IMG/VR virus record: IMGVR_UViG_3300011115_000874
Coordinates: 62,001 to 126,000 of that record
Source of the DNA: a virus
Reading direction: 5' to 3' (one strand)
Length of the DNA: 64,000 bases
Part shown: one piece after another, positions 1-64,000 of the stretch
How the letters are laid out: every line of letters begins with the position of its first letter
How positions within the stretch are numbered: the stretch's first letter is position 1
Notes under the pieces: generated by a model
Databases searched by the model: none
What the model saw: the letters and a program-made list of their open reading frames with translations, nothing else
Told to the model about the DNA's origin: nothing
Made by a program: the position numbers and the translations under genes

Positions 1-545
1 TTAACAATACATTGTAAATTCAAAAACCATAACTCAGCAGCGCTTTCAGTTGTACGGTAAGTATCTTTATACATTTCAATTACCTCAGCAATACTATCAA
101 TCGCAATCACATCATAACCTTGGTCGAACACATACTCCATTGTTTCCTTAACTGTCTCAGTGTAATTCTTCAAAAATAATGTCGGTACAACCTTAAAACC
201 AGGCATACGTTTGCAATATTTGAAGTGACCAATTTCATCCATCTCACCGCTCACAAACAATACCTTTTTACCTCTCGCCGCTAACTTAGATAACATATCT
301 AATACCACCGTACTCTTACCTGAACCTGGTCCGCCACATATAATCATGTTAACCGCAGGCATTAAACCTTTATCCGTTGATAAAATCGAATCCATCAACG
401 TTCCAGTTGACATTGGGCGAAATACAGATTCGTTAAACGATAACTCAGAACCTTTAAATATTTGAACTGATTTTGGGTCGAACGCTACTGTCTCTTTAAC
501 TTTTGGCTTGCGACCTCTTTTCTTTTGCATTACTAAATTTTTCAT
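1..545 (-). CDS. RecA/RadA-like P-loop ATPase, C-terminus cut by the window
   Basis: The frame opens at ATG 545 and stays open to the window edge, so about 181 N-terminal residues are visible. They hold a Walker A motif GGPGSGKST, then VLFVSGEM and a Walker B-like strand VIAIDSIAE, the layout of the RecA/DnaB/RadA ATPase core. It lacks the N-terminal zinc finger of bacterial RadA and starts with a basic stretch (KKRGRKPK). A role in recombination or DNA unwinding is inferred. It is distinct from the helicase at 55199 and the UvsX-like protein at 58442. A second in-frame ATG lies at 530. Promoter 570-599 precedes it. Confidence 0.75.
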   Translation of the reverse strand, partial: MKNLVMQKKRGRKPKVKETVAFDPKSVQIFKGSELSFNESVFRPMSTGTLMDSILSTDKGLMPAVNMIICGGPGSGKSTVVLDMLSKLAARGKKVLFVSGEMDEIGHFKYCKRMPGFKVVPTLFLKNYTETVKETMEYVFDQGYDVIAIDSIAEVIEMYKDTYRTTESAAELWFLNLQCIV

Positions 546-569
546 GTGTGTGTTTTTTATTATGAATTA

Positions 570-599
570 AATATAACATCCCTTGTCCCGAAGGCCAAA
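570..599 (-). promoter_or_regulatory. promoter for the RadA-like ATPase gene
   Basis: TTTGGC and TATATT separated by 18 nt after TTGGC. The TATATT box ends 24 nt before ATG 545. Confidence 0.75.
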
Positions 600-610
600 C
601 AAGTTGTGTA

Positions 611-823
611 TTATTTTTTATTAAGAGAAGTTTTATAATTGTAAACAAAATCTCTCAATGTTTCACCTCGACAGATATCATACCCATTTTTTGCAGTGGT
701 ATTATTTCTAGTAGCATATTCCTCTAACGCAGCATATGTTTCTGGGTATAATATTGTCTTCCACTCACTCAACTGTGTTTGTTGGATTCGAATACCTTCT
801 CCTACGGTTAACTTCTTTGCCAT
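611..823 (-). CDS. unknown small early-type protein (70 aa)
   Basis: I do not recognise this protein. It is 70 residues, mildly basic, with no membrane segment or cysteine cluster. It has its own promoter (851-880) and an A-rich leader, like the neighbouring small genes, which suggests early expression and a host-interaction role by context only. Confidence 0.7.
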   Translation of the reverse strand: MAKKLTVGEGIRIQQTQLSEWKTILYPETYAALEEYATRNNTTAKNGYDICRGETLRDFVYNYKTSLNKK

Positions 824-850
824 TGTATTATGTGTTTTTAATTATATCTG

Positions 851-880
851 AATATAACATCACCTAACCCAAAGGCCAAA
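851..880 (-). promoter_or_regulatory. promoter for the 70-aa gene
   Basis: TTTGGC-N18-TATATT with a 27 nt gap to ATG 823. Confidence 0.75.
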
Positions 881-882
881 CA

Positions 883-904
883 GAGGGCACCATTTTGTGC
901 CCTC
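883..904 (-). terminator. hairpin terminator after the 924-1268 gene
   Basis: An 8-bp perfect stem GAGGGCAC/GTGCCCTC with a 6-nt loop lies just downstream of the stop codon at 924 and directly upstream of the next promoter. The T-run is poor, so it could also be a processing or stability hairpin. Confidence 0.6.
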
Positions 905-923
905 CTCTACCTTAAAGGTAATT

Positions 924-1268
924 TTACTTACCTAAACCCTCTAATACAGTCTCAACTACACTCTCAACATTCTCATCATCTAATACCCAATCAATACTAT
1001 CTACAACCTCATTTAATACTCTACCTCTACTAACTTTAACTTCAATTCCACCAATTACATCACTCTTTTTAGAGTATAAGGCATTTGTAAAATCAAAATT
1101 ATCCTTTTTACTTAACTCAAACTTCACACCATTTGCAACGGCATTACTAATTGTTTTAGTAAATTCAATTAACTCCTCTTTTGTGAAAGTAACAGTTTCG
1201 TTGTTAATTTCGTTTTCTAATTTAGCAACTTGTGCTTTTAATCCTAACAATTCTGCAATTTTGCTCAT
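924..1268 (-). CDS. unknown early-type protein (114 aa)
   Basis: Not recognised. The N-terminus (about residues 1-30) looks like a short coiled coil (AELLGLKAQVAKLENEI) and the C-terminal 30 residues are acidic. It is monocistronic, with its own promoter at 1308-1337 and a hairpin at 883-904. The length and flanking signals support a real gene; the function is open. Confidence 0.7.
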   Translation of the reverse strand: MSKIAELLGLKAQVAKLENEINNETVTFTKEELIEFTKTISNAVANGVKFELSKKDNFDFTNALYSKKSDVIGGIEVKVSRGRVLNEVVDSIDWVLDDENVESVVETVLEGLGK

Positions 1269-1307
1269 TTTGTTTTTGTTTTTAATTATTATTTTTTTAT
1301 TTGATTA

Positions 1308-1337
1308 AATATAACATCCATTTCCCACAAAGCCAAA
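1308..1337 (-). promoter_or_regulatory. promoter for the 114-aa gene
   Basis: TTTGGC-N18-TATATT. It has the longest leader of the early block, 39 nt to ATG 1268. Confidence 0.75.
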
Positions 1338-1338
1338 C

Positions 1339-1563
1339 CTAACTTACCCTCTCTAAAAACTCTTCTTTACTAATCTTATTCTTAATAGCCCAAGATGCGG
1401 CATCACAAAAATAACCTTTAAAGAATATAAGATGATTGTATTTAGGTCTATTTATTATTTTAGGGTTAATTTTATAACCTTTTTCTCCAGCTATTTTAGC
1501 TAATAATTTTAACTCAGCTCTATCTTTACAGATAACTCCTTCATAATCTTTAAATTCTTTCAT
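1339..1563 (-). CDS. unknown basic early-type protein (74 aa)
   Basis: Not recognised. It is lysine-rich with one aromatic patch in the middle (YNHLIFFKGYF). It is monocistronic, flanked by promoter 1588-1617 upstream and the next promoter immediately after its stop. Confidence 0.65.
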   Translation of the reverse strand: MKEFKDYEGVICKDRAELKLLAKIAGEKGYKINPKIINRPKYNHLIFFKGYFCDAASWAIKNKISKEEFLERVS

Positions 1564-1587
1564 GTTTGTGTTTTTTAATTATGACTG

Positions 1588-1617
1588 AATATAACATCTC
1601 TATTCTACAAAGCCAAA
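1588..1617 (-). promoter_or_regulatory. promoter for the 74-aa gene
   Basis: TTTGGC-N18-TATATT, 24 nt before ATG 1563. Confidence 0.75.
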
Positions 1618-1619
1618 CA

Positions 1620-1853
1620 TTACACAATAGTTCTTTTAACTGCTTTATACTCCACTAACTCATAACTTAACCAGTTTAATGGAATTTTTACTTTACCAAA
1701 ATTAATGGCCCCCATATTGGTGTTTGGGTCAAATTCCTCCATTATTTTAGATTTATTACCTACAATTTCTCCTACCTTAAACTCCATATCAAAGTGTTTA
1801 GTTATTTCTTTAACACCTTTTTTACTTAAACCTCTGTTGAAAATCTTTACCAT
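1620..1853 (-). CDS. unknown early-type protein (77 aa)
   Basis: Not recognised. A small protein of mixed charge with a probable beta-rich middle (MEFKVGEIVGNKSKIMEEF). It has its own promoter at 1879-1908 and an A-rich leader. Confidence 0.65.
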   Translation of the reverse strand: MVKIFNRGLSKKGVKEITKHFDMEFKVGEIVGNKSKIMEEFDPNTNMGAINFGKVKIPLNWLSYELVEYKAVKRTIV

Positions 1854-1878
1854 TTTTATGTGTTTTTAATTATGACTG

Positions 1879-1908
1879 AATATAACATCAATGTTCGGCG
1901 AAGCCAAA
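1879..1908 (-). promoter_or_regulatory. promoter for the 77-aa gene
   Basis: TTTGGC-N18-TATATT, 25 nt before ATG 1853. Confidence 0.75.
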
Positions 1909-1915
1909 CAAAGTG

Positions 1916-1942
1916 GTGAGGGAGTTTAAATACTCACCTCAC
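1916..1942 (-). terminator. hairpin overlapping the end of the acidic 80-aa gene
   Basis: GTGAGG and GAGT pair with ACTC and CCTCAC across an AT loop. The stop codon at 1926 lies in the hairpin and the next promoter follows at once. Confidence 0.5.
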
Positions 1943-2168
1943 ACACCACATAATCTAACTCCTCACCTTCCTCATCTTCACATGGGAACCCACTATCCTC
2001 ATTTTCCCAATCATAACTCTCATCATAAACTGGTCCAACATCAAATCCTGGAAAATCAAAATGATAAGTAAAATCAGTATGATCTGAAACTGATAATACT
2101 AATTGGGTCTCACCAAAACCCTCATTTTTTAACTCTGTTAATTGGTCGATTAATTCTTGTACTGTCAT
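1926..2168 (-). CDS. acidic small early-type protein (80 aa)
   Basis: It starts MTVQELIDQLTEL, followed by a strongly acidic C-terminal half (many D/E and aromatic residues). Such acidic phage proteins can mimic DNA or bind host basic proteins, but that is only a possibility here. It is monocistronic with its own promoter (2195-2224). Confidence 0.7.
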   Translation of the reverse strand: MTVQELIDQLTELKNEGFGETQLVLSVSDHTDFTYHFDFPGFDVGPVYDESYDWENEDSGFPCEDEEGEELDYVVCEVSI

Positions 2169-2194
2169 GTGTTATTAATTTTTAATTATACTTA

Positions 2195-2224
2195 AATATA
2201 ACATCCCTGTTCCACAAAGCCAAA
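2195..2224 (-). promoter_or_regulatory. promoter for the acidic 80-aa gene
   Basis: TTTGGC-N18-TATATT, 26 nt before ATG 2168. Confidence 0.75.
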
Positions 2225-2237
2225 CAAGAGGTGATGA

Positions 2238-2420
2238 TTATTCATCATCATCTTCAAAATCAATTTTTTCAAATCTCTCAATCTCATTTAGATCATCAAC
2301 ATATCTATCTAATTTTTGGGATAGATCTTCTAGATCAAAATTATGAGCTTTATCTATGTTTTTATTTGCTAGTTCAATAGCTTGTTTTAAGATTTTAACT
2401 AATTCTTTTTTTGCATTCAT
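2238..2420 (-). CDS. unknown helical early-type protein (60 aa)
   Basis: Not recognised. It looks wholly helical, with a basic N-terminus (NAKKELVKILKQAIE) and an acidic tail (FEDDDE). Own promoter at 2446-2475. Confidence 0.65.
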   Translation of the reverse strand: MNAKKELVKILKQAIELANKNIDKAHNFDLEDLSQKLDRYVDDLNEIERFEKIDFEDDDE

Positions 2421-2445
2421 AATATATATTTTTTAATTATACCTA

Positions 2446-2475
2446 AATATAACATCAATTGTTCGCGAGGCCAAA
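2446..2475 (-). promoter_or_regulatory. promoter for the 60-aa gene
   Basis: TTTGGC-N18-TATATT, 25 nt before ATG 2420. Confidence 0.75.
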
Positions 2476-2484
2476 CAAAGGGTG

Positions 2485-2505
2485 AAGGGGGGTTAAACCC
2501 CTCTT
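2485..2505 (-). terminator. GGGG/CCCC hairpin after the 2508-2861 gene
   Basis: GGGGTTTAACCCC (minus strand) lies directly after the stop codon at 2508 and before promoter 2446-2475. There is no strong T-run. Confidence 0.5.
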
Positions 2506-2507
2506 AC

Positions 2508-2861
2508 CTAAATCTTCTCACACATAGTCTCATCTGCCAAAAACTCTATAAATAAACTCTCACCTTCAAAATAACTACTAATACTTTTTCTAATACTAAC
2601 ATTATACCAAATATCCTTCCCCCAAATATCACTTAACTCTTTATCTTCTAAACAAACACCTTCACCTACAAACTCTTTAATTTCATTAATACTACAATCA
2701 TCATTATAATCTTCAAAATCATCATCCAACCAAAACTCATAACTCACTCTATCACCAATTTTATACTCATTATAATCACTCTCCATATTACCTAAAATCA
2801 ACCCATTAATAACATTTCCAATTCCAACATTTACATCAACCACATTTTTAAACTTTTCCAT
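2508..2861 (-). CDS. acidic unknown early-type protein (117 aa)
   Basis: Not recognised. I place the start at ATG 2861 (MEKFKNVVDV) because the promoter (2888-2917) lies inside the longer open frame that runs up to 2981. The protein has an acidic centre (LDDDFEDYNDD) and no cysteine motif or membrane segment. Confidence 0.7.
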   Translation of the reverse strand: MEKFKNVVDVNVGIGNVINGLILGNMESDYNEYKIGDRVSYEFWLDDDFEDYNDDCSINEIKEFVGEGVCLEDKELSDIWGKDIWYNVSIRKSISSYFEGESLFIEFLADETMCEKI

Positions 2862-2887
2862 ATTTTTATATTTTTTAATTATACCTA

Positions 2888-2917
2888 AATATAATAAAAA
2901 TGGTACACAAAGCCAAA
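2888..2917 (-). promoter_or_regulatory. promoter for the 117-aa gene
   Basis: TTTGGC-N18-TATATT, 26 nt before ATG 2861. Confidence 0.75.
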
Positions 2918-3039
2918 CAAAGGGTGACAAAGGTTTCTCCCCTATATATTTATAATAGAATTTCAATTGCGAAGACGACACATTGCCCTGGTGGCGAAAA
3001 TCACTGAAGCTAGTAGTTATTGATGCTCAACCAGACTAG

Positions 3040-3063
3040 AAAAAAGAGCAGGCGCCACGGCGC
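3040..3063 (-). terminator. intrinsic terminator of the 3076-3537 gene
   Basis: On the minus strand GGGCGC-CGTG-GCGCC forms a GC-only stem followed by TGCTCTTTTTTC. It lies 13 nt after the stop codon. It is the most classical rho-independent terminator in the window and unlike the phage's usual TTCG hairpins. Confidence 0.75.
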
Positions 3064-3075
3064 CCACCACTGTCT

Positions 3076-3537
3076 TTAGCTAACCGCCAAGTATCTCTCA
3101 GCCTGGCTCCAATTCTGGAACCATGGGTTACTAGCGTAGTTGTTTGGGCTCACATTCAGGTCTATCTGGCCTGGGAAGTGATAGTCAATATGCCGTAACA
3201 CCTTTTGCACTAGCGACGGCTTAACATACACCCAAAACTGACCTCCCTCGCTGTCATACTGGATCCCTTCGCCTGCCTTGAACTGGGTCTGGAGTGAGAG
3301 CTCAATGTCGTAGTGGGACAGCTCTCCTTTAGCGCACCCGCTTATGCAAATTGTCAATTTCTGGCTGTGGGGAATGGTTCTTTGAATCTCCTCTTCCTTT
3401 TCATTTTTATACATCTCGTAGGTGCTCTTTTCAAAGTCAGTTGGCTCCCTGTCCTTGTAGGTGACTTCCCATGCTCTTTTTACATCCACCATTAGCTTAG
3501 CTACTCTCAGCTTGATCTCCCTTAAATGATCTTCCAT
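3076..3537 (-). CDS. unknown protein with atypical base composition (153 aa)
   Basis: Not recognised. The N-terminal 50 residues are helical and charged (REIKLRVAKLMVDVKRAWEV); the C-terminal half is mixed, with tryptophans near the end (PWFQNWSQAERYLA). Its codons are visibly more GC-rich than all neighbours, and it has its own GC-rich terminator, which together suggest recent acquisition. Transcription starts at the normal phage promoter 3558-3587. Confidence 0.75.
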   Translation of the reverse strand: MEDHLREIKLRVAKLMVDVKRAWEVTYKDREPTDFEKSTYEMYKNEKEEEIQRTIPHSQKLTICISGCAKGELSHYDIELSLQTQFKAGEGIQYDSEGGQFWVYVKPSLVQKVLRHIDYHFPGQIDLNVSPNNYASNPWFQNWSQAERYLAVS

Positions 3538-3557
3538 GTGCTTTATTTATTTAACTA

Positions 3558-3587
3558 AATATAACATCCCTTTCCCCCTAAGCCAAA
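3558..3587 (-). promoter_or_regulatory. promoter for the GC-rich 153-aa gene
   Basis: TTTGGC-N18-TATATT, 20 nt before ATG 3537. Confidence 0.75.
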
Positions 3588-3596
3588 CCTTCTTGT

Positions 3597-3660
3597 TCCC
3601 CCTTTGGTTTCCCCTACCGGATCCTCCTACCAGTTACCCCTACTTGCTCCCCCTACGCGG
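3597..3660. repeat. C-rich degenerate tandem repeats, block 1
   Basis: About five units of 11-15 nt of the type CCCCTACTTGNT (plus strand). The stretch is intergenic, directly upstream of promoter 3558-3587. The units match those at 3908-4099. Confidence 0.75.
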
Positions 3661-3907
3661 CCACTGCCATTGCCCCGATGGGGTAGGCGTTTATTTCCAC
3701 AGTATCCCCATTTATTTGCCCCGGGGTGGGGGATATTTTGTATATATTTTTTCGATAAAAAGTTTGGCTTGTTGTGGCGGGCTGGGTTACCGTCCCCTTG
3801 CCCTCATATAACCCGTTTCCCCTACGTTTGTCACATACCACCCTTATATATACTTATATTTGGATATGTGAGTCACACTTGTTCTTCCGTTTGTCACACT
3901 TGGTCCT
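3661..3907. other. non-coding spacer between the two C-rich repeat blocks
   Basis: No convincing gene. It holds short GC hairpins (CCCC-ATC-GGGG near 3675-3687, a CCCCGGGG palindrome near 3719), an AT-rich stretch near 3733-3765, and TTTGTCACA-type motifs at 3827-3835, 3872-3880 and 3890-3898. A GTG-started 62-aa frame (3653-3841, minus) is open but has unlikely composition. Confidence 0.5.
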
Positions 3908-4099
3908 CCTACCCTATCACCCTACTTGATACCCCTACTTGTTTCCCCTCTTGATCACCCTACCTTTTTTCCCTTACTCGTTTCCCCTACCCTATCACAC
4001 TCCTGTCTCAAACGAATATTCCTCATCCGTCGTTTTGTTTTCCCTACCTGATTCCCCTACCTGATCTTCCTTATCTGATATTCCTACTTGATCTCCCTT
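3908..4099. repeat. C-rich degenerate tandem repeats, block 2
   Basis: At least a dozen consecutive 12-14 nt units such as CCCTACTTGATA and CCCCTACTTGTTT. The array runs from non-coding DNA across the stop codon at 3995 into the end of the next gene, where it encodes the DQVG repeats. On the transcribed strand it reads as repeated AAGTAGGGG. Confidence 0.8.
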
Positions 4100-4300
4100 A
4101 TAATGTAGGTTATAATATTTTTCTCCATTCTCTATAAACCAGTTTTGTTTTTTATTTATAACATCTCTGTTATATGCTCCTACTATTATGTCACGTTCTT
4201 CTTTTAGTAATGTTTCTATGTTTTGAGACATCCAATAGTGAAATTCGCTTTCACTCATTTTGTAATAGTTCTCTTTAAGTTGTTGTATCGGTGTTTTCAT
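3995..4300 (-). CDS. small phage protein with repeat-encoded tail (101 aa)
   Basis: The first 65 residues resemble small phage proteins with MKTPIQQLKE and an LKEERDIIVGAY helix; this is my recollection of a widespread unknown family. The C-terminal 35 residues (GDQVGISDKEDQVGES) are encoded by the 12-13 nt repeat array, so the true tail may vary between strains. It overlaps the next gene by 4 nt (ATGA), which implies translational coupling. Confidence 0.7.
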   Translation of the reverse strand: MKTPIQQLKENYYKMSESEFHYWMSQNIETLLKEERDIIVGAYNRDVINKKQNWFIENGEKYYNLHYKGDQVGISDKEDQVGESGRENKTTDEEYSFETGV

Positions 4301-4563
4301 AATTTTTTTATATCATCTTCCCATTTCCATCCTAAACATACTTTCATCATTGTTCTATGAAACCAATTAGGTTTCTTTTCAAATGCGATGCATAATGCTT
4401 TATTTCCTAGATAATAATAACCCACATATTTAGGGCCTATATATTGAGTAAATGTAGCGGTGGATGTATTGTTTTCAACAACCCAATCAGCATACTCACT
4501 CACTTCAGTTTTTATTTCCTCAGGTGTCTCGTTCATTAAACGTTCTACTGTTTTAGTTTTCAT
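4297..4563 (-). CDS. unknown protein (88 aa)
   Basis: Not recognised. It is rich in aromatic residues (YIGPKYVGYYYLG) and basic at the C-terminus. It sits in a chain of overlapping genes (4-nt overlap downstream, 11-nt overlap upstream), so it is probably translated from one mRNA with them. Confidence 0.65.
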   Translation of the reverse strand: MKTKTVERLMNETPEEIKTEVSEYADWVVENNTSTATFTQYIGPKYVGYYYLGNKALCIAFEKKPNWFHRTMMKVCLGWKWEDDIKKL

Positions 4564-4720
4564 CTTCTAAGTTTATATTTATTAATTCAATGAGTGCTTC
4601 TTTTTGTCGCATCTTCTCTAATATCTCTAATCCATGTCTAGATACTATAAAGTGAGCATCATTCATAAAGAAACTATCCCATACTATTTTTAATGCAAAT
4701 GCGTTCCAAAATTCCTTCAT
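4553..4720 (-). CDS. unknown micro-protein (55 aa)
   Basis: A complete short frame, ATG 4720 to TAA 4553, starting MKEFWNAFALKIVWDSFF. It overlaps the upstream gene's stop by ATGA and the downstream start by 11 nt, filling the gap exactly. Not recognised. Confidence 0.65.
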   Translation of the reverse strand: MKEFWNAFALKIVWDSFFMNDAHFIVSRHGLEILEKMRQKEALIELININLEDEN

Positions 4721-5019
4721 ATTTCCTTTTCGTATTTAGTATGTGGATAAAAATCTACACAATAAACTTTTACTCGCTCCAACTCTAATCCACCATTGAA
4801 ATCATCTACTTCATAGACATGATGTCCTTCAAGTTCATCTGGGTATTTACTATTAAATGGTACCCATTCAACATATGTAACTTTACTATCTGTTCCTATT
4901 CCATAGTATTCATCTATACCTGCTTTGAGATCCTCTTCTGTATGAGCAGTTGCTATTGGCTTTCCCCATTGAGATAATGCCACATATGTTACTTTAATGT
5001 ATGTTCTTGTTTGTGTCAT
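4717..5019 (-). CDS. unknown protein (100 aa)
   Basis: Not recognised. It looks beta-rich (TYIKVTYVALSQWGKP, ERVKVYCVDFYP) without cysteine clusters. It overlaps the end of the phosphoesterase gene by 4 nt (ATGA) and is thus probably co-translated with it. Confidence 0.65.
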   Translation of the reverse strand: MTQTRTYIKVTYVALSQWGKPIATAHTEEDLKAGIDEYYGIGTDSKVTYVEWVPFNSKYPDELEGHHVYEVDDFNGGLELERVKVYCVDFYPHTKYEKEI

Positions 5020-5669
5020 ATTAATCGTTTTTCGTGATGATCTTTTGGTAATGTTAGTTTAGCAATTGGTCTAGATACCATTTTAATTAATATATCATCC
5101 ATTTCAATTGGCTCCAAATCATTTCCATCAACTCCTACATCCATTGCTTTACCAGCCGCCATTCTTAAATGTTTAGGTAGGTGAACGTGTCCATGTAAAT
5201 GTATTGCTCCATCATTCATTCCATTCCAACTTGCAATTGGATAGTGCATACAAATAAAATGTGCTCGGTCTTTTTTCTTACCTGCAATCCACCAACTAAC
5301 ATCTAAATCTAAGTAGTGGTTTACTGAACTGAATATTAACTGTATGTCGTCTCTATTTTTTTCAATGTGCCCATCATGGTTACCAAGTACTAAATGTACA
5401 TTTTGACATACAATTCTATCTCTAAATTCCTTAATACTCTCAAATCCACCAAATGACCAATCACCTAAGTGAATTAAGATATCATCTTGTTGAACATACT
5501 TGTTGATGTTAGATACTAATGTTTCATTCATTTTTTGTAATGAACTAAAATCACGAGTAACCGAGTCAGCATCTGTCCAACGTGTAGTTGCTCTACATAT
5601 GTTAGTGTGGTTGTAGTGGGTATCACTTGTGAACCATAATCGTTGATGTTGTTTTAATTCTATTTTCAT
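5016..5669 (-). CDS. calcineurin-like metallophosphoesterase
   Basis: A dinuclear-metal phosphoesterase, about 217 aa. Motifs in order: SDTHYNH, LGDWSFGG, LGNHDGH, MHYPIAS and HGHVHLP, covering the metal ligands of the family. I start it at ATG 5669 (MKIELKQ); six more codons upstream would only translate the promoter. It lies just downstream of the RNA ligase and polynucleotide kinase genes. In bacterial Pnkp this phosphatase type is joined to a kinase and a ligase domain, so an RNA end-healing role is a reasonable inference. A general nucleotide phosphatase is the alternative. Confidence 0.9.
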   Translation of the reverse strand: MKIELKQHQRLWFTSDTHYNHTNICRATTRWTDADSVTRDFSSLQKMNETLVSNINKYVQQDDILIHLGDWSFGGFESIKEFRDRIVCQNVHLVLGNHDGHIEKNRDDIQLIFSSVNHYLDLDVSWWIAGKKKDRAHFICMHYPIASWNGMNDGAIHLHGHVHLPKHLRMAAGKAMDVGVDGNDLEPIEMDDILIKMVSRPIAKLTLPKDHHEKRLI

Positions 5670-5677
5670 AATACCTA

Positions 5678-5707
5678 AATATAACAAGAAAAGGCCCGAA
5701 GGCCAAA
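5678..5707 (-). promoter_or_regulatory. promoter fused to a TTCG hairpin, for the phosphoesterase
   Basis: TTTGGC-N18-TATATT. The perfect hairpin GGCC-TTCG-GGCC (5693-5704) includes the GGC of the -33 box and can terminate the RNA ligase mRNA. The TATATT box is only 8 nt from ATG 5669. Confidence 0.8.
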
Positions 5708-5709
5708 CC

Positions 5710-6843
5710 TTAGTGTGAATCTCCTACATCATGTTTCTCACTATAGATCAAATAATCAGGATTAATTACTTTAGCTACTTTTTCTCTTTGTCCACTCACA
5801 TGTTTAATTACAATACCTTCGTGTGGCACTTTAGTACCTTCAATAAAATTATTGAATGTGAATTTATCCTGCATTTCCTGAGACCATGATGCTACAAGTA
5901 ACTCAGGTACGTGTGGTAATGATAATCCAGCATTTATAATATGTCTTGTTCTAATTGTATTCTGGTACTCGCCATTGATCGTAATATCAAACCCAGCAAA
6001 CTCTAACTCTTTCAACCCATAATCATAATTCTTTTGGATACCAGGGCCATATACTTCACCATACAATACAATACCAGATCCTACTTCTTCAAAAATGCTT
6101 AAGTCAACTGATTTTACAAAATGCCATAATTTGTTTTTGATATCGTACTTATCAGCAATTGTTCTCCATACGTCTGTGTCGTAGAAACCTTGAGTATCAG
6201 ATCCTTTCTCTACGTTATGTGAACCATAAACATACTCGTATTCAATCCATTTATCAGCCAAACGTAAGAACTTCTTACACTTATCCCAAAACGATAATTT
6301 ATGTTTCTTAACAATACCATAACGAGCATTTGTACCATGCATCTTACGGGTGATCTGTACGTTATCTTTTTCACTAAACATCCCAGTTACATTCTTGATG
6401 TTAGGGAATTTATGGTACACTGTGAAGTTAGGATTGTCTTTATATTTAATCTTACGACCTCCAGCTAATTGTACTTGACGTACTGGTGGTTCATATTTGA
6501 AGATACCTAACAATTCCATTACATCTGTTCCCTCGACACGTTTAACACCTTGAACATACGTTAAAGGTATAATCAAGCACTCAGAATATACTCCTCTCAA
6601 CTTAACAGTACGTACACGTTGACCCTTACGTAAGTAATTGGTTACGTTCATTGCGTCTGAAAGTTCTTGAGGTATGACCGCGTCTGTAGTTGCTACAACT
6701 ACTAAGTCATCTACCTTGTACTCTCCCTTCTTGATAATACAATTCCATCCACCGATAACACCTTGTTCGATATTATCAGCTCCAGGTATTTCTTTAATTT
6801 CATTTACACGTGCTACATAGCACACTGAGTTATTATTTTCCAT
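5710..6843 (-). CDS. RNA ligase, Rnl5 / DRB0094 type
   Basis: An ATP-dependent RNA ligase of 377 aa. An N-terminal OB-like domain (about 1-120) precedes the nucleotidyltransferase domain: motif I KMHGTN with the adenylated lysine (about 165), VLYGEVYG (motif IIIa) and EGIVIKH (motif IV); KVINPDYL near the end resembles motif V. The N-terminal domain and order match the Deinococcus DRB0094 family, which seals nicks with a 3'-OH RNA end. It follows the kinase gene by 1 nt. Probable job: repair of cleaved tRNA or mRNA. Confidence 0.9.
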   Translation of the reverse strand: MENNNSVCYVARVNEIKEIPGADNIEQGVIGGWNCIIKKGEYKVDDLVVVATTDAVIPQELSDAMNVTNYLRKGQRVRTVKLRGVYSECLIIPLTYVQGVKRVEGTDVMELLGIFKYEPPVRQVQLAGGRKIKYKDNPNFTVYHKFPNIKNVTGMFSEKDNVQITRKMHGTNARYGIVKKHKLSFWDKCKKFLRLADKWIEYEYVYGSHNVEKGSDTQGFYDTDVWRTIADKYDIKNKLWHFVKSVDLSIFEEVGSGIVLYGEVYGPGIQKNYDYGLKELEFAGFDITINGEYQNTIRTRHIINAGLSLPHVPELLVASWSQEMQDKFTFNNFIEGTKVPHEGIVIKHVSGQREKVAKVINPDYLIYSEKHDVGDSH

Positions 6844-6844
6844 A

Positions 6845-7228
6845 TTATAACTTTATTTCAAAACGGTTTCGCATTTGTTCTATCTTATCATCTGGGCATC
6901 CGTGGATGTTTTTACCATCATGTCTATTCTCTACTATAAGGCAAGATGTTTGATACCCATACTTCTCAGCCAATTCAAAGTAAGCATCCATTTCCCATTC
7001 TTGAGTGAATGTATTAGCAACTACAATCATACCTAACCCATCTTCCATGGAGTGTTCAACACGTAGTTTGCACCAATTATGTGCTTGTTTAAGCTTCGAA
7101 GCATCAAACTTATATTCACCATCTCGCATAAAATATTGATCCGCTTCAAACATATAACAGCCTAATGACTTAGCTAGTGTTGATTTACCCGATCCAGGTA
7201 ATCCTCTTAATAATATTAATTGTTTCAT
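6845..7228 (-). CDS. polynucleotide kinase-like P-loop kinase
   Basis: A single-domain kinase (127 aa). Walker A GLPGSGKST at about residue 9, then FEADQYF and LKQAHNWC, typical of the AAA_33/PseT-N4BP2L kinase group that phosphorylates 5'-OH ends. The phosphatase domain of T4 Pnkp is missing. The start is ATG 7228; the longer frame reads through the promoter. It is first in the unit with the RNA ligase. Confidence 0.85.
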   Translation of the reverse strand: MKQLILLRGLPGSGKSTLAKSLGCYMFEADQYFMRDGEYKFDASKLKQAHNWCKLRVEHSMEDGLGMIVVANTFTQEWEMDAYFELAEKYGYQTSCLIVENRHDGKNIHGCPDDKIEQMRNRFEIKL

Positions 7229-7236
7229 AATGACTA

Positions 7237-7266
7237 AATATAACAAGAAATGATCTAGAAGCCAAA
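7237..7266 (-). promoter_or_regulatory. promoter for kinase and RNA ligase
   Basis: TTTGGC-N18-TATATT, 8 nt before ATG 7228, so the mRNA is probably leaderless or nearly so. Confidence 0.75.
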
Positions 7267-7267
7267 C

Positions 7268-7504
7268 TTAATCTTCATCATCGTCATCACCATATGGTGC
7301 TTCGTTCCATGTTTTGAATTGGTCGGCGCGTTCAATTTCTTCCCATGACCATTCATCTATTTCTTCCTCGTCTTTATATTTACTTATAATTTCAATTATA
7401 TGATGAGGTTTTAATGTGTGTCCACTATATATAACTCCACACAATTCTTTTTCAATTTCTTCTAATAAACTATTCTTATCCATTGGTTGTTGTGTATTCA
7501 CCAT
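7268..7504 (-). CDS. acidic unknown protein (78 aa)
   Basis: Not recognised. The helical N-terminus and very acidic tail (PYGDDDDED) stand out. ATG 7504 overlaps the preceding gene by 29 nt; ATG 7483 (MDKNSLLEE) is an alternative start with a shorter overlap. Confidence 0.65.
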   Translation of the reverse strand: MVNTQQPMDKNSLLEEIEKELCGVIYSGHTLKPHHIIEIISKYKDEEEIDEWSWEEIERADQFKTWNEAPYGDDDDED

Positions 7505-8426
7505 TATCTCTTAATTCGTATCCTATTGTTTCACTCTCTTCTCCTGTTACTGGGTTGGCTGTGATACCATATCTATCAGCTAATTCTCTAAGACTATAAC
7601 TTAAACTTGGTCTTTCTTTAAATCGATCATTATTAATTTCTTTAATATCATCATTACATAAATCATAATTTGTTTTCTTACAATTTCTTAAATCATTAAT
7701 TATAACATCTAAGACATGAGATGGTAAGTTAGATTCTGTTGAGTCAATTCTATCATCTACTTCATTCCAAAATGATGTTTCACGACTATGATCTTCATCT
7801 AAGTTTTTAAACGCAGCTACTTTAGCACCTGTTTTTTTACTCATAGTGTAAATCAAGATACCTCGTCTAGTATAATTGTGGTATTGGTATTCTTCACTTG
7901 TTGAGGCGGTGCACCATTTAGTTCCTGCTCCATACTTACAAGACGATTCATATGTTAATGGTTTAACCACTAACCACTCATCATCTTCATAAATTTTTAA
8001 AACAAATTTCTCTAAATCTTTATTAATCATCTTCAACTCAGCAACTGAGATCGCAGCCATTACTTCGTCTAATGATTTGTATGATGTAATGTCTTTATTA
8101 TCAATTAAATTTCTTTCATTTAATTCAACAAATCTATTCACCTCCATAAGAGTATTATCATTAACACTATCTAATGCGTCAGTGACCGCTACTAAAGTAG
8201 GTAATGGTAATTGTTTAACAAATTCTTCTTTAAAACCCATATCCACTAAAGTAGTAGTGTAACTATTTTTAATGTGGTCTTTATGAATCCGTTTATGAAA
8301 ATTTTGTTTATGTAGATTGAGTGTTAACTCAACATACTTAGTTTTTTCAAATAGAATGCTGAGTGCATCTATTACCCCTATATTCATGTTGGGGTTTTGT
8401 TCTTTTAATGTGCTTAATTTACTCAT
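7476..8426 (-). CDS. GTKWCTA-motif protein of unknown function (316 aa)
   Basis: The central segment holds YGAGTKWCTASTS (about residues 165-178) followed by a beta-rich region (RRGILIYTMSK, KVAAFKNLDED). I recall similar G-x-x-T-x-W-C-T-A proteins from other large phages and plasmids, all uncharacterised. The conserved Cys with nearby His and Tyr could be an active site, but that is speculation. The N-terminal 130 residues look helical. It is transcribed from promoter 8433-8462. Confidence 0.8.
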   Translation of the reverse strand: MSKLSTLKEQNPNMNIGVIDALSILFEKTKYVELTLNLHKQNFHKRIHKDHIKNSYTTTLVDMGFKEEFVKQLPLPTLVAVTDALDSVNDNTLMEVNRFVELNERNLIDNKDITSYKSLDEVMAAISVAELKMINKDLEKFVLKIYEDDEWLVVKPLTYESSCKYGAGTKWCTASTSEEYQYHNYTRRGILIYTMSKKTGAKVAAFKNLDEDHSRETSFWNEVDDRIDSTESNLPSHVLDVIINDLRNCKKTNYDLCNDDIKEINNDRFKERPSLSYSLRELADRYGITANPVTGEESETIGYELRDNGEYTTTNG

Positions 8427-8432
8427 AACCTT

Positions 8433-8462
8433 AATATAATAACCTTTATTTAAAATGCCAAT
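8433..8462 (-). promoter_or_regulatory. promoter for the GTKWCTA-motif gene
   Basis: TTGGC-N18-TATATT, 6 nt before ATG 8426. It follows the stop codon of the small membrane protein directly. Confidence 0.7.
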
Positions 8463-8591
8463 TTATTCTTCATCAAATAAATCCTTCCCATCATAATCAG
8501 GGTGATTTTTTTCCATATAATCTAATCCTAAAACCATTAACACCGCTATAATAGCTGCTAATGTAAATGAAATAATTGCTGATGCTATCAT
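8463..8591 (-). CDS. small single-span membrane protein (42 aa)
   Basis: ATG 8591 to TAA 8463. Residues 2-23 form one hydrophobic helix (ASAIISFTLAAIIAVLMVL) followed by an acidic tail ending in DEE. It overlaps the stop of the zinc-protein gene by ATGA. It could be a holin-like or regulatory peptide; no further evidence. Confidence 0.6.
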   Translation of the reverse strand: MIASAIISFTLAAIIAVLMVLGLDYMEKNHPDYDGKDLFDEE

Positions 8592-8815
8592 AAAAATAAT
8601 CTTTTAATAATTTCCCATTTTGATTTAAACTCTATTTTCTCAAACTTACCATTTACATTCACAACCCAAGCAAACATACTCTCACTCCAACGTTTGTAAG
8701 TACAATGTCTACATACTAAGTTCTTACCTTGATGTTGAGGTCGTTGGTATGGTCTAGGATTAGTTGTGAACATAAATAATGGATATATTCGTTTACAGTC
8801 AAAGCATTTTTTCAT
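8588..8815 (-). CDS. small zinc-ribbon protein (75 aa)
   Basis: It has two CxxC pairs, CFDC near residue 4 and CRHC near residue 35, the spacing of a zinc ribbon. The rest is basic and aromatic. Nucleic-acid binding is likely by class. It overlaps the DNA ligase stop region by 4 nt (ATGA). Confidence 0.7.
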   Translation of the reverse strand: MKKCFDCKRIYPLFMFTTNPRPYQRPQHQGKNLVCRHCTYKRWSESMFAWVVNVNGKFEKIEFKSKWEIIKRLFL

Positions 8816-9906
8816 TCGTAACTTTCTCTATCAATATTAATAACATATGGAAATCTTGGAACACCATCTGGTGTTAGATTAAAATACTTAACTGTAGCTG
8901 ATTTGCCAATCAATTCTTGTTTTTGTTTCCAAAGTTCTTTACATTCATCCCAACTATACTTAGGTGATGAATTGAATATATGACCTGTTTTACTTCTAAA
9001 TACAAATGAACCTACCATTCCTGTTTTATTACCTTCACCTTCAACTACATCTAAAATAGTATATTCTTCATCTATAAATGATTTATGTTTAAGTAATGAT
9101 TTAGAACGTTTTGATTCATATTCTTTATCTAAGCGAATCATTTGACCTTCATAACCTTGATTAACATACTCACTATACAAATCTATTAATAAACTCTCAT
9201 CTATAACAAAATGAGTATCTACTCGTTTACAACATTTAGGTAAATCTAAACTATATAATGTTTCAGATCGTTTACTAAACACCCCACTACAACTAGGTAA
9301 ATCATAAATGTGATATTGAATTTGTTCTTTACTTTTTTCTAAATCATCACTTGTTGGTTTAGTTTTTTTAACTAATGAACAAATAGCATTAAAGTCATTT
9401 GCAAACTTATCGGCATAAAGTTCTCCATCAAATATCAAATCAGGATTAGATTCAAATAATGGTTTCATTGCTTCATAAATGTGAGGTGCTGAAACTATTT
9501 TCTTACCATTTCTACTCCACATACCATCTGCTCTAACAATACATCTAATACCATCTAATTTAGGTTGTGAGTAAACAGGATAAATAATTTTATCTTTATA
9601 GTCTTCAAATTTATGAGCTAACATTGGATTGAAGAACTTAGGTGTATCAATATCACTTATTGATTCATAACTACCTAACTCTAATTTTTTAGTCCACATC
9701 GCTTGAGCCTCAGCTAATGCTTGTTGTTCAGGTGTTGTTTCATTTTTCTTACCAATGTTCTTACCAGAACAACAAGTCCATTCAGAAGTTGTTTTAACTC
9801 CATCATTGTAACCTGATATTGTTCTGAAACAGTTGTTTTCTACTTCAACGGTCCATTCATTGATTTTACCGTTTACTGCTCTTTTATATAATGTGTTTAA
9901 TTTCAT
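8812..9906 (-). CDS. ATP-dependent DNA ligase
   Basis: 364 aa. Nick sealing in DNA replication and repair. Motif I is QPKLDGIR with the AMP-accepting lysine (about residue 117); IFDGELY (motif III), EGQMIRL (motif IV) and LLKHKSF (motif V) follow, then an OB domain. The N-terminal 90 residues (INEWTVEV, YNDGVKTTSEWT) look like a WGR-type domain. It is much smaller than T4 gp30 and closer to short phage and viral ligases. Confidence 0.92.
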   Translation of the reverse strand: MKLNTLYKRAVNGKINEWTVEVENNCFRTISGYNDGVKTTSEWTCCSGKNIGKKNETTPEQQALAEAQAMWTKKLELGSYESISDIDTPKFFNPMLAHKFEDYKDKIIYPVYSQPKLDGIRCIVRADGMWSRNGKKIVSAPHIYEAMKPLFESNPDLIFDGELYADKFANDFNAICSLVKKTKPTSDDLEKSKEQIQYHIYDLPSCSGVFSKRSETLYSLDLPKCCKRVDTHFVIDESLLIDLYSEYVNQGYEGQMIRLDKEYESKRSKSLLKHKSFIDEEYTILDVVEGEGNKTGMVGSFVFRSKTGHIFNSSPKYSWDECKELWKQKQELIGKSATVKYFNLTPDGVPRFPYVINIDRESYE

Positions 9907-9912
9907 AGACTA

Positions 9913-9942
9913 AATATAACAAAGAATGGCCCGAAGGCCAAA
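9913..9942 (-). promoter_or_regulatory. promoter fused to a TTCG hairpin, for the DNA ligase
   Basis: TTTGGC-N18-TATATT with GGCC-TTCG-GGCC at 9928-9939. Only 6 nt separate TATATT from ATG 9906. Confidence 0.8.
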
Positions 9943-9968
9943 CATTTGTTATATAGAGGTGTGTGTTT

Positions 9969-10574
9969 TTAGCGCTTACTATGTAAATAATTACTCATTA
10001 TGTTACCTATTGCACCTGTCTTTTGACGAATGTATATCCACTCATCTTTAACTATTTTATGTTTCTTTTCAATATAATGAATACCCATAACACCTATGAT
10101 ACGTCCATCTAAATCAGTTAATGATAGTAAATAAATTGATTTACATTTACCACCAGTTGTTGTATTAAGTAAATATGAGTTAGTTGACTCAGCATCTTCA
10201 ATTATAACTTCTCCATTTTCATATAACTCAGATAATGGTTTATTAAATAATGATACAGGTATGTTTTGATAGATGTTTTTAACTGATTCAATGTTTGGGT
10301 TTAATACCTCATAGAATATAGAGAATTTTTGTATTGATTTACCAGTTGGGTAAAAGTGACCACCATTATGGAATTGAGCTATGAATATTTGATCACAATC
10401 CAACTCATCAAGCATAAGGTCTAATTGGTGTTCAATCTGTTCATTATACTTAATAGACTCAGGTAGTGGGTCTGATTTCTTTTTATCGACTTTTGCTTTA
10501 ACCCATTCTAACAATACAGGTCCTAACACTGATGTAATGAGTGCTATTACAACTGGTACTAAAATATCTATCAT
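9969..10574 (-). CDS. membrane-anchored GAF-like protein, lysis region (201 aa)
   Basis: An N-terminal membrane helix (about 3-24, DILVPVVIALITSVLGPVLL) is followed by a soluble domain with FIAQFHNGGHFYPTG and a closing strand-rich part (IIGVMGIHYIE) that resembles a GAF sensor fold. It sits 11 nt after the endolysin gene, so a role in lysis timing or as an unusual holin is possible but unproven. Confidence 0.65.
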   Translation of the reverse strand: MIDILVPVVIALITSVLGPVLLEWVKAKVDKKKSDPLPESIKYNEQIEHQLDLMLDELDCDQIFIAQFHNGGHFYPTGKSIQKFSIFYEVLNPNIESVKNIYQNIPVSLFNKPLSELYENGEVIIEDAESTNSYLLNTTTGGKCKSIYLLSLTDLDGRIIGVMGIHYIEKKHKIVKDEWIYIRQKTGAIGNIMSNYLHSKR

Positions 10575-10585
10575 CTCTGTTTCTT

Positions 10586-11410
10586 TTATTTTAATAAATT
10601 ATAGAACTCATTAAAATGTTTGATACGATCAGGTAAACCAATAGTACCACCATTAACTCGTTTAGTAACAGCGGTTACAGTTGCTTCATCAGCACCCTTA
10701 TCGCATATTGACCATAATTTATTTGAATCGAAGAAAAACGCTGCTGACGCTAATGGGTATTTAGTAGCAACTAAATCAGGATTAGCGACTGTATCTTCAC
10801 CTATGAATTTAGCAAAGTTTGTATAATTAGATTTACCAGTTAATTGGATATAACCACGTCCACGGAACTTATATCCTTCACCTGTTGATTCATCACCATT
10901 GCCCATTCTTGATCCGTAAACACGAGCTGCAATTTTTTCAGGTTGTTTAGCATATGAGTTAGCTAAGTCACCAGGAAAATATTTTCCAAATATTCTTTTT
11001 AAACCATCAACTGAGTAGTTTAAGTTTTCACTTATTGACTTAAACCCACCTGACTCGTGGCCACATTGTGCTAAGAAATGAGCTAAGCGAAGTGGAGTAG
11101 TGATATTAAATTTAGCTGCTGTGTCTGGTATTTGAGCTATTACAGCATCGGGAACGTGTCCTTTTAAAGCATCTAATTTAAATGAGCTAGGAGGAATAAC
11201 TGCTGACGCAGCGGGAGTTGGAGCTGTTGCTCCGAACATTTTACCCCACGTACCATCTCCTACAATGCCGTCAGCTGTTAGTCCGTTTTTAGCTTGCCAT
11301 TCTTTAACTTTTGTCTCAGTCATTGGTCCGAAACTTCCATCTGCTGACAAACCTAATAATGTTTGTAATTGTTTTACTTCCTCTCCTTTTGAACCGTTTT
11401 TAAGTAACAT
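10586..11410 (-). CDS. endolysin: peptidoglycan-binding domain plus GH19 lysozyme
   Basis: 274 aa from ATG 11410. Residues 1-60 are a PG_binding_1 domain (GSKGEEVKQLQTLLG, DGIVGDGTWG), a linker rich in Ala/Pro follows, and residues 95-274 are a chitinase-class GH19 domain with AHFLAQCGHESGGF (catalytic Glu) and GRGYIQLTGKSNY. It degrades the cell wall at lysis. There is no signal peptide, so export needs a holin. A GTG at 11437 would add nine codons, but ATG 11410 starts exactly at the binding domain. Confidence 0.93.
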   Translation of the reverse strand: MLLKNGSKGEEVKQLQTLLGLSADGSFGPMTETKVKEWQAKNGLTADGIVGDGTWGKMFGATAPTPAASAVIPPSSFKLDALKGHVPDAVIAQIPDTAAKFNITTPLRLAHFLAQCGHESGGFKSISENLNYSVDGLKRIFGKYFPGDLANSYAKQPEKIAARVYGSRMGNGDESTGEGYKFRGRGYIQLTGKSNYTNFAKFIGEDTVANPDLVATKYPLASAAFFFDSNKLWSICDKGADEATVTAVTKRVNGGTIGLPDRIKHFNEFYNLLK

Positions 11411-11423
11411 AGTAAATCGTTTA

Positions 11424-11437
11424 GTGATAAATATCAC
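11424..11437. promoter_or_regulatory. 14-nt palindrome upstream of the endolysin
   Basis: GTGATAAATATCAC is a perfect inverted repeat, 13 nt before the endolysin ATG. It contains the TATTTAT core seen before other probable late genes. It could be an operator or part of a promoter. Confidence 0.35.
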
Positions 11438-11444
11438 CTACTTT

Positions 11445-11762
11445 TTACTTCTTGCAATCACAGTCAACAATTTCTTCATCCATTCCTAAACAAAAAGCAA
11501 CCTGCCCTATAGCTGGTTTGTTATTAGTGTAGTACATAATCCCATTCTCAGTTATTACTTGCCAAGCCATATCAATGCTTTTATCTATATTTCTTTCTAC
11601 AGATACTACTCTAATAGGCCATGCCTTAGTAGTGTCAGTTGGAATAATTGGTTGGTTACTTATAGTAACTGTATCAGTACGAGGGATTAGAATTGGTTGA
11701 GGTGTAATTAAATTACAACTAATTAAACCTAAACTTAATAATGTTAATGATATTTTTTTCAT
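11445..11762 (-). CDS. lipoprotein (105 aa), possible outer spanin
   Basis: A signal peptide with lipobox LGLISC (lipid-anchored Cys about 16) is followed by a proline-rich stretch. The C-terminus carries a cysteine cluster (CLGMDEEIVDCDCKK). The position directly upstream of the endolysin makes a spanin or lysis accessory role plausible, but there is no inner-membrane partner beside it. Confidence 0.75.
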   Translation of the reverse strand: MKKISLTLLSLGLISCNLITPQPILIPRTDTVTISNQPIIPTDTTKAWPIRVVSVERNIDKSIDMAWQVITENGIMYYTNNKPAIGQVAFCLGMDEEIVDCDCKK

Positions 11763-11953
11763 CTTGATTCCACTTTTATTTGTTTTGCTTCTTCTTTATC
11801 TAATATAAATGCTAGGCCTGAACCTACAGCCACTAATAATGAGTTGTCATTAACGTGGCATACTTTGATTTCACCCCCATTACTAAATCTATTATCAATT
11901 GTCTCGATAACATTATAGACTCTAGGATATATCGTTACTTCACTTAACTTCAT
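11759..11953 (-). CDS. unknown small protein (64 aa)
   Basis: Not recognised. It is beta-rich (GEIKVCHVNDNSLLVAVGSG). It overlaps both neighbours by 4 nt (ATGA type), so it belongs to the phosphatase-lipoprotein-lysis transcript. Confidence 0.65.
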   Translation of the reverse strand: MKLSEVTIYPRVYNVIETIDNRFSNGGEIKVCHVNDNSLLVAVGSGLAFILDKEEAKQIKVESR

Positions 11954-12678
11954 AATATAGTTGGGTAATCACCTATTTTAAACTCTCCATCTTCATAAAC
12001 CAAAAACTTATTTGAAGTATCAAATGTATCAATAAAATAATATTTCCCACCAGTTGATTTACCTTCAATATCAATCTTTTTAACATGAGTATGACCTACT
12101 ACTTGAATATAATCTTCTTTCAAGAATGTATCTCGATTACCAGCCATTAATGCTTGAGGACGAATCCAAATTGGTGTTTGTGTTTTAGAATTACCATATG
12201 GGTCAATTCCATAAAACATAAACTTATTAGGTTGATACTCCCAAATAGCGTTTACAAAATCAGCTATTGTACCTGAATCTACTCCTGGTTCATATTTGTT
12301 TTGATATGTTAACCAATCACTTCCAATACCCGCATGTGTAAACAAGATATTATCTAATTGGTAACACATTTGTAGGTGGTGTTTATTTTCTTGAAGTAAC
12401 TGTCGGATTGCAGGTGCAGCACCTGCTTTATATCCTGAGTATGTCTCACCACCTGGGTAGTAATGATAATCATGATTACCAACTAACATAATTACCTCAC
12501 ACTCACCTTTCTCTTTAAACTCAATTATCTCTTTAAAGTTAAACATTTGCTCAGCAGGGCCAATATCAAAACTATCAAAGTAATCTCCTATAAAGATAAC
12601 TCGATCTGCTTGTTCTTGGAACACAATGTCTTTCCAAACATTGCGTCCATGAATATCTCCTAATACTATTGTTTTCAT
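11950..12678 (-). CDS. PPP-type protein/nucleotide phosphatase
   Basis: A metallophosphatase of 242 aa with the PPP order GDIHGR, GDYFDS, LVGNHDYH, THAGI and VGHTH. It resembles bacteriophage lambda protein phosphatase-type Ser/Thr phosphatases, though symmetric Ap4A hydrolases share these motifs. It lies in an overlapping gene chain leading to the lysis genes. Substrate unknown. Confidence 0.88.
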   Translation of the reverse strand: MKTIVLGDIHGRNVWKDIVFQEQADRVIFIGDYFDSFDIGPAEQMFNFKEIIEFKEKGECEVIMLVGNHDYHYYPGGETYSGYKAGAAPAIRQLLQENKHHLQMCYQLDNILFTHAGIGSDWLTYQNKYEPGVDSGTIADFVNAIWEYQPNKFMFYGIDPYGNSKTQTPIWIRPQALMAGNRDTFLKEDYIQVVGHTHVKKIDIEGKSTGGKYYFIDTFDTSNKFLVYEDGEFKIGDYPTIL

Positions 12679-13001
12679 TTTACTAATTTCTTAACTTTGA
12701 TTATGAAACGACGTTTAAAACATTTCATTGTAGTTGAAAATGTATCTACTGGTGTTTCAGTTCTTAACTCACTAAATGCCTTTTTCATTGCAACTTTAAT
12801 CTTAGGATTAATTTTAATCAATTCAAAGAATTTATCTAAATGAGAAGATGATTTTGAATTCCATCTACCATTATAAAACTCAGTTAATGTTACTCGAGTA
12901 TCACTTAATGTATCAAATAAGTAAACTGTAACTGTTTTTTCCCAACTGTCTGAAATGAATTGTAATTCTTGATTACCTGAAAGTGTGATTGATTTGCTCA
13001 T
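12675..13001 (-). CDS. unknown basic protein (108 aa)
   Basis: Not recognised. The N-terminus is beta-rich (SKSITLSGNQELQFISDSW) and the C-terminus is basic (CFKRRFIIKVKKLVK). First gene after promoter 13029-13058, in a context AATAAAAGTTATG. Confidence 0.65.
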   Translation of the reverse strand: MSKSITLSGNQELQFISDSWEKTVTVYLFDTLSDTRVTLTEFYNGRWNSKSSSHLDKFFELIKINPKIKVAMKKAFSELRTETPVDTFSTTMKCFKRRFIIKVKKLVK

Positions 13002-13028
13002 AACTTTTATTATTTTTTATTATATCTA

Positions 13029-13058
13029 AATATAACAAAGAAAGACCCGAGGGCCAAA
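13029..13058 (-). promoter_or_regulatory. promoter with embedded TTCG-type hairpin
   Basis: TTTGGC-N18-TATATT. The hairpin is GGCCCTCGGGTC (13044-13055). The gap to ATG 13001 is 27 nt. Confidence 0.75.
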
Positions 13059-13079
13059 CATTTATTATGAAAAGTTTAC

Positions 13080-13298
13080 TTAAAATGGAGTATCGTATTC
13101 AGTTTCTTCATTAGTTTTGAAATACTCTTTCAAAAACTGTTCAGGATACAACATTACATGACCTGTGTATTTAGGGTTAGACACTTTTCGTGTGTCATGT
13201 TTCCATCCGCCTTGTAATGAGGCAAGATATACTTTTTTACCTAATTCAGTTCCAGCTGCTTTACCTAAGAACTCATATAATGACATCATTTTATCCAT
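13080..13298 (-). CDS. unknown small protein (72 aa)
   Basis: Not recognised. It starts MDKMMSLYEFLGKAAGTELG and is followed by the promoter of the next unit. It overlaps the upstream gene by 8 nt. Confidence 0.65.
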   Translation of the reverse strand: MDKMMSLYEFLGKAAGTELGKKVYLASLQGGWKHDTRKVSNPKYTGHVMLYPEQFLKEYFKTNEETEYDTPF

Positions 13299-13545
13299 TG
13301 ATCACCTCCTCTAATGTTTTCCATTCTGCTTCTACTTCACCTTCTTCACTAAAGTTACCTGTAGCGATTGCTAAATAGATTACTGCGTTTTCATCTTTAC
13401 CAATTGCTACAGCTCCAAAGCCCTCACAAAGATAATAATTAGTCATTGTACTATTAGGCATTTCTGAAGCGATTGCTTCAATATCAAAATCCCAACCCAT
13501 TTCCGGATCATTTTTTTCGACCCATTGTTTGCTAAATTCAGCCAT
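13291..13545 (-). CDS. unknown acidic protein (84 aa)
   Basis: Not recognised. It is acidic, with a hydrophobic centre (CEGFGAVAIG, AVIYLAIATGNF). It heads a two-gene unit behind the terminator-promoter at 13569-13598. Confidence 0.65.
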   Translation of the reverse strand: MAEFSKQWVEKNDPEMGWDFDIEAIASEMPNSTMTNYYLCEGFGAVAIGKDENAVIYLAIATGNFSEEGEVEAEWKTLEEVING

Positions 13546-13568
13546 AACTTATTTTTTATTTATACTTT

Positions 13569-13600
13569 AATATAATAAAAATAGGCCCGAAGGCCTATTT
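13569..13600 (-). terminator. complete terminator overlapping a degenerate promoter
   Basis: AAATAGGCC-TTCG-GGCCTATTTTTAT forms a 9-bp stem with a T-rich tail, ending the 13623-14159 gene. A TATATT box stands at the usual position (13569-13574), but the -33 element reads TAGGC instead of TTGGC. This shows that the TTCG hairpins are terminators. Confidence 0.8.
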
Positions 13601-13622
13601 ATTTTTAATCTAGTTTTAGATT

Positions 13623-14159
13623 TTAATAATCACCTAAATCTCCACTAGACATACCTCTAGTGCTACGACCTGGCATACCCATTCTATCTATAGCAGGTAA
13701 ATCATCTTCCATGTTTGTAAGTGGTTTAGGTTGAAAGAAGTTCCTAGGATTTTTAGCTAATAACTCAGCAGCTACAGCTTTAGCTTCTTCATAAGTGTAT
13801 GGTCCAAAATCATATGGTATACTATTTTTTTCAATACCGTACATTTTCTTATCACCTCCCATTTCATCTAATTTTGGGTTTTTATCTAAACCCATTTGGT
13901 AATCAATTGTTTTATCTGAGTTACCCATATCTTTATATTCACCAGCATTTATGAATGTTGGTATTCCACTTATAACTTTAGTGAATTGAACTTGGTCAGG
14001 TAATTCATCTACAGTCACTACTTTATTAAACCAACGTACTTGACCTCCAGGCCCAACTTTAGCTATTACTTCGTCTTTAGAATAAGTGCCATAGTTGAAA
14101 TCATTTTCATTTTCAAGTAATAATTGATCGCGTCTCCATTTGTAGATATTAAATGCCAT
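13623..14159 (-). CDS. unknown protein, possibly virion-associated (178 aa)
   Basis: Not recognised. It starts MAFNIYKWRRDQLLLENEN, a short basic helix that resembles head-targeting leaders elsewhere in the window. The C-terminus is rich in Gly, Met and Ser (GMPGRSTRGMSSGDLG). It has no TTGGC promoter but an AT-rich motif TATTTATAATAAAAT (14171-14180 region). Late expression is inferred. Confidence 0.65.
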   Translation of the reverse strand: MAFNIYKWRRDQLLLENENDFNYGTYSKDEVIAKVGPGGQVRWFNKVVTVDELPDQVQFTKVISGIPTFINAGEYKDMGNSDKTIDYQMGLDKNPKLDEMGGDKKMYGIEKNSIPYDFGPYTYEEAKAVAAELLAKNPRNFFQPKPLTNMEDDLPAIDRMGMPGRSTRGMSSGDLGDY

Positions 14160-14170
14160 AGTTTTATTTT

Positions 14171-14180
14171 ATTATAAATA
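14171..14180 (-). promoter_or_regulatory. AT-rich late-type motif TATTTATAAT
   Basis: It lies 11 nt before ATG 14159. The same motif recurs before other genes that lack a TTGGC promoter (see findings). Confidence 0.35.
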
Positions 14181-14188
14181 TATATTTT

Positions 14189-14272
14189 TTAGAACAAATC
14201 ATCAAATTCTTTAGGACACTCAGAAATGATATGTTTCTTAACAAATCGTTTCCACCAATTATTCAATCTCAT
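14189..14272 (-). CDS. possible micro-protein (27 aa)
   Basis: ATG 14272 to TAA 14189, starting MRLNNWWKRFVKKH. It is basic and amphipathic, overlapping the end of the ClpP-like gene by 14 nt. It is too short to be sure; the gene density and lack of other content here support it weakly. Confidence 0.35.
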   Translation of the reverse strand: MRLNNWWKRFVKKHIISECPKEFDDLF

Positions 14273-14831
14273 CAACCATCCCATACTTAAGTGCTTCTTC
14301 TGCTGTGAGATACCAATCACGTCTTGATTTTTTAACATCATCTAATTGTTTTTGAGATATAGTTGAGTTTAATAATAAAATTTCATCATACTGTTTCATT
14401 ATACGATTACATTCATCTAAATCATCTTTAATAATAGATAATTTATCAAATTGAGGATAGCTATTTAAAGCTTCATGATACATAAATGTAGCATATTTAC
14501 TCGCTATACGTCTATGACCAACTGCAAATATTGGTAACCCCATTGACATAGCATAACCATAACAGTAAGTATGAATTGGTGTTCTAGAAGTTTTAATTAC
14601 ACCTATTAAAGCGAAACCATCATAAATTACTCCACCAAAACTATTAACAACTAATTTAATCGGTTTACGTTCAAAGTCTTTAGAGACTGAGTCTTGCTCA
14701 TCATCATATTCATTAGCGTCTAAAATAAATTGAATTACTTCCTCAACACTCTCATTATCAATATCATTACTTAAAATAATACTTCTAAATTGATCTTCTC
14801 TATCAAAATATCTATTTTTTCTGCTAGTCAT
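14259..14831 (-). CDS. ClpP-like serine protease
   Basis: 190 aa. ClpP/crotonase-fold peptidase with the nucleophilic Ser in GYAMSMGL (about residue 95) and the catalytic His in FMYHEA (about 120); the N-terminal oligomerisation strand region (IKLVVNSFGGVIYDG) is present. It may work with a host ClpX/ClpA-type ATPase, or act as a prohead protease as some phage ClpP relatives do. The neighbours are not head genes, so I prefer the first. Confidence 0.88.
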   Translation of the reverse strand: MTSRKNRYFDREDQFRSIILSNDIDNESVEEVIQFILDANEYDDEQDSVSKDFERKPIKLVVNSFGGVIYDGFALIGVIKTSRTPIHTYCYGYAMSMGLPIFAVGHRRIASKYATFMYHEALNSYPQFDKLSIIKDDLDECNRIMKQYDEILLLNSTISQKQLDDVKKSRRDWYLTAEEALKYGMVDEIE

Positions 14832-15010
14832 TATCTATGTTTTTTAGGTGAACATTGATGATTAAGTTGACTTTTGCCTTTATTAACTCGTTTAGTTTGT
14901 TTATACATTATCTGCTGTCTATTACTATGATGTTTATAGTTATAGCCTTTTTGAGGGGCAGAACATGATGCTAATACAGCTACAATTAAAAATAAAATTA
15001 GTTTTTTCAT
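14831..15010 (-). CDS. small lipoprotein (59 aa)
   Basis: From ATG 15010: MKKLILFLIVAVLASC, a signal peptide with lipobox VLASC, then a basic His/Lys-rich tail. The 4-nt ATGA overlap with the upstream gene supports this start over an in-frame start at 15025. It could be an outer spanin-type or a surface-exclusion lipoprotein. Confidence 0.75.
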   Translation of the reverse strand: MKKLILFLIVAVLASCSAPQKGYNYKHHSNRQQIMYKQTKRVNKGKSQLNHQCSPKKHR

Positions 15011-15231
15011 AATATTTCCTCCCATTCTGGTTCTTTGATTTCTTGTAAAAATATTAATGTCTCACCCTCTTGATACACTTGATCTGACTCAGTATATTCT
15101 TTCCATAACTCAATAAGATCATTTCTTACTTGACCTCCATTTAAATTATCTACAAACTTACCAAACCAAACTCTACGTCTTATAACATAAGGTGTACCAT
15201 TAAGAGTAAGTACATCAGTCCTCGTTACCAT
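15007..15231 (-). CDS. unknown small protein (74 aa)
   Basis: Not recognised. It has a basic N-terminal part (YVIRRRVWFGKF) and an acidic C-terminus (EIKEPEWEEIL). It overlaps its neighbours at both ends. Confidence 0.65.
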   Translation of the reverse strand: MVTRTDVLTLNGTPYVIRRRVWFGKFVDNLNGGQVRNDLIELWKEYTESDQVYQEGETLIFLQEIKEPEWEEIL

Positions 15232-15349
15232 GTTTATATTTTTTTCTATTATATACTTTACCTGAAGGTTTTGCCTTCTGTATCATTCTGCGCCTTACTA
15301 TTTGGGCGACGTGTCGTAATGACAAACCATTTAAATTACTATTTTCCAT
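15215..15349 (-). CDS. basic micro-protein (44 aa)
   Basis: From ATG 15349 (MENSNLNGLSLRHVAQIVRRR), strongly basic and probably nucleic-acid binding. The longer frame to 15409 reads through the terminator-promoter, so I reject it. Confidence 0.6.
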   Translation of the reverse strand: MENSNLNGLSLRHVAQIVRRRMIQKAKPSGKVYNRKKYKHGNED

Positions 15350-15369
15350 GTGTTTTAATTTATATAATA

Positions 15370-15402
15370 AATATAACAAAAAAGGCTTGGGAAGCCAAGC
15401 CT
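15370..15402 (-). terminator. terminator with embedded promoter
   Basis: AAGGCTTGG-CTTC-CCAAGCCTT followed by six T: a perfect 9-bp stem ending the 15428-15751 transcript. TTGGC lies inside the hairpin and TATATT is 18 nt further, so the same DNA is the promoter of the 44-aa gene (20 nt to ATG 15349). Confidence 0.85.
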
Positions 15403-15427
15403 TAATCATGAAAAGTTAAGTAAAATC

Positions 15428-15751
15428 TTACTTCTGTTCAGCTGACATTTTTGGGGCTGATTTTTTCTTAAAGTACTTTTTCTTTTTCTTTGGCTCTTCA
15501 GTTTTAGGAGCATCTACAACACCATGCATTGATTTACTTTCCATCACTCGAATTTGAGATTTCAATACTGTTACTTCATTACGAAGCAACTGACGTGTTG
15601 CGTCCACCATTTCTTTTTCTTGGCGGGCTGTTTCTAATGAACCATATAATTCATCAATTTGATTCTTTAAAGAAGTGTTTTCTTTAGATGTGAAACCTAA
15701 AGCAGTTGCTAATCCAATAATTAGGATAATTGTGATTGTTGTTACTAACAT
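15428..15751 (-). CDS. membrane-anchored coiled-coil protein (107 aa)
   Basis: Residues 2-20 are a membrane helix (VTTITIILIIGLATALGF), about 22-72 a coiled coil, and the end is lysine-rich (EEPKKKKKYFKKKS). This layout (N-terminal anchor, periplasmic coiled coil) fits an inner-membrane spanin, with the lipoproteins nearby as possible partners, but the pairing is inferred. Confidence 0.7.
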   Translation of the reverse strand: MLVTTITIILIIGLATALGFTSKENTSLKNQIDELYGSLETARQEKEMVDATRQLLRNEVTVLKSQIRVMESKSMHGVVDAPKTEEPKKKKKYFKKKSAPKMSAEQK

Positions 15752-15768
15752 ATTTATTTTTTATTTGT

Positions 15769-15936
15769 TTACATTCTATCCATTTTAACTCTAAAATGGG
15801 CTAATTCTATTATTTCATTTTGACTTTTATGTGGGTGAGATATTTTATACTCACTTATATATTGATGTAATGTGTCTACATCTCCGGCTGTGTGTGCTTG
15901 GTAAAAAATTTCTTCAATACGTTCTTCGTTAGTCAT
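15769..15936 (-). CDS. unknown micro-protein (55 aa)
   Basis: ATG 15936 to TAA 15769, starting MTNEERIEEIFYQAHTAGDV. It is helical and overlaps the upstream gene by 8 nt. Not recognised. Confidence 0.6.
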   Translation of the reverse strand: MTNEERIEEIFYQAHTAGDVDTLHQYISEYKISHPHKSQNEIIELAHFRVKMDRM

Positions 15937-16159
15937 AAAAACTATTTCTTTTAAATTTATAAATCATATTAAATGTAGCCAAATTATCTCTAATTTCTTT
16001 TACATTTGCTTTTTTAAATCTCCAGTAATCTACAAAATTACTTATTATAGTTCTTCCACACTCTAACTGTCCCTCATTCTCTATAGAGTTAAGTATTCTG
16101 ATTATTTTTGCTATATGTTGTCTGAATACTTGTTCCATTCTATAGATATGGATATACAT
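15929..16159 (-). CDS. unknown helical protein (76 aa)
   Basis: Not recognised. The start may be ATG 16138 (MEQVFRQHIAKII). Basic, helical, no motif. Confidence 0.6.
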   Translation of the reverse strand: MYIHIYRMEQVFRQHIAKIIRILNSIENEGQLECGRTIISNFVDYWRFKKANVKEIRDNLATFNMIYKFKRNSFYD

Positions 16160-16162
16160 ATA

Positions 16163-16504
16163 TTACTCCTTATAGTTTTTCTTAAATTCAGGATCTTCTA
16201 ACCAATGTCTTTCACCTGTTCTTAATCTTGCTTTACTTTTATAATTATGAGCATAAACATAACCTGGAGGGCATTTCTTTTTCATAACCATATTTGTCTC
16301 AAACAAATAGACTGGTCCATTATATTCTTGATGATTAGGTGATCCATCTTCATTCCAGTATAGTATTCTTCTAGGACCATTATAACTCCTAAAACGATTA
16401 CATGTCACTCTAAACCAACTACCATCTTCTAACTGCACTTCAGTAGCTCGTTGAGTTGGGAAATCATAAATTAATTTCACTGTTAAACCTTTTTTCTCAG
16501 CCAT
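16163..16504 (-). CDS. unknown basic protein (113 aa)
   Basis: Not recognised. It is rich in aromatic and basic residues (GSWFRVTCNRFRSYNGPRR), with no cysteine pair. It is part of the densely packed string between 15.4 and 17.7 kb. Confidence 0.65.
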   Translation of the reverse strand: MAEKKGLTVKLIYDFPTQRATEVQLEDGSWFRVTCNRFRSYNGPRRILYWNEDGSPNHQEYNGPVYLFETNMVMKKKCPPGYVYAHNYKSKARLRTGERHWLEDPEFKKNYKE

Positions 16505-16505
16505 A

Positions 16506-16844
16506 TTACTTCCAAAATAATTGTACCATTAATATAATAAAACTTAATACTAAACAAATAGCTGTTTTCATAGTTATTGGTTCTCCAAATAATGAAATAG
16601 ACATAATTGTAAACATAATTGTACCTATAACAAAACCAATTAATCGTGACGGCCATAATTGACCATCAAAATGTTCAACCATTAAACTAACTGATGTCAT
16701 AAACAATATTGAAATAGGAATGCCTAACAATACCACAGCCCACTGATGAGTTCTCATCCATTCAAACTTCCATCTTCCTTGTAATTGAAGAAAAGTCAAT
16801 ACTTGAGCTAACACCCCCACTAACATTCCTAATAATAGTTTCAT
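16506..16844 (-). CDS. four-helix membrane protein, SMR/DMT-like (112 aa)
   Basis: Four hydrophobic segments (about 1-20, 34-54, 64-84, 90-111). The last two helices with the SLFGEPIT turn resemble the C-terminal half of small multidrug-resistance/DMT transporters. The length (112 aa) equals an SMR subunit. The transported substrate is unknown; host-acquired by inference. Confidence 0.7.
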   Translation of the reverse strand: MKLLLGMLVGVLAQVLTFLQLQGRWKFEWMRTHQWAVVLLGIPISILFMTSVSLMVEHFDGQLWPSRLIGFVIGTIMFTIMSISLFGEPITMKTAICLVLSFIILMVQLFWK

Positions 16845-17047
16845 ATATATTCTTTTTCTAATTTACCGTATGTGTATACTCTTAATGTTGCTACTTGTTC
16901 ATCATTATAGAGTGGTTTAGCTAAATCTAAATCATCTGAGAATATTGCTTCGCCTTGTTTGAATCCAATAAATGCTTGGCATTGGTCATTCAAAACAATA
17001 AACTCAGGTTCTTTAGCTATATCAAATACTCTTTTTTTCCTTTTCAT
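16841..17047 (-). CDS. unknown protein (68 aa)
   Basis: Not recognised. It starts with a basic run (MKRKKRVFDIAKEPE). It overlaps both neighbours by 4 nt. Confidence 0.6.
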   Translation of the reverse strand: MKRKKRVFDIAKEPEFIVLNDQCQAFIGFKQGEAIFSDDLDLAKPLYNDEQVATLRVYTYGKLEKEYI

Positions 17048-17277
17048 AATTTAGCATCATATTCAGGTAACACTCCTAAATCCTCAATTTTAACCCACAC
17101 TCTCATTTTCCACAAATCAACTTTCAAGTTGTCAATCATTGTCTCTCCTTCCTCAGTAGCCTTAGCTAGAATAAGTAAACATGTATCTAATTGTTCAATT
17201 GCAGATGGTACATCTTTTGATTTGATAAATTGTAATGCTTTCTTCCACGTGTTAGTAATCTTCCCTACTTTCTTCAT
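17044..17277 (-). CDS. unknown helical protein (77 aa)
   Basis: Not recognised. Mostly helical, resembling a TPR-like helix pair (AIEQLDTCLLILAKATEEGE), with a tryptophan-rich centre. Confidence 0.6.
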   Translation of the reverse strand: MKKVGKITNTWKKALQFIKSKDVPSAIEQLDTCLLILAKATEEGETMIDNLKVDLWKMRVWVKIEDLGVLPEYDAKL

Positions 17278-17280
17278 AAC

Positions 17281-17400
17281 TTAAAATATTAAATATGCGA
17301 CTAAATTAATTACAGCTAATGCTGCGTATACTGACACTACTGTCACAGCCATTGTAGCCGCTAAGACAAAGAACACTTCATCTGGTTTTACTTTTTTCAT
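17281..17400 (-). CDS. small single-span membrane protein (39 aa)
   Basis: ATG 17400 to TAA 17281. Residues 9-38 are hydrophobic (VFFVLAATMAVTVVSVYAAL). It has the recurring AATAAAGGTTATG start context. Function unknown. Confidence 0.6.
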   Translation of the reverse strand: MKKVKPDEVFFVLAATMAVTVVSVYAALAVINLVAYLIF

Positions 17401-17405
17401 AACCT

Positions 17406-17729
17406 TTATTTTAATTGTTTTATATGTTTACAAACTCTATCTTTAGCTCTATAATAACCAGGGCATGTACAGTGGTATTTGTTACCTACTTTTCTAATTA
17501 TATACTTACTTGAACCATCTGATGATTTTACTTCAATAGTATCAGATTTTGGTTTTGTTTGTGTACCATCATCTTTAATCCATACAATATCATCGAGTGT
17601 AGTATTAAGTGGAACATTAACCCACCATGGACAAATTGCTAATTTATCTACAAAATTAAACAGTACAGGAGGAATAATACCACCCACTACATAATGTTTA
17701 CCGTCTTTGAAATAATAACTTCTTTCCAT
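17406..17729 (-). CDS. SWIM zinc-finger protein (107 aa)
   Basis: The C-terminus holds CTCPGYYRAKDRVCKH, the CxCxnCxH pattern of a SWIM domain, which binds DNA or protein. The N-terminal 75 residues are not recognised. It heads the string of genes behind the terminator-promoter 17746-17776. Confidence 0.8.
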   Translation of the reverse strand: MERSYYFKDGKHYVVGGIIPPVLFNFVDKLAICPWWVNVPLNTTLDDIVWIKDDGTQTKPKSDTIEVKSSDGSSKYIIRKVGNKYHCTCPGYYRAKDRVCKHIKQLK

Positions 17730-17745
17730 AACCTTTATTTATCTA

Positions 17746-17776
17746 AATATAATAAAAAATGACCCGAAGGCCAAAT
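17746..17776 (-). terminator. terminator with embedded promoter
   Basis: AAATTTGGCC-TTCG-GGTCATTTTTT: a TTCG hairpin with a T-run following the stop at 17779. TTTGGC-N18-TATATT in the same DNA drives the SWIM gene (16 nt to ATG 17729). Confidence 0.8.
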
Positions 17777-17778
17777 TT

Positions 17779-17934
17779 TTAATTGGGAAGGTTTTGGGGA
17801 GGGTTGTCCTGTTCAATTAACTCTAAATCTAAAGTTAATAATAAACAAAAGTCTTTTAAACTATCCCAGTCATGTTCTGCTAACATAACCAAATCCTTGT
17901 CGGGGATGTCGTCTAAATAATTTTTAATACTCAC
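17779..17934 (-). CDS. acidic micro-protein with GTG start (51 aa)
   Basis: GTG 17934 to TAA 17779; MSIKNYLDDIPDKDL by translation. Acidic. It overlaps the upstream micro-gene by 11 nt and ends at the terminator. Not recognised. Confidence 0.55.
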   Translation of the reverse strand: MSIKNYLDDIPDKDLVMLAEHDWDSLKDFCLLLTLDLELIEQDNPPQNLPN

Positions 17935-18070
17935 TTCTGTAAGCGTTTTTAGTTATATATGTCTTCTCGTTTCGTAGTTTAGTAACTTCTTTTTTCTTAC
18001 GTTTACCTTCTAGAACTTGAATATACGACTTTAAACACTCGTACTTTTGCATTGCACTGTTTTTACTCAT
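17924..18070 (-). CDS. basic micro-protein (48 aa)
   Basis: ATG 18070 to TAA 17924, starting MSKNSAMQKYECLKS and lysine-rich (EGKRKKKEVTK). Probably binds nucleic acid. Not recognised. Confidence 0.6.
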   Translation of the reverse strand: MSKNSAMQKYECLKSYIQVLEGKRKKKEVTKLRNEKTYITKNAYRSEY

Positions 18071-18087
18071 AACTATTTTTATTTAAT

Positions 18088-18234
18088 TTATTTTCCTTGA
18101 CCACGATAGGCCTTTTTATAATTTTTACTTGACTTTGATTTTGATGTTTTTTTCTTACTATGTACTCCTGGTCTTTTCTTTTTAGGACTTGGATTGTACA
18201 TCTTTGTTGCTGATGTTTGTTTTGTTTTTGCCAT
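18088..18234 (-). CDS. highly basic micro-protein (48 aa)
   Basis: ATG 18234 to TAA 18088. Nearly half the residues are K/R/S (SPKKKRPGVHSKKKTSK). It resembles small DNA- or RNA-binding proteins. It overlaps the upstream gene's end by 53 nt in another frame. Confidence 0.6.
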   Translation of the reverse strand: MAKTKQTSATKMYNPSPKKKRPGVHSKKKTSKSKSSKNYKKAYRGQGK

Positions 18235-18550
18235 TTTTCTTAGGTATGTTTTGTTTTTCTTTTAGGTAATTAATTGCCTCTACAATTCTAGTGCAATCTT
18301 CATACTGTTCATTTTCAACATAGTATTTAAGATTCTCTTGTAACGTATCTGCAAAGTATTTTCTTTCCAATGTAATATCATACTCAGCATTTTCTTCTAA
18401 GCATATAACTGTTATGACATGTATATGTTGTTTGCGAGTGTTTAGGTTATTGAGTAATGTTTCTACAACTGCCTTAGCTATTGAGAAATCTCTCCGCTCA
18501 ACCATCTCCTGAAACTCCTCAGTGTTGTTCAATGTGAATTCAATAGCCAT
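18182..18550 (-). CDS. unknown protein (122 aa)
   Basis: Not recognised. The helical core (about 10-95) includes HVITVICLEENAEYDITLER; the C-terminal 25 residues are Lys/Asn-rich and share DNA with the micro-gene 18088-18234. Confidence 0.65.
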   Translation of the reverse strand: MAIEFTLNNTEEFQEMVERRDFSIAKAVVETLLNNLNTRKQHIHVITVICLEENAEYDITLERKYFADTLQENLKYYVENEQYEDCTRIVEAINYLKEKQNIPKKNGKNKTNISNKDVQSKS

Positions 18551-18551
18551 A

Positions 18552-18710
18552 TTAAAATAAATTTAGGAACCCAGGGTCAATTTCTTTACCCTTAAGTTGA
18601 TTCATCTTCTCATCCTTCTTTAACATATCAGTAGCTAACTTTTCTAAATGCTTTGCTTTAATAGCATCATAGTCAGTTATTACTTCTTTATGTTTCTTAC
18701 TCCTTTTCAT
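18552..18710 (-). CDS. basic helical micro-protein (52 aa)
   Basis: ATG 18710 to TAA 18552, starting MKRSKKHKEVITDYDAIKA. It is charged and helical. It fills the gap between two larger genes. Not recognised. Confidence 0.6.
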   Translation of the reverse strand: MKRSKKHKEVITDYDAIKAKHLEKLATDMLKKDEKMNQLKGKEIDPGFLNLF

Positions 18711-18723
18711 TCAACTATAAATA

Positions 18724-19365
18724 TTAAAGTCTACTAATAAACTCACTTCCATCATCTTCAATCTCAGGTTTGTCTAAACCTAACTCTAACAATCGTTGTT
18801 TAGTATACTCATCTAATTCCCAATCTACTTCACTTTGGTTCATTGGCTTATGATCCTCTAACCCCTCAAGTTGTTTGTTGCTAAATATATCACCTACCAT
18901 TAAATAATAACAATTGTAACAAAGCATCTCCATATTATCTAATCGGTAATGTTGTTTGTTATTGTCCTTGAAGTGCAAGATCAGTGGGGATTTATAATCT
19001 GAAACTCGGCGTTCATGGAAGCCGCAATTACAACATTCGTCTTTTAAATAACCATCTGTTATCAACCGATACTTAATCTTTTGTGGGTTGAAATGAGATG
19101 GATCTATTCTACCTTCTATAATATCTAAAATCGCTGGCTCCTTTTTATTGAGATTAGATACAGATAAGAATTTAGGAATACCTTTACCTGACTGATTTTT
19201 GTGAGCGTCAAATAAAGATACTCCATTACTATCAACATACAGTTTCATCCACTTTTTGATATGCTGGTAGGAGCAATTCAAGTAACGAGCAGCAGCACGG
19301 ACAGACTTTGTTTTGTCCATTGCGCTGATGATCGATTCTTTAGTTAATGGTCTTGCTTTAGGCAT
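18724..19365 (-). CDS. HTH plus HNH-like zinc protein (213 aa)
   Basis: Residues 1-45 form a Fis-type helix-turn-helix (SVRAAARYLNCSYQHIKKWM). About residues 110-155 hold CCNCGFHERR, LILHFKDN and NMEMLCYNC, the HNH/zinc arrangement. It could be an HNH nuclease or a DNA-binding regulator. The acidic C-terminus is not recognised. Confidence 0.75.
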   Translation of the reverse strand: MPKARPLTKESIISAMDKTKSVRAAARYLNCSYQHIKKWMKLYVDSNGVSLFDAHKNQSGKGIPKFLSVSNLNKKEPAILDIIEGRIDPSHFNPQKIKYRLITDGYLKDECCNCGFHERRVSDYKSPLILHFKDNNKQHYRLDNMEMLCYNCYYLMVGDIFSNKQLEGLEDHKPMNQSEVDWELDEYTKQRLLELGLDKPEIEDDGSEFISRL

Positions 19366-19699
19366 GGTCTACATCTGGCTCAGTAGCGTCTTCTTCTAGA
19401 TCGAAGTCGTTCAATGTTTTAGTATCATCATCTGCGTCTGTTGAAACAACCTCAAGTGAGGTATTCTCATCTTCAATTAATTGTTTTCTAAAGTTCTTTT
19501 CAGCTTCTTCAATCTTACGAAGATCCTCTCTATCAACAGCATATGTTTCGATCCATGTGTGATCACCCTCTCCCATTAATACTGTTACTGCTGCTTTTTT
19601 CTCAACTGTGGAATGTTGAGTGCAAGTTTGCGTATTAGGCAAAATGGCAATACGTCTTGGATCTATTTCACTCCCACATACAATACATTTTCTACTCAT
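19358..19699 (-). CDS. DksA/TraR-like zinc-finger protein (113 aa)
   Basis: Residues 5-29 (CIVCG, EIDPRR, PNTQTC, TQH) match the DksA/TraR zinc finger, with His replacing the last Cys. The C-terminus is very acidic (DADDDTKTLNDFDLEEDATE). TraR-type proteins bind the RNA polymerase secondary channel; the same role is inferred here. It overlaps the HTH gene by 8 nt. Confidence 0.7.
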   Translation of the reverse strand: MSRKCIVCGSEIDPRRIAILPNTQTCTQHSTVEKKAAVTVLMGEGDHTWIETYAVDREDLRKIEEAEKNFRKQLIEDENTSLEVVSTDADDDTKTLNDFDLEEDATEPDVDHA

Positions 19700-20096
19700 C
19701 TTTTTTACCTTTATTTTCTATTTTATCTATTTTCTCAATTAATTTCCATAATTCTTCAGGTGTCTTCAACTTATATTTTTTAGTTGGTTTACCTTCAGCA
19801 GTGATTTCTAAATCTAATATCTTTCCCTCACCATCAATTCTATCATACACATACCATAGAATCAATTCTGCCTTCCATTCCTCAAAATGTAAGTAAATTA
19901 AATCCTCAATTATATGGTAAAAATGCTCTTCATAATTCCAAAAATCAACTTGTAGTTGGGAGTGTAAGAAACTAGTTCTAATCCAACAATTGTCTAGTTG
20001 AGACACAAGTCTAACAAATAATTGTTTTTCTTTATTCTCAGATGTCCTTCCACTATCAGAAACTCTAAGTTTACTTCCGAAATTATTTAGATTCAT
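19692..20096 (-). CDS. unknown protein (134 aa)
   Basis: Not recognised. The central part (EEWKAELILWYVYDRIDGEG) and a lysine-rich end suggest a nucleic-acid or polymerase-associated factor, but I see no family motif. It heads a transcript with the DksA-like and HTH genes. Confidence 0.65.
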   Translation of the reverse strand: MNLNNFGSKLRVSDSGRTSENKEKQLFVRLVSQLDNCWIRTSFLHSQLQVDFWNYEEHFYHIIEDLIYLHFEEWKAELILWYVYDRIDGEGKILDLEITAEGKPTKKYKLKTPEELWKLIEKIDKIENKGKKDE

Positions 20097-20112
20097 TTTT
20101 CTTATTTATTTA

Positions 20113-20141
20113 AATATAACAAAAAATAAGTTAAAGCCAAG
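20113..20141 (-). promoter_or_regulatory. promoter downstream of the glycan cluster
   Basis: TTGGC-N17-TATATT; the only promoter here with a 17-nt spacer. 16 nt to ATG 20096. Confidence 0.65.
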
Positions 20142-21317
20142 TTATAATTTAATAAGAGTATCCTGATATTCATCCATTGAATTGATAGTAATTTTTAAAT
20201 TACTTAATTCAAATGAACCTACCTCACCATTATCTTTAATTATATCTAATAACTGTTGAATATATTGGAAATTATTTTGATTTAATTGAGTAGCATTAAA
20301 TGATACTAATATTTCATTTTGTTTTTCATTATCATAAGGTTTAACTCGTTCACAAAGATCAAATGATGTATTTAATTGTTCTCTTTTAATATATTGTTCA
20401 TAATCACAATCTACATACATAGTTGAACACCATGGTTCTAAAACTTCTAATAATGGTAAATTACAATTTTTAATTATAAAACCAACATCATATTTTGATG
20501 ACACAATTGGAAATTGATATTCATCATATTTTGGGGGTGTACCCCACTTACGAATAAATTCTCTTGTTTGATTATGAGCTAATTTATTCCAATCATTTGA
20601 TTTATGATTTAAGTCTGATGTTTTAGAAGCGTGTTCAAATTGTCCTCCCCTACATGTTAAATGATAAACTAATGCTTCCCAACTTTGAATTAAGTCACAT
20701 CCATTTAATAAAAATCTATTAAATAAGTCTCTATCCTCACTATGTGATTTCATAATAGGATCATGTCCACCTACATCATTAAAATCATCTTTATGAATCA
20801 ACCAAGGAGCAAATATTCCATTTGTAGTTATATCTTTTCTATTATTTTCTACAAATTCATTAAATTTATCTACTTTAAAACCATCTATAATATCTGTCTC
20901 AGGCCATAAACCTAAGTCTAATACTACTTTAGCTGGGTCAGAAGGATGTAATGGTGGCTCAATTCTAGTAGCTGATACTATAGTTTTAGGTTTCCAATTA
21001 TTATATAATGCTACGTCAAATCCCTTACCCATAATCATATCAGCATGATATATAACTACAAAGTCAGTGTCTGATTTTTCAACTAATAAATTATAAGCAT
21101 TACCTATACCAAATAATTCTTTAGATGGGTTTTTAATATATTTTATATTATTATCAATACACCATTTTTCAGTTCCATCATTATCAGCATCAACGAATAC
21201 TAATACATCATGGTCTCTAATTGAGTTTTCTTTTATATAAAAAACAGCATGTTTTAAATACCTCAAATTATTTTTTGAGGTAATACAAAATGTAAATTTA
21301 GGTATATTATTTTCCAT
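20142..21317 (-). CDS. GT2-family glycosyltransferase (391 aa)
   Basis: The N-terminal GT-A fold starts TFCITSKNNLRYLKHAV, with the nucleotide-sugar/metal site near VIYHADMIMG, and acceptor-side residues SHSEDRDLFNRFL. The C-terminal 130 residues are not recognised and may be a second domain. I use ATG 21317 (MENNIPKF); ATG 21326 is possible. It is the last gene of the glycan cluster. Confidence 0.8.
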   Translation of the reverse strand: MENNIPKFTFCITSKNNLRYLKHAVFYIKENSIRDHDVLVFVDADNDGTEKWCIDNNIKYIKNPSKELFGIGNAYNLLVEKSDTDFVVIYHADMIMGKGFDVALYNNWKPKTIVSATRIEPPLHPSDPAKVVLDLGLWPETDIIDGFKVDKFNEFVENNRKDITTNGIFAPWLIHKDDFNDVGGHDPIMKSHSEDRDLFNRFLLNGCDLIQSWEALVYHLTCRGGQFEHASKTSDLNHKSNDWNKLAHNQTREFIRKWGTPPKYDEYQFPIVSSKYDVGFIIKNCNLPLLEVLEPWCSTMYVDCDYEQYIKREQLNTSFDLCERVKPYDNEKQNEILVSFNATQLNQNNFQYIQQLLDIIKDNGEVGSFELSNLKITINSMDEYQDTLIKL

Positions 21318-21996
21318 CAACACCATCAATTATATGTCTATCCCAACCTATATGAGTAATATATGTCTCTAAAAATCTCATAGCAATCATTCCTTGTTTA
21401 GCATACTCAACTGAGATATCACATTCTAAAGTAACACCTCCACTTTGTTCAGCAGGAGTAATTCGTTCACATCCATTATAACCATTAGGTAATTTTTTCC
21501 AATCACTTAATCGCTTTAAGCCTGGGTTGAGACTGAATCCATTCCATACACCTGTATATTCTAATAATACACATTTAAGTCCATCTAATTCATATACATC
21601 TGGTTTCCATGGGTGGGGAGCTGTAGTGTCATCTATTCCTCTTAACCATACTTGTAATATGTTTGAATCTGCTTCTAATATTTTCATTGAATCTTCAATA
21701 AATTCTTTTTTAAGAAACAACCAATCTTCTTCCATATGGAAAATATACTCAGTATCAACTAATGAGTAAACATAATCTATAGATTTAATTTGATATAATT
21801 TAGGATTATTATATATTAATTCTATAGGGAATTCATATTTATCCTTCACAAAATTATTACACCCAAAATTCATTCCATCATCTATAATAATAAAACGTTT
21901 TAATGGATATGTATTCATTTCAAAAAAACTATCTAAAGTTTTCTCTAATAAATCAGCTCTATTACAAGCTGTCAAAACTACTGTTACTTCTTTCAT
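21307..21996 (-). CDS. GT2-like glycosyltransferase (229 aa)
   Basis: EVTVVLTACNRADLLEKTLDS is a classical GT2 N-terminus; HMEEDW replaces the usual DxD. It lacks a membrane segment. It overlaps the next gene by about 11 nt and the previous by 35 nt, pointing to strict co-translation. Confidence 0.8.
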   Translation of the reverse strand: MKEVTVVLTACNRADLLEKTLDSFFEMNTYPLKRFIIIDDGMNFGCNNFVKDKYEFPIELIYNNPKLYQIKSIDYVYSLVDTEYIFHMEEDWLFLKKEFIEDSMKILEADSNILQVWLRGIDDTTAPHPWKPDVYELDGLKCVLLEYTGVWNGFSLNPGLKRLSDWKKLPNGYNGCERITPAEQSGGVTLECDISVEYAKQGMIAMRFLETYITHIGWDRHIIDGVDGK

Positions 21997-22873
21997 AAAA
22001 TTTATTTATTTCTATTGGAAAATTCTCATGAGCTATTTTAGTAAACTCATTTTTCTTACTTATACTTGATATATATTTTTTAATAGTTTCATTAGGTCGG
22101 TGAGTATAACTTTCACCTATTATATGATTTTCTAATACAAATTGAAATACATCTTTTCCTTTTTGTCTTAAAATATTACAACACTCAGTCACATATGTGT
22201 CTTCTAAACCATAATGTCCTAAAGACTCAGGTATATTAGTTTTAATTAAAAGATCTTTAGAAATTAAAGTAAACCACCCACCCGCAAATTTAAATGTAGG
22301 GATTGGTTTTACTTCTATTTCCCCAACATCAGGTAAAGTATCTTTATACACATCTGCTACTAATTCATAATCTAAAGGATGATTTAAAAATGCTTTATTA
22401 ACAATTACATCCCAAGTGTTGTCCCATTGTTTTACAAACTGAGGTGTAAGAACAAACATATCAATATTTGATTCTTTAATTGTTTGGTAAGCTGAGGTCA
22501 TGTAACTTAAAGTAGTATCTTTAAATATAAAATCACAATCCAACCATATAAAGAAATCAGCATCACTATTATTTTGTAGACTATATCTTCTTTGAGATAC
22601 ACATCCAAGTATATCTTCATCACCCCATATTAGGGTCCATTCACACCAATCTAAAAACTTAGTAACTAACTCTTCAGTTCTTTCTTTAATATACTCTTTA
22701 GGTAATTTAGTCTCACTCCAATTAGTTAATTCATCAGACAAACACATAGTAATTTCTACTTTGTATTTAGTTGTGTTATCAAGGTAAATAGAATTTCTTT
22801 TTAGATTATATAATGTTAAAGCTAAATCCTCTAATTCTTGGGGTAAAGCAAATATAGTTATAACTCCTTTCAT
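21962..22873 (-). CDS. glycosyltransferase with DCD motif (303 aa)
   Basis: A GT-A-like protein: FIWLDCDFIF (about 105-115) is the DxD site, and FKFAGGWFTLISKDLL with HYGLEDTYV matches the acceptor/base region of GT2 enzymes. The first 60 residues differ from standard GT2. Confidence 0.75.
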   Translation of the reverse strand: MKGVITIFALPQELEDLALTLYNLKRNSIYLDNTTKYKVEITMCLSDELTNWSETKLPKEYIKERTEELVTKFLDWCEWTLIWGDEDILGCVSQRRYSLQNNSDADFFIWLDCDFIFKDTTLSYMTSAYQTIKESNIDMFVLTPQFVKQWDNTWDVIVNKAFLNHPLDYELVADVYKDTLPDVGEIEVKPIPTFKFAGGWFTLISKDLLIKTNIPESLGHYGLEDTYVTECCNILRQKGKDVFQFVLENHIIGESYTHRPNETIKKYISSISKKNEFTKIAHENFPIEINKFYERSNSSFDSL

Positions 22874-22874
22874 A

Positions 22875-23588
22875 TTATCTAATTAACCCAACGTCTGATT
22901 TTTCCTCTAATGTAGGTATTATTTTTATTTTAATACTGTTTTTTACTAAATGCCATTTTAGTAAGTATTCATTTCTAAGTGGAGAGTCTTGTCCTGGCCA
23001 TCCACCAAATAATGAGTGGAATAAATCAACATCATCTGTAACATATGATATAACATTTGAAAATACTTCTGAGTATACTATCATATCTTGTTGTTTACCT
23101 ATTGCAAACACATCATAGTATCCTCTGTCTTTAACTCTAATATCTGTATTCCACTCTGGTAATATAATACCTTCTTGTGGTAACTCCAAATTAAATTTAG
23201 AGTAATCTATATCAAATCTTGTTCTGATAATATAATCATATTCTTCCTCAACTAATTGGATTGATTTATATATTGAATAAAACATACTTAAACTATTATT
23301 CAGAGGTTGTCTCCAAATAGGACATTTAATTCCACTAGCGTCAAACACTATAGGTTTTTCTACAATATATTTTTTAGGATTATATAATTGAATAAGATCA
23401 TTATAATCACTATCTGTTAATGAATATTGATTATTTCCAAATCCAAAGTTAGTTGACTCAAAATTAGGAGTTTTCCAAGTATGAAAGTATACATCACAAT
23501 CATGTTTATCTAAAAAATATGTTTTTAGACTATCATAACTTTGTTTAAAATTTCTTGCTTGACCACTTATACAAATAGCTATTTTCAT
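22875..23588 (-). CDS. LPS-type glycosyltransferase-like protein (237 aa)
   Basis: It starts KIAICISGQARNFKQSYDSL and has IIRTRFDIDYS (DxD). This SGQ-R / RxRxD pattern occurs in surface-glycan gene clusters. It abuts the next gene by one nucleotide. Donor and acceptor unknown. Confidence 0.7.
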   Translation of the reverse strand: MKIAICISGQARNFKQSYDSLKTYFLDKHDCDVYFHTWKTPNFESTNFGFGNNQYSLTDSDYNDLIQLYNPKKYIVEKPIVFDASGIKCPIWRQPLNNSLSMFYSIYKSIQLVEEEYDYIIRTRFDIDYSKFNLELPQEGIILPEWNTDIRVKDRGYYDVFAIGKQQDMIVYSEVFSNVISYVTDDVDLFHSLFGGWPGQDSPLRNEYLLKWHLVKNSIKIKIIPTLEEKSDVGLIR

Positions 23589-24025
23589 TACTTATAATTT
23601 TGAATATAATCACTACATACCCCCAAACATTGAGAGATATCATCATTATGTATCTCAGGCATAACTGCTATACTATCTTTAATAGGTTGTTTACCTGGGT
23701 AGACCCATATATATTTCTTTGAAGTTAAAGTTAATGTATCTTCCTGATGCCAGAAATAATTTATTTGGGGATAATTTTCTTGTAAGTAAATTAAAGCTTC
23801 TGGGTTTTTACAGTGTACCCATATTCTATAAAGATATTGAGTTAACCATGAATCACTTATTAAGTATTGAGGTTCATCATGACCTAGATATAATTTATCT
23901 TCTATAACCCAAAAATCAATCTCAACATCAAATCCTTTATATAATGCTTCTTGAAGATATGATGGTGAATTCTCTTTTTTAGGGTTAGGACCTATCAAAT
24001 TTCCTCTATGAGATATTAGTTTCAT
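23588..24025 (-). CDS. short glycerophosphodiesterase-like protein (145 aa)
   Basis: LISHRGN, KENSPSYLQ, FDVEIDFWV and YLGHDEP correspond to the first metal and catalytic motifs of the GDPD TIM barrel. The family is usually near 240 aa, so this is about half a barrel. It may be a minimal enzyme that removes or adds a glycerophosphate decoration, or an inactive relative. Confidence 0.7.
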   Translation of the reverse strand: MKLISHRGNLIGPNPKKENSPSYLQEALYKGFDVEIDFWVIEDKLYLGHDEPQYLISDSWLTQYLYRIWVHCKNPEALIYLQENYPQINYFWHQEDTLTLTSKKYIWVYPGKQPIKDSIAVMPEIHNDDISQCLGVCSDYIQNYK

Positions 24026-24027
24026 AA

Positions 24028-24888
24028 TTAATATTTTTCTCCAATATATAATTTACGTTCATCACCTCGGTCTTCCAATCTATTCTCAGAAATAATTTCA
24101 TGAAACATATGAATACCATATGCTTTATGTTCTCCACTAAACCATACTCCACTTTGTTTTAAACCATAAAATAAATTATGAGGTCCACCCCAAGTTGAGT
24201 TCATATCAAATACTTGGGGATGATAAGCTATCTCTCTTCCTAACTCTAATATATCATTAGTTATAACATGTAAATTAAAATCATGGATATAATTGTGAGA
24301 TACATAATTTATAGATGAATGATAATCCATTTCCCCATTAGGTGAAACTTCATTAAGAGGTAAAGCATTATTATAGTTATCTCCTCCTCTATAATATGTC
24401 TCAAAATCTGAAGGTTGGAATTCAGATAAGTCTAATTTAGTTAGAATAGTATCATAACTAATCTTCTGTTTTGCTCCCAATGTTGGAAGTGACCACATAC
24501 ATTTAGGAGTATTATGTTTTAAAAATACACTATTGAAATTATTTGAAACACAGTAATCTGATTTTAACCAGAGTATTTTACCTGGTATGTTTTGTAATTC
24601 TAAAGATAATCCTATATCAAACCAATTTCTTATATCCTGTAGTAAATTCTTTTTATTAATCTCAGGATCATAAGGAAATATTAAAATGTCTTTAACATAG
24701 TTTTTAACATCGTATTTTTTAATTAATTCAATAATATTATCATTAGATAATTCATGTTCATGGGTATTATATATAACAAAATTATCCCATATAATATTAC
24801 TTGTTTGAAGGGATAATAATGCTTTTAAACTATAATCAGTATGTTTTAAATCTAAAGTAGTATGAGTTGTAAATATACAAGTATTCAT
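24028..24888 (-). CDS. putative glycosyltransferase (286 aa)
   Basis: No clear family motif, but the context, size and a short KILWLKSDYCVS segment (an SDY in place of DxD) suggest a GT-A enzyme. GEHKAYGIHMFHE near the C-terminus is conserved-looking. Function inferred from position in the cluster. Confidence 0.55.
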   Translation of the reverse strand: MNTCIFTTHTTLDLKHTDYSLKALLSLQTSNIIWDNFVIYNTHEHELSNDNIIELIKKYDVKNYVKDILIFPYDPEINKKNLLQDIRNWFDIGLSLELQNIPGKILWLKSDYCVSNNFNSVFLKHNTPKCMWSLPTLGAKQKISYDTILTKLDLSEFQPSDFETYYRGGDNYNNALPLNEVSPNGEMDYHSSINYVSHNYIHDFNLHVITNDILELGREIAYHPQVFDMNSTWGGPHNLFYGLKQSGVWFSGEHKAYGIHMFHEIISENRLEDRGDERKLYIGEKY

Positions 24889-24889
24889 C

Positions 24890-25507
24890 TTAACTAATTA
24901 ATTTACGATATGTGTCAGCGTCTATATTTTTTCTTTCATTAAATATTTCCAACCCACTTGTTTGCTCTGATTCACCTCCCATAACCCATCCTTCTATAGC
25001 ATAGTTATGTTTACCAGCTTGTTTAATTTTATCAAACATCCAATTATCTCCATAATGTATTTTTAACTCATGAGGAATTGGTATATAAGAATTTTTATGT
25101 ATAAAAAATAAACAAGCGTAACATGCCATTAAACTACCAAATTCCTCAACTCTAAACTCACCTTGAGGATTATCCCAACATTTATTTCCAGCACCAATAA
25201 TTCCTCTATCTTCTGTTATATAAGGATAAACTAAATTAATTACACTCCAATCTGTTTCAACATCATCATTAACAATTAATATTTTATCATATTTTGCTAA
25301 TGATACCCCTTTATTCCAAGCTGGGGTAACAAATATATTTTCAGATTCTTTAATATGATTTAATTTAGGTATGTAAGATATATCTATATCTTGAGGAGCA
25401 TTATCAATTAAGATAATCTCTCCCACTAATTCATTATTAGAAATTTGAATTAATCTATCTATAAATCCTTCAGATTTCCATAGGGTAGGTATAACAACTG
25501 ATATCAT
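24890..25507 (-). CDS. GT2-family glycosyltransferase (205 aa)
   Basis: ISVVIPTLWKSEGFIDRLI and KILIVNDDVETDW (DxD-like NDD) are GT2 signatures. It is shorter than usual at the C-terminus, so it is a minimal catalytic domain. Confidence 0.82.
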   Translation of the reverse strand: MISVVIPTLWKSEGFIDRLIQISNNELVGEIILIDNAPQDIDISYIPKLNHIKESENIFVTPAWNKGVSLAKYDKILIVNDDVETDWSVINLVYPYITEDRGIIGAGNKCWDNPQGEFRVEEFGSLMACYACLFFIHKNSYIPIPHELKIHYGDNWMFDKIKQAGKHNYAIEGWVMGGESEQTSGLEIFNERKNIDADTYRKLIS

Positions 25508-25510
25508 ATT

Positions 25511-26080
25511 TTATTTTTTAAATCCGTAAAAGAATAAATCACAATGGTTTGTTTCTACTTCAAATTCATACTTTTTAAAGTTAGCATCAATGTCTATACA
25601 CTCTCTGATATCTTCTTCAGTTAAATTTTTATAGTATTCATTATCCCAATTTTCTCTAGACACATTAGGCATTGTTTTCCAATTTGGAAATTTTTCTTTA
25701 CCTTCATCTTCTAATGATTTTACTCCATGAACTGGTCTTCCAGTTGTAGCGCATGTAAATAAAAGCATACCACCAGGCTTAAGCATTCTAACAGCGTTTT
25801 GGATTGTTTCTTTGTAGTATGGGTTATGTTCAAAACATTCACATGATATAATAACATCAAATGTATTATCAGGTGCATCATAATCTTGAGCAGGACATAC
25901 TATATCTACTCCAGGGCCAGGACCTAAATCTAATCCTGAGTAGTCACAGTTTTCAAAATATACATCTTCTGTACCGCAGACATTAAATGTACCTATTCCT
26001 AATACTTTTTTGTTGTTAAAATAATTAGGAAACGTTACCTTAATTTTATTAACATAATTGATTTGTTCTTTATGAGCCAT
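25511..26080 (-). CDS. class I SAM-dependent methyltransferase (189 aa)
   Basis: VLGIGTFNVCG is motif I, LDLGPGPGVDIV motif II, FDVIISCECFEH motif IV and MLKPGGMLLF motif V. It is of the small Methyltransf_11 type common in O-antigen clusters, so a sugar O-methylation (for example chain capping) is likely. Confidence 0.85.
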   Translation of the reverse strand: MAHKEQINYVNKIKVTFPNYFNNKKVLGIGTFNVCGTEDVYFENCDYSGLDLGPGPGVDIVCPAQDYDAPDNTFDVIISCECFEHNPYYKETIQNAVRMLKPGGMLLFTCATTGRPVHGVKSLEDEGKEKFPNWKTMPNVSRENWDNEYYKNLTEEDIRECIDIDANFKKYEFEVETNHCDLFFYGFKK

Positions 26081-26083
26081 AAT

Positions 26084-27436
26084 TTATTTATAATTTTCTA
26101 AATAGTTTTTTAAATCTTCAGGAGTTCCTAACCCCCACATTCCCTTAACATTAAATGTTCTAATTTGTTTAGAGTCTTTAATTGCTTGATTAAACACAGG
26201 ACAAACATAAAATTCATTACTCACACGAATGTTTTCCTCAATCATTTCCTCAGCATACTTAACAAAATCAGATCCATGTTTCCAATAATAATATCCTACT
26301 GTCGCAATATCTGATATTGGATTCTTTTCAGCTACCTCAGTTACTAATCCTTTCTCATCTATTTTAGCAAATGACCATTTTGGATGTGTAGCTGTGAATG
26401 TGACTATACCTCCATCAGCTTCAGTTTCATTCATTTTATACATGAACTCATTACTATCCCATTCAACAAACTGATCTGAGTTAGCGAAGAAGAGTGGATT
26501 ACCGTTGTCAATATATTCTTTAGCCAATAATGCAGTGCACGCAGCACCTTCGGTTAAACCATCTGTTTCCACTATTTTACACCCAGGAGTTAATAGGTTT
26601 AATAATGTATCTAAATTATATTTTTCACGGTGTGATTTTTGCACAACATATATATAATTTGCTTCTAGATTTAAGTTTTCAATTACAACTTGAATCATAG
26701 GTTTATTTTTAACTTCAATAAGAGGTTTAGGGAATGTATACCCTGCTTGTTCAAATCTAGAACCAGCACCAGCCATTGGAATCAAAACATTAAGTTTCTC
26801 ATCTTTCCATTTAGGTGTCATATTTATTTTTTCTTTATTTAAATGTTTATAGATATTATTATAATTAACTTCTTTTGGAGAGCCAACTCTCATTACATTA
26901 GCTTTACTTCTACTTGCTGCTAATAATCCATATGGTGAATCTTCAACAATTAAAGTTTCCTCAGGTAAATACCCCATTCTACTCATCGCCTTCCAATACA
27001 TTTCAGGATGTGGTTTACTATTCTTAACATCTTCATTTGATAATATTAAATCAAAACGATCAATAATATCAAACTTAGATAATACTGTTAGTACAGTTTT
27101 ACGAATACTATTTGAACATACTGCTAATTTGTATCCATTATTAATTAACATATCCATACAGACTTGCAATTGAGGACTGGGTTGTAAATTAGATAGTGCT
27201 TCTAAAGTATATTTTTGTTTATTGTCCCAAATTTGTTTATGACTCTTAATAGGCAAGTTTTTTCTTTCAGTTAACATATCTAACTTTTGATTTGTCTTTA
27301 AACCATCATAAACTGATAGATGCTCATCCCAAGATATAGAGTATTTTTCCCCTAATGCTTTATTTAAAGCATCATAATGTATTTGTTTTGCTTCTACTAA
27401 TACACCATCTAAATCAAATATAACTAATTTTATCAT
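26084..27436 (-). CDS. HAD phosphatase / sugar nucleotidyltransferase fusion (450 aa)
   Basis: Residues 1-200 are a HAD hydrolase (VIFDLDGVLVE nucleophile, VCSNSIRK, KPHPEMYWKA, VEDSPYGLLAA), close to beta-phosphoglucomutase. Residues 215-450 are an NTP-transferase (LIPMAGAGSRF, FPKPLIEV, FFANSDQFVEW). The two activities could make and activate a sugar phosphate in one chain. The fusion order (HAD first) is unusual to me. It overlaps the next gene by 4 nt. Confidence 0.88.
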   Translation of the reverse strand: MIKLVIFDLDGVLVEAKQIHYDALNKALGEKYSISWDEHLSVYDGLKTNQKLDMLTERKNLPIKSHKQIWDNKQKYTLEALSNLQPSPQLQVCMDMLINNGYKLAVCSNSIRKTVLTVLSKFDIIDRFDLILSNEDVKNSKPHPEMYWKAMSRMGYLPEETLIVEDSPYGLLAASRSKANVMRVGSPKEVNYNNIYKHLNKEKINMTPKWKDEKLNVLIPMAGAGSRFEQAGYTFPKPLIEVKNKPMIQVVIENLNLEANYIYVVQKSHREKYNLDTLLNLLTPGCKIVETDGLTEGAACTALLAKEYIDNGNPLFFANSDQFVEWDSNEFMYKMNETEADGGIVTFTATHPKWSFAKIDEKGLVTEVAEKNPISDIATVGYYYWKHGSDFVKYAEEMIEENIRVSNEFYVCPVFNQAIKDSKQIRTFNVKGMWGLGTPEDLKNYLENYK

Positions 27437-28278
27437 ATATTATTCAATTGACATATTTCTTTTATTGTGCTTACTATTCTAGGAAGATATTCATTATATT
27501 GTAAAGCTAATTGGAAATTTTCCTCCATAACTTCTTTTTTAGATTCATAAAATTCAGGGGTTAGATTATTAACAATTGATATTAATTCATCTACTGTTTC
27601 AAATGTGATAACACCTTCCATATTAAAATATTCTCCTAAATTTGGACATCCCCAATAAATTGGTAAGGTTCTAGTTAGAAAAGCATCTGTAATTTTTTCT
27701 GTGAAGTAATTTTTATGTCTAGTATTTTCAACACCTATATGGAACATACTTTCCCAACATATGTCCTTTCCATTTTCCCATGGATGTTTATCTTCTGTAG
27801 AGTAAATAAAATTAGTTGGTATAGTGATTTTATCAACATTATTAAAGATATTATGTCTTAAAAAATGTCCTTCAACTAAATACTTTTTACCACATAGAAA
27901 TGAAATATTAAACTTTTTATTATCAATAAATTCTGGGTAACGAGTTTCTGGTATAAGTGCATTTTCGTCCCAGAATCTACAGTATCTATTAGACATACCA
28001 TATGGTAGTAAAATTGAGTTAGGGCATGAGTTTAATATATCTTCATTCCAAGTTAATATACAACTAAAAGCTTGATGATTAATTTTAGCCCAATCATGTA
28101 AACCAAATATTTCATTTGGTTCAGATAATATTAAAAAGTTATATGGGTTTTGACTTATATCATGTTGGGAACAAGGATAATCATTAAATAAACTAATAGG
28201 TTTATCCTTTAAATACTCATCACCATTCATATAATGATCAAACATTTCTATAGGCATGTAATGGCACTTAATATACAT
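27433..28278 (-). CDS. GT10 fucosyltransferase-like enzyme (281 aa)
   Basis: FHIGVENTRHKNYFTEKI, DAFLTRTLPIYWGCP is the donor-binding block of alpha-1,3-fucosyltransferases (GT10). The N-terminal acceptor half is short. GDP-fucose precursors could come from the GDP-mannose dehydratase at 29369. It may build a fucose-type or related branch on a phage or host glycan. Confidence 0.82.
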   Translation of the reverse strand: MYIKCHYMPIEMFDHYMNGDEYLKDKPISLFNDYPCSQHDISQNPYNFLILSEPNEIFGLHDWAKINHQAFSCILTWNEDILNSCPNSILLPYGMSNRYCRFWDENALIPETRYPEFIDNKKFNISFLCGKKYLVEGHFLRHNIFNNVDKITIPTNFIYSTEDKHPWENGKDICWESMFHIGVENTRHKNYFTEKITDAFLTRTLPIYWGCPNLGEYFNMEGVITFETVDELISIVNNLTPEFYESKKEVMEENFQLALQYNEYLPRIVSTIKEICQLNNI

Positions 28279-28280
28279 TG

Positions 28281-28901
28281 TTATAAGGTATTATAGAAAC
28301 TATTTTGTGATTCTTGTTTTGATATATGTTTATGATGATATAAAGAATATTCTTCCTCTTCAGGTAAATAGGCATATGTTTTATATCCATCTAATACTTC
28401 ATGTAACTTATTTATCCACTTAATATCAGGAGTATTCTTATATATTCTCCATTGATGGTCAGGCCATTGTATCCATCCTTTATCATTTTGTTTCCATCCC
28501 CAAGCTTGTATATGTTGAGGTGTTATTCCTTCCACAGTATTAACTCTAGGAGTTAGAATAATATCAGTTTCTGATTCAGATAATACTTCTGGTAGTATTG
28601 AAATTAGTTCTTTGTTAGGTAATTCATCAGCATCAATTTGAAAGATATAATCACCAGAACACATTCCATTTAATTCATTTTTCCAATCAGCAAAATGACC
28701 TTGGAATGTACTTTCTTTTAAGATAATAATATTTTTAGATGACCAATAATGTAATTCATCTAACAATTTTTTAGATGCCTTTGGTTTATCTAATAAAACA
28801 CAAATTTCATCTACAAGTCGTTTATGTTGATGAAGGAAATTAAGTAAACAACTTACTTCTTCCAGTTCATTACAAACTGTAATTGCATAACTAATTTTCA
28901 T
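28281..28901 (-). CDS. GT2-like glycosyltransferase (206 aa)
   Basis: ISYAITVCNELEEVSCLLNF, DYIFQIDADELPN (DAD) and WRIYKNTPDIKW are typical of WaaE/KdtX-like GT2 enzymes. It starts at ATG 28901, 7 nt after promoter box 28909-28914. Confidence 0.83.
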   Translation of the reverse strand: MKISYAITVCNELEEVSCLLNFLHQHKRLVDEICVLLDKPKASKKLLDELHYWSSKNIIILKESTFQGHFADWKNELNGMCSGDYIFQIDADELPNKELISILPEVLSESETDIILTPRVNTVEGITPQHIQAWGWKQNDKGWIQWPDHQWRIYKNTPDIKWINKLHEVLDGYKTYAYLPEEEEYSLYHHKHISKQESQNSFYNTL

Positions 28902-28908
28902 ATAACCT

Positions 28909-28938
28909 AATATAATATTACTTTGTCAGTAAGCCAAT
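28909..28938 (-). promoter_or_regulatory. internal promoter of the glycan cluster
   Basis: TTGGC-N18-TATATT, 7 nt before ATG 28901; the TTGGC box lies in the last codons of the upstream gene. It is the only clear TTGGC promoter found inside the 13-kb cluster. Confidence 0.65.
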
Positions 28939-29376
28939 ATAATCTAAAGCTTCTATAAAATCTTTTTCATCAAAATGTTGAAGTGTCTCCATATCCATTC
29001 TATATTCATAAAATTTACCTGGTTGTTTAGGGATTGGGAATTTATGTTTTTCTTCCTCAGTTACAGGAACTGCTTTAACAGCTGACCATTTCCAATTATT
29101 AGCCTCAGCTCCATTAGCAAATACCATACCTTGTTTAGGTTCATTGATAGTCTGTGGTAACCATACTAATTTAGTTTCAGGGTCAGTCCAAGCTAACGCT
29201 TTATATAGTTCTGGAAGTACTTCCATTTGTTCATTATAAAACTCACTTCCCTCTGTCATAAGTGAGTTAGTCCAAAACCCACATGATAATGACATCCAAT
29301 TTGTTATTTCAGGTGTTACTTCTATTTCATAACATAAATTCCCTCCTGATTTAGGGCATGTAATAATTTTATCCAT
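28918..29376 (-). CDS. unknown phage protein (152 aa)
   Basis: It starts DKIITCPKSGGNLCYEIE, with Trp-rich segments (NNWKWSAVKAVPV). I do not recognise a domain; similar short proteins occur in large T4-like phages by my recollection. It lies between two glycan genes and overlaps the dehydratase by 8 nt. Confidence 0.6.
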   Translation of the reverse strand: MDKIITCPKSGGNLCYEIEVTPEITNWMSLSCGFWTNSLMTEGSEFYNEQMEVLPELYKALAWTDPETKLVWLPQTINEPKQGMVFANGAEANNWKWSAVKAVPVTEEEKHKFPIPKQPGKFYEYRMDMETLQHFDEKDFIEALDYIGLLTK

Positions 29377-30355
29377 TGTTTTTATATTTATTAATCCAAT
29401 ATTCTACCATTTCATCTAACATTGACTCAAATGTATAATCATGAGTCCATCCTGTTGTTTTAATTAGTTTAGATGAATCACCTTTTAAATTATGTAATTC
29501 TTCAGGACGTAAAAACTTTTCATCTTGAGTCACATATTCTCTATAATCTAAATCTAATAAAGAAAATACATAATCACAAAGTTCTCTTACAGAATGGGAT
29601 ATTCCTGTTGCACAAACAAAATCATCTGATTTGTCTAGTTGTAGTATTTCCCACATTGCCCGAACATAGTCTTTAGCATGTCCCCAATCTCGTGTCGCGT
29701 CTAAATTGCCTAATTTTAATTCATTAGATAATCCTAATTTAATCTTAACTGCTTCCTTACAAACTTTATTTGTTACAAAATTAGTTCCTCGTCTAGGTGA
29801 CTCATGATTAAATAATACACCATTAGAAACAAACATATTATATGAGTGTCTATAATTTCTACTTATGTTATAAGCAAATACTTTAGCACATCCATAAGGT
29901 GAAACGGGATTCATTGGTGTTGTTTCTCTTTGATAACCATCGTTATCAATACTATTTCCAAACATTTCTGAGCTACTAGCCTGGTATACTTTAGTATTAG
30001 GTGATACCATTCTAACTGCTTCTAATACATTTAAAGCACCTATAGCAGTAGCATTCGCAGTATATAATGGTTGGTCAAAACTAATTCTAACATGAGATTG
30101 AGCAGCTAAATTATATAATTCATTAGGTTGTACTTTTTGTATTACCCTAATTAGAGATGCAAGATCAGTTAGATCAGCATACTCTAATTTTAGTTTAGGA
30201 TAAATTTTATCATTAATCCTTGCTGTTTGGTTTTCAGCTACAGAATTACGTTTTAATATTCCCCACACCTCATATCCTTTATCAAGCAAAAACTCAGCTA
30301 AATAAGATCCATCTTGACCATTAATACCTGTGATTAATACTTTTTTATTCTCCAA
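29369..30355 (-). CDS. gmd: GDP-mannose 4,6-dehydratase
   Basis: A Rossmann-fold short-chain dehydratase (328 aa): TGINGQDGSYLAEFL binds NADP, SSSEMFG and SPYGCAK (Tyr-x3-Lys) are catalytic, FNHESPRRG and ATRDWGHA bind the GDP-sugar. It makes GDP-4-keto-6-deoxymannose, the precursor of GDP-fucose, GDP-rhamnose and GDP-perosamine. No GDP-fucose synthase is visible, so the final sugar is open. Confidence 0.93.
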   Translation of the reverse strand: MENKKVLITGINGQDGSYLAEFLLDKGYEVWGILKRNSVAENQTARINDKIYPKLKLEYADLTDLASLIRVIQKVQPNELYNLAAQSHVRISFDQPLYTANATAIGALNVLEAVRMVSPNTKVYQASSSEMFGNSIDNDGYQRETTPMNPVSPYGCAKVFAYNISRNYRHSYNMFVSNGVLFNHESPRRGTNFVTNKVCKEAVKIKLGLSNELKLGNLDATRDWGHAKDYVRAMWEILQLDKSDDFVCATGISHSVRELCDYVFSLLDLDYREYVTQDEKFLRPEELHNLKGDSSKLIKTTGWTHDYTFESMLDEMVEYWINKYKNNG

Positions 30356-31646
30356 TTTTCTTTAATTTAGGTAATTCAATTTTCTTTAATTGAGGTAATT
30401 TTAATTCTACCTGTTTTGGAAACTCAGGAATGTATTTAGTAAATAATTCATCTACTTTATCCTTCATTTTATCCCAACTAAACTCAGTTTTACTTTTATG
30501 TGCCTGACGTTTAGCTCCATCAAGATATTTTTTATAATCTTCAAATACATCTTTAATAGATGTTCCAGCGTGGCCTAAATCTACTGAGAACCATTGTGAT
30601 TCTTTTAATAACCATTGATTAGCAGCACTTGGGTGTACATCTGTTAACTTACCTGGTAGCATTGTTGTGAATTCAGGGTTTAAGAAATCTACTTGTCCAC
30701 TCCAATTAGTAGTAATGATTGGTTTTTTAGTTAAACTAAATTCAAGTAATGGTCTTCCATAACCCTCTCCTTTAGTTAAATTAATCATTGCTTTTACTTT
30801 AGAATGATTATATAATTCATTCATCTCAGTATCACTAAACTCACCATGTAAAACATAGATATTAGGTAAATCTTTACTATTAATTGATTTTTTGATTAAA
30901 GTAATTTTTCTTAAGATTTCATCTCTATCTAGATATGAAGATCCCATTTGAGATGTTTTTAAGATTAATGCTGGTTTGTCTTTCTTGTTTTTAAATATCT
31001 CATAAAACATTTTAATTAACAATCCTACATTCTTTCTGTCTTCACCTAAATCACCATTGATCCAATGGCCAACAAACAAGAATGCAAATTTTTCTTTAAT
31101 ATTAGTTATTTCAGAGAATGAATCTACTTTATCAAGTGGTTTATAAACATTAATATCTGCACCCTCAAATAACACTTCAATTGGTTTTTCAATTTTAGCC
31201 TCTCCAACTGGTTGATTGGTACGTTGATCTACTTTTTGCAACACAGTATCAATAAATGTTTTCTTTGAATGCTCAGAAGAAGTTAATACTAAATTCATCC
31301 TATTACATCCTTCAATCCAATCACCTGGTGCTATAGTTGTTTCAATACCTGCTGTTACTCCAATATTATATTTTCCTATCGGTTGGAATTCACTTGGTAT
31401 AGTGATTTGCATCCATATTTCTGGTTGTTTTGGTAGTTGAGGTTGAGCCCAAATATGTTGGCTTAAAAATCCCCATTCTGGGTTGTCAGTGATAAAATTC
31501 CAAGGTGTGTTACCCCACATTTGAGGGATAATTTTAACATCATATTTGTCTGTGGCTATAATTGCTCTGACTAAATCTCGAGAGCGTGCTCCGTAACCAC
31601 TATAAGTGTCAATAGGGCAGGAGATAAAAAACAATGGTTTACTCAT
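30345..31646 (-). CDS. GT4/GT1-type glycosyltransferase (433 aa)
   Basis: The GT-B fold is shown by YSGYGARSRDLVRAI at the N-terminus and NLTKGEGYGRPLLEFSL (donor site EGxGxPxLE) in the C-terminal domain. The last 25 residues carry a short repeat (LPQLKKIELPKLKKI) that may be a tail for protein contact. Confidence 0.87.
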   Translation of the reverse strand: MSKPLFFISCPIDTYSGYGARSRDLVRAIIATDKYDVKIIPQMWGNTPWNFITDNPEWGFLSQHIWAQPQLPKQPEIWMQITIPSEFQPIGKYNIGVTAGIETTIAPGDWIEGCNRMNLVLTSSEHSKKTFIDTVLQKVDQRTNQPVGEAKIEKPIEVLFEGADINVYKPLDKVDSFSEITNIKEKFAFLFVGHWINGDLGEDRKNVGLLIKMFYEIFKNKKDKPALILKTSQMGSSYLDRDEILRKITLIKKSINSKDLPNIYVLHGEFSDTEMNELYNHSKVKAMINLTKGEGYGRPLLEFSLTKKPIITTNWSGQVDFLNPEFTTMLPGKLTDVHPSAANQWLLKESQWFSVDLGHAGTSIKDVFEDYKKYLDGAKRQAHKSKTEFSWDKMKDKVDELFTKYIPEFPKQVELKLPQLKKIELPKLKKIGE

Positions 31647-31655
31647 AACTTTATT

Positions 31656-33092
31656 TTAATATACTAATTTGTGTGGTACTACTTTTTCTTGAGTTTCATT
31701 TGCGTTTATTAACTCGTATTTTTCTCTTGGTTTCCAAGTTTTAAACAATTTGTCTAATGTTTCAATAACTTTTTTACCCATATTTTCAGCTGTAAATCCT
31801 GCTTCATCTGATAAAGCCCATTCACGGCCTTTTAATCCTAACGCTTGTCTTTTTTCTTTACCTAGATTATAAACAGCTTTAATTTGTTCTGCTGCATCTT
31901 CAGCATTACATCTATCATCCCAAATATAAGGTGTTAATGGAGAACCTTGAATTGATCTATTAGTTGGATATACTGGGAAGGCCCATTCACCATGTTCTTT
32001 AATAGTACCATTATGGTTTGAAGGAAAATCAGCATCAAAATCAATCCATTTGCCTTTTTTACTAAAGCGCATTTGGTCTTGCATCCCACCTGTCACATTA
32101 GCAATAATTGGGTTACCAGCTAAAATTGCCTCAGTTAAACTTAATCCCCATCCTTCATTATTAGTTAATAAGATTTGGACATCAGAACAATTATATAGTA
32201 AATTCATTCCTTTAGGATCTAATACCTGGTTAGAGAATAAAATATTATATTTAGAATCACTTCCAAATAACATTTCTCTTACTGCTTCTAAATCAGTACC
32301 ATTATCATCTACTACTTGAGTATGTAATACAAAAGCACATTTTCTTGCTTGTTCATCAGTTAATGAATCAATAAAGATTTTATAAGCAAATAATGTATCA
32401 GGAATTTGTTTACGTCTAATGTTTCTAGAATTAAAGAACATAACAAAATCAAATTCTTTACCTCCAAATAGTTGTTTTTTAAACTCAACTAATTCTTTAT
32501 CATTCTTATCAAGTGGTTTAAATGTTTCTTCATTTAATCCATGAGGAACATATTCAATGATTTTATTTTTAGCTTTATCACCTAATACTAATTCATTAAT
32601 ATTTTTAGTTTGTTTTGATATAGCTAATAAAGCATCACATGACTCATAATATCCTCTATTATACATTGGAGCCGGATAATCATCCCAAATGTTAAGATAG
32701 ATAATAGGCATCTTCTTTCTAACCTCATTTTCAATTTGGAATAACCAAATAAAATATCTTGGGTCTGTGATCAAGAATATAGCATCCGGTTTTTCTATGC
32801 TAATCAGTTGTCTAATTAAATTAGCATCACCATACCCATTACTTGGATATAAGATAATTGAACTGTCAGTTAACCCAGTGTTAGTGTTGGTATCAGGAGA
32901 TAAATCTAATCGTTTACCTTGTTCAGGATGATTAATAGCTCCTCCTACATTCACCCAATTAAAATGTTGGGCTGTGTTTAATACTAATTCTCGAGCGACT
33001 GTAGCTACACCTGAGTGTACTCTAATGTCATCACAAATTAGTAAGATTTTCTTCCTCTCATTTTGAGGAAGATAAGCAAAACTTGAATTCAT
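31656..33092 (-). CDS. GT4-type glycosyltransferase (478 aa)
   Basis: A GT-B enzyme with HSGVATVARELVLNT at the acceptor domain, VMFFNSRNIRRKQIPDTL, and the donor site NNEGWGLSLTEAILAGNP. It is the first gene of the glycan cluster after the RHH gene; a long C-terminal tail follows the fold. Confidence 0.87.
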   Translation of the reverse strand: MNSSFAYLPQNERKKILLICDDIRVHSGVATVARELVLNTAQHFNWVNVGGAINHPEQGKRLDLSPDTNTNTGLTDSSIILYPSNGYGDANLIRQLISIEKPDAIFLITDPRYFIWLFQIENEVRKKMPIIYLNIWDDYPAPMYNRGYYESCDALLAISKQTKNINELVLGDKAKNKIIEYVPHGLNEETFKPLDKNDKELVEFKKQLFGGKEFDFVMFFNSRNIRRKQIPDTLFAYKIFIDSLTDEQARKCAFVLHTQVVDDNGTDLEAVREMLFGSDSKYNILFSNQVLDPKGMNLLYNCSDVQILLTNNEGWGLSLTEAILAGNPIIANVTGGMQDQMRFSKKGKWIDFDADFPSNHNGTIKEHGEWAFPVYPTNRSIQGSPLTPYIWDDRCNAEDAAEQIKAVYNLGKEKRQALGLKGREWALSDEAGFTAENMGKKVIETLDKLFKTWKPREKYELINANETQEKVVPHKLVY

Positions 33093-33102
33093 ATAACTTT
33101 TT

Positions 33103-33288
33103 TTATCGATTTAAATTATTGTGGTTGTGGATATTTTTGCGAAATTCTTCATCCGTAAGATATAAATGAACTGTGCGATCTACAAGCTTTTGTAAAGAAA
33201 ACTTATGTTTTACACAACTCATTTTAAAATCATCGAATAACTCGCTTTGTACTTTGACACTAGTTAGTGTCATTTCTTTTTTAGTCAT
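33103..33288 (-). CDS. ribbon-helix-helix-like regulator (61 aa)
   Basis: LTSVKVQSELFDDFKMSCVKHKFSLQ.. fits the strand-helix-helix pattern of Arc/ParD proteins. It lies at the head of the glycan cluster and could regulate it. There is no toxin partner. Confidence 0.6.
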   Translation of the reverse strand: MTKKEMTLTSVKVQSELFDDFKMSCVKHKFSLQKLVDRTVHLYLTDEEFRKNIHNHNNLNR

Positions 33289-33340
33289 AGCTTTTATTTA
33301 TTGTTTTAACGTATATAAATATATATACTATTAATAAAAG

Positions 33341-34276
33341 TTACTTATTACATAAATCTTTTTTATCATTATATGGACACCATTTACAACCCTTACTTTC
33401 AATAATTGGGTGAGTAGTATCCTTATATGAACCATCAGTGTTAAAACATTGTTCAAGAAAGTTATTAATTGCTGTTACTGCTTTCTTTATTTTAATTTTA
33501 CCACTTGGGGGTGAGTATTCCTGAAGACGACTTTGAGGAAACTCACTTTGTTCCCATATTTTTCTTTTTAGTATAAGAAAATCTACTTCAATTTGATCTT
33601 CAGGAACATTAAATTGTTGACTAAAGAAATACTTATAAAGTATCAATTGAAATTGTTTACCTTCATCCTTTTTAGTCTCATCATTCCATCCTCGAGTAGA
33701 CGTCTTAAAGTCGATTATCTTAAATGTACTTGTGGGTTCGTGATATAATACCAAGTCGATGAAGCCCTTGAATAAAACGTTTTTAAACGCGTTATTAGGC
33801 GTCATTACAATTGGTAACTCAACCTTAACTAAACTCCATCCTTTTTTACTAAAATATTGACCTCGTTTCTTTTTGAATTGGCTAAGTATGTTTAGTCCGT
33901 CTTCATAAAACTCTCTCATTTCAACAGCGCCACTAAAGTGAGTACTTTTATTTTTCTTGTACTCGTCTAGATACACCTTACGAAATGTCTCCTCAAACTG
34001 TTCCTCAATATTAACTCTATCAGCTGCAGCAGCACTTTCTTCAAACATCACTGTTAAGTGACTTTGAAGCACCTCATGCATTGCAGTCCCAAACACAGTA
34101 TGAATGGTTGGTTTATACTCTTGTAATCCGTCTTTATATTGTAGTTCCCATTTATGAGGACATTCTTTATAAACAGAAAACTGACTATAAGAGATAGTTT
34201 TATGATAAGCATAATTTATCTCTTGAGGAGTATAATTCTTAATAGCCTTAACTATTGCTGGTATTTTTGTGCTCAA
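33341..34276 (-). CDS. Cas4/RecB-like PD-(D/E)XK nuclease with Fe-S cysteines
   Basis: 311 aa. GTAMHEVL (His), GFIDLVLY (Asp), KIIDFKTST (D-x-K) and QFQLILYKYFF are the RecB nuclease motifs. CPHKW near residue 39 and CKWCPYNDKKDLC at the end give four cysteines, the Cas4/AddB Fe-S layout. It probably processes DNA ends during recombination-dependent replication. Confidence 0.88.
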   Translation of the reverse strand: MSTKIPAIVKAIKNYTPQEINYAYHKTISYSQFSVYKECPHKWELQYKDGLQEYKPTIHTVFGTAMHEVLQSHLTVMFEESAAAADRVNIEEQFEETFRKVYLDEYKKNKSTHFSGAVEMREFYEDGLNILSQFKKKRGQYFSKKGWSLVKVELPIVMTPNNAFKNVLFKGFIDLVLYHEPTSTFKIIDFKTSTRGWNDETKKDEGKQFQLILYKYFFSQQFNVPEDQIEVDFLILKRKIWEQSEFPQSRLQEYSPPSGKIKIKKAVTAINNFLEQCFNTDGSYKDTTHPIIESKGCKWCPYNDKKDLCNK

Positions 34277-34279
34277 AAT

Positions 34280-34477
34280 TTATTGTTGTTCTTCTTGGAG
34301 GAACTGCCATTTAATTTTTTCTAGATACAATATTGCATCCATATGTTCTTGTTTAGCATGTTCGATCCATTCTACTAAAGATAGATCAGTTCTATCTAAA
34401 TCAGTGCCATACTTTGCTTTACCCATCGCACTTCGTTCTTCGAACTGCTTGATTATTGATGTAACTATACTATCCAT
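34280..34477 (-). CDS. small helical protein, MazG-like (65 aa)
   Basis: The sequence KYGTDLDRTDLSLVEWIEH followed by EHMDAILYLEKI resembles short MazG-like phage proteins; the family's full metal site is not evident. It overlaps nothing and sits between nuclease and homing endonuclease. Confidence 0.6.
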   Translation of the reverse strand: MDSIVTSIIKQFEERSAMGKAKYGTDLDRTDLSLVEWIEHAKQEHMDAILYLEKIKWQFLQEEQQ

Positions 34478-34480
34478 TTT

Positions 34481-35182
34481 TTAATAACTTTTATTTTTAT
34501 TTCTATTTCCTATTTCATTTATATATCCATGCTGTTGAGCTATTTCTGTTGTTTTAAATAACACTTGAGTATTTTTAAAGTTAAAGCATTGTTTTTGATG
34601 ATCTAAATCTATTAAATCAAAGCTTGAGCATGGTTTTATATGATCTATTTCCCAAACATTCCCCCAATTTTCCCAACTCATTCCTTCTTTAAACTGTTGT
34701 TCTATATATATTTTATACTCCTCAACTGAGCATCCTAGTAAATCAAATGATTTTGATTTTTTTGAGTCTGTTTTTAAAGCTGAGTTTATTCTTGCTCTAA
34801 GAGTGTTTGAAAGTTTAAATAGTAAGTCGGTTGCATATCTATTTTTTTGGTAGGTATGCATATATTCTTTTGTTTTTTCTTTTATATAGGGTTGAGAAGA
34901 ATACTCTTTTATTTTGGGTAAAATATGTTCTTTATTATCAATATAATATTGTTTTATTCTACTTTTATTTTTCTTATAATATTCTTTCTCAGTCTTGTTA
35001 ATCTTATCTTTATTCTTTTGACGATATTCTTTAACAGCCTGTTTCTTTTGCTCTTTATTTTCTTGGTACGATTTTTTAGAATATGTTTTTGAACTTTCAA
35101 TATGACACTTTTTACACTTATTTTGTTTAGCATAAAACTCAACATCAGGTTTTGATTCACAACACGTTAAACATTTTCTCAT
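34481..35182 (-). CDS. HNH homing endonuclease (233 aa)
   Basis: Two CxxC pairs at the N-terminus (KCLTCCES, KCKKCH), a long lysine-rich coiled segment (about 30-130), then WEIDHIKPCSSFDL and CFNFKNTQVL, the HNH site. Free-standing and placed beside the clamp-loader small subunit gene. AT-rich motif 35191-35200 precedes it. Confidence 0.88.
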   Translation of the reverse strand: MRKCLTCCESKPDVEFYAKQNKCKKCHIESSKTYSKKSYQENKEQKKQAVKEYRQKNKDKINKTEKEYYKKNKSRIKQYYIDNKEHILPKIKEYSSQPYIKEKTKEYMHTYQKNRYATDLLFKLSNTLRARINSALKTDSKKSKSFDLLGCSVEEYKIYIEQQFKEGMSWENWGNVWEIDHIKPCSSFDLIDLDHQKQCFNFKNTQVLFKTTEIAQQHGYINEIGNRNKNKSY

Positions 35183-35610
35183 GATATTTTATTATAAATA
35201 TTCACAAGGAGTTTTTTTTGTTCTTTCTCTTCAACACCTAAGCTAGTTAGGATACTTTTTACACCTGATTCTCTTAATATGTCAATATACTCCTCTGCCT
35301 CACCAAATGAACATTCAAAATAGTTAGCAATATGTTTAAGCAATGATTCTTGCTTTTTCTTTTTAGAGGATTTGATGTATTTGAAGAACATATTATTTTT
35401 AGGTATCATATATAAATATATATTATATGTTTTCTCCTTATCAGTATATGGAAAAGTCTGCACTAAATTCACGAATTCTATGTACTCAGGATTCATACTG
35501 AGGAAACGATGAATCATATAACAATTAAATGACTCTTTGTCTTCCTCAGTAAATGATTCCCATTTTGATTTATTATAGGTAATTTCCTTTAACCAATCAA
35601 ATATTGTCAT
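35179..35610 (-). CDS. clamp-loader small subunit, T4 gp62-like
   Basis: 143 aa. The pattern FDWLKEITYNKSKW, CYMIHRFLSMNPEYI, and later YFECSFGEAEEYIDIL matches gp62-like subunits of T4-type phages. With gp44 (36555) it loads the sliding clamp. Gene order 45-44-62 is kept, but a GIY-YIG gene and a small gene separate 44 and 62. Confidence 0.8.
   Translation of the reverse strand: MTIFDWLKEITYNKSKWESFTEEDKESFNCYMIHRFLSMNPEYIEFVNLVQTFPYTDKEKTYNIYLYMIPKNNMFFKYIKSSKKKKQESLLKHIANYFECSFGEAEEYIDILRESGVKSILTSLGVEEKEQKKLLVNIYNKIS
35191..35200 (-). promoter_or_regulatory. AT-rich late-type motif TATTTATAAT
   Basis: 8 nt before ATG 35182 of the HNH endonuclease, inside the gp62 gene. Confidence 0.35.
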
Positions 35611-35839
35611 ACTCTTCTCTAACTTCTTTAGGTAACAATTCTACTAATACTTTTCCTGTCACTACATCATAGAAGCATGGAATAGGCATAATAGAATCTT
35701 CTGTTGTTCCAGTTAAAAACTTAGATACCTTACGTAAAATTACTCCCTCAGCAAATACATGATTTCCATCTGGTGAAATAATAGGTTGGGTTTGCTTAAA
35801 GTCTACATTGACATTAAGCGGTTGTTTTGGTTCACTCAT
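35597..35839 (-). CDS. unknown protein (80 aa)
   Basis: Not recognised. It has a central IISPDGNHVFAEGVILRKVSKF and IPCFYDVVTGKVL. It overlaps gp62 by 14 nt and has the AATAAAGTTATG start context. Confidence 0.65.
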   Translation of the reverse strand: MSEPKQPLNVNVDFKQTQPIISPDGNHVFAEGVILRKVSKFLTGTTEDSIMPIPCFYDVVTGKVLVELLPKEVREEYDNI

Positions 35840-35843
35840 AACT

Positions 35844-36503
35844 TTATTTATTATTAATTATTTTATATTCCCAAATATAATTAAAGGAGGTGTATTTTCC
35901 TAATTTATTTTTATCCCTTTGTCTAATTATATTTTTATCATTATTACGACAACAATTATTTATAGCAGTATAACTTAAATTTAAAACTTGAGATGCTAGT
36001 TTTCCAGTTTCCCACTCTTTTATAATATTACCATTTAAATCTTTTTGTAGTACTGGGCGGCCAAATGATTTAGATGATGACTTAGATAAGTTTTTTCTCC
36101 ATTCATTATTTTTAGAATGGCCTTCCATTGCTTTACTTATAGATTGTTTATGGTCTTGGCTTAATGGTATTCCTTTATGAGCCATAGATATTTTATTTTT
36201 AGTAGTTTTTGATAATGGTTTATATTTTCTTCCTTCCCATGAACCATAAGCCTTATTTGTTCTATTATAGAATTCAGGGTTAGATTTTACATCAAAAAGA
36301 TTTAACCAATATTCTTCTCTTTGCCATAATTCTTCTTTGCTATTACAGTGTTCTAAAATTTCTTTTTTAAAATTTTTTCTACCATATTTTTTTATAGCCT
36401 TTTTTAAATCTAAGCCACTTCCTAAGTATTTAGGATTATTATTTACATCTTTACCAATATATTTTTTATTGTTGGTAAGATTTATTGTTTGATATATTAC
36501 CAT
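35844..36503 (-). CDS. GIY-YIG homing endonuclease with NUMOD domains (219 aa)
   Basis: VIYQTINLTNNKKYIGKD is the GIY-YIG strand pair, EEYWLNLF carries the catalytic Glu region, KISMAHKGIPLSQDHKQSIS is NUMOD3, and RPVLQKDLNGNIIKEW with ASQVLNLS is an IENR1/NUMOD1 helix. Free-standing between gp44 and gp62. Confidence 0.9.
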   Translation of the reverse strand: MVIYQTINLTNNKKYIGKDVNNNPKYLGSGLDLKKAIKKYGRKNFKKEILEHCNSKEELWQREEYWLNLFDVKSNPEFYNRTNKAYGSWEGRKYKPLSKTTKNKISMAHKGIPLSQDHKQSISKAMEGHSKNNEWRKNLSKSSSKSFGRPVLQKDLNGNIIKEWETGKLASQVLNLSYTAINNCCRNNDKNIIRQRDKNKLGKYTSFNYIWEYKIINNK

Positions 36504-36519
36504 AATTATTTAGTTATCA

Positions 36520-36529
36520 ATTATAAATA
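36520..36529 (-). promoter_or_regulatory. AT-rich late-type motif TATTTATAAT
   Basis: 16 nt before ATG 36503 of the GIY-YIG gene. Confidence 0.35.
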
Positions 36530-36554
36530 TATCAACATTGATAAAGAAATAATC

Positions 36555-37475
36555 TTAAGTAATGATTTTAAGTATAGAAGCAATCAAGGCACAAACATTG
36601 ATTTCTTTATCAATTCTAAAGTTAGCATGATACATATAACTTTCTATTTCAATAACAATCATTGCTTTTGCTAAATCATTATTACCATACTCATCTAAAT
36701 TATCATATAGGAATCTATAAATCTCTTCAAAATCATCCAAATTACTATCAGCAAGTATTTGTCTAATGTTTTTAAAACTAGATTTAGATGGTGATTTAAG
36801 TTCCTTTAATACTCCATCTTTATAACTGTTTGATGCTAATACTGTTTTATCTATTTTAAGAGTACCTTCAACATTATTTACTTGACAAGTATTTAATATT
36901 TTTCTAATATCAGGATAATGTTTATTAACTACTAATGCTAAGTCTCCTAATTCATAGTTAATATTTTCTTGCTCTAAAATAGTAGATATATGTTGTGCTA
37001 CTTCTTTTTTAGATGGAGGAGTAATCTTTAATACTTGGCAACGAGATTGAAGTGGATCAATTATTCGTTCAAGGTAATTACATGTTAAAATAAAACGGGT
37101 GGTGCGAGAATATGTTTCAATAATATTCCTAAGTGATGCTTGTGCTTGAATAGTTAAGAAATCTGCTTCATCTAAAATAATAATTTTAATAGGCTTAAAT
37201 GAAGCACTAGAAGCAAAACCTTGAACTTTATCTCTAATAGTATCAATACCTCTTTCATCTGAAGCATTAATATAAAGATAATCACAGTCAAAATTGTTTA
37301 CAATTAATTTAGCTAATGTTGTTTTACCTGTACCAGGTGTTCCATACAATAGTAAATTTTGTAAATCGTTGTTTTTTAGATATTGATGAACAATTTGTTT
37401 TAACTGTTCATTACCAACATACTCGTCTAATGTTTTAGAACGATATTTTTCTACAAATAAACTATTTTCTTTCAT
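36555..37475 (-). CDS. clamp-loader large subunit, T4 gp44-like
   Basis: 306 aa AAA+ ATPase: Walker A GTPGTGKTT (about 43), Walker B IIILDEAD, and the SRC arginine finger (QSRCQV). It opens and loads the gp45 clamp. I start it at ATG 37475 (MKENSLFVEKYR); the frame extends 12 codons upstream through the promoter. Confidence 0.93.
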   Translation of the reverse strand: MKENSLFVEKYRSKTLDEYVGNEQLKQIVHQYLKNNDLQNLLLYGTPGTGKTTLAKLIVNNFDCDYLYINASDERGIDTIRDKVQGFASSASFKPIKIIILDEADFLTIQAQASLRNIIETYSRTTRFILTCNYLERIIDPLQSRCQVLKITPPSKKEVAQHISTILEQENINYELGDLALVVNKHYPDIRKILNTCQVNNVEGTLKIDKTVLASNSYKDGVLKELKSPSKSSFKNIRQILADSNLDDFEEIYRFLYDNLDEYGNNDLAKAMIVIEIESYMYHANFRIDKEINVCALIASILKIIT

Positions 37476-37482
37476 ATAACCA

Positions 37483-37515
37483 AATATAATAAAAAATGGC
37501 CCGAAGGCCAAATTT
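37483..37515 (-). terminator. terminator with embedded promoter, for gp44
   Basis: AATTTGGCC-TTCG-GGCCATTTTTTATT: the hairpin (37498-37509) with a T-run ends the 37538 transcript. TTTGGC-N18-TATATT in the same DNA lies 7 nt before ATG 37475. Confidence 0.85.
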
Positions 37516-37537
37516 TAATATAATATGTTTTTAAAGA

Positions 37538-37792
37538 TTATTTACCAATTCTAGGTTTAATATCAGATGGGAGAGGTCCTGTACTTTTAATACTAAACTT
37601 AGAAAGAAATTTGTTTTTAAGAGTTGATTTTTGTTCTGGGGTTAATTTATTTTTCTTTGAAAAATAATCTATAACAGATTCAGTTGCATCTTCATCACCT
37701 ATGTATTCTTCAAAATCCTTAATAAACTTATTTTCAGATAATACTTTAGTAATTTCTTCTTTAATAATATGTTTTAACTCAGATACTTTCAT
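37538..37792 (-). CDS. leader-motif protein (84 aa), possible internal head protein
   Basis: It starts MKVSELKHIIKEEITKVLSE, the N-terminal motif shared with the proteins at 51595 and 52114. The rest (EEYIGDEDATESVIDYF..) is unrelated to them. T4 internal head proteins share such short cleavable capsid-targeting leaders, so a packaged protein is a reasonable inference. Function of the body unknown. Confidence 0.65.
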   Translation of the reverse strand: MKVSELKHIIKEEITKVLSENKFIKDFEEYIGDEDATESVIDYFSKKNKLTPEQKSTLKNKFLSKFSIKSTGPLPSDIKPRIGK

Positions 37793-37794
37793 AA

Positions 37795-38307
37795 TTAATA
37801 TTTTTTACCTAATTCTAATATTTTAGACAAACCAATTAAAGCAGCACCAACACCAGCAGTAAGACCAAGACCAGAAAGAAATGCTACATTACCAGGCATA
37901 TCATTAAATATTGCTTTCATTAAAAACATATTCATAAAAGGAACAAGGTTTGAAGCATATAAAACTTTTCCTAAAGTACCAGAAACTTTAGCTATTTTAT
38001 CTTTTGGACTTAAAGCTTCATCAATCTCAGCTACAACACTTTGAATTTTAGGTTCAATCTTATCAACTGCAGTTTCAATAGATGTGCTAGATGTTATACC
38101 TAAATCAGCTAATGCTGATTGAAGATTAACTTTTTCTTCATCTGAAAGTTTATCAACCATTGCTTCTATTGATGGATCTGATTCTACTTTATCTTCAATT
38201 TTTTCAGCAGCGGCTATTGCTTTAGCATCTTCTTCAGTTAATTCTTTATATTGGCTTTCAGTGATCAAACCAGCTATTTTTTGCATTTTATAAAATTCTC
38301 TATTCAT
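37795..38307 (-). CDS. membrane-active or head-associated protein (170 aa)
   Basis: N-terminus NREFYKMQKIAGLITESQYKEL, a motif I know from uncharacterised phage proteins; the centre is acidic and helical; the C-terminus has two hydrophobic helices (about 116-135 and 139-160, FLSGLGLTAGVGAALIGLS). Possibly an internal or membrane-delivered virion protein. Stop is 2 nt from the next start. Confidence 0.6.
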   Translation of the reverse strand: MNREFYKMQKIAGLITESQYKELTEEDAKAIAAAEKIEDKVESDPSIEAMVDKLSDEEKVNLQSALADLGITSSTSIETAVDKIEPKIQSVVAEIDEALSPKDKIAKVSGTLGKVLYASNLVPFMNMFLMKAIFNDMPGNVAFLSGLGLTAGVGAALIGLSKILELGKKY

Positions 38308-38329
38308 AGTATTAGTTTAATTATACATA

Positions 38330-38587
38330 TTAATAGTCTCCGTACATGTTAAATTTCTTTGGTGGAATTGGTTTTATTTCTGCTACAGTTGTTGAAATAG
38401 CATACAATTCACCTTTTATAGGTGATAATCTAAAATCACATGGGTGTTGAGTTTCTTGAAAGTAACCTTCTAATGCCTCAGTTAATGAAGGATATACTGT
38501 ATTAGGGTCGCTTAGCAGCGCCCAACTGTCTCCAGGTGGGCGTCGCTTAGCGATTAATACTAATTCTTCTTTGACTTCAGTAGCCAT
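38330..38587 (-). CDS. unknown protein (85 aa)
   Basis: Not recognised. It ends in PIPPKKFNMYGDY. It abuts groEL (one shared nucleotide), so it is co-expressed with the chaperonin. Confidence 0.65.
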   Translation of the reverse strand: MATEVKEELVLIAKRRPPGDSWALLSDPNTVYPSLTEALEGYFQETQHPCDFRLSPIKGELYAISTTVAEIKPIPPKKFNMYGDY

Positions 38588-40203
38588 TAGAACATACCTC
38601 CCATTCCGCCCATCATATCATCCTGTTTTTTATCTTCAGGTTTATCTACGACAGTACATTCTGTTAATAGAATTGTTCCAGCTACTGATGCTGCGTTCTC
38701 GATTGCGGTACGAGTAACTTTAGTTGGATCAATAATACCTGCGTCTTTCATGTTAACGAATTTTTCAGTTAATAAATTATATCCTTTCCAGTTATCACTA
38801 CCACCTAATTTATTAATCAAATAATAAGCCTCTTGTTCTGTAGAACCAGCGTTAGTAAGAATTTTCATAAATGGTGCACCACATGCTGTGTAAACAATTT
38901 GGCCACCTACTGATTTACGATTCTTGATTGCTTCACGAGCGTATAATAAAGCAGCGCCACCTCCAGGTACAATACCTTCTTCAATTGCGGCTTTAGTTGC
39001 TTGAAGCGCATCATCAACTCGGTCTTTCTTTTCTTTGACCTCAGTTTCAGTATTTCCACCTACGTGAACAATAGCTACTCCTCCGACAAATTTCGCGAGT
39101 CTTTCTTGTAGTTTTTCTTGTTCGAAAGGTGTTTTTGCTTTTTCGATTTGGAGCTGTAACTCTTCAATACGTGCTTGTATTCGTTCAGATTCTCCTCTTC
39201 CGTCAACGATTGTTGTTTCATCTTTTGTAATTGTAACTAATCGGGCTTCACCAAACCATTTTGAATCAAAACGATCTAATTTCATACCCTTATCAGTACT
39301 AAATACCTCACCTCCTGTTAAAATTGCAATATCATCTAAAATAAGTTTTCTACGGTCACCAAAGTCAGGAGCTTTAACTGCTGCTACTTTAATAGTACCT
39401 CTCATTTTATTAACGATAAGTGTTGCTAATGCTTCACCATCAATGTCTTCTGCAATGATAAGTAATGATTTACCTTGTGATGAAACGCTTTCTAACAATG
39501 GTAACAATTCTTTGATTGAAGTAAATTTCTTATCAGCAATCAAAATCATAGCATTCTCAAGTGTACAACTCATTGTATTGTTATCTGTAACAAAGTAATG
39601 AGATTTGTAACCACGATCAAACTGCATACCTTCTACTGTTTCAAGATATGTTTCACCTGATTTAGATTCTTCAATGTAAACAACTCCTTCACGACCTACT
39701 TTATTCATTGCTGTAGCAATCAATTCTCCTACTTCAGGATCGTTATTACCTGAGATAGTAGCTACTTGTTTTAGTTGATCTTCAGAGCTAATGTCTTGTG
39801 AGATACTCTTGCGTAATTCTCCAATTACATCTTTAACTGCGGCATCAATATCACGCTTGATAGATACTGCATTTATTCCGTTGTTTAAGTGCACTAAACC
39901 GGCTTTAACCATTTCTTGAGCCAACAATGTAGATGTAGTAGTACCATCACCTGCACCTTCAGCTGTCTTAATAGCTGCTTGTTTTACAAGTTGTACACCC
40001 AATTCTTCAATTGGATCTTCAAGTGAAATGTTTTTAGCTACTGTTACACCATCTTTTGTTGATTGTGGGTAACCATTTTGATTTGCTATAACCACATTAC
40101 GACCATTTGGACCTAATGTAGACGTAACTGCGTTTGCTAGCTTGTCAATACCAGTTACGAGTTTTTTCCTTGCTTCAGGACCGAATTCGATAATTTTACT
40201 CAT
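38587..40203 (-). CDS. groEL: chaperonin GroEL, full length
   Basis: 538 aa, near the bacterial length of about 548. ATP site GAGDGTTTSTLLAQ, hinge and apical regions in order, GGGAALLYAREAI, and the characteristic C-terminal GGM tail (MMGGMGGMF). It should fold phage and host proteins with the adjacent GroES. Most T4-like phages encode only a co-chaperonin, so a full pair is uncommon. Confidence 0.97.
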   Translation of the reverse strand: MSKIIEFGPEARKKLVTGIDKLANAVTSTLGPNGRNVVIANQNGYPQSTKDGVTVAKNISLEDPIEELGVQLVKQAAIKTAEGAGDGTTTSTLLAQEMVKAGLVHLNNGINAVSIKRDIDAAVKDVIGELRKSISQDISSEDQLKQVATISGNNDPEVGELIATAMNKVGREGVVYIEESKSGETYLETVEGMQFDRGYKSHYFVTDNNTMSCTLENAMILIADKKFTSIKELLPLLESVSSQGKSLLIIAEDIDGEALATLIVNKMRGTIKVAAVKAPDFGDRRKLILDDIAILTGGEVFSTDKGMKLDRFDSKWFGEARLVTITKDETTIVDGRGESERIQARIEELQLQIEKAKTPFEQEKLQERLAKFVGGVAIVHVGGNTETEVKEKKDRVDDALQATKAAIEEGIVPGGGAALLYAREAIKNRKSVGGQIVYTACGAPFMKILTNAGSTEQEAYYLINKLGGSDNWKGYNLLTEKFVNMKDAGIIDPTKVTRTAIENAASVAGTILLTECTVVDKPEDKKQDDMMGGMGGMF

Positions 40204-40204
40204 A

Positions 40205-40507
40205 TTATTGTTCTGTTGTTTTTATAATTGCTAAAACTTGATTTTCAGGACATACCCAATACTCTTGACCTTCCAATTCAATTTTGTTAGGACCCATACT
40301 TGGTAACATTACTTCCATTCCTACTTCTAATACTGTAGGAATAAATGCTCCTGAGTAAGATGATTGACCTGGGCCTACAGATACGATAGTACCAATAAGT
40401 GCTTTTTCTTTACCCATGTCGGGTACAATGATGGAACCATACATTCCTTCTTCTTCTTCACGGGGTTTAACTATAACCGCGTTAAACGTTGCTTGTAACT
40501 GTTTCAT
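40205..40507 (-). CDS. groES: co-chaperonin GroES
   Basis: 100 aa from ATG 40507. NAVIVKPREEEEGMYGSIIVP includes the mobile loop region, and GTIVSVGPGQ the conserved beta strand. It lies 1 nt upstream of groEL, as in bacterial groESL operons. A GTG 9 nt earlier is less likely as start. Confidence 0.93.
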   Translation of the reverse strand: MKQLQATFNAVIVKPREEEEGMYGSIIVPDMGKEKALIGTIVSVGPGQSSYSGAFIPTVLEVGMEVMLPSMGPNKIELEGQEYWVCPENQVLAIIKTTEQ

Positions 40508-40508
40508 A

Positions 40509-40829
40509 TTATTCACTAAAATTAACTATTTGATTGATTTCTTCTTTTACTCGTTTCCATTCAGTAATATACTCATGAATAGTATTATACTCTTGACGTT
40601 TTTCTACTTTTAGTTTAGCGATTGAATTTAATGCTGAACCAAAATTAGTATGGAATGAAATAGATTTGACTGCTTCTTTAGTCCGCGTTTTGCGACCTCT
40701 TCCTTTTGTGTTTGTACCTGGGTAGACAGTTTCGTAGATTGTGTAACTGTTTGCATCACGACCGATGAAATACGGTTCGATAGACGGGTCTTTGATCAGT
40801 GTAACTGACGATAAATCGTTTTTTTCCAT
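40509..40829 (-). CDS. unknown protein upstream of groES (106 aa)
   Basis: Not recognised. It has a basic patch (KGRGRKTRTKEAVKSISF) and helical C-terminus. The start is ATG 40829 in context AATAAAAGTTATG; the frame to 40856 overlaps the promoter. First gene of the chaperonin operon, so it could be a client or regulator. Confidence 0.65.
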   Translation of the reverse strand: MEKNDLSSVTLIKDPSIEPYFIGRDANSYTIYETVYPGTNTKGRGRKTRTKEAVKSISFHTNFGSALNSIAKLKVEKRQEYNTIHEYITEWKRVKEEINQIVNFSE

Positions 40830-40846
40830 AACTTTTATTTTATTGT

Positions 40847-40882
40847 AATATAACATTTTTTGCTTGGGTAGCCAAGCTTTAT
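40847..40882 (-). terminator. terminator with embedded promoter, for the chaperonin operon
   Basis: AAGCTTGG-CTAC-CCAAGC with A-rich tail is a clear hairpin after the clamp gene. TTGGC inside it plus N18 and TATATT give the promoter, 17 nt before ATG 40829. Confidence 0.75.
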
Positions 40883-40897
40883 TATAAATATGTCAAC

Positions 40898-41623
40898 TTA
40901 TTGTTCTTTTGCAACAATATAGTAAGTACTTTGTAACTCTTTGTTAGAGAATGTGAGTTTCATTAAACCATTTTGATTTATATATAAAGTACCAGATTCA
41001 GAACCTTTATTAGCAACTAATATTTCCTTCAACAAATCAGAACCATATACTAAATTAAATATTGAAGGTACATTAATAGTTGGATTTTGGATGGAATAAG
41101 TAACTTTATTAGCATATTCAACATCGCCTCCGAAAGTAAACTCTAAACCGTTTAAACCCAACCTAACAACAACGTTATCGCTATTTGTTAATGCGTTTTT
41201 AGATTTAACTAACGCTGTTATTGCTTCATCATCAATTGCTACTTGAACCTCATGGTCTTCAGAACCATTATATTTACCTGTTTTAGGAATGGTTAATAAG
41301 TCAGCTAAAGCATAATTTAGATTAAACTGGTTGTCTGCTATTAATAGTTTAGTTATTACTTTACCTTCTTTAGCATAACCAAGATCCAAATCACCTCCTG
41401 TGATAGATAATAGTTTATCTAGTTGAGTAGTGTTATTAATTCCTATCTCAGATTCAGGTAATGGAAAACCATTATAAGTTACTGTTCCTAACATTTCACG
41501 AGTAGGAGCAGTAAAATTAATAGTTAGCTTTTTATTAGCGTCTATTTCCCATTTAACATTTTCTATTTGACCATTTAAATGGTACTTTTCAATAATTGCT
41601 TGTAGCTGTAGTTTCGATATCAT
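40898..41623 (-). CDS. DNA polymerase sliding clamp, T4 gp45-like
   Basis: 241 aa, close to T4 gp45 (228). The fold pattern MISKLQLQAIIEKYHL, strand-rich repeats and FTAPTREMLGTVTY fit phage PCNA-like clamps. The start is ATG 41623; the frame continues upstream only through the promoter. It tethers the polymerase encoded at 42188-44770. Confidence 0.82.
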   Translation of the reverse strand: MISKLQLQAIIEKYHLNGQIENVKWEIDANKKLTINFTAPTREMLGTVTYNGFPLPESEIGINNTTQLDKLLSITGGDLDLGYAKEGKVITKLLIADNQFNLNYALADLLTIPKTGKYNGSEDHEVQVAIDDEAITALVKSKNALTNSDNVVVRLGLNGLEFTFGGDVEYANKVTYSIQNPTINVPSIFNLVYGSDLLKEILVANKGSESGTLYINQNGLMKLTFSNKELQSTYYIVAKEQ

Positions 41624-41630
41624 ATAACCT

Positions 41631-41660
41631 AATATAATAAAAAATGACCCAAAGGCCAAA
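41631..41660 (-). promoter_or_regulatory. promoter with TTTG-loop hairpin, for the clamp
   Basis: TTTGGC-N18-TATATT; GGCC-TTTG-GGTC hairpin followed by ATTTTTTATT. 7 nt to ATG 41623. Confidence 0.8.
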
Positions 41661-41666
41661 CTAAGT

Positions 41667-42173
41667 TTAGATTACGTCTTTTACTGTGTCTGCAAATTCT
41701 TTAAAGTCCTCATCATCTGCTAGCATAAATTTATATTTGTCTGCTTCTTGTTTTGAGTATATAAAATTATTACCTTCTTCATCACGATATGAACTATACA
41801 AATCATCAACATCCTCTTCTTTAAAACATTCTGTTCCTTCAGGAACATATAATTCTATACCATTTATTAAGCTTTGTAATCTTCTTCCAAAGAACATTCT
41901 ATCAGCGTCTGTTTTAGAATCAGTATTAAAACCTATATCTTGCATTTTGTTAGTGAATTTGTCTCCTCCACTTTTAGTTGTTCTTTCAAAATCTTGCATT
42001 TGTTGATATTCTCCCCACAATGCTATCATCACTTGTGGTTCAGTAAGTGTTCCACTATCTAATCCTATATCTCGAGTCCCACTACTACCTTCAGTATAAT
42101 ATATATTAAAAGGTAAAACAAGCATTTCAAGGTTAGCTAATGCTTCTTTTAATAAGTTTGTTAATTTAATCAT
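41667..42173 (-). CDS. unknown protein with LTNLLKEA leader (168 aa)
   Basis: It starts MIKLTNLLKEALANLE, related in pattern to the LKxLIKEE leaders. The body (SSGTRDIGLDSGTL, acidic end) is not recognised. Located between polymerase and clamp genes, but possibly a virion protein. Confidence 0.6.
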   Translation of the reverse strand: MIKLTNLLKEALANLEMLVLPFNIYYTEGSSGTRDIGLDSGTLTEPQVMIALWGEYQQMQDFERTTKSGGDKFTNKMQDIGFNTDSKTDADRMFFGRRLQSLINGIELYVPEGTECFKEEDVDDLYSSYRDEEGNNFIYSKQEADKYKFMLADDEDFKEFADTVKDVI

Positions 42174-42187
42174 GAATATAAATATGA

Positions 42188-44770
42188 TTAAAAAGCGAAA
42201 AATTTAGCTACGTTAGCATTTAATGGTGGGAACTCCCACTTTAAATCTTTATAAAGTTCCTTTAATTTGTTTAGTAGTAATGATTCAAAAATTTCATCTA
42301 CATCAATATATGTCTTAACAAATTTTTCAATCTCATCAGGTACCTTAGCATTTGGTAATCCAATTGTATCTAACTTATAAGGATTAGCTTTTAAGTTAAT
42401 TATGAATATCTTATCACCTTCTACTACTGATTCGTATTGTTTATCTAAACGTTTGAATTTTAATAAGTCATTGTAACGAACAGCTGCTTTAGTATTACTA
42501 GGTGCTTTCAATCTGAATGTGCTAAACATTTCACCTGCTCTAGGAGCGTTCCTATATGATGCTATTTGTTTTACACCTGTTGGTTTGCCTAATTCTCGAG
42601 GATCTAATGTCTTAACTAATTTATAGAAATCAATAATGGTTTGATCTATTTCTGTTTTAGACTTACCAAACAAAATATCTTTAATTAGTTGTTCACCAAA
42701 GCCTTTAAATCGTTTATTCATGTTAGACTTCATCAACTCAAGTCCTTTCATGTCTAGCTCTTCAACAGCAACACCTTCCTTATTAGTAATATACATTGCA
42801 TATCTTCTCTTACCTGTAACTAAGATACCTTTAGCAATTACCTCTTGTTTTAATTGGAAATAATGTTTTTTAGGATTAATATTAAATACTTTCTTACATA
42901 ACTCATTTAAATAGTAGTTAGACTCATCTTGAATTTCAGTAGCCATTTTTAATATTAATTCATCTTTTTGTTCAGGTGTTGAATTAGGATACCTATGTTT
43001 TAGTAAGTCACCTAACTCAATATACATGGAGTCAGTATCACTAATACAAATAAACTGTTTATCAGTATTTAACTCAGTATTAAGTTTATTATTAGCAAAC
43101 ACAATTGATTCCTGTGTAAGTCTTTGTCCGCTGTTAGTAATAGCAGCACTACAAATTAAATGTCCGTCTGTATATCTCCATCCATTCTTAGCAAATGTGC
43201 CATACATAGCGTTTTGCAAGATCTTAAATGCATGTTGGAACAAATCATATAGTTTATAATTAGCCCAATCTTCAGATTTACCTGCTGTTTTCTTTAAACC
43301 TCTATAATGTTCTCGTTTTTCAAACCAACCTTCTAAAATCTTAGCAACTACACTTTGTTCATCAGTCCTAAACATAGCACCTGAAGCTGATAATGTGAAT
43401 TCATTATCTTCAATTATCTTAATCAGCTTGCCAATTGATATTTGAGCTGCTTGTAATGTGTAATTTTTTTTATTTAGTTTTTCAATTGTTATTACTTCAC
43501 TAGGATCTCGTTCCTTAAGTTTTTCTAAACTATGATTTTGTTCATAGGTTGGATTTAAAGTAACAATTCTACCTACTAATGTTTCAATTCCTAAATTAAG
43601 TGACTTAATGATTGAGGGATATAGTGAAGTAAAGTCTAAGTCAATTACATCAAAGTATAGACCTGGTATTGGTTCTAATAAGTAACCACCTGCATATGTT
43701 GAGTTAGTTGCCTTACGAGATGGGTTATGAGTTGTTGGTTTATTAGGTGAAATAATACCTTCACGTCGTAAGTGCTTTAATATAGCACCTTCATTCATTA
43801 CAGTGTTATAATAAATTGACTCATAAGGTATATTACAAATATGAGAAATCATAACTGTCAATTCAATAAACTTTAATTTGTCTTCTAGTTTTTCTAGAAT
43901 CTCAACGTCTCGTAAGTTATAGTCAATAAAAGTATTTAAATCATTTTTAAACAATGTATTCAAATTACCTTCATATTCAATCTTACCTAACCCAACATAT
44001 TTGGTTCCAATGTCACCTAATTTATATGATGGTTCTTCTTTCATAATGTACTTCTTATGAAGTAACATATAATCTAGATGATTCACACCTCCAATTTTAA
44101 CTTGGTTTTCACCATTAAAATCACGTGCCTCAACTCTACCTATTGGTGATAACCGGCTTACCTCGTCTGTACCTACAACTTGCGACATTCGGTAGTATAA
44201 GTACGGTAAGTCGAAGTAAGCCGAGTTATAGCCGACTAATATGGTGGGATCTAACTCTTCATACTTAGATAAAAACTTACCTATTAATTCTCGTTCTGAG
44301 CCACAAGGTATAATAATTTTATCGTCCTGGTTCGTTTCAGGTATTTGTTTTGACTTATCAACAATAAAACATATCTTTTGTTTAGTAGTCACATCTATCA
44401 GAGCAATAGATGTTAAGGGCATAGGAGCAGACCTAATATATTCAGGTGTTAGTGCTCCACCCATTTCAATCTCGATATCTATATAGACTATATTATGCCA
44501 AGATGGAACTACATCATCAAATTTATAATATAGTTCTCGTAACACATATAATGACTTGTCGATATCTTTTTCTAGTAGGTCAGGATCGTTTTTATCTAAT
44601 TTCTTAGTAGGTATAGCCCATCCTCCAGTTAGTACTGGTTTAGCCCCTTCTTGTTGTTCATTTACTCTTTTCCAGTAAGTAGGCTGGAATTGGAAATCCA
44701 TCCAGCCTTGCTTATCGTCTCGTAAATGGTAAGTATAAGTTTGAAAGTCATAATAAATACTTTGATACAT
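42188..44770 (-). CDS. family B replicative DNA polymerase, T4 gp43-like
   Basis: 860 aa, T4 gp43 has 898. Exonuclease: Exo I DIEIEM (98-103), Exo II GYNSAYFDLP (179-188), Exo III YNLRDVEIL (283-291). Polymerase: motif A DLDFTSLYPSI (376-386), motif B KILQNAMYGTFAKN (515-528), motif C SDTDSMY (576-582). All catalytic acids are present. It continues without intron or break. C-terminus ends in VAKFFAF, a likely clamp-binding peptide. Confidence 0.97.
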   Translation of the reverse strand: MYQSIYYDFQTYTYHLRDDKQGWMDFQFQPTYWKRVNEQQEGAKPVLTGGWAIPTKKLDKNDPDLLEKDIDKSLYVLRELYYKFDDVVPSWHNIVYIDIEIEMGGALTPEYIRSAPMPLTSIALIDVTTKQKICFIVDKSKQIPETNQDDKIIIPCGSERELIGKFLSKYEELDPTILVGYNSAYFDLPYLYYRMSQVVGTDEVSRLSPIGRVEARDFNGENQVKIGGVNHLDYMLLHKKYIMKEEPSYKLGDIGTKYVGLGKIEYEGNLNTLFKNDLNTFIDYNLRDVEILEKLEDKLKFIELTVMISHICNIPYESIYYNTVMNEGAILKHLRREGIISPNKPTTHNPSRKATNSTYAGGYLLEPIPGLYFDVIDLDFTSLYPSIIKSLNLGIETLVGRIVTLNPTYEQNHSLEKLKERDPSEVITIEKLNKKNYTLQAAQISIGKLIKIIEDNEFTLSASGAMFRTDEQSVVAKILEGWFEKREHYRGLKKTAGKSEDWANYKLYDLFQHAFKILQNAMYGTFAKNGWRYTDGHLICSAAITNSGQRLTQESIVFANNKLNTELNTDKQFICISDTDSMYIELGDLLKHRYPNSTPEQKDELILKMATEIQDESNYYLNELCKKVFNINPKKHYFQLKQEVIAKGILVTGKRRYAMYITNKEGVAVEELDMKGLELMKSNMNKRFKGFGEQLIKDILFGKSKTEIDQTIIDFYKLVKTLDPRELGKPTGVKQIASYRNAPRAGEMFSTFRLKAPSNTKAAVRYNDLLKFKRLDKQYESVVEGDKIFIINLKANPYKLDTIGLPNAKVPDEIEKFVKTYIDVDEIFESLLLNKLKELYKDLKWEFPPLNANVAKFFAF

Positions 44771-44788
44771 AACCTTTATTTAAAAATT

Positions 44789-45127
44789 TTAAGTTATTAC
44801 TAACGTGAATACTCCTGTTCCTTTTAATCTATAATTTGTCCCAGTAATAGCTACTGATGGGGTGAATGTAATAACTGTGGTTCCAGGTTGTATAACAGCT
44901 GAAGCAACATACGGGGTTTGTATAAATCCTGATAATGCGGGGGCAGACCATGATCCATTAGCACAAGCTTGAGGAATATTAATAAATGTTCCATTATTAT
45001 CTGGTATTGTTTCTAAAGTGAAATATGATGAACCACCAGTATTAGTAAAAGTAAATGTTTTTAATCCTAATAAGTTCTCTCCAACTGTTCCTATTCCGTA
45101 TAATTGTGCTGATGTATAAGATGCCAT
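44789..45127 (-). CDS. beta-rich protein, possibly virion decoration (112 aa)
   Basis: Rich in Gly, Thr, Ser and Val with no charged helices (LKTFTFTNTGGSSYFTLET, VIQPGTTVITFTPS, FTLVIT), like head-decoration or fibre domains. It is isolated among replication genes. A TATTTATGATAA motif precedes it rather than a TTGGC promoter. Structural role inferred. Confidence 0.6.
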   Translation of the reverse strand: MASYTSAQLYGIGTVGENLLGLKTFTFTNTGGSSYFTLETIPDNNGTFINIPQACANGSWSAPALSGFIQTPYVASAVIQPGTTVITFTPSVAITGTNYRLKGTGVFTLVIT

Positions 45128-45152
45128 TATTTATTGTTTATCATAAATATGG

Positions 45153-45647
45153 TCACTTGTCTAGAAACTGTTTAAGATTAGGTCTAAAATAGTTTATTGA
45201 TTTCATTACCTTACGATCTCGAGAGCGATATACTACATAGTAATCACCTTGTTTTTCATAATGGCAACGTTCACCTTGTTCTTGTTCTCTAAGACGAACA
45301 GTGAAATTAGCTTCCTCTTCTGTCTTACAAGCTTTACTCATGTTTGAAGCTTGAACCTCAGCATACGCGGGTAAGATTTTATCTTTTAGACCATGAAGCA
45401 TAGCTCCATTACCTAATGAAACATAAGTAATATCACAAAGTGCATCTAACACTTCTACAACATTTCCTGTTTCACAAGCGTGTTTATATTCCTCTAATTC
45501 CTCTAGAATAAAATCATAAACAAACATCCATTCTTTTTTATCTGGGATAGTAGGTTCATAGTTATTTGGTTTACCCATTGTAGCGTTAAATTCCTCTACC
45601 TCGCTAACAAATGGAACATAATTTTCTTTAGATTGAGACATGGCCAT
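45153..45647 (-). CDS. MazG-like NTP pyrophosphohydrolase (164 aa)
   Basis: FVSEVEEFNATMG, FILEELEEYKHAC, VEVLDALCDITYV are the all-alpha NTP-PPase helices with the ExxE...D metal site. It may remove unwanted dNTPs, such as dGTP in a phage with modified G, or degrade alarmones. It overlaps folE by 20 nt. Confidence 0.82.
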   Translation of the reverse strand: MAMSQSKENYVPFVSEVEEFNATMGKPNNYEPTIPDKKEWMFVYDFILEELEEYKHACETGNVVEVLDALCDITYVSLGNGAMLHGLKDKILPAYAEVQASNMSKACKTEEEANFTVRLREQEQGERCHYEKQGDYYVVYRSRDRKVMKSINYFRPNLKQFLDK

Positions 45648-46323
45648 TATTTATTTTAAGTGAATCAAAAAATTCTTTACGTGCTAAATTATCGTTTTCC
45701 ATAAACACACCTGATGCTTTAGTAGTAACCATTGCAGCACCTTGATGTTTAATACCTCTACAACTAACACAATTGTGAGTTGCAACTACAGTAACAATAA
45801 CACCATGATTACCTTCACAAACTTTATTTACTGCTTGATGAATTGCTGCTGTTAATTGTTCTTGGATAGCACCTCTACGACCAAAGTGTTCTACAATACG
45901 ATTTAATTTAGATAAACCAATTACTCGACCTTCAGCACCTGCAATGTAACCAATATGTACTACACCTCTAATTGTTTGGTGATGGTGTGAACACATTGAA
46001 GTTAATTGAATATTACGTTCAATAATTACCCCATCATAACCATCCGATGGGAATGAAGTAATATCAGTAAATCCATTATAGCGACCAGCCCATAGATCAT
46101 TAACATATGCTTTAGCTACACGACGAGGTGTATCAGCAGAGTTAGGATCGTTTTTCCAATCACATTTTAATGCTGTTAAGAAGTTACCAAAATGTTCAGT
46201 TGCTTCTTCAATCATTTGTTGCTTTTCTTCATCCGTTAATGGGCGATCTAAAGCTGATCCATTTGCTAGACCTGTATTCACACACTCAATGTCGTTGTGA
46301 AATTTTCTTCTATTATTTTCCAT
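45628..46323 (-). CDS. folE: GTP cyclohydrolase I
   Basis: 231 aa. The zinc site CSHHHQTIRG, SKLNRIVEHFGRR and HNCVSCRGI (second zinc Cys) are all present. It makes dihydroneopterin triphosphate from GTP, the first step of 7-deazaguanine synthesis. Starts at ATG 46323, 7 nt from its promoter. Confidence 0.95.
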   Translation of the reverse strand: MENNRRKFHNDIECVNTGLANGSALDRPLTDEEKQQMIEEATEHFGNFLTALKCDWKNDPNSADTPRRVAKAYVNDLWAGRYNGFTDITSFPSDGYDGVIIERNIQLTSMCSHHHQTIRGVVHIGYIAGAEGRVIGLSKLNRIVEHFGRRGAIQEQLTAAIHQAVNKVCEGNHGVIVTVVATHNCVSCRGIKHQGAAMVTTKASGVFMENDNLARKEFFDSLKINNGHVSI

Positions 46324-46330
46324 ATAACCT

Positions 46331-46360
46331 AATATATTAATTTATTTCTAGACTGCCAAA
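46331..46360 (-). promoter_or_regulatory. promoter for folE and MazG-like gene
   Basis: TTTTGGC-N18-TATATT, with TTGGC inside the last codons of the hpt gene. 7 nt to ATG 46323. Confidence 0.75.
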
Positions 46361-46857
46361 ATATATGGCAAACTCCTTTTCTTACCTAAATCATCATCCA
46401 TTCCAAACCCAACTACCCATTCATCCTCAAGAACAAAACCGTAAAGTGAACCTGTAGGCATATCTACTTCATTAATATAACGTTTAATTAAAGTGACCAT
46501 TTGAACACTTGCTGGGTCAAATTGGTAGAAATGATTTGCTAATGCATTCATTGTTATTCCTGAGTCGTAAATGTCATCTATAAGATAAACATGCTTACCA
46601 GTTACATCTACTGATTTGTCTAGTATCATATTTAGGTCACCTCGTTCTTTACCTTCATATGATCTTACTTTTACAAAATCACATTCTGGATCTAGTGAGG
46701 ATAATTTTTCAACTAGTTTAGAATAAAAAACAAACCCACCATTTAGTACACATACTAAAACAATAGGAATTTTTTCTGATTTATGGCGATTTAAAATTTG
46801 TGTAGCGATAGAATCAATTCTTGATTCAATAATTCTATTTTCAAATAATACTTTCAT
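46348..46857 (-). CDS. hypoxanthine/guanine phosphoribosyltransferase
   Basis: 169 aa. VYLIDDIYDSGITM is the PRPP-binding motif; VCVLNGGFVF is the first loop and WVVGFGMD the base-binding region, as in Hpt. It could salvage guanine or hypoxanthine released from host DNA. It overlaps the thioredoxin gene by 17 nt. Confidence 0.9.
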   Translation of the reverse strand: MKVLFENRIIESRIDSIATQILNRHKSEKIPIVLVCVLNGGFVFYSKLVEKLSSLDPECDFVKVRSYEGKERGDLNMILDKSVDVTGKHVYLIDDIYDSGITMNALANHFYQFDPASVQMVTLIKRYINEVDMPTGSLYGFVLEDEWVVGFGMDDDLGKKRSLPYILAV

Positions 46858-47116
46858 GTAATTCTTTTATTGAGTGTAATCCTGGGTAATGTTTAATTTT
46901 TCCTTTATTAGATAATATTACGTGTGGGTAATAATCTACTGAAAATGCTGTTTCTAAATCTGTGTCTTCATTAATAAAAATCATTTCGAATCCAAGTTTA
47001 TCAGCAATTTCCTGGATCATAGGGCGAGCTACTTTACATCCTCCACACCATTCAGCATAGAAGAATGTGACAGTATTTTTTGTTTTAAGCGCCTCAGTTA
47101 ATAATTTTTTATCCAT
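46841..47116 (-). CDS. thioredoxin-like protein, WCGGC (91 aa)
   Basis: TFFYAEWCGGCKVARPMI carries the redox pair, and DYYPHVILSN the cis-Pro loop position, although the usual cis-Pro is YPH here. It may reduce ribonucleotide reductase. It shares one nucleotide with queE. Confidence 0.85.
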   Translation of the reverse strand: MDKKLLTEALKTKNTVTFFYAEWCGGCKVARPMIQEIADKLGFEMIFINEDTDLETAFSVDYYPHVILSNKGKIKHYPGLHSIKELHESII

Positions 47117-47898
47117 TATACTTCTCGTTTAGTGTCAAATGCAATAATATGTTCTCTACCTGTAAAATTATAACCATTGTCTCTACAGAAATCCATCACC
47201 ATAGGATATACTCGAATTAATTCATCTCTTGTATCACCAGGAGGCATTAACCAAGTTTTACGTTTTGGAATATCCATCTCAACTCTAAATGCTTCAATCT
47301 CAGTCCATGCTTCAGGCATTTCGATAGGATTGCAAACTGGTTTAAAATGATAGTCATAATGGTATTCTAATGTTTTTCTTATCGTTTCTTTATCCAAACG
47401 GTGTTTATTATGTTGGTCCACCATTTTTTGGTCTGCGACTTTACCTTGCGGTGTAAGAGTCCCAATTGCAGGAACACTGTTACTGAACTTAGGACTAAGA
47501 GATATAAGGCCAATAGGGAAGTCAGTTTCAACGAAATGACTACCTTCTGTTTCAATTGTAATAAATAAGCCACGTTTTTCTGCTAAATGAGTTAATTCGT
47601 TTACTAGATCAGGATGCATTGTAGGTGAACCACCTGTTAACATCATTTCTCTAATATGAGGGTTATTGTCATAAATAGCTATAATATCATTAAATGTATA
47701 TTTTCCTTTCTCAGGATGAATACTTGTATACCAACTATCACACCACCCACCATCACCAAACCAACATCTATGAGTACATCCTGTAGTTCTAATAACTACT
47801 GTAGGCATCCCAGCTCTACTACCTTCTGATTGTACAGCTGTATACAGCTCTACAATAGGTAATTTTTTATTATAGTCTTCTATTCTTCCTGGTTTCAT
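47116..47898 (-). CDS. queE: 7-carboxy-7-deazaguanine synthase (radical SAM)
   Basis: 260 aa. VQSEGSRAGMPTVVIR, then CTHRCWFGDGGWCDSW, three cysteines for the 4Fe-4S cluster with a longer second gap than C-x2-C, and MLTGGSPTMHP for the SAM site. It converts 6-carboxytetrahydropterin to CDG. It overlaps queD by 4 nt. The C-terminal half is longer than minimal QueE. Confidence 0.9.
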   Translation of the reverse strand: MKPGRIEDYNKKLPIVELYTAVQSEGSRAGMPTVVIRTTGCTHRCWFGDGGWCDSWYTSIHPEKGKYTFNDIIAIYDNNPHIREMMLTGGSPTMHPDLVNELTHLAEKRGLFITIETEGSHFVETDFPIGLISLSPKFSNSVPAIGTLTPQGKVADQKMVDQHNKHRLDKETIRKTLEYHYDYHFKPVCNPIEMPEAWTEIEAFRVEMDIPKRKTWLMPPGDTRDELIRVYPMVMDFCRDNGYNFTGREHIIAFDTKREV

Positions 47899-48377
47899 AT
47901 TTCTTCGTAAATTGAGCTGTTATTATCATTTTCAAAACACTCTACTTTAATACATTTACAACGACCAGCATCTGTTTTAGCTAATACTTCATTAAAGTGT
48001 TCATACACTAAACGAGCATTACTTTCAGCACCCATCTTTTCTAAGAAATGTACTTTACATAGTCCTTCCATTTGCATTTGCTCAAACAAATCACGATATG
48101 GATCATCTGCTTGAATTAATGTTGTATGATCCCACATATGGTCCATCCAATCCTTTAAGCCATTACCTTTAGGTGGTGTTTTAAATCCACCATAATCAAC
48201 AATCCAATTCATATCATCTAATTGTTCATCAATATTAGGTTCATTAGATGCAAACCATACTTTAAATTTTAAAGCATAACCATGTAATAGCTGGCAGTGT
48301 GAATGTGCTGCTTTATATTGTCTGATTGCTACTGAGTAGTTTTCAAATAATTTAGTTGATATATATCTTGTTGCCAT
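47895..48377 (-). CDS. queD: 6-carboxytetrahydropterin synthase
   Basis: 160 aa. AAHSHCQLLHGYALK holds the catalytic Cys and zinc His, DYGGFK and MWDHTTL the second half of the site, GAESNARLVYEHF the glutamate region. Product feeds QueE. The usual HGH is HGY here, a change at the third zinc position. Confidence 0.9.
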   Translation of the reverse strand: MATRYISTKLFENYSVAIRQYKAAHSHCQLLHGYALKFKVWFASNEPNIDEQLDDMNWIVDYGGFKTPPKGNGLKDWMDHMWDHTTLIQADDPYRDLFEQMQMEGLCKVHFLEKMGAESNARLVYEHFNEVLAKTDAGRCKCIKVECFENDNNSSIYEEI

Positions 48378-48378
48378 A

Positions 48379-48633
48379 TTATTCTCCGTTTAACCAATTA
48401 ACAATTTGTGAGTGTGATTTTACTCCTGTAAAACGTCTTAATTCTTGTCCGTTTTCAGCTAGTACTACTGTAGGTACATTTCGTATATTAGCAACCTCTA
48501 GTATTGCTGGGTCAACATAATCAATATTTTGTTTATGGACTGGGATCTGTCTTGCAATTTCATCCATAATTGGGCCCAATGTCTGACATGGAGTGCACCA
48601 ATTTGCTGTGTAGTAGTATAATTCTTTAGGCAT
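48379..48633 (-). CDS. thioredoxin-like protein, WCTPC (84 aa)
   Basis: YYTANWCTPCQTLGP is the redox site and VPTVVLAENG the cis-Pro loop. It is one base from queD's start region and is the second thioredoxin in 2 kb. Confidence 0.87.
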   Translation of the reverse strand: MPKELYYYTANWCTPCQTLGPIMDEIARQIPVHKQNIDYVDPAILEVANIRNVPTVVLAENGQELRRFTGVKSHSQIVNWLNGE

Positions 48634-48790
48634 TGTCTTCAGTTTCTGGATTTTGTCGTTGTAATTGTTCTTTTAGCATAGCCATAAATTTACGTTCCAT
48701 GACTAATTTATTTTTAGCAACAGTTTCATTACGCTTTGCAATACGTTTGTTGTGGGCTTTCTTACCACCTCGTTTTTTAGATGTTGGCAT
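48626..48790 (-). CDS. basic micro-protein (54 aa)
   Basis: ATG 48790 to TAA 48626: MPTSKKRGGKKAHNKRIAK, then a helical end. It overlaps queC's end by 14 nt and the thioredoxin start by 8 nt. Probably nucleic-acid binding. Confidence 0.6.
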   Translation of the reverse strand: MPTSKKRGGKKAHNKRIAKRNETVAKNKLVMERKFMAMLKEQLQRQNPETEDNA

Positions 48791-49589
48791 TATTATGATT
48801 ATTTAAAATTGTTTTTACATGTTCTACTACTGTTTCCCAACTTACTGGGCCTGTCTCATCAGCATATTCAACTGGATCTGGTTTGCCTAGTTTCATAAAT
48901 GCTTCAACTCGTTCTACAGATGATGCTGATTTATAATCGCTGTACCAGTTAAGAAAGTAATAAATTGGTTTATATGATGTATTAGTGCGCTTATACACTT
49001 CATTAAAGTTTAAACCAAGTTTATTTACACATTTATCTCCATCTTCTAAAATACCAAACTTATCAGTATTAAGATAAGGAGTATAATGATATACTTTTTC
49101 AGCACCCCAGTTACCTGCTTTAAATGCTTCAAAATCAGCATCTCTAAATTCTTGACGACAGTCAGGATAAATAGCATGATCACCAGCATGAATACCCATT
49201 GCGATAGCACATTCAGTATCTTTTTGTTCAGCAATTGATAATGCGACTGCTTGAATAATAGAACTAAATATTTTATTACGATTTGGAACTACTGTTGCTT
49301 TCATATTTTCTTCAGCATAATGTCCTTCAGGTACTTCTTCACCTCCAGTTACTAAAGCTGAGTTTAGTAGTTGTGATAATCCATCTAATTTAATTACTTG
49401 ATGTTTTACATTTTGTCCTTTTTGATTTATGTATGATACTAAATCTTTAGCACGCTCTAATTCTACATTATGTTTTTGTTCATAATCGAATGATAGTGCT
49501 GTAACTTCATAGCCATTGGCAAGTAGATGAAGCAATAGTGTGGAGCTATCCATTCCTCCACTTAGTGATAACACTGCTTGTTTCTTCAT
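48777..49589 (-). CDS. queC: QueC-type preQ0 synthase lacking the zinc cysteines
   Basis: 270 aa from ATG 49589. PP-loop LSLSGGMDSST binds ATP; VPNRNKIFSSI and MGIHAGDHAIYPDCRQEF are the conserved substrate residues. In bacterial QueC the C-terminus has SCY and CGxCxSC cysteines for zinc; at the aligned places this protein reads NTSYKP and SDYKSASS, so all four are gone, while the following RVEAF and DPVEY are kept. It may be a structurally stabilised QueC or one that stops at the amide (ADG). Confidence 0.9.
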   Translation of the reverse strand: MKKQAVLSLSGGMDSSTLLLHLLANGYEVTALSFDYEQKHNVELERAKDLVSYINQKGQNVKHQVIKLDGLSQLLNSALVTGGEEVPEGHYAEENMKATVVPNRNKIFSSIIQAVALSIAEQKDTECAIAMGIHAGDHAIYPDCRQEFRDADFEAFKAGNWGAEKVYHYTPYLNTDKFGILEDGDKCVNKLGLNFNEVYKRTNTSYKPIYYFLNWYSDYKSASSVERVEAFMKLGKPDPVEYADETGPVSWETVVEHVKTILNNHNNANI

Positions 49590-49590
49590 T

Positions 49591-49854
49591 TTAACAATAT
49601 TTTTTATATAAATTTTCAATAATTTCTATTTCTTCATTACTCATTGAGTAAAACTTTGAAGATAATCCAATTAATTTATCATGGAATTGAGATTCCAATA
49701 ATGATGTAGTTGGTGGGATATCATAACCTTCTAATTTGGTTGTTATGGTTGTATATCCATCATCTTCTAGCCATTCGGCCATTTTTTGTTTTTCATAAGA
49801 ACCCATGTTATCATAAACATCATCTAAATCTACGTCAATACTAATCCAACTCAT
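49591..49854 (-). CDS. unknown acidic protein between queC and the DpdA-like gene (87 aa)
   Basis: Not recognised. The context SIDVDLDDVYDNMGSYEKQKM is followed by a helical end (EEIEIIENLYKKYC). Its place inside the deazaguanine operon, one base from queC, makes a role in the modification conceivable. Confidence 0.65.
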   Translation of the reverse strand: MSWISIDVDLDDVYDNMGSYEKQKMAEWLEDDGYTTITTKLEGYDIPPTTSLLESQFHDKLIGLSSKFYSMSNEEIEIIENLYKKYC

Positions 49855-49859
49855 AACTT

Positions 49860-50666
49860 TTATTTTACTATTTTATCTAAACGATTAATTTTTCTAAATT
49901 TATTTACATTGTAATGTAAAGCATACCAGTTAATATCTTCAGGAGCGCGATTCATAACATGGTCAATTTTAGTAATTGGTTTTTCATCTAAACCATGTTC
50001 CTTATACATTTTATCTTCCATTGCAGCCATAATTGGATTTGAAGTATCTATACTTTCAATGAATGGGTAATTCTGGTGGAATAAAAACTCTTGAGGAGCA
50101 GCACATCCAAGTAAGTGAACTCTATCACTAGATTGAATAACATCGTTATTATACAACTTACCTATAACGTTTACTCGACCCATTGCAGTAGAAATTGCTG
50201 GTAGTGGGTGTATGAAATGGTTTTTATAATAACCCGCACCATATGAAAATGCTATTTTCTTATAACCTAATGCTTTGTATTTTAAATAACATTCAGCTGC
50301 TTCATCAATGTTAGTTGCTTGAACTACTGCTACTTTAGTAGTATAGTGAGGTAATTTAATTTTAGCCCATTCAACAGCATTATCAATAGATGCTTGCATA
50401 TCTTGCCATACATCAGGTACTATAAATTCATTTGGTTCAAAATAATTAACCCAATGTAATAGACGTTCTGTTTCATAGGCATGACCTAATTCATGTAAAC
50501 TATTATCCATGATAATATAACGACCATCTTTCTTTGCTTGATCAAAATACTTAAAGTATTCATACTCACTATCTAGTAAGTGAGGCAAACAATAATCATA
50601 ATCATTGAATGTTTGGGAAATGTTTAGTACTGCTAATGGTACTTCATGTGAGACTTTTACTTTCAT
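49860..50666 (-). CDS. dpdA: DpdA-like DNA transglycosylase (TGT superfamily)
   Basis: 268 aa. IIMDNSLHELG (51-61) corresponds to the DNGAFE-type motif with the catalytic Asp, FIVPDVWQD (81-89) to the next barrel strand, KVAVVQATN and KKIAFSYGAG to the middle, and HLLGCAAPQEF (about 188) to the HLLG(x)P-type motif of tRNA-guanine transglycosylases. In phages such proteins exchange G in DNA for a 7-deazaguanine. Neighbouring folE, queD, queE and queC supply the base. I see no zinc-site cysteines of classical TGT. Confidence 0.83.
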   Translation of the reverse strand: MKVKVSHEVPLAVLNISQTFNDYDYCLPHLLDSEYEYFKYFDQAKKDGRYIIMDNSLHELGHAYETERLLHWVNYFEPNEFIVPDVWQDMQASIDNAVEWAKIKLPHYTTKVAVVQATNIDEAAECYLKYKALGYKKIAFSYGAGYYKNHFIHPLPAISTAMGRVNVIGKLYNNDVIQSSDRVHLLGCAAPQEFLFHQNYPFIESIDTSNPIMAAMEDKMYKEHGLDEKPITKIDHVMNRAPEDINWYALHYNVNKFRKINRLDKIVK

Positions 50667-50678
50667 AACTTATTATTT

Positions 50679-50708
50679 AATATAAATATATCTTATTATA
50701 TAGCCAAA
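50679..50708 (-). promoter_or_regulatory. promoter for the DpdA-queC-queD-queE operon
   Basis: TTTGGC-N18-TATATT, 12 nt before ATG 50666. An overlapping TATATTTATATT stretch makes the -10 region redundant. Confidence 0.75.
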
Positions 50709-50717
50709 CTACCTTTC

Positions 50718-51239
50718 TTAATAAGGTAGATCATTTTCTGGTGTATTCTTTAGAAATGTTTTGTACTGGTTGATCAACTCTTCAGTAGTACCTTCAGCAT
50801 GTTCATAAATGAATGTATGTACTTGTTCTTTAGTACCACCAATCCAATGTCTTAGACTGTATTTTAGACTCTCCATTCGTTCTCGTTCATCACGTTCAAA
50901 ATCTTTTCTTAGATTCTCAATACGTCTATTATACATTTTAATAGCATTACGTTCGTGTTCTTGTTTTACTTCAAAACCTTTATCACTGTTACGTATTTCT
51001 GCTATTTCTTCAGCCATCCACCAATACTCATAATTGATATACTTGGCATATGGTGAGTATTCAAAGTCACCATTTTTCATTTTTTCATCAATACGAGCTT
51101 TAGCTCCTAATGGCTTATGAATTGGGTAACGTCTATGCCAATAAAATACATTAAACTTAGCTAGTTTAGCTGGTTTAGGTGGTGCTTCAATGCCAAATAT
51201 AGGATTGAATTCTTTTAAAACTTGTTCTACTGTAACCAT
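50718..51239 (-). CDS. unknown charged protein (173 aa)
   Basis: Not recognised. Strongly charged and helical (ERNAIKMYNRRIENLRKDFERDERER), with aromatic N-terminal part (FYWHRRYPIHKPLG). Adjacent to the modification operon; link unproven. Confidence 0.65.
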   Translation of the reverse strand: MVTVEQVLKEFNPIFGIEAPPKPAKLAKFNVFYWHRRYPIHKPLGAKARIDEKMKNGDFEYSPYAKYINYEYWWMAEEIAEIRNSDKGFEVKQEHERNAIKMYNRRIENLRKDFERDERERMESLKYSLRHWIGGTKEQVHTFIYEHAEGTTEELINQYKTFLKNTPENDLPY

Positions 51240-51532
51240 TATTTTTCTATTAATTCACCCGCAAATACTTCTTCTAATAATTCCTCAATGTCAGGTAAGT
51301 CAGTTAACTCTCTAAAACGTTCAGCATCAAAATTAGGCTCTAATAATTGACCTTGATATTGAACTGTTCTAGCATTGGTTATTTCTTCTAAAGTAACACC
51401 AATACCGTGAGGGAATTTGTCTACAGTCCTAATTGTGTAATATTTTCCTTTGATAGGACGATTAGGTACAGTTTCTATTGTCTTTTGTTTCCATGTATCA
51501 TTGATACATTCTACTAGTGCTCCTACTTTCAT
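51239..51532 (-). CDS. unknown SH3-like protein (97 aa)
   Basis: The pattern VGALVECINDTWK, GKYYTIRTVDK, GVTLEEI resembles small beta-barrel (SH3/KOW-like) phage proteins; the C-terminus is acidic. It shares one base with the next gene. Confidence 0.65.
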   Translation of the reverse strand: MKVGALVECINDTWKQKTIETVPNRPIKGKYYTIRTVDKFPHGIGVTLEEITNARTVQYQGQLLEPNFDAERFRELTDLPDIEELLEEVFAGELIEK

Positions 51533-51538
51533 ATCTTA

Positions 51539-51568
51539 AATATAACAAAGAATGGCCCGAAGGCCAAA
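51539..51568 (-). promoter_or_regulatory. promoter fused to a TTCG hairpin
   Basis: TTTGGC-N18-TATATT with GGCC-TTCG-GGCC at 51554-51565; 6 nt before ATG 51532. Confidence 0.8.
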
Positions 51569-51594
51569 CTTTAAATGTGATATGTTTTTAAATC

Positions 51595-52110
51595 TTAAAG
51601 ATTTAATCTATTAAATTTCTTTGCTTTGTCAGCTATACTTTGAAGCATTTTAGTTTCACGAGTATCTTCTCCACCTTCCCATTGGTCTGATAGTTTTACT
51701 ATTTTATCCATCATTTGTTTATTGGGAACTTCATAAAATGTATAATAATCGTTTATATCATCTTTAAATATATCTTTAAACTTTTGTGTGAAATCATTTT
51801 TATCTGAGGCTTCTATCCCATGGAAATTACCTAACTCATCAGATTGGCCTTTAAAATTAACAATTATAAAGTATTTGTTTTTACCTTCTGTTTCATTTAT
51901 TGGATTTTCGTCTTTTGGATTTTCATCTTCAGGATATATTATATCCATAACAGCTTGTACATCAATATTAACTCCTAGTTGTTGTATTGCTTTAAGAGTA
52001 TCCATAATGCCGTTTTGGTAAGCAGATGGAGTTTGTTCTTTACCTGGGTAATCAAATCCAAGTTCATTTAACTCTTCTTTGATGATTTGTTTTAGTTGTG
52101 ATAGTTTCAT
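51595..52110 (-). CDS. leader-motif protein (171 aa), possible internal head protein
   Basis: It starts MKLSQLKQIIKEELNELGF; the first 13 residues, and the DNA encoding them, are nearly identical to those of the next gene. A repeat EDENPKDENPINE lies at about 76-88. The body is not recognised. Leader suggests targeting to the capsid, by analogy with T4 internal proteins. Confidence 0.65.
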   Translation of the reverse strand: MKLSQLKQIIKEELNELGFDYPGKEQTPSAYQNGIMDTLKAIQQLGVNIDVQAVMDIIYPEDENPKDENPINETEGKNKYFIIVNFKGQSDELGNFHGIEASDKNDFTQKFKDIFKDDINDYYTFYEVPNKQMMDKIVKLSDQWEGGEDTRETKMLQSIADKAKKFNRLNL

Positions 52111-52113
52111 AAT

Positions 52114-52470
52114 TTATATTTCTTCAACGTGTGATATGTTAAAAAATGTTTTACCTTCATTAGTAATAAAGTTAACTCGAAATGGCTTATCCATTGGAGC
52201 CCTTCTCTCATCAGCTGCTTCAATTACTACTTGATCTACAACACCACTACCTTGTTTAAGTCTAGCATCTCCTTTCCATGTAGAAAATTCTAAATTTTTA
52301 CCTTTATACTCATTAGTATATTGTTTAGAAAGTTTAGCGTAAACACTAGGCATTATTCTTTCTACATCTACAGATATGTTGTATGTTACATCATTCCATT
52401 GAGCGTTACTTTCTTCAACAGTTTTGTTAAACTCTTCTTTAATGAGTTGTTTTAGTTGTGATAGTTTCAT
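52114..52470 (-). CDS. leader-motif protein (118 aa), possible internal head protein
   Basis: Starts MKLSQLKQLIKEEFNKTVEE; the rest is unrelated to its neighbour at 51595 apart from the leader. AT-rich late motif at 52485-52494 precedes it. Body contains WNDVTYNISVDVERIMPS. Confidence 0.65.
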   Translation of the reverse strand: MKLSQLKQLIKEEFNKTVEESNAQWNDVTYNISVDVERIMPSVYAKLSKQYTNEYKGKNLEFSTWKGDARLKQGSGVVDQVVIEAADERRAPMDKPFRVNFITNEGKTFFNISHVEEI

Positions 52471-52484
52471 TTTAAAAATAGTTT

Positions 52485-52494
52485 ATTATAAATA
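52485..52494 (-). promoter_or_regulatory. AT-rich late-type motif TATTTATAAT
   Basis: 14 nt before ATG 52470 of the leader-motif gene. Confidence 0.35.
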
Positions 52495-52496
52495 TA

Positions 52497-54221
52497 TTAT
52501 CCCTCACAACTGATGCATTCTGATAAACGCTGTAGGTTATCTCCTCTTAATACTGACTCAGTGCGTAAGTAGTATAATGTTTTAATACCTAACTTATGAG
52601 CTTCTTTATGTACTTGGCTAATCCACTTAGGAGTATCATTTGGGTCAAAGCATAAATTTAATGAGATAGCTTGATCTACATATTCTTGTCTAACACCATT
52701 TTGTCTTACAATTTCTAATTGGTTGATTTCTTTAAATGTTAAGAATACTTCCTTTTCCTCATCAGTTAAAATATAAGAAGGAACATTAATAACTGAGCCT
52801 TGGTCTTTTAGAATTTGTTCCCAAACACTATCAATGTTATATCCTTTAGTTTCAAGTAATTCCTCTAATATTTTATTACGCTTAATGAATACACCTTTTG
52901 CTGTTTTCAAATTATAAACATTAGCAGGAATAGGTTCGATTGAAGGTGATACACCTCCTGAAATATGAGCATTAGATACTGTAGGTGCGATTGCTAAGTG
53001 ATGAGTATGTCTCATACCTGTACCTTTACACCATTCTGGTTCACCATATAATTCTGCTTGGTCGTGAGATGCTTTTAAAGCGCCTTTCTCAATAAAGTCA
53101 GATATCATTCTTGTATAAGCAGTTGCTTGAATACCTACAAATGGTAAGTTCTTTGATTGTAAAAATGTATGCCATCCTAAAACACCAATTCCAATTGCTC
53201 TACCTTTAGTAGCAGAACGAACTGTATTTTCCATAAACTTAACATTCTTAGCTCTATCAATGAATTCTTGTAATACACCTTCTAAGAACCAACAAGTCAA
53301 TTCAGGTAATGTCATTCCATTTTCAAATGTGTATTCTTTCCATTCATCCCAACGAGCCAAGTTTAAAGATGATAAACAACAAATAAATGAGTGTAATTCG
53401 TCTGTGTATAATGAAATTTCAGAACAAATGTTAGTCATTGACACATGTAAGTTATTTTTCTTATATGCTTCAGGATTTGAATTATTAACATTATCTTCAA
53501 ACATGATATAAGGTTCACCTGTTTCAAGACGTGTTTTTAATATTTCACCCCACAACTTCATCGCTCTAGGCTCTTTGTTGTCTAGGTCAGTCATAAACTG
53601 ATCATCAATAACAACACATTGGTGTAAATTTAAACATTGACGATTAACATCACCTTTTGGTCTACGAATTTGTAAAAATTCTTCAACATCAGGGTGATTA
53701 ATGTTTAAGTTAACTGATGCTGCTCCTCTACGAACTGAACCTTGGTTAGTAGCTAAAATAGTTGAATCATAGATTTTAGCCCATGGAACAATACCTTCAG
53801 ACACACCATTGTCTTTAATTGCTTTACCTCGGCCTCTAATGCGAGATAAACCAATACCTACTCCTCCGCCTTGAGATGATAATCTCATTAATTCAGAGTT
53901 AGCATCTGCAATGCCTTCAATACTATCTCCAACATCGATACCAAAGCATGAAATTGGCATTCCACGTTCTGTACCTAAGTTTGATAATACTGGTGATGCT
54001 AAGCATAACCAATTCTTAACTATTGCCTCGTAAAAGAATGGTTGTAAATCTTTACGCTTTAATCTACGTGATGCAGATTTAGTTACTCTCTTGTATGCAT
54101 CAAACACATCTTCATCAGGTAGTAAATAACCTTTTGAAATCATACTAACTGCAATCTCATCCATCCAACTAGGATAGTTTTTTCCTTTAATCCACCCGTC
54201 TGTGTCTACTTGTATACTCAT
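52497..54221 (-). CDS. nrdA: ribonucleotide reductase large subunit, short form
   Basis: 574 aa. CFGIDVGDSIEGI (redox Cys), SSQGGGVGIGLSRIRGRG, NLHQCVV, NICSEI (active-site Cys), GIGVLGWHTFL, and a C-terminal CISC that exchanges electrons with thioredoxin. T4 NrdA is about 750 aa; here the N-terminal ATP-cone is missing, so activity is probably not switched off by dATP. Adjacent nrdB. Confidence 0.95.
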   Translation of the reverse strand: MSIQVDTDGWIKGKNYPSWMDEIAVSMISKGYLLPDEDVFDAYKRVTKSASRRLKRKDLQPFFYEAIVKNWLCLASPVLSNLGTERGMPISCFGIDVGDSIEGIADANSELMRLSSQGGGVGIGLSRIRGRGKAIKDNGVSEGIVPWAKIYDSTILATNQGSVRRGAASVNLNINHPDVEEFLQIRRPKGDVNRQCLNLHQCVVIDDQFMTDLDNKEPRAMKLWGEILKTRLETGEPYIMFEDNVNNSNPEAYKKNNLHVSMTNICSEISLYTDELHSFICCLSSLNLARWDEWKEYTFENGMTLPELTCWFLEGVLQEFIDRAKNVKFMENTVRSATKGRAIGIGVLGWHTFLQSKNLPFVGIQATAYTRMISDFIEKGALKASHDQAELYGEPEWCKGTGMRHTHHLAIAPTVSNAHISGGVSPSIEPIPANVYNLKTAKGVFIKRNKILEELLETKGYNIDSVWEQILKDQGSVINVPSYILTDEEKEVFLTFKEINQLEIVRQNGVRQEYVDQAISLNLCFDPNDTPKWISQVHKEAHKLGIKTLYYLRTESVLRGDNLQRLSECISCEG

Positions 54222-54231
54222 TTTTTGTTTT

Positions 54232-55182
54232 TTATAAATCGTCCCAATCTGCTGTTGACTTTGAGTAGCTAGTTACTCTTCCTGCAAAGAAATCTTGATG
54301 TGTTTTACCACTTGTTAAATGACCAAACCACTCAATTTGTTTTAATAAATTTGGATCAATGTCATTATAAATTGCTTTATAACCTAATTCTATCATTTTC
54401 TCATTAGCGCGTGCTTTAATGAAGTTTTTTAGTTGATTAACATTTAATCCATCAACATCTCCCATTTCAAATGCTTTATCAATGAAATCAAATTCTAATT
54501 GTACTGCTATTTGACATGCTTCTATTACAGCGTCTCTTAATCTATCATTATCTAATTCAGGTTGTTCATTAAGTAATGTTCTAAATAACCAACATCCTGC
54601 TTTAGAATGTAATGATTCATCTCTAACACTCCATTCAACAATCTGACCTGTTCCCTTCATTAAGTTTCTTAATTGGAAACTCATTAATATAGCAAACGAA
54701 CTAAACAAATTTACTCCTTCAGTGAACGCTGAAAATATAGCTAATGATAATGCTCTTTCCTCTAATGTTTCACCTGGTGTTTCAATTAAACACTCAATTT
54801 TTGCTTTTGATGTTTCGTCTTCTAAGAACGCTTGAAAATCATCTAAACCTAATTCTTCATTTAAGCGAGCGTATGCTTCAGCATGAATTGATTCAAAATC
54901 AGCAAACACACGAGCCATTGCTTGTATTTCAGGTTTTGGAAACCATACTGATACTTTTGTCGACCAGTAATCGTTTACGTGAACCTCTGTTTGAGCGAAT
55001 GACTTTAATATGTTTCCAATTAAATTCTTCTCAGATTCTGTTAATTTGCCTTTCCAGTCACCTAAATCAGATGCTAGTGGAACTTCGTCTGCTAACCAAT
55101 GTGAGCGATGTTGATCTTTATAAAAATCAAACGCTTGTTGGTACTCAAACGGCTTGTAAAAATTTCTTATTTCAGTAATCAT
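54232..55182 (-). CDS. nrdB: ribonucleotide reductase small subunit
   Basis: 316 aa from ATG 55182. FADFESIHAEAY contains metal ligands and the radical Tyr position, ESLHSKAG the second Glu/His pair, and the C-terminal SKSTADWDDL is the NrdA-binding tail. Class Ia type. The longer frame upstream reads through the promoter. Confidence 0.95.
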   Translation of the reverse strand: MITEIRNFYKPFEYQQAFDFYKDQHRSHWLADEVPLASDLGDWKGKLTESEKNLIGNILKSFAQTEVHVNDYWSTKVSVWFPKPEIQAMARVFADFESIHAEAYARLNEELGLDDFQAFLEDETSKAKIECLIETPGETLEERALSLAIFSAFTEGVNLFSSFAILMSFQLRNLMKGTGQIVEWSVRDESLHSKAGCWLFRTLLNEQPELDNDRLRDAVIEACQIAVQLEFDFIDKAFEMGDVDGLNVNQLKNFIKARANEKMIELGYKAIYNDIDPNLLKQIEWFGHLTSGKTHQDFFAGRVTSYSKSTADWDDL

Positions 55183-55189
55183 ATATTTT

Positions 55190-55219
55190 AATATAACATC
55201 AAGATTGTAGTTCAAAAAA
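55190..55219 (-). promoter_or_regulatory. weak promoter for nrdB
   Basis: TATATT 7 nt before ATG 55182; at the -33 position TTTTTG instead of TTGGC. Lies inside the helicase C-terminal codons. Confidence 0.45.
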
Positions 55220-56563
55220 TTTCTTTTGAAGAATGTCTCGATCTAGGCTATTTATTTCACTAAAACTGTTCACAGGTTTAGATGGTGTATATGATTCTTC
55301 ATTCTCATCATAGTCATTAAATATTTCAAAACGACCTGTTGATGTATCAATTTTGGCTCCAAATGTCATACCATCACCTCCATATCTGTTTTTCATAATG
55401 TGAAATCTACCTGTTCCCGCTACTTTGTCTTCTTTCTTACGTGAGAGAGAAATAGCCACATCTGTAATCATGACTTTGTCATAGCTACCTGCGGCTTTAT
55501 CACCTTCAATAACGTCGTCTTTAGCTCCTGCTCTATTAACTTGAGATACACTCCAAATAGGTAACTTCAATTCACGAGCAAGACCTTTAGTACTAAGATA
55601 AATATCATCAATTTCATCCTTACGTTCACGATTGTTTCTTTTTGATCGAAGTAAGTCTACATAATCAATAAGAATCAGATCTGGTTTGAAATCTAAGTCA
55701 ATACACTTTTGAATATGTGATTCTATTGTAGAAATAGATGCCTTACCAGGTGAATATTCTTTAATAACTAAGTTACCTGGTAACTCAAGTATTTCTTTTT
55801 CAACTTGGTCTTTAAAATTCATAATATTATTTACAGGTATTCCTGTTAAACAAGCATCATATCGTCTTCCAACATAATTTTCACCTAACTCTAAAGTATA
55901 GTGCACTACATTAAAACCTAATTGAACAGCATGTGCTCCTAAGGCAATCAATGTCCATGATTTACCTCCTCCAGGATTACCAAATATCAATCCAAAGTCA
56001 CCTTCACCTAAGCCACCTTGTAATAGATCATTAAATAAAAACCAAGGTGTAGGAATTGGATTTCTGTCTTCTTCTCTATATCGAGACTCAACATCTTTAC
56101 TATATTCTAATCCTAAATTCTTATCACCACCAGCTTTTAAAGCGTTATCAACTAAGTTTCTAATTGAATCATAATCACCAGCATTTAATAAATCTACTGA
56201 TGTTAATAATGCTTTTTTTAATTGTTGGTTTTTGCAGAAGTTAGAAAACTCTTCCTCTACATAAGCTAAATCATCGTCTGATGCTTTATATGCTTCTTTT
56301 AATTGTTCTTTAATTGATAATTGTAAAACTTCATTATCAATTTTCTTAACTTGTACTTTCAAGACTTCCATACTTGGTGTAGTATGGTATTTGTCATAGT
56401 ACTTTAAGATTTCGCTTATAATCCATTTATGTGCTGTGTTACTAAAGTAATCATCACTAATTATATCATGGATATTAATTAGAAGTTCTTTATGTGTTAA
56501 TAAACACGATATTATTTTAGTTTGAAAATGAGTACCGTATGCCTCTAGGGTTGATAATGTCAC
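55199..56563 (-). CDS. replicative DNA helicase, DnaB/gp41-like
   Basis: 454 aa. N-terminal helical domain, then Walker A FGNPGGGKSW (about 193), VVHYTLELGE, LILIDYVDLL (Walker B), SVSQVNRAG and the arginine-finger region FHIMKNRYGGDG. 5'-3' helicase of the replisome. The frame starts with GTG 56563 in context AAATAAAAGTTGTG. Confidence 0.92.
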   Translation of the reverse strand: MTLSTLEAYGTHFQTKIISCLLTHKELLINIHDIISDDYFSNTAHKWIISEILKYYDKYHTTPSMEVLKVQVKKIDNEVLQLSIKEQLKEAYKASDDDLAYVEEEFSNFCKNQQLKKALLTSVDLLNAGDYDSIRNLVDNALKAGGDKNLGLEYSKDVESRYREEDRNPIPTPWFLFNDLLQGGLGEGDFGLIFGNPGGGKSWTLIALGAHAVQLGFNVVHYTLELGENYVGRRYDACLTGIPVNNIMNFKDQVEKEILELPGNLVIKEYSPGKASISTIESHIQKCIDLDFKPDLILIDYVDLLRSKRNNRERKDEIDDIYLSTKGLARELKLPIWSVSQVNRAGAKDDVIEGDKAAGSYDKVMITDVAISLSRKKEDKVAGTGRFHIMKNRYGGDGMTFGAKIDTSTGRFEIFNDYDENEESYTPSKPVNSFSEINSLDRDILQKKFFELQS

Positions 56564-56586
56564 AACTTTTATTTTTAAATTAATAA

Positions 56587-57204
56587 TTAATCTTTATACC
56601 TCCAGATAAATTTACCTGCAGTTTTTGTTTTTTGTTGGCAGCATAAACTTATACTACCATAATGTATTCCTAATTGTCGATATGCTTCTCTTCCACTTAC
56701 CCATTCTTTAATTAAATTATTTTCTAAATCAAATTGAAGGATAGGTTTATTGTTAAAATTTTTAACTTTAGCTTTTCCTTTAGTTTTATCTCCAAAACCT
56801 TTAGGTTTAGGTTTACCTTTTAAACTTTTACTAATCTTATCTCCCCATGTTATTTTCCTTCCCTTATTTGATGGTTTAGATTTACCTGTAATTTTGTTTA
56901 TAAATGATAGTCTGATGGTTTCATATATGCGGCTACTAAGTTTAAATTCGTCTAAACTTTTTGGTTTCTGTTTTCCAATAGCCATTAACCATAAAGCATA
57001 TAATAATTTATCATTATTAGGATAGATTTCACAAAGTAATCTATGGCATATAAAATGTTCTCGCGCTGTTAACTCAACTAAATTAGTTTTATCATTTGAA
57101 CCACCCATACATTTAGGTACAATATGATGTTTTTCTTTATAACCATCTAACTGTCTTGTTTTAGTTCGTTCTACAATTTGATTGTATATTTTTTGATAAT
57201 TCAT
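56587..57204 (-). CDS. HNH homing endonuclease with NUMOD3 (205 aa)
   Basis: From ATG 57204: KEKHHIVPKCMGGSND, NLVELTAREHFICHRLL is the HNH site of the GmR87/ICMV-type phage endonucleases; KISKSLKGKPKPKGFG is NUMOD3; the C-terminus is an IENR-like helix (GREAYRQLGIHYGSI). Free-standing beside the helicase gene. AT-rich motif 57215-57224 precedes it. Confidence 0.88.
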   Translation of the reverse strand: MNYQKIYNQIVERTKTRQLDGYKEKHHIVPKCMGGSNDKTNLVELTAREHFICHRLLCEIYPNNDKLLYALWLMAIGKQKPKSLDEFKLSSRIYETIRLSFINKITGKSKPSNKGRKITWGDKISKSLKGKPKPKGFGDKTKGKAKVKNFNNKPILQFDLENNLIKEWVSGREAYRQLGIHYGSISLCCQQKTKTAGKFIWRYKD

Positions 57205-57214
57205 CTTATATTTT

Positions 57215-57224
57215 ATTATAAATA
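57215..57224 (-). promoter_or_regulatory. AT-rich late-type motif TATTTATAAT
   Basis: 10 nt before ATG 57204 of the HNH endonuclease. Confidence 0.35.
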
Positions 57225-57243
57225 TAAGCAATATTATCAAAAA

Positions 57244-57384
57244 TTATTTTTCTAATTGACTAATAACATCTTGAATACTTTCCATCCATGCTCTTACTAA
57301 ACTCCTATTACAGTTAAATATAGACATGTCAGCATCCCAAATTTCTTTTGGAACTTCTACTTTAATAATCCTTCTATTTTCCAT
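57244..57384 (-). CDS. unknown micro-protein (46 aa)
   Basis: ATG 57384 to TAA 57244: MENRRIIKVEVPKEIWDADM, then helical. Start context AATAAAAGTTATG. Not recognised. Confidence 0.6.
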   Translation of the reverse strand: MENRRIIKVEVPKEIWDADMSIFNCNRSLVRAWMESIQDVISQLEK

Positions 57385-57393
57385 AACTTTTAT

Positions 57394-58440
57394 TTATTTA
57401 AAACTGTTTAAAACTTTGAATGTGTCTCTAATCCAATACTCTACATTTTTGATTGTGTGATGTAACCCATCTTCGTTATATAACTTAATAAACTCAGCTG
57501 ATTTTGTTCTTTCAATTGGTTGTTCAATTATACTCTCGATATGCTTCTTCTCACCCTCATCTAATAACGGATTACCTAAATCCATAATCAAATAATTGTT
57601 CCTAATACTCTCGTTATTAAAAACCACCCTAGAATAAATAATATTGTCTTTGTATTTAGACTCACTTATTTCAAAAACCTCTTCTAAAGTCATTTCTCTT
57701 TCTGCTAATTCAGGAAATAATTTAAATAACTTTTTAGGTCCTAGTCCCTGTACTCCAGGTATTTTATCTGAATTATCACCCATTAATGTCTTATATAAGA
57801 TAAAATTATGAGCTGGGAGGCCAAATTTTTCTTTTACTAGTTTTGGTGTGTAATACTCTTTAGCTATAGGACTGTAGACTGTTATGTTATCGTTTACTAA
57901 TTGTAAGAAATCTTTATCCGCCGACACAATCGTACATTTACTATCGTATTTAGTTGCCATATAACGGGATAAATGCGCTATGATGTCATCTGCCTCGACT
58001 TTATCGAGCATAATAAGATTAACGGGTAAACACCTTAAATAGTGAATGAGTCGAGAAATTTGATTTACTTTAGATTCATGTTCTTCATCTAAATCATCAA
58101 ATGTATCATGGTTAGTCATTCGGGTTTGATTCCTACCTGATTTGTATTCCGGGAGCAAGTTCTTCCTGTTTATGGAAGAACCCACTCCGTCGAATACAAT
58201 ATACACAGATGTAGGTTTATTTGTGTTAATTAGAAAACTTAATGATCTTAAAAAACCACCTAAACCACCAACATGGACTCCGCTCTGATTAACATAATTC
58301 AATACTGCAAAGTTTCTTAAAAATAGATTTAAACCATCTATAATTAGTACTTTATCATGTTTTGAAAATGTACCTGTAACTTCATCATCGTCTCCTGATT
58401 TAATGTCATCTAATAACCGGAATAAATCTTTTTTATCCAT
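57394..58440 (-). CDS. 5'-3' exonuclease / RNase H (FEN family)
   Basis: 348 aa from ATG 58440. LIIDGLNLFLRNF, YIVFDGVGSS, LLPEYKSGR, DKVEADDIIAHL, CTIVSADKDFLQL and GDNSDKIPGVQGLGPKK are the FEN motifs with all acidic metal ligands; the helix-3-turn-helix binds DNA. It removes RNA primers, as T4 RNase H. A TTG 15 nt earlier is less likely. Confidence 0.93.
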   Translation of the reverse strand: MDKKDLFRLLDDIKSGDDDEVTGTFSKHDKVLIIDGLNLFLRNFAVLNYVNQSGVHVGGLGGFLRSLSFLINTNKPTSVYIVFDGVGSSINRKNLLPEYKSGRNQTRMTNHDTFDDLDEEHESKVNQISRLIHYLRCLPVNLIMLDKVEADDIIAHLSRYMATKYDSKCTIVSADKDFLQLVNDNITVYSPIAKEYYTPKLVKEKFGLPAHNFILYKTLMGDNSDKIPGVQGLGPKKLFKLFPELAEREMTLEEVFEISESKYKDNIIYSRVVFNNESIRNNYLIMDLGNPLLDEGEKKHIESIIEQPIERTKSAEFIKLYNEDGLHHTIKNVEYWIRDTFKVLNSFK

Positions 58441-58441
58441 T

Positions 58442-59527
58442 TTAATCCTCGTCAATTATTGTAATATTCTCTTTACTTTCTTCCCATTCTGATTTATCTT
58501 CAGCAAGACCAATACCATCAATACTACCTAAAATATGTACCCATTCATGGGCATGTTGTTTTTTATAGTCAGTAATATCTTTGTTATCATCTTGAATAAA
58601 ACCGTGAATTGTAGCTACAACTGTATTTTTAGTTTGTAATCCTGTAACGTGATTCTTATCTACTGCTACTTTAGTACGAACTGCAAATTCAACTTCTTTA
58701 CCATCCTTAGTTGCTTTTAATTTACTTGTACCACTATTAGTAATATTACCAAATGTTAATACAATAGAAGCATCTAAAAACATTGTCTCACCATTTTTCA
58801 TTTTCATTTTTGGTTGAGCAAACATATTTTCAGCTGGTGCTATCCATATTTTGTTAACTGCTACCATTGAGTTTGTGTATGGTGATGATTCTTTCCTTGA
58901 TAATGGGAAGCGTTGGTTAATAAAATTACCAAACTGTTGTGATACTGCACCTGCATTCCACATCGGATTGTTTTTATTCTGCTCAACACTCATCTTACAA
59001 GGTATAGAACCGATTGAGTCCCAAAAGAAACATAAGTCATAAGGTAAATTACCTTTCTTTTGTTCGTCTAACAAGTCAGCTATAAACTCTGCTACATCTT
59101 CAATAGTTCCTAATGAACTTCTATCAGTGTATAGGAAAAATCCTTTATAGTCTATAATTTCACCTGTTGCTTCATCAACAATATCATCAACTTGGAAACC
59201 CATTTGTTTAGCATGTTCCCAAGACCATTTCATCTCTGTAATAATGAACACAGGCAAAATGCCCATTTTCTGGGCATTAATTGCTAGTTCTAATAACGCA
59301 GTTGTTTTACCTGTATTACTGTGTCCTCTTAAAAGATTAATATGTCCTATTGCTGCACCTGGAAGTGAAGTTGAATCTTGTAATGCTTCAGAAAATGGAA
59401 TCCATCTCTGTTCTTTAAACTTAACAGTTGTGTTAAGTAGTTTTTTCTCTTTAAATTTATCTAGGTTAAAACTAGATTTCATTTCAGCAGAGACCGCTGT
59501 CATTAAAGATTCTTTCTTTTTGGCCAT
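58442..59527 (-). CDS. UvsX/RecA-like recombinase
   Basis: 361 aa. Walker A GHSNTGKTT (about 69), VFIITEMKW, LCFFWDSIGSIP (Walker B) and VAVNKIWIAP. RecA fold with the T4 UvsX-type beginning. Acts in recombination-primed replication with gp32 (next gene). Acidic C-terminus. Confidence 0.88.
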   Translation of the reverse strand: MAKKKESLMTAVSAEMKSSFNLDKFKEKKLLNTTVKFKEQRWIPFSEALQDSTSLPGAAIGHINLLRGHSNTGKTTALLELAINAQKMGILPVFIITEMKWSWEHAKQMGFQVDDIVDEATGEIIDYKGFFLYTDRSSLGTIEDVAEFIADLLDEQKKGNLPYDLCFFWDSIGSIPCKMSVEQNKNNPMWNAGAVSQQFGNFINQRFPLSRKESSPYTNSMVAVNKIWIAPAENMFAQPKMKMKNGETMFLDASIVLTFGNITNSGTSKLKATKDGKEVEFAVRTKVAVDKNHVTGLQTKNTVVATIHGFIQDDNKDITDYKKQHAHEWVHILGSIDGIGLAEDKSEWEESKENITIIDED

Positions 59528-59543
59528 ATAAGTTTTTATTTAT

Positions 59544-60404
59544 TTAGAATGGTGAACCTTCGCCTTCGCTTTCTCTTTCTTCTTCGTCATCAAACAAAGC
59601 ATCAAACTTATCTGCTTTAGATACCTTAGCTACTGGTGCTGCTTTCAAACTATAGTTTGTTTTAGGCTCCTCTTGTGCTTTAGCTATGATCGGATCTTCA
59701 TCTTCATCTATTACTACTGCTACTGTCTCTTCCTCTTCTGGGTTTAAGAAATTAGCTAAAATAGTTTTAAGATCATCAAACGCTGTTTTACGTTGTAGTT
59801 CAAGAACATTTGGTTGTTCAGTTAACCACATTTTGATAGTTTCTTTATCAGAACCTAATGGTGATGTTTTAGGTTTAACACGAATTGATGATTTCAATCC
59901 TTGACGACCACCAATATCACCTGTTACTACGTCAACTGTAAAGTCACGTCCTTCGCTAATGTCAGTGAAATCTCCATAATCCTCATCCTCAGCAATACCT
60001 AATAATTGCATATAGATTTCTTTTCCGAACTCCCAAAGACGAACACCTTTTTCTTCTTCACCACGAACAACTACAGGAGCAAAAACTCTCATTTTTGGAT
60101 CTAATTTCTTAGCCAACTGCCAGTTTTCTTTTTCTGATGTAGTACGGAGTGATTTTGCAAACTCAACTATTGGATCTTTTTCACCCCAGTTAGTTAGAGC
60201 ATAAATTGGGAATTTTGAGAACCCGTAGTGTACGAACACTTCTTGGAATGGGTTACTCTTGTTTAATACTGAAGGTACCACTCGGATTTGATACTTACCT
60301 TCTGCTTTAGGCTTCCAATAATACTTGGAATAGTCAACCTTTTCTTTCTTGGCGCCTGATGACTGTAGAGAGCTTAATCTCTGTTTAATCGCATTGATGT
60401 CCAT
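59544..60404 (-). CDS. single-stranded DNA-binding protein, T4 gp32-like
   Basis: 286 aa. N-terminal basic segment, VDYSKYYWKPKAEGKYQIRVVPS (core start), NPFQEVFVHYGFS, and an acidic tail (FDALFDDEEERESEGEGSPF) for protein contacts. The zinc His/Cys motif of T4 gp32 is not visible. Confidence 0.88.
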   Translation of the reverse strand: MDINAIKQRLSSLQSSGAKKEKVDYSKYYWKPKAEGKYQIRVVPSVLNKSNPFQEVFVHYGFSKFPIYALTNWGEKDPIVEFAKSLRTTSEKENWQLAKKLDPKMRVFAPVVVRGEEEKGVRLWEFGKEIYMQLLGIAEDEDYGDFTDISEGRDFTVDVVTGDIGGRQGLKSSIRVKPKTSPLGSDKETIKMWLTEQPNVLELQRKTAFDDLKTILANFLNPEEEETVAVVIDEDEDPIIAKAQEEPKTNYSLKAAPVAKVSKADKFDALFDDEEERESEGEGSPF

Positions 60405-60433
60405 TTTTATTTGGTTTTAAATTGTTACTATTT

Positions 60434-60463
60434 AATATACTACATTTTTCTTAATAGGCCAAG
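60434..60463 (-). promoter_or_regulatory. promoter for the gp32-UvsX-RNase H unit
   Basis: TTGGC-N18-TATATT, with a 29 nt leader to ATG 60404. Confidence 0.7.
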
Positions 60464-60524
60464 TTAGCTAATACAAGCTCTTAAAATGCCTTTTCTCGTA
60501 GTGTTTTCTTTAACGTTACGTACC

Positions 60525-60968
60525 TTATAATTCAATGATCTTGAATACCTTTGTATTCAATTGTTTTAACTCGTTATGTTGGGTTAATAATATGCTATTT
60601 CTATAATGGGGCCAATTTACTCTATAAGCCATATCAACTACTCCATCATTTAACTTTTTAATAAGTTCATTTAGAGCGTTTATAGTATAAAGTGTATTGG
60701 TTTCTTTTTTACGATGAACTAGAATTGTGTTCTCGGGGATTGTATTTACGTTACCTTGATCGACATTGTAAGTGACAACATATTCATTTGTGCTTTTAAC
60801 AAACAATACAAACATCTTGTTATACATGATAGTGTAGACTGTAGATAATTCACTTACCAACTCATCTAATTCCTCACCACTTGTGAATGTGCAAAATAAC
60901 TTATTATTCAAATCCTTAATATTAACGTTGTTCGCGTCATACATATCGTATCCTGGTTTAAAAGTCAT
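60525..60968 (-). CDS. unknown protein (147 aa)
   Basis: From ATG 60968 (MTFKPGYDMYD), overlapping the polymerase-like gene by 11 nt. Not recognised; strand-rich centre (YTIMYNKMFVLFVKS). Co-transcribed with the family A-like polymerase. Confidence 0.65.
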   Translation of the reverse strand: MTFKPGYDMYDANNVNIKDLNNKLFCTFTSGEELDELVSELSTVYTIMYNKMFVLFVKSTNEYVVTYNVDQGNVNTIPENTILVHRKKETNTLYTINALNELIKKLNDGVVDMAYRVNWPHYRNSILLTQHNELKQLNTKVFKIIEL

Positions 60969-62235
60969 AATCCGTCCCTCCATTAATTTTTATTGATAAC
61001 TTCATTTCCTTAAATATATTTTTGATTTGTTCTAATTCTTGCTCTTCATCTTCATCCCAATCAAGTAGAAATGAGTCATATGTGTATAAAACTATTTTAG
61101 TATTTTTACCTGTTAATATCTTATGAATTTTAAGTAGTATACCTATATTTGTTGATGTTTCTAGGTTTTGCAAGATATAATTAAATAACTTTTGTGGATT
61201 CATATTTTCCAACTTGCCCTTTTCAAACTTATAATTTGATATAGGAGCGTTAATAAAGCCTTGTTCATTAAACAACTTCCATTGTTCTTGAACATAAGTT
61301 TGTATTTTTTGAAAGAATGGGAGTGATTTGTATTCTTCAAATACTCCTCCATATAACTGTTTAAATGTTAATTCTTTTGCTTTAGCGTAATCTACGCCAT
61401 ACATGCTAGCAAAATCAGCGTGAATATCAGGGTTATCAAATTCATGAGAAACCAGTTGTCCAGCCAAAGTCGGATGGTATGCAGAAATATCAATTTCAAG
61501 AAATTCATTGTTTTGTGGTATAAAGCTTGCTCTTGAGTGGTTGTCTTTCTTTAGAGCAGCGAAGTTAATGCTATTAAAGGCATTGGATGGGCGTCTTGTT
61601 GTAGTATTGAGGTTATATTGAGTAAACACCCTACTATCACGTATCGAGTATAAGCTATTATTTGGTTCATAGTATTTATAAAACTTGTCTTCATTAATTT
61701 TAATTCCGTTCTTTTCAATTCCAAAAAATGCTAAAGCACCTTTATTATAGAATTTAACATATTCTGGTTTTGGCTCCAATATAATTTGTTGGAGTTGAGT
61801 ATAAATATTCTCACAAACCTCATAATGCTTAACTATTGGAATTATTTTGTTAATATCTGTTTTATTAGGATGTTTCCTATAAAAGATATCAAATACAGGT
61901 TCAGATGGTGTTTCTATATGTTTAATAGAAGAAATATCTGTTACTTTGTTTAATTGAAAGTAGTATAGAAATGATTTTTTATCCCTAACATATATTGTAT
62001 CTATATGTTTTAATAATTTTTCAATGTATGTTTTTCCAAGTGACATTGTTTCACTGTGGTCAATACAGAACATATATCCTTTAGAATCATAAGTTGGTCT
62101 AATATAGACTAAACATACATCATTTAAAGCAGGATGAATTTGATTATGATAGGGAATAATCTCAACAAAGACTTCTTTATAGTCTTGATTAAAAAATTCT
62201 CTTAATTGATCTTTAGTTTCTACTAACCAATACAT
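60958..62235 (-). CDS. divergent family A-like DNA polymerase (425 aa)
   Basis: TTTRRPSNAFNSINFAALKK (211-230) resembles the TGR-S-xPN-QNI block, FLEIDISAYHPTLAGQL (245-261) motif A, AKAKELTFKQLYGGV (284-298) motif B, and VLYTYDSFLLDW (382-393) motif C with D-S in place of H-D-E. The first 160 residues are not a recognisable exonuclease. It is a second DNA polymerase besides the family B one; role may be repair or primer-gap synthesis. Confidence 0.75.
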   Translation of the reverse strand: MYWLVETKDQLREFFNQDYKEVFVEIIPYHNQIHPALNDVCLVYIRPTYDSKGYMFCIDHSETMSLGKTYIEKLLKHIDTIYVRDKKSFLYYFQLNKVTDISSIKHIETPSEPVFDIFYRKHPNKTDINKIIPIVKHYEVCENIYTQLQQIILEPKPEYVKFYNKGALAFFGIEKNGIKINEDKFYKYYEPNNSLYSIRDSRVFTQYNLNTTTRRPSNAFNSINFAALKKDNHSRASFIPQNNEFLEIDISAYHPTLAGQLVSHEFDNPDIHADFASMYGVDYAKAKELTFKQLYGGVFEEYKSLPFFQKIQTYVQEQWKLFNEQGFINAPISNYKFEKGKLENMNPQKLFNYILQNLETSTNIGILLKIHKILTGKNTKIVLYTYDSFLLDWDEDEEQELEQIKNIFKEMKLSIKINGGTDYDF

Positions 62236-62252
62236 AACCTTTATTTTCTAAT

Positions 62253-62282
62253 AATATAGTAATAAAGATTTTTTAAGCCAAG
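62253..62282 (-). promoter_or_regulatory. promoter for the family A-like polymerase
   Basis: TTGGC-N18-TATATT, 17 nt before ATG 62235, within the end of the 62273 gene. Confidence 0.7.
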
Positions 62283-62533
62283 TTATTATAAATAGAAAAT
62301 GCAGTTGTATGATCTTGAAGCATTAATGATATAAAGTAATCTAATTTAGAATCATCTAAATAAAAATCTCTAATCATTTGATCAAATTCATCAATTCTAT
62401 TTTCTATAGATACTATTTTTTGAGATAAATCAGATGGGTTATTAAATAAAGTAAAACGTACTTTAGCATCCATAGTATCAAGTAATTCTAAGATATAATT
62501 TGTACTTAGTTGTGTAAATCTATTTTGTATCAT
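62273..62533 (-). CDS. unknown helical protein (86 aa)
   Basis: Not recognised. All-helical with acidic centre (IENRIDEFDQMIRDFYLDD). It separates the tail-fibre-like gene from the replication genes. Confidence 0.6.
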   Translation of the reverse strand: MIQNRFTQLSTNYILELLDTMDAKVRFTLFNNPSDLSQKIVSIENRIDEFDQMIRDFYLDDSKLDYFISLMLQDHTTAFSIYNNLA

Positions 62534-62542
62534 ATTTTATAC

Positions 62543-64000
62543 TTATGTGTTAAATATTCCAAAACTATATTGATTAACTGTAGGTCCATTAGCTATACTA
62601 GTACTTATTTGAAGTGAAATTTCATCTCCTAATATAACTGATGCACTGTTAATTATATTAGAATATAAACCTGCTGCTTGCCCTCCAGAAATATTTATTT
62701 TAACATTAGTAGCTACACCATTAACTCTAATAGTGAATGTAGTAAAACTAGTAGCAACAGCGGCACCATTAGTTCTTATATAAATATTTTTTAATGTACC
62801 AGCCTGTGGTGTTACTATTTGACGTTGTGTTTCATTAGCAGATACTAATGTAGTTCCAAAAGGTAAATAAGTAACTATGGGATTGGTAAAACCAGAACCC
62901 GCCGCATAGTTACCAAATATAATCAAAGCAGCATTTGGGGCTGTTGATGCAGTGGCTACAGACATAGAACTAGTTTGACTGTTTAAAACAAAACTTGAAG
63001 TTTGTGAGTTTGTCACAAATGAACTAGTTTGGGATGTTAAAACATATGGTTGTAACATAGAACCAGTTTGGCTATTTAAAACAAAACTAGATGTTTGATC
63101 GTTAGTAACAAAAGATGAAGTTTGAGCGTTAGTAATAAAGCTACTTGTTTGACTATTTAGGACAAATGAAGAAGTTTGAGCGTTAGTGACAAAACTGCTT
63201 GTTTGAGCATTTGTTACAAATGAACTTGTAGCACTATTTAAAACATAATTTGGAGCTAAAGACGTAGTAGCAGCATAACTACTACTAACAGCATTTAAAG
63301 CATTTGTAGCCCAACTTGATGTTCCAAAAACAGAACCTGTTAATGGACCTAAAAATACTCCACCAGTTATAGCTGATTGTATGCTCAAGCTTCTTGCGGC
63401 AGGGTTTATAGTTATATTAGTAGCTGTAAATAAAGTTTCTACTGTTGGGGTTGCATTATTGGTGTCAACAAATGTTAAAAAATAATTAGCATTAGTACTA
63501 TCAGTTTGTGTGAGTATTCTAGATGCTGTTAAAGCATTTGTAGCCCAACTTGCAGTACCAAATAATGAACCTGTAAATGAACCACTAAATGAACCTGTGT
63601 TTGATAAAAATTGATCTACACGATTTGCTGTTACTATTAAAGAAGGAATACCTGGCACTACTCCAAATGCTGGTTCAGCGTGTAAACGTACATTTGCATC
63701 TGGTGAGTACCACATTAGTTGGAAGTAATCACCTGCAGCCGCATTTACAAAGAAATTCCATGCTGCAACGTAATGTGCTCCATTTCCTTGGAGTTGTACT
63801 GATGTTGCAGTATCTGTTAAATTTGTTCCATTTTTTCTAATCCATATCCATATCTCATCAGTTCCACTATCTGTTTTATCTACTTGAGCAGAAAACTGTA
63901 TATCATACACACCAGCATTTGCTACTTTAATATATGTGTTAAAAGGATTTGTTGACCCAGAAATAGATACACCATTTGTAATGTCTGTTGTATTAAGAGA
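62543..64000 (-). CDS. tail-fibre or fibrous virion protein, N-terminus cut by the window
   Basis: The frame is open to the edge (about 485 residues visible). It has a TNF-like beta domain near the visible start (IWIWIRKNGTNLTD), two GSLFGTASWATNAL/GSVFGTSSWATNAL blocks, nine or so SSFVTNAQT-type 9-residue repeats and a C-terminal beta domain (FTIRVNGVATNVKINISGG). Such repeats form trimeric shafts in phage fibres. Receptor binding is inferred. Confidence 0.8.
   Translation of the reverse strand, partial: SLNTTDITNGVSISGSTNPFNTYIKVANAGVYDIQFSAQVDKTDSGTDEIWIWIRKNGTNLTDTATSVQLQGNGAHYVAAWNFFVNAAAGDYFQLMWYSPDANVRLHAEPAFGVVPGIPSLIVTANRVDQFLSNTGSFSGSFTGSLFGTASWATNALTASRILTQTDSTNANYFLTFVDTNNATPTVETLFTATNITINPAARSLSIQSAITGGVFLGPLTGSVFGTSSWATNALNAVSSSYAATTSLAPNYVLNSATSSFVTNAQTSSFVTNAQTSSFVLNSQTSSFITNAQTSSFVTNDQTSSFVLNSQTGSMLQPYVLTSQTSSFVTNSQTSSFVLNSQTSSMSVATASTAPNAALIIFGNYAAGSGFTNPIVTYLPFGTTLVSANETQRQIVTPQAGTLKNIYIRTNGAAVATSFTTFTIRVNGVATNVKINISGGQAAGLYSNIINSASVILGDEISLQISTSIANGPTVNQYSFGIFNT
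62960..63240 (-). repeat. 27-nt tandem repeats encoding SSFVTNAQT units
   Basis: About nine degenerate 27-nt units, with one insertion (MLQPYVLT) near the downstream end. The first two SSFVTNAQT copies are identical in protein. Confidence 0.8.

What the first reader, a model, noticed from the sequence alone, without database searches (positions are those of the whole stretch)
5016..7228. Split kinase, ligase and phosphatase: a three-gene RNA-repair system
A stand-alone 5'-kinase, an Rnl5-type RNA ligase and a calcineurin-type phosphoesterase are adjacent. Bacterial Pnkp has exactly these three activities in one protein; T4 uses a HAD phosphatase instead. The set could repair tRNAs cut by host anticodon nucleases or abortive-infection RNases.
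Basis: partly seen in the sequence, partly recalled or inferred. Interest (0 to 1): 0.6.

Follow-up and report, generated by a model that had tools for sequence, protein, structure and literature searches.

The report
Phage RNA-repair kit in separate genes
A virus that probably infects Bacteroidota carries a kinase, an RNA ligase and a phosphoesterase side by side, a set that recurs across many phages and most likely mends RNA that the host cuts to stop infection; the general idea is already published, and the exact set of parts here is a variant of it.

Summary
In detail: three minus-strand genes at 5016-7228 encode a P-loop kinase of polynucleotide-kinase fold, an RNA ligase with the Rnl5/DRB0094 domain plan, and a calcineurin-like phosphoesterase. 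The neighbourhood is not chance. In dereplicated viral contigs fetched with the ligase, the kinase lies within 5 kb in 26/34 and the phosphoesterase in 22/34. Eighty control loci around UvsX of the same phage group (883 kb) hold none. The ligase slot is exchangeable: Rnl5-type or T4-Rnl1-type, with at least 7 switches on the phosphoesterase tree. Curated RNA-repair families (cREC, Swiss-army-knife HAD) recur in the same loci but never in the control. Escherichia rV5 carries the same kinase and phosphoesterase with Rnl1, cREC and a sirtuin, a layout already published as predicted RNA repair. This is therefore a variant of a known, predicted kind. A second metallophosphoesterase at 11950-12678 scores better against the phage Pnkp-like profile and directly follows the phosphoesterase gene in close relatives. 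The kinase lacks the counterparts of T4 Pnk Arg38 and Arg126, and its chromosomal relatives stand alone. Substrate (RNA end type, tRNA) is inferred, not shown.

The parts
6845..7228 (-). KIN: stand-alone P-loop kinase, 127 aa, phrog_2071 / AAA_33; Walker A GLPGSGKS; D30 aligned with T4 Pnk Asp35, R102 with Arg122
   Evidence: AlphaFold2 model pLDDT 85 with best PDB match T4 Pnk 1ly1, E 1.2e-6, prob 1.00; profile match to T4 Pnk by sequence 6e-5
5710..6843 (-). ATP-dependent RNA ligase of Rnl5/DRB0094 plan: N-terminal OB-like domain + nucleotidyltransferase; motif I K167-xHG, E263, EG342-343, K347, K358
   Evidence: (Naegleria gruberi RNA ligase 9e-18)
5016..5669 (-). PE: calcineurin-like metallophosphoesterase, 217 aa, phrog_547; metal motifs D16-x-H18, GD70, GNHD 96-99, H142, GH-x-H 160-163
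   Evidence: AlphaFold2 model pLDDT 92; nearest solved structure Aquifex aq_1665 1xm7, E 7.7e-8
7235..7266 (-). promoter-like cassette TTTGGC-N17-TTATATTTA, 6 nt before the kinase ATG
5676..5707 (-). promoter-like cassette between ligase stop and PE start; its spacer holds the inverted repeat GGCCTTCGGGCC (5693-5704)
11950..12678 (-). NIN: second metallophosphoesterase, 242 aa, related to NinI/PPP phosphatases; adjacent to PE in close relatives; possible fourth member

Best explanation
The three genes form a split RNA end-healing and sealing module that lets the phage rejoin RNA cut during infection. Proposed steps: (1) a host ribonuclease leaves a 2',3'-cyclic or 3'-phosphate and a 5'-OH [inferred]; (2) the metallophosphoesterase (PE), perhaps helped by the second phosphoesterase at 11950-12678, removes the 3' or 2',3' phosphate to give 3'-OH [inferred]; (3) the polynucleotide-kinase-fold protein phosphorylates the 5'-OH [fold shown by model, activity inferred]; (4) the Rnl5-type ligase adenylates the 5' phosphate and seals it to the 3'-OH [family and motifs shown, substrate inferred]. 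Cut tRNA is the likeliest substrate [inferred].
For: Intact active-site motifs in ligase and PE; kinase fold. Conserved co-localisation: of 34 dereplicated ligase loci, kinase within 5 kb in 26 and PE in 22; of 21 dereplicated PE loci, kinase within 4 kb in 19, ligase in 16, neither in 2; 0 of 80 UvsX control loci. Gene order varies (KIN-Rnl5-PE, PE-KIN-Rnl5, Rnl5-PE-KIN, Rnl1-PE-KIN) while neighbourhood is kept. The ligase slot switches between Rnl5 and T4 Rnl1 types at least 7 times on the PE tree. The same loci carry cREC_REC (27 of 89), HAD_SAK_2 (16) and CCA/polyA-polymerase (11) genes, control 0. Named phages with the same set: Aeromonas PAc, Pseudomonas Pyxpy02, Vibrio Bennett, Limnohabitans DC31, and rV5_ev168 with cREC, SIR2 and tRNA genes. 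In this genome no 2H, SIR2, KptA, cREC or SAK-HAD gene was found, which leaves the two metallophosphoesterases as the obvious 3'-end healers.
Against: No biochemical data for this kinase or PE family were found. The kinase has Phe at the position of T4 Pnk Arg38, Asn at Asp85 and no conserved residue at Arg126. Chromosomal homologues of the kinase stand alone: 77 of 80 genome loci hold no other module gene within the stretch read, up to 10 kb each side, and 10 of 14 genomes tested had no PF09414 ligase match. PE occurs without the others nearby in Flavobacterium phage immuto and does not resemble the Pnkp or T4 phosphatase. A promoter-like cassette separates PE from the kinase-ligase pair.
Confidence: 0.72

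Rival explanations
1. The kinase and ligase repair RNA, but the phosphoesterase is a separate counter-defence or housekeeping enzyme (for example acting on signalling nucleotides) that shares the same genomic island.
For: PE homologues occur without kinase or ligase nearby in some phages; the best structural match is a protein of unknown function; NAD-salvage genes (Prs in 12, NAMPT in 10 of 89 loci) also lie in these islands; a promoter cassette separates PE from the ligase gene.
Against: PE and kinase are often immediately adjacent and their order varies while the link stays; 19 of 21 dereplicated PE loci have the kinase within 4 kb; the pair is kept with either ligase type and in rV5 next to cREC.
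Confidence: 0.2
2. The small kinase is not a 5'-OH polynucleotide kinase but phosphorylates another substrate, and the module's 5'-kinase is missing or supplied by the host.
For: Loss of the T4 Arg38 and Arg126 counterparts; solitary homologues in bacterial chromosomes.
Against: Best fold and profile matches are T4 Pnk and the bacterial Pnkp kinase; 25 of 31 dereplicated kinase loci have an RNA ligase within 5 kb; no other kinase is linked.
Confidence: 0.12
3. The set heals DNA ends or RNA/DNA hybrid nicks during replication or recombination rather than host-cut RNA.
For: Members of the Rnl5 family seal nicks with an RNA 3'-OH strand (from memory); an ATP-dependent DNA ligase is encoded at 8812-9906.
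Against: Interchange with T4 Rnl1-type ligase and linkage to cREC, HAD_SAK and CCA/polyA-polymerase genes point to RNA; the phage already has a DNA ligase.
Confidence: 0.05

Closest known systems
rV5/Mydo-type phage RNA-repair neighbourhood (PMC9503650, section 3.7.3)
   Same: Same kinase and phosphoesterase families next to an ATP-dependent RNA ligase; predicted there to clean and religate cut RNA
   Different: There the ligase is T4 Rnl1-like and sirtuin and cREC genes are present; here the ligase is Rnl5-type and sirtuin and cREC were not found
Bacterial Pnkp (Pnkp/Hen1)
   Same: The three activities proposed: 5'-kinase, metallophosphoesterase-fold phosphatase, ligase
   Different: Three separate proteins, not one; different ligase family; the phosphatase is another branch of the superfamily; Hen1 not looked for
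T4 Pnkp + Rnl1
   Same: Kinase of T4 Pnk fold acting with a separate ligase
   Different: No fused HAD phosphatase; Rnl5 instead of Rnl1; metallophosphoesterase instead of HAD
Capnocytophaga Pnkp1-Rnl-Hen1 (PMC4411300)
   Same: Separate ligase and end-healing proteins that act together in Bacteroidota
   Different: Pnkp1 is a fused T4-like kinase-phosphatase; here kinase and phosphatase are separate and unfused
Naegleria gruberi RNA ligase / Deinococcus DRB0094 (Rnl5)
   Same: N-terminal OB domain plus nucleotidyltransferase with the same motifs
   Different: About 30% identical to the named-phage Rnl5 ligases aligned; scores under the NCBIfam DRB0094 cut-off (103 against 151 bits)

Membership tests
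Rnl5-type RNA ligase | N-terminal OB-like domain followed by a nucleotidyltransferase domain | tested here: met
   PF21189 at residues 10-94 and PF09414 at 161-360
Rnl5-type RNA ligase | Nucleotidyltransferase motifs I, IIIa, IV, V intact | tested here: met
   K167/G170, E263, E342-G343 and K358 invariant in 26 sequences; K347 at least 90% conserved
Rnl5-type RNA ligase | NCBIfam TIGR02306 (DRB0094) over the curated cut-off | tested here: not met
   103.4 bits against 151.15; best family but below the equivalog threshold. So it is called Rnl5-type by domain plan, not a DRB0094 equivalog
Rnl5-type RNA ligase | Requires RNA on the 3'-OH side of the nick | not testable with these tools
   needs enzyme assay
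5'-OH polynucleotide kinase (T4 Pnk/Pnkp) | P-loop fold closest to Pnk among solved structures | tested here: met
   1ly1 E 1.2e-6, 4jt2 E 5.8e-6; profile 6e-5
5'-OH polynucleotide kinase (T4 Pnk/Pnkp) | Lys15, Ser16, Asp35 conserved | tested here: met
   K15 and D30 invariant, S16 at least 90%
5'-OH polynucleotide kinase (T4 Pnk/Pnkp) | Arg38 and Arg126 conserved | tested here: not met
   Phe at the Arg38 position and no conserved residue at Arg126; R102 aligns with Arg122; the importance of these arginines is from memory
Bacterial Pnkp | Kinase, phosphatase and ligase in one chain | tested here: not met
   three ORFs
Bacterial Pnkp | Phosphatase of the Pnkp/NinI branch | tested here: not met
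   PE model: aq_1665 best, no Pnkp among the 50 listed; NIN at 11950 scores better on phrog_8238
Bacterial Pnkp | Hen1 methyltransferase partner | not tested
   not searched for specifically
rV5/Mydo-type RNA-repair neighbourhood | Kinase + phosphoesterase + RNA ligase linked | tested here: met
   same kinase and PE families by HMM in rV5_ev168
rV5/Mydo-type RNA-repair neighbourhood | T4-like (Rnl1) ligase | tested here: not met
   Rnl5-type instead
rV5/Mydo-type RNA-repair neighbourhood | Sirtuin and cREC genes | tested here: not met
   SIR2 search of the genome negative with working controls; cREC HMM negative over all ORFs

The most novel reading that the evidence does not exclude
The phosphoesterase family phrog_547 (aq_1665-like, no known function) is a new class of RNA 3'-end-healing enzyme. 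In this phage group it works with a second metallophosphoesterase (11950-12678), so that two calcineurin-fold enzymes split the 2',3'-cyclic and 3'-phosphate steps in place of HAD, 2H, cREC, sirtuin and KptA.
Probability: 0.35. Interest if true: 0.55.

Novelty: new variant of a known kind. Interest (0 to 1): 0.38.

Why it matters
If right, it assigns a testable function (RNA 3'-end healing) to a phosphoesterase family with matches in more than a thousand phage records, and 5'-end healing to a small kinase with matches in over six hundred. It also shows an RNA-repair kit whose sealing enzyme has been swapped between two ligase types at least seven times while the healing enzymes stayed. Such kits may mark which phages can withstand RNA-cutting host defences.

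Tried and rejected
Phosphoesterase as a Pnkp-type phosphatase: rejected on structure and weak profile score. One simple three-gene operon: not supported because of the promoter-like cassette before PE. A TAnnTTTG box before the starts: no enrichment; the box actually repeated is TTATATTTA. NIN as a Pnkp homologue by profile search of PDB sequences: no meaningful match. Rnl1 (PF09511) in bacterial genomes carrying the solitary kinase: uninformative, the control genomes did not ring. The Pfam cREC and HAD_SAK searches of the own genome also had silent controls, so the session's own HMMs, which ring in relatives, were used instead. The 2016 survey of RNA-repair systems (10.1093/nar/gkw722) is not held and could not be read; it may describe parts of this layout.

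Full report
Observation. The minus strand at 7228-5016 encodes, in order, a 127-aa P-loop kinase, a 377-aa RNA ligase and a 217-aa calcineurin-like phosphoesterase, with gaps of 1 and 40 nt. Pfam and PHROG assignments are clear for all three. The window is part of a 160,798-base virus record, bases 62001-126000. The phage has T4-type replication proteins (clamp loader, UvsX, polymerase, ribonucleotide reductase; recognised by eye). Its closest named relatives by the phosphoesterase infect Flavobacterium and Cellulophaga, so a Bacteroidota host is inferred.

Is it more than chance? Viral contigs were fetched with the ligase, the kinase and the phosphoesterase separately and every locus was scanned with profiles of the families. 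In 34 dereplicated ligase loci with at least 5 kb on each side, the kinase is within 5 kb in 26 and the phosphoesterase in 22, always on the same strand. Of 31 dereplicated kinase loci, 25 have a ligase within 5 kb. Of 21 dereplicated phosphoesterase loci fetched with a broad alignment, 19 have the kinase and 16 a ligase within 4 kb, and 2 have neither. Eighty loci (883 kb) around UvsX of the same phage group hold none of these genes. Order differs between contigs while the neighbourhood stays, a mark of functional linkage rather than of shared ancestry of one segment alone.

The ligase slot. In many contigs and in named phages of Aeromonas, Pseudomonas, Vibrio and Limnohabitans the ligase is of T4 Rnl1 type (PF09511, phrog_562) instead of Rnl5. 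On a tree of the phosphoesterase the ligase type changes at least seven times, with changes inside well-supported pairs. The tree was a quick search with some long branches, so the number is a rough lower bound.

Company kept. In 89 dereplicated module loci, neighbours include the cyclic-phosphate receiver domain cREC_REC (27), the Swiss-army-knife HAD of RNA repair (16), a CCA/polyA-polymerase-like enzyme (11), a third metallophosphoesterase (29), and NAD-salvage genes Prs (12) and NAMPT (10; both named by eye); none occurs in the control loci. Escherichia rV5_ev168 has the same kinase and phosphoesterase next to Rnl1, cREC, a sirtuin and tRNA genes.

What each protein is. Kinase: the AlphaFold2 model (pLDDT 85) matches T4 Pnk best, then the Clostridium Pnkp kinase. 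The aligned residues keep Lys15, Ser16, Asp35 and Arg122 of T4 Pnk but not Arg38, Asp85 or Arg126; the loss of Arg38 and Arg126, essential in T4 Pnk as I remember it, makes the activity less certain. Chromosomal relatives of the kinase stand alone and most of the genomes tested gave no PF09414 ligase match, so the wider family is not tied to RNA ligation. From memory, the eukaryotic N4BP2 kinase domain looks similar; this was not tested here, and PMC6598757 only notes that N4BP2 has a PNK domain. Ligase: OB domain and nucleotidyltransferase motifs intact, nearest solved relative Naegleria gruberi RNA ligase. Phosphoesterase: all metal-binding motifs present; model pLDDT 92; only aq_1665 of unknown function matches well.

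The second phosphoesterase. The gene at 11950-12678 lies on the NinI/PPP side of the superfamily, matches the Pnkp-like phage profile phrog_8238 better than the phosphoesterase does, and overlaps or abuts the phosphoesterase gene in several close relatives (L008, L013, L014, L020, L048, L166-L168). In Vibrio phage Bennett a NinI-type gene sits beside the Rnl1 gene. The NinI gene of Bennett, the kinase of Aeromonas PAc and the Rnl1 ligases of two viral contigs match three successive parts of phrog_8238. In the window the gene is 4.7 kb away, so its membership is a lead only.

By elimination. The genome was read in full and searched for other 3'-end healers: no 2H, SIR2 or KptA (controls rang), no cREC, SAK-HAD or CCA-type gene by the session's own profiles. 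It carries four tRNA genes outside the window.

Prior work. PMC7824862 states that phages pair ATP-dependent RNA ligases with kinases and phosphoesterases and that calcineurin-like enzymes seem to serve as the phosphatase in a few jumbo phages. [quoted passage not shown] The present set is that layout with an Rnl5 ligase and without sirtuin and cREC. It is a new variant of a known, still unproven, kind.

Expression. Both the kinase and the phosphoesterase start 6 nt after a TTATATTTA box with an upstream TTTGGC, a cassette repeated along the window; the one before the phosphoesterase includes a perfect inverted repeat. Kinase and ligase are probably co-transcribed, and the phosphoesterase probably has its own promoter of the same type.

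Noticed in passing
window minus strand, e.g. 5676-5707, 7235-7266, 9919, 37489, 51545: A promoter-like cassette TTTGGC-N17-19-TTATATTTA recurs: 21 TTATATTT[AG] boxes on the minus strand against 3.6 expected, 8 with an ATG within 11 nt against 1.0 expected. The box lies so close to the ATG that mRNAs may be nearly leaderless.
   Followed up: partly
5693-5704, 9928-9939, 13584-13595, 37498-37509, 51554-51565 and others, minus strand: The inverted repeat GGCCTTCGGGCC occurs 9 times with up to 2 mismatches against 0.19 expected, all on the minus strand, mostly inside that cassette; it may act as terminator and promoter spacer at once.
   Followed up: partly
L006, L002, L032, L040, L294, L341: RNA-repair modules lie near Prs and NAMPT genes (NAD salvage) in unrelated phages, suggesting counter-defence islands.
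   Followed up: partly
Genome contigs L349-L425: Homologues of the small kinase stand alone in chromosomes of Vibrio, Flammeovirga, Halomonas and Bacteroidota, with no module gene nearby; function unknown.
   Followed up: partly
45628-49619: Cluster that by eye encodes GTP cyclohydrolase, QueD-, QueE- and QueC-like proteins, suggesting 7-deazaguanine modification of DNA.
   Followed up: no
20142-33092: Long run of glycosyltransferase-like and nucleotide-sugar genes by eye.
   Followed up: no
38587-40203: GroEL-like chaperonin gene in the phage (by eye).
   Followed up: no
7476-8426: 316-aa protein of unknown function just upstream of the kinase (phrog_17056), with related genes near the kinase or ligase in 7 module loci.
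   Followed up: no
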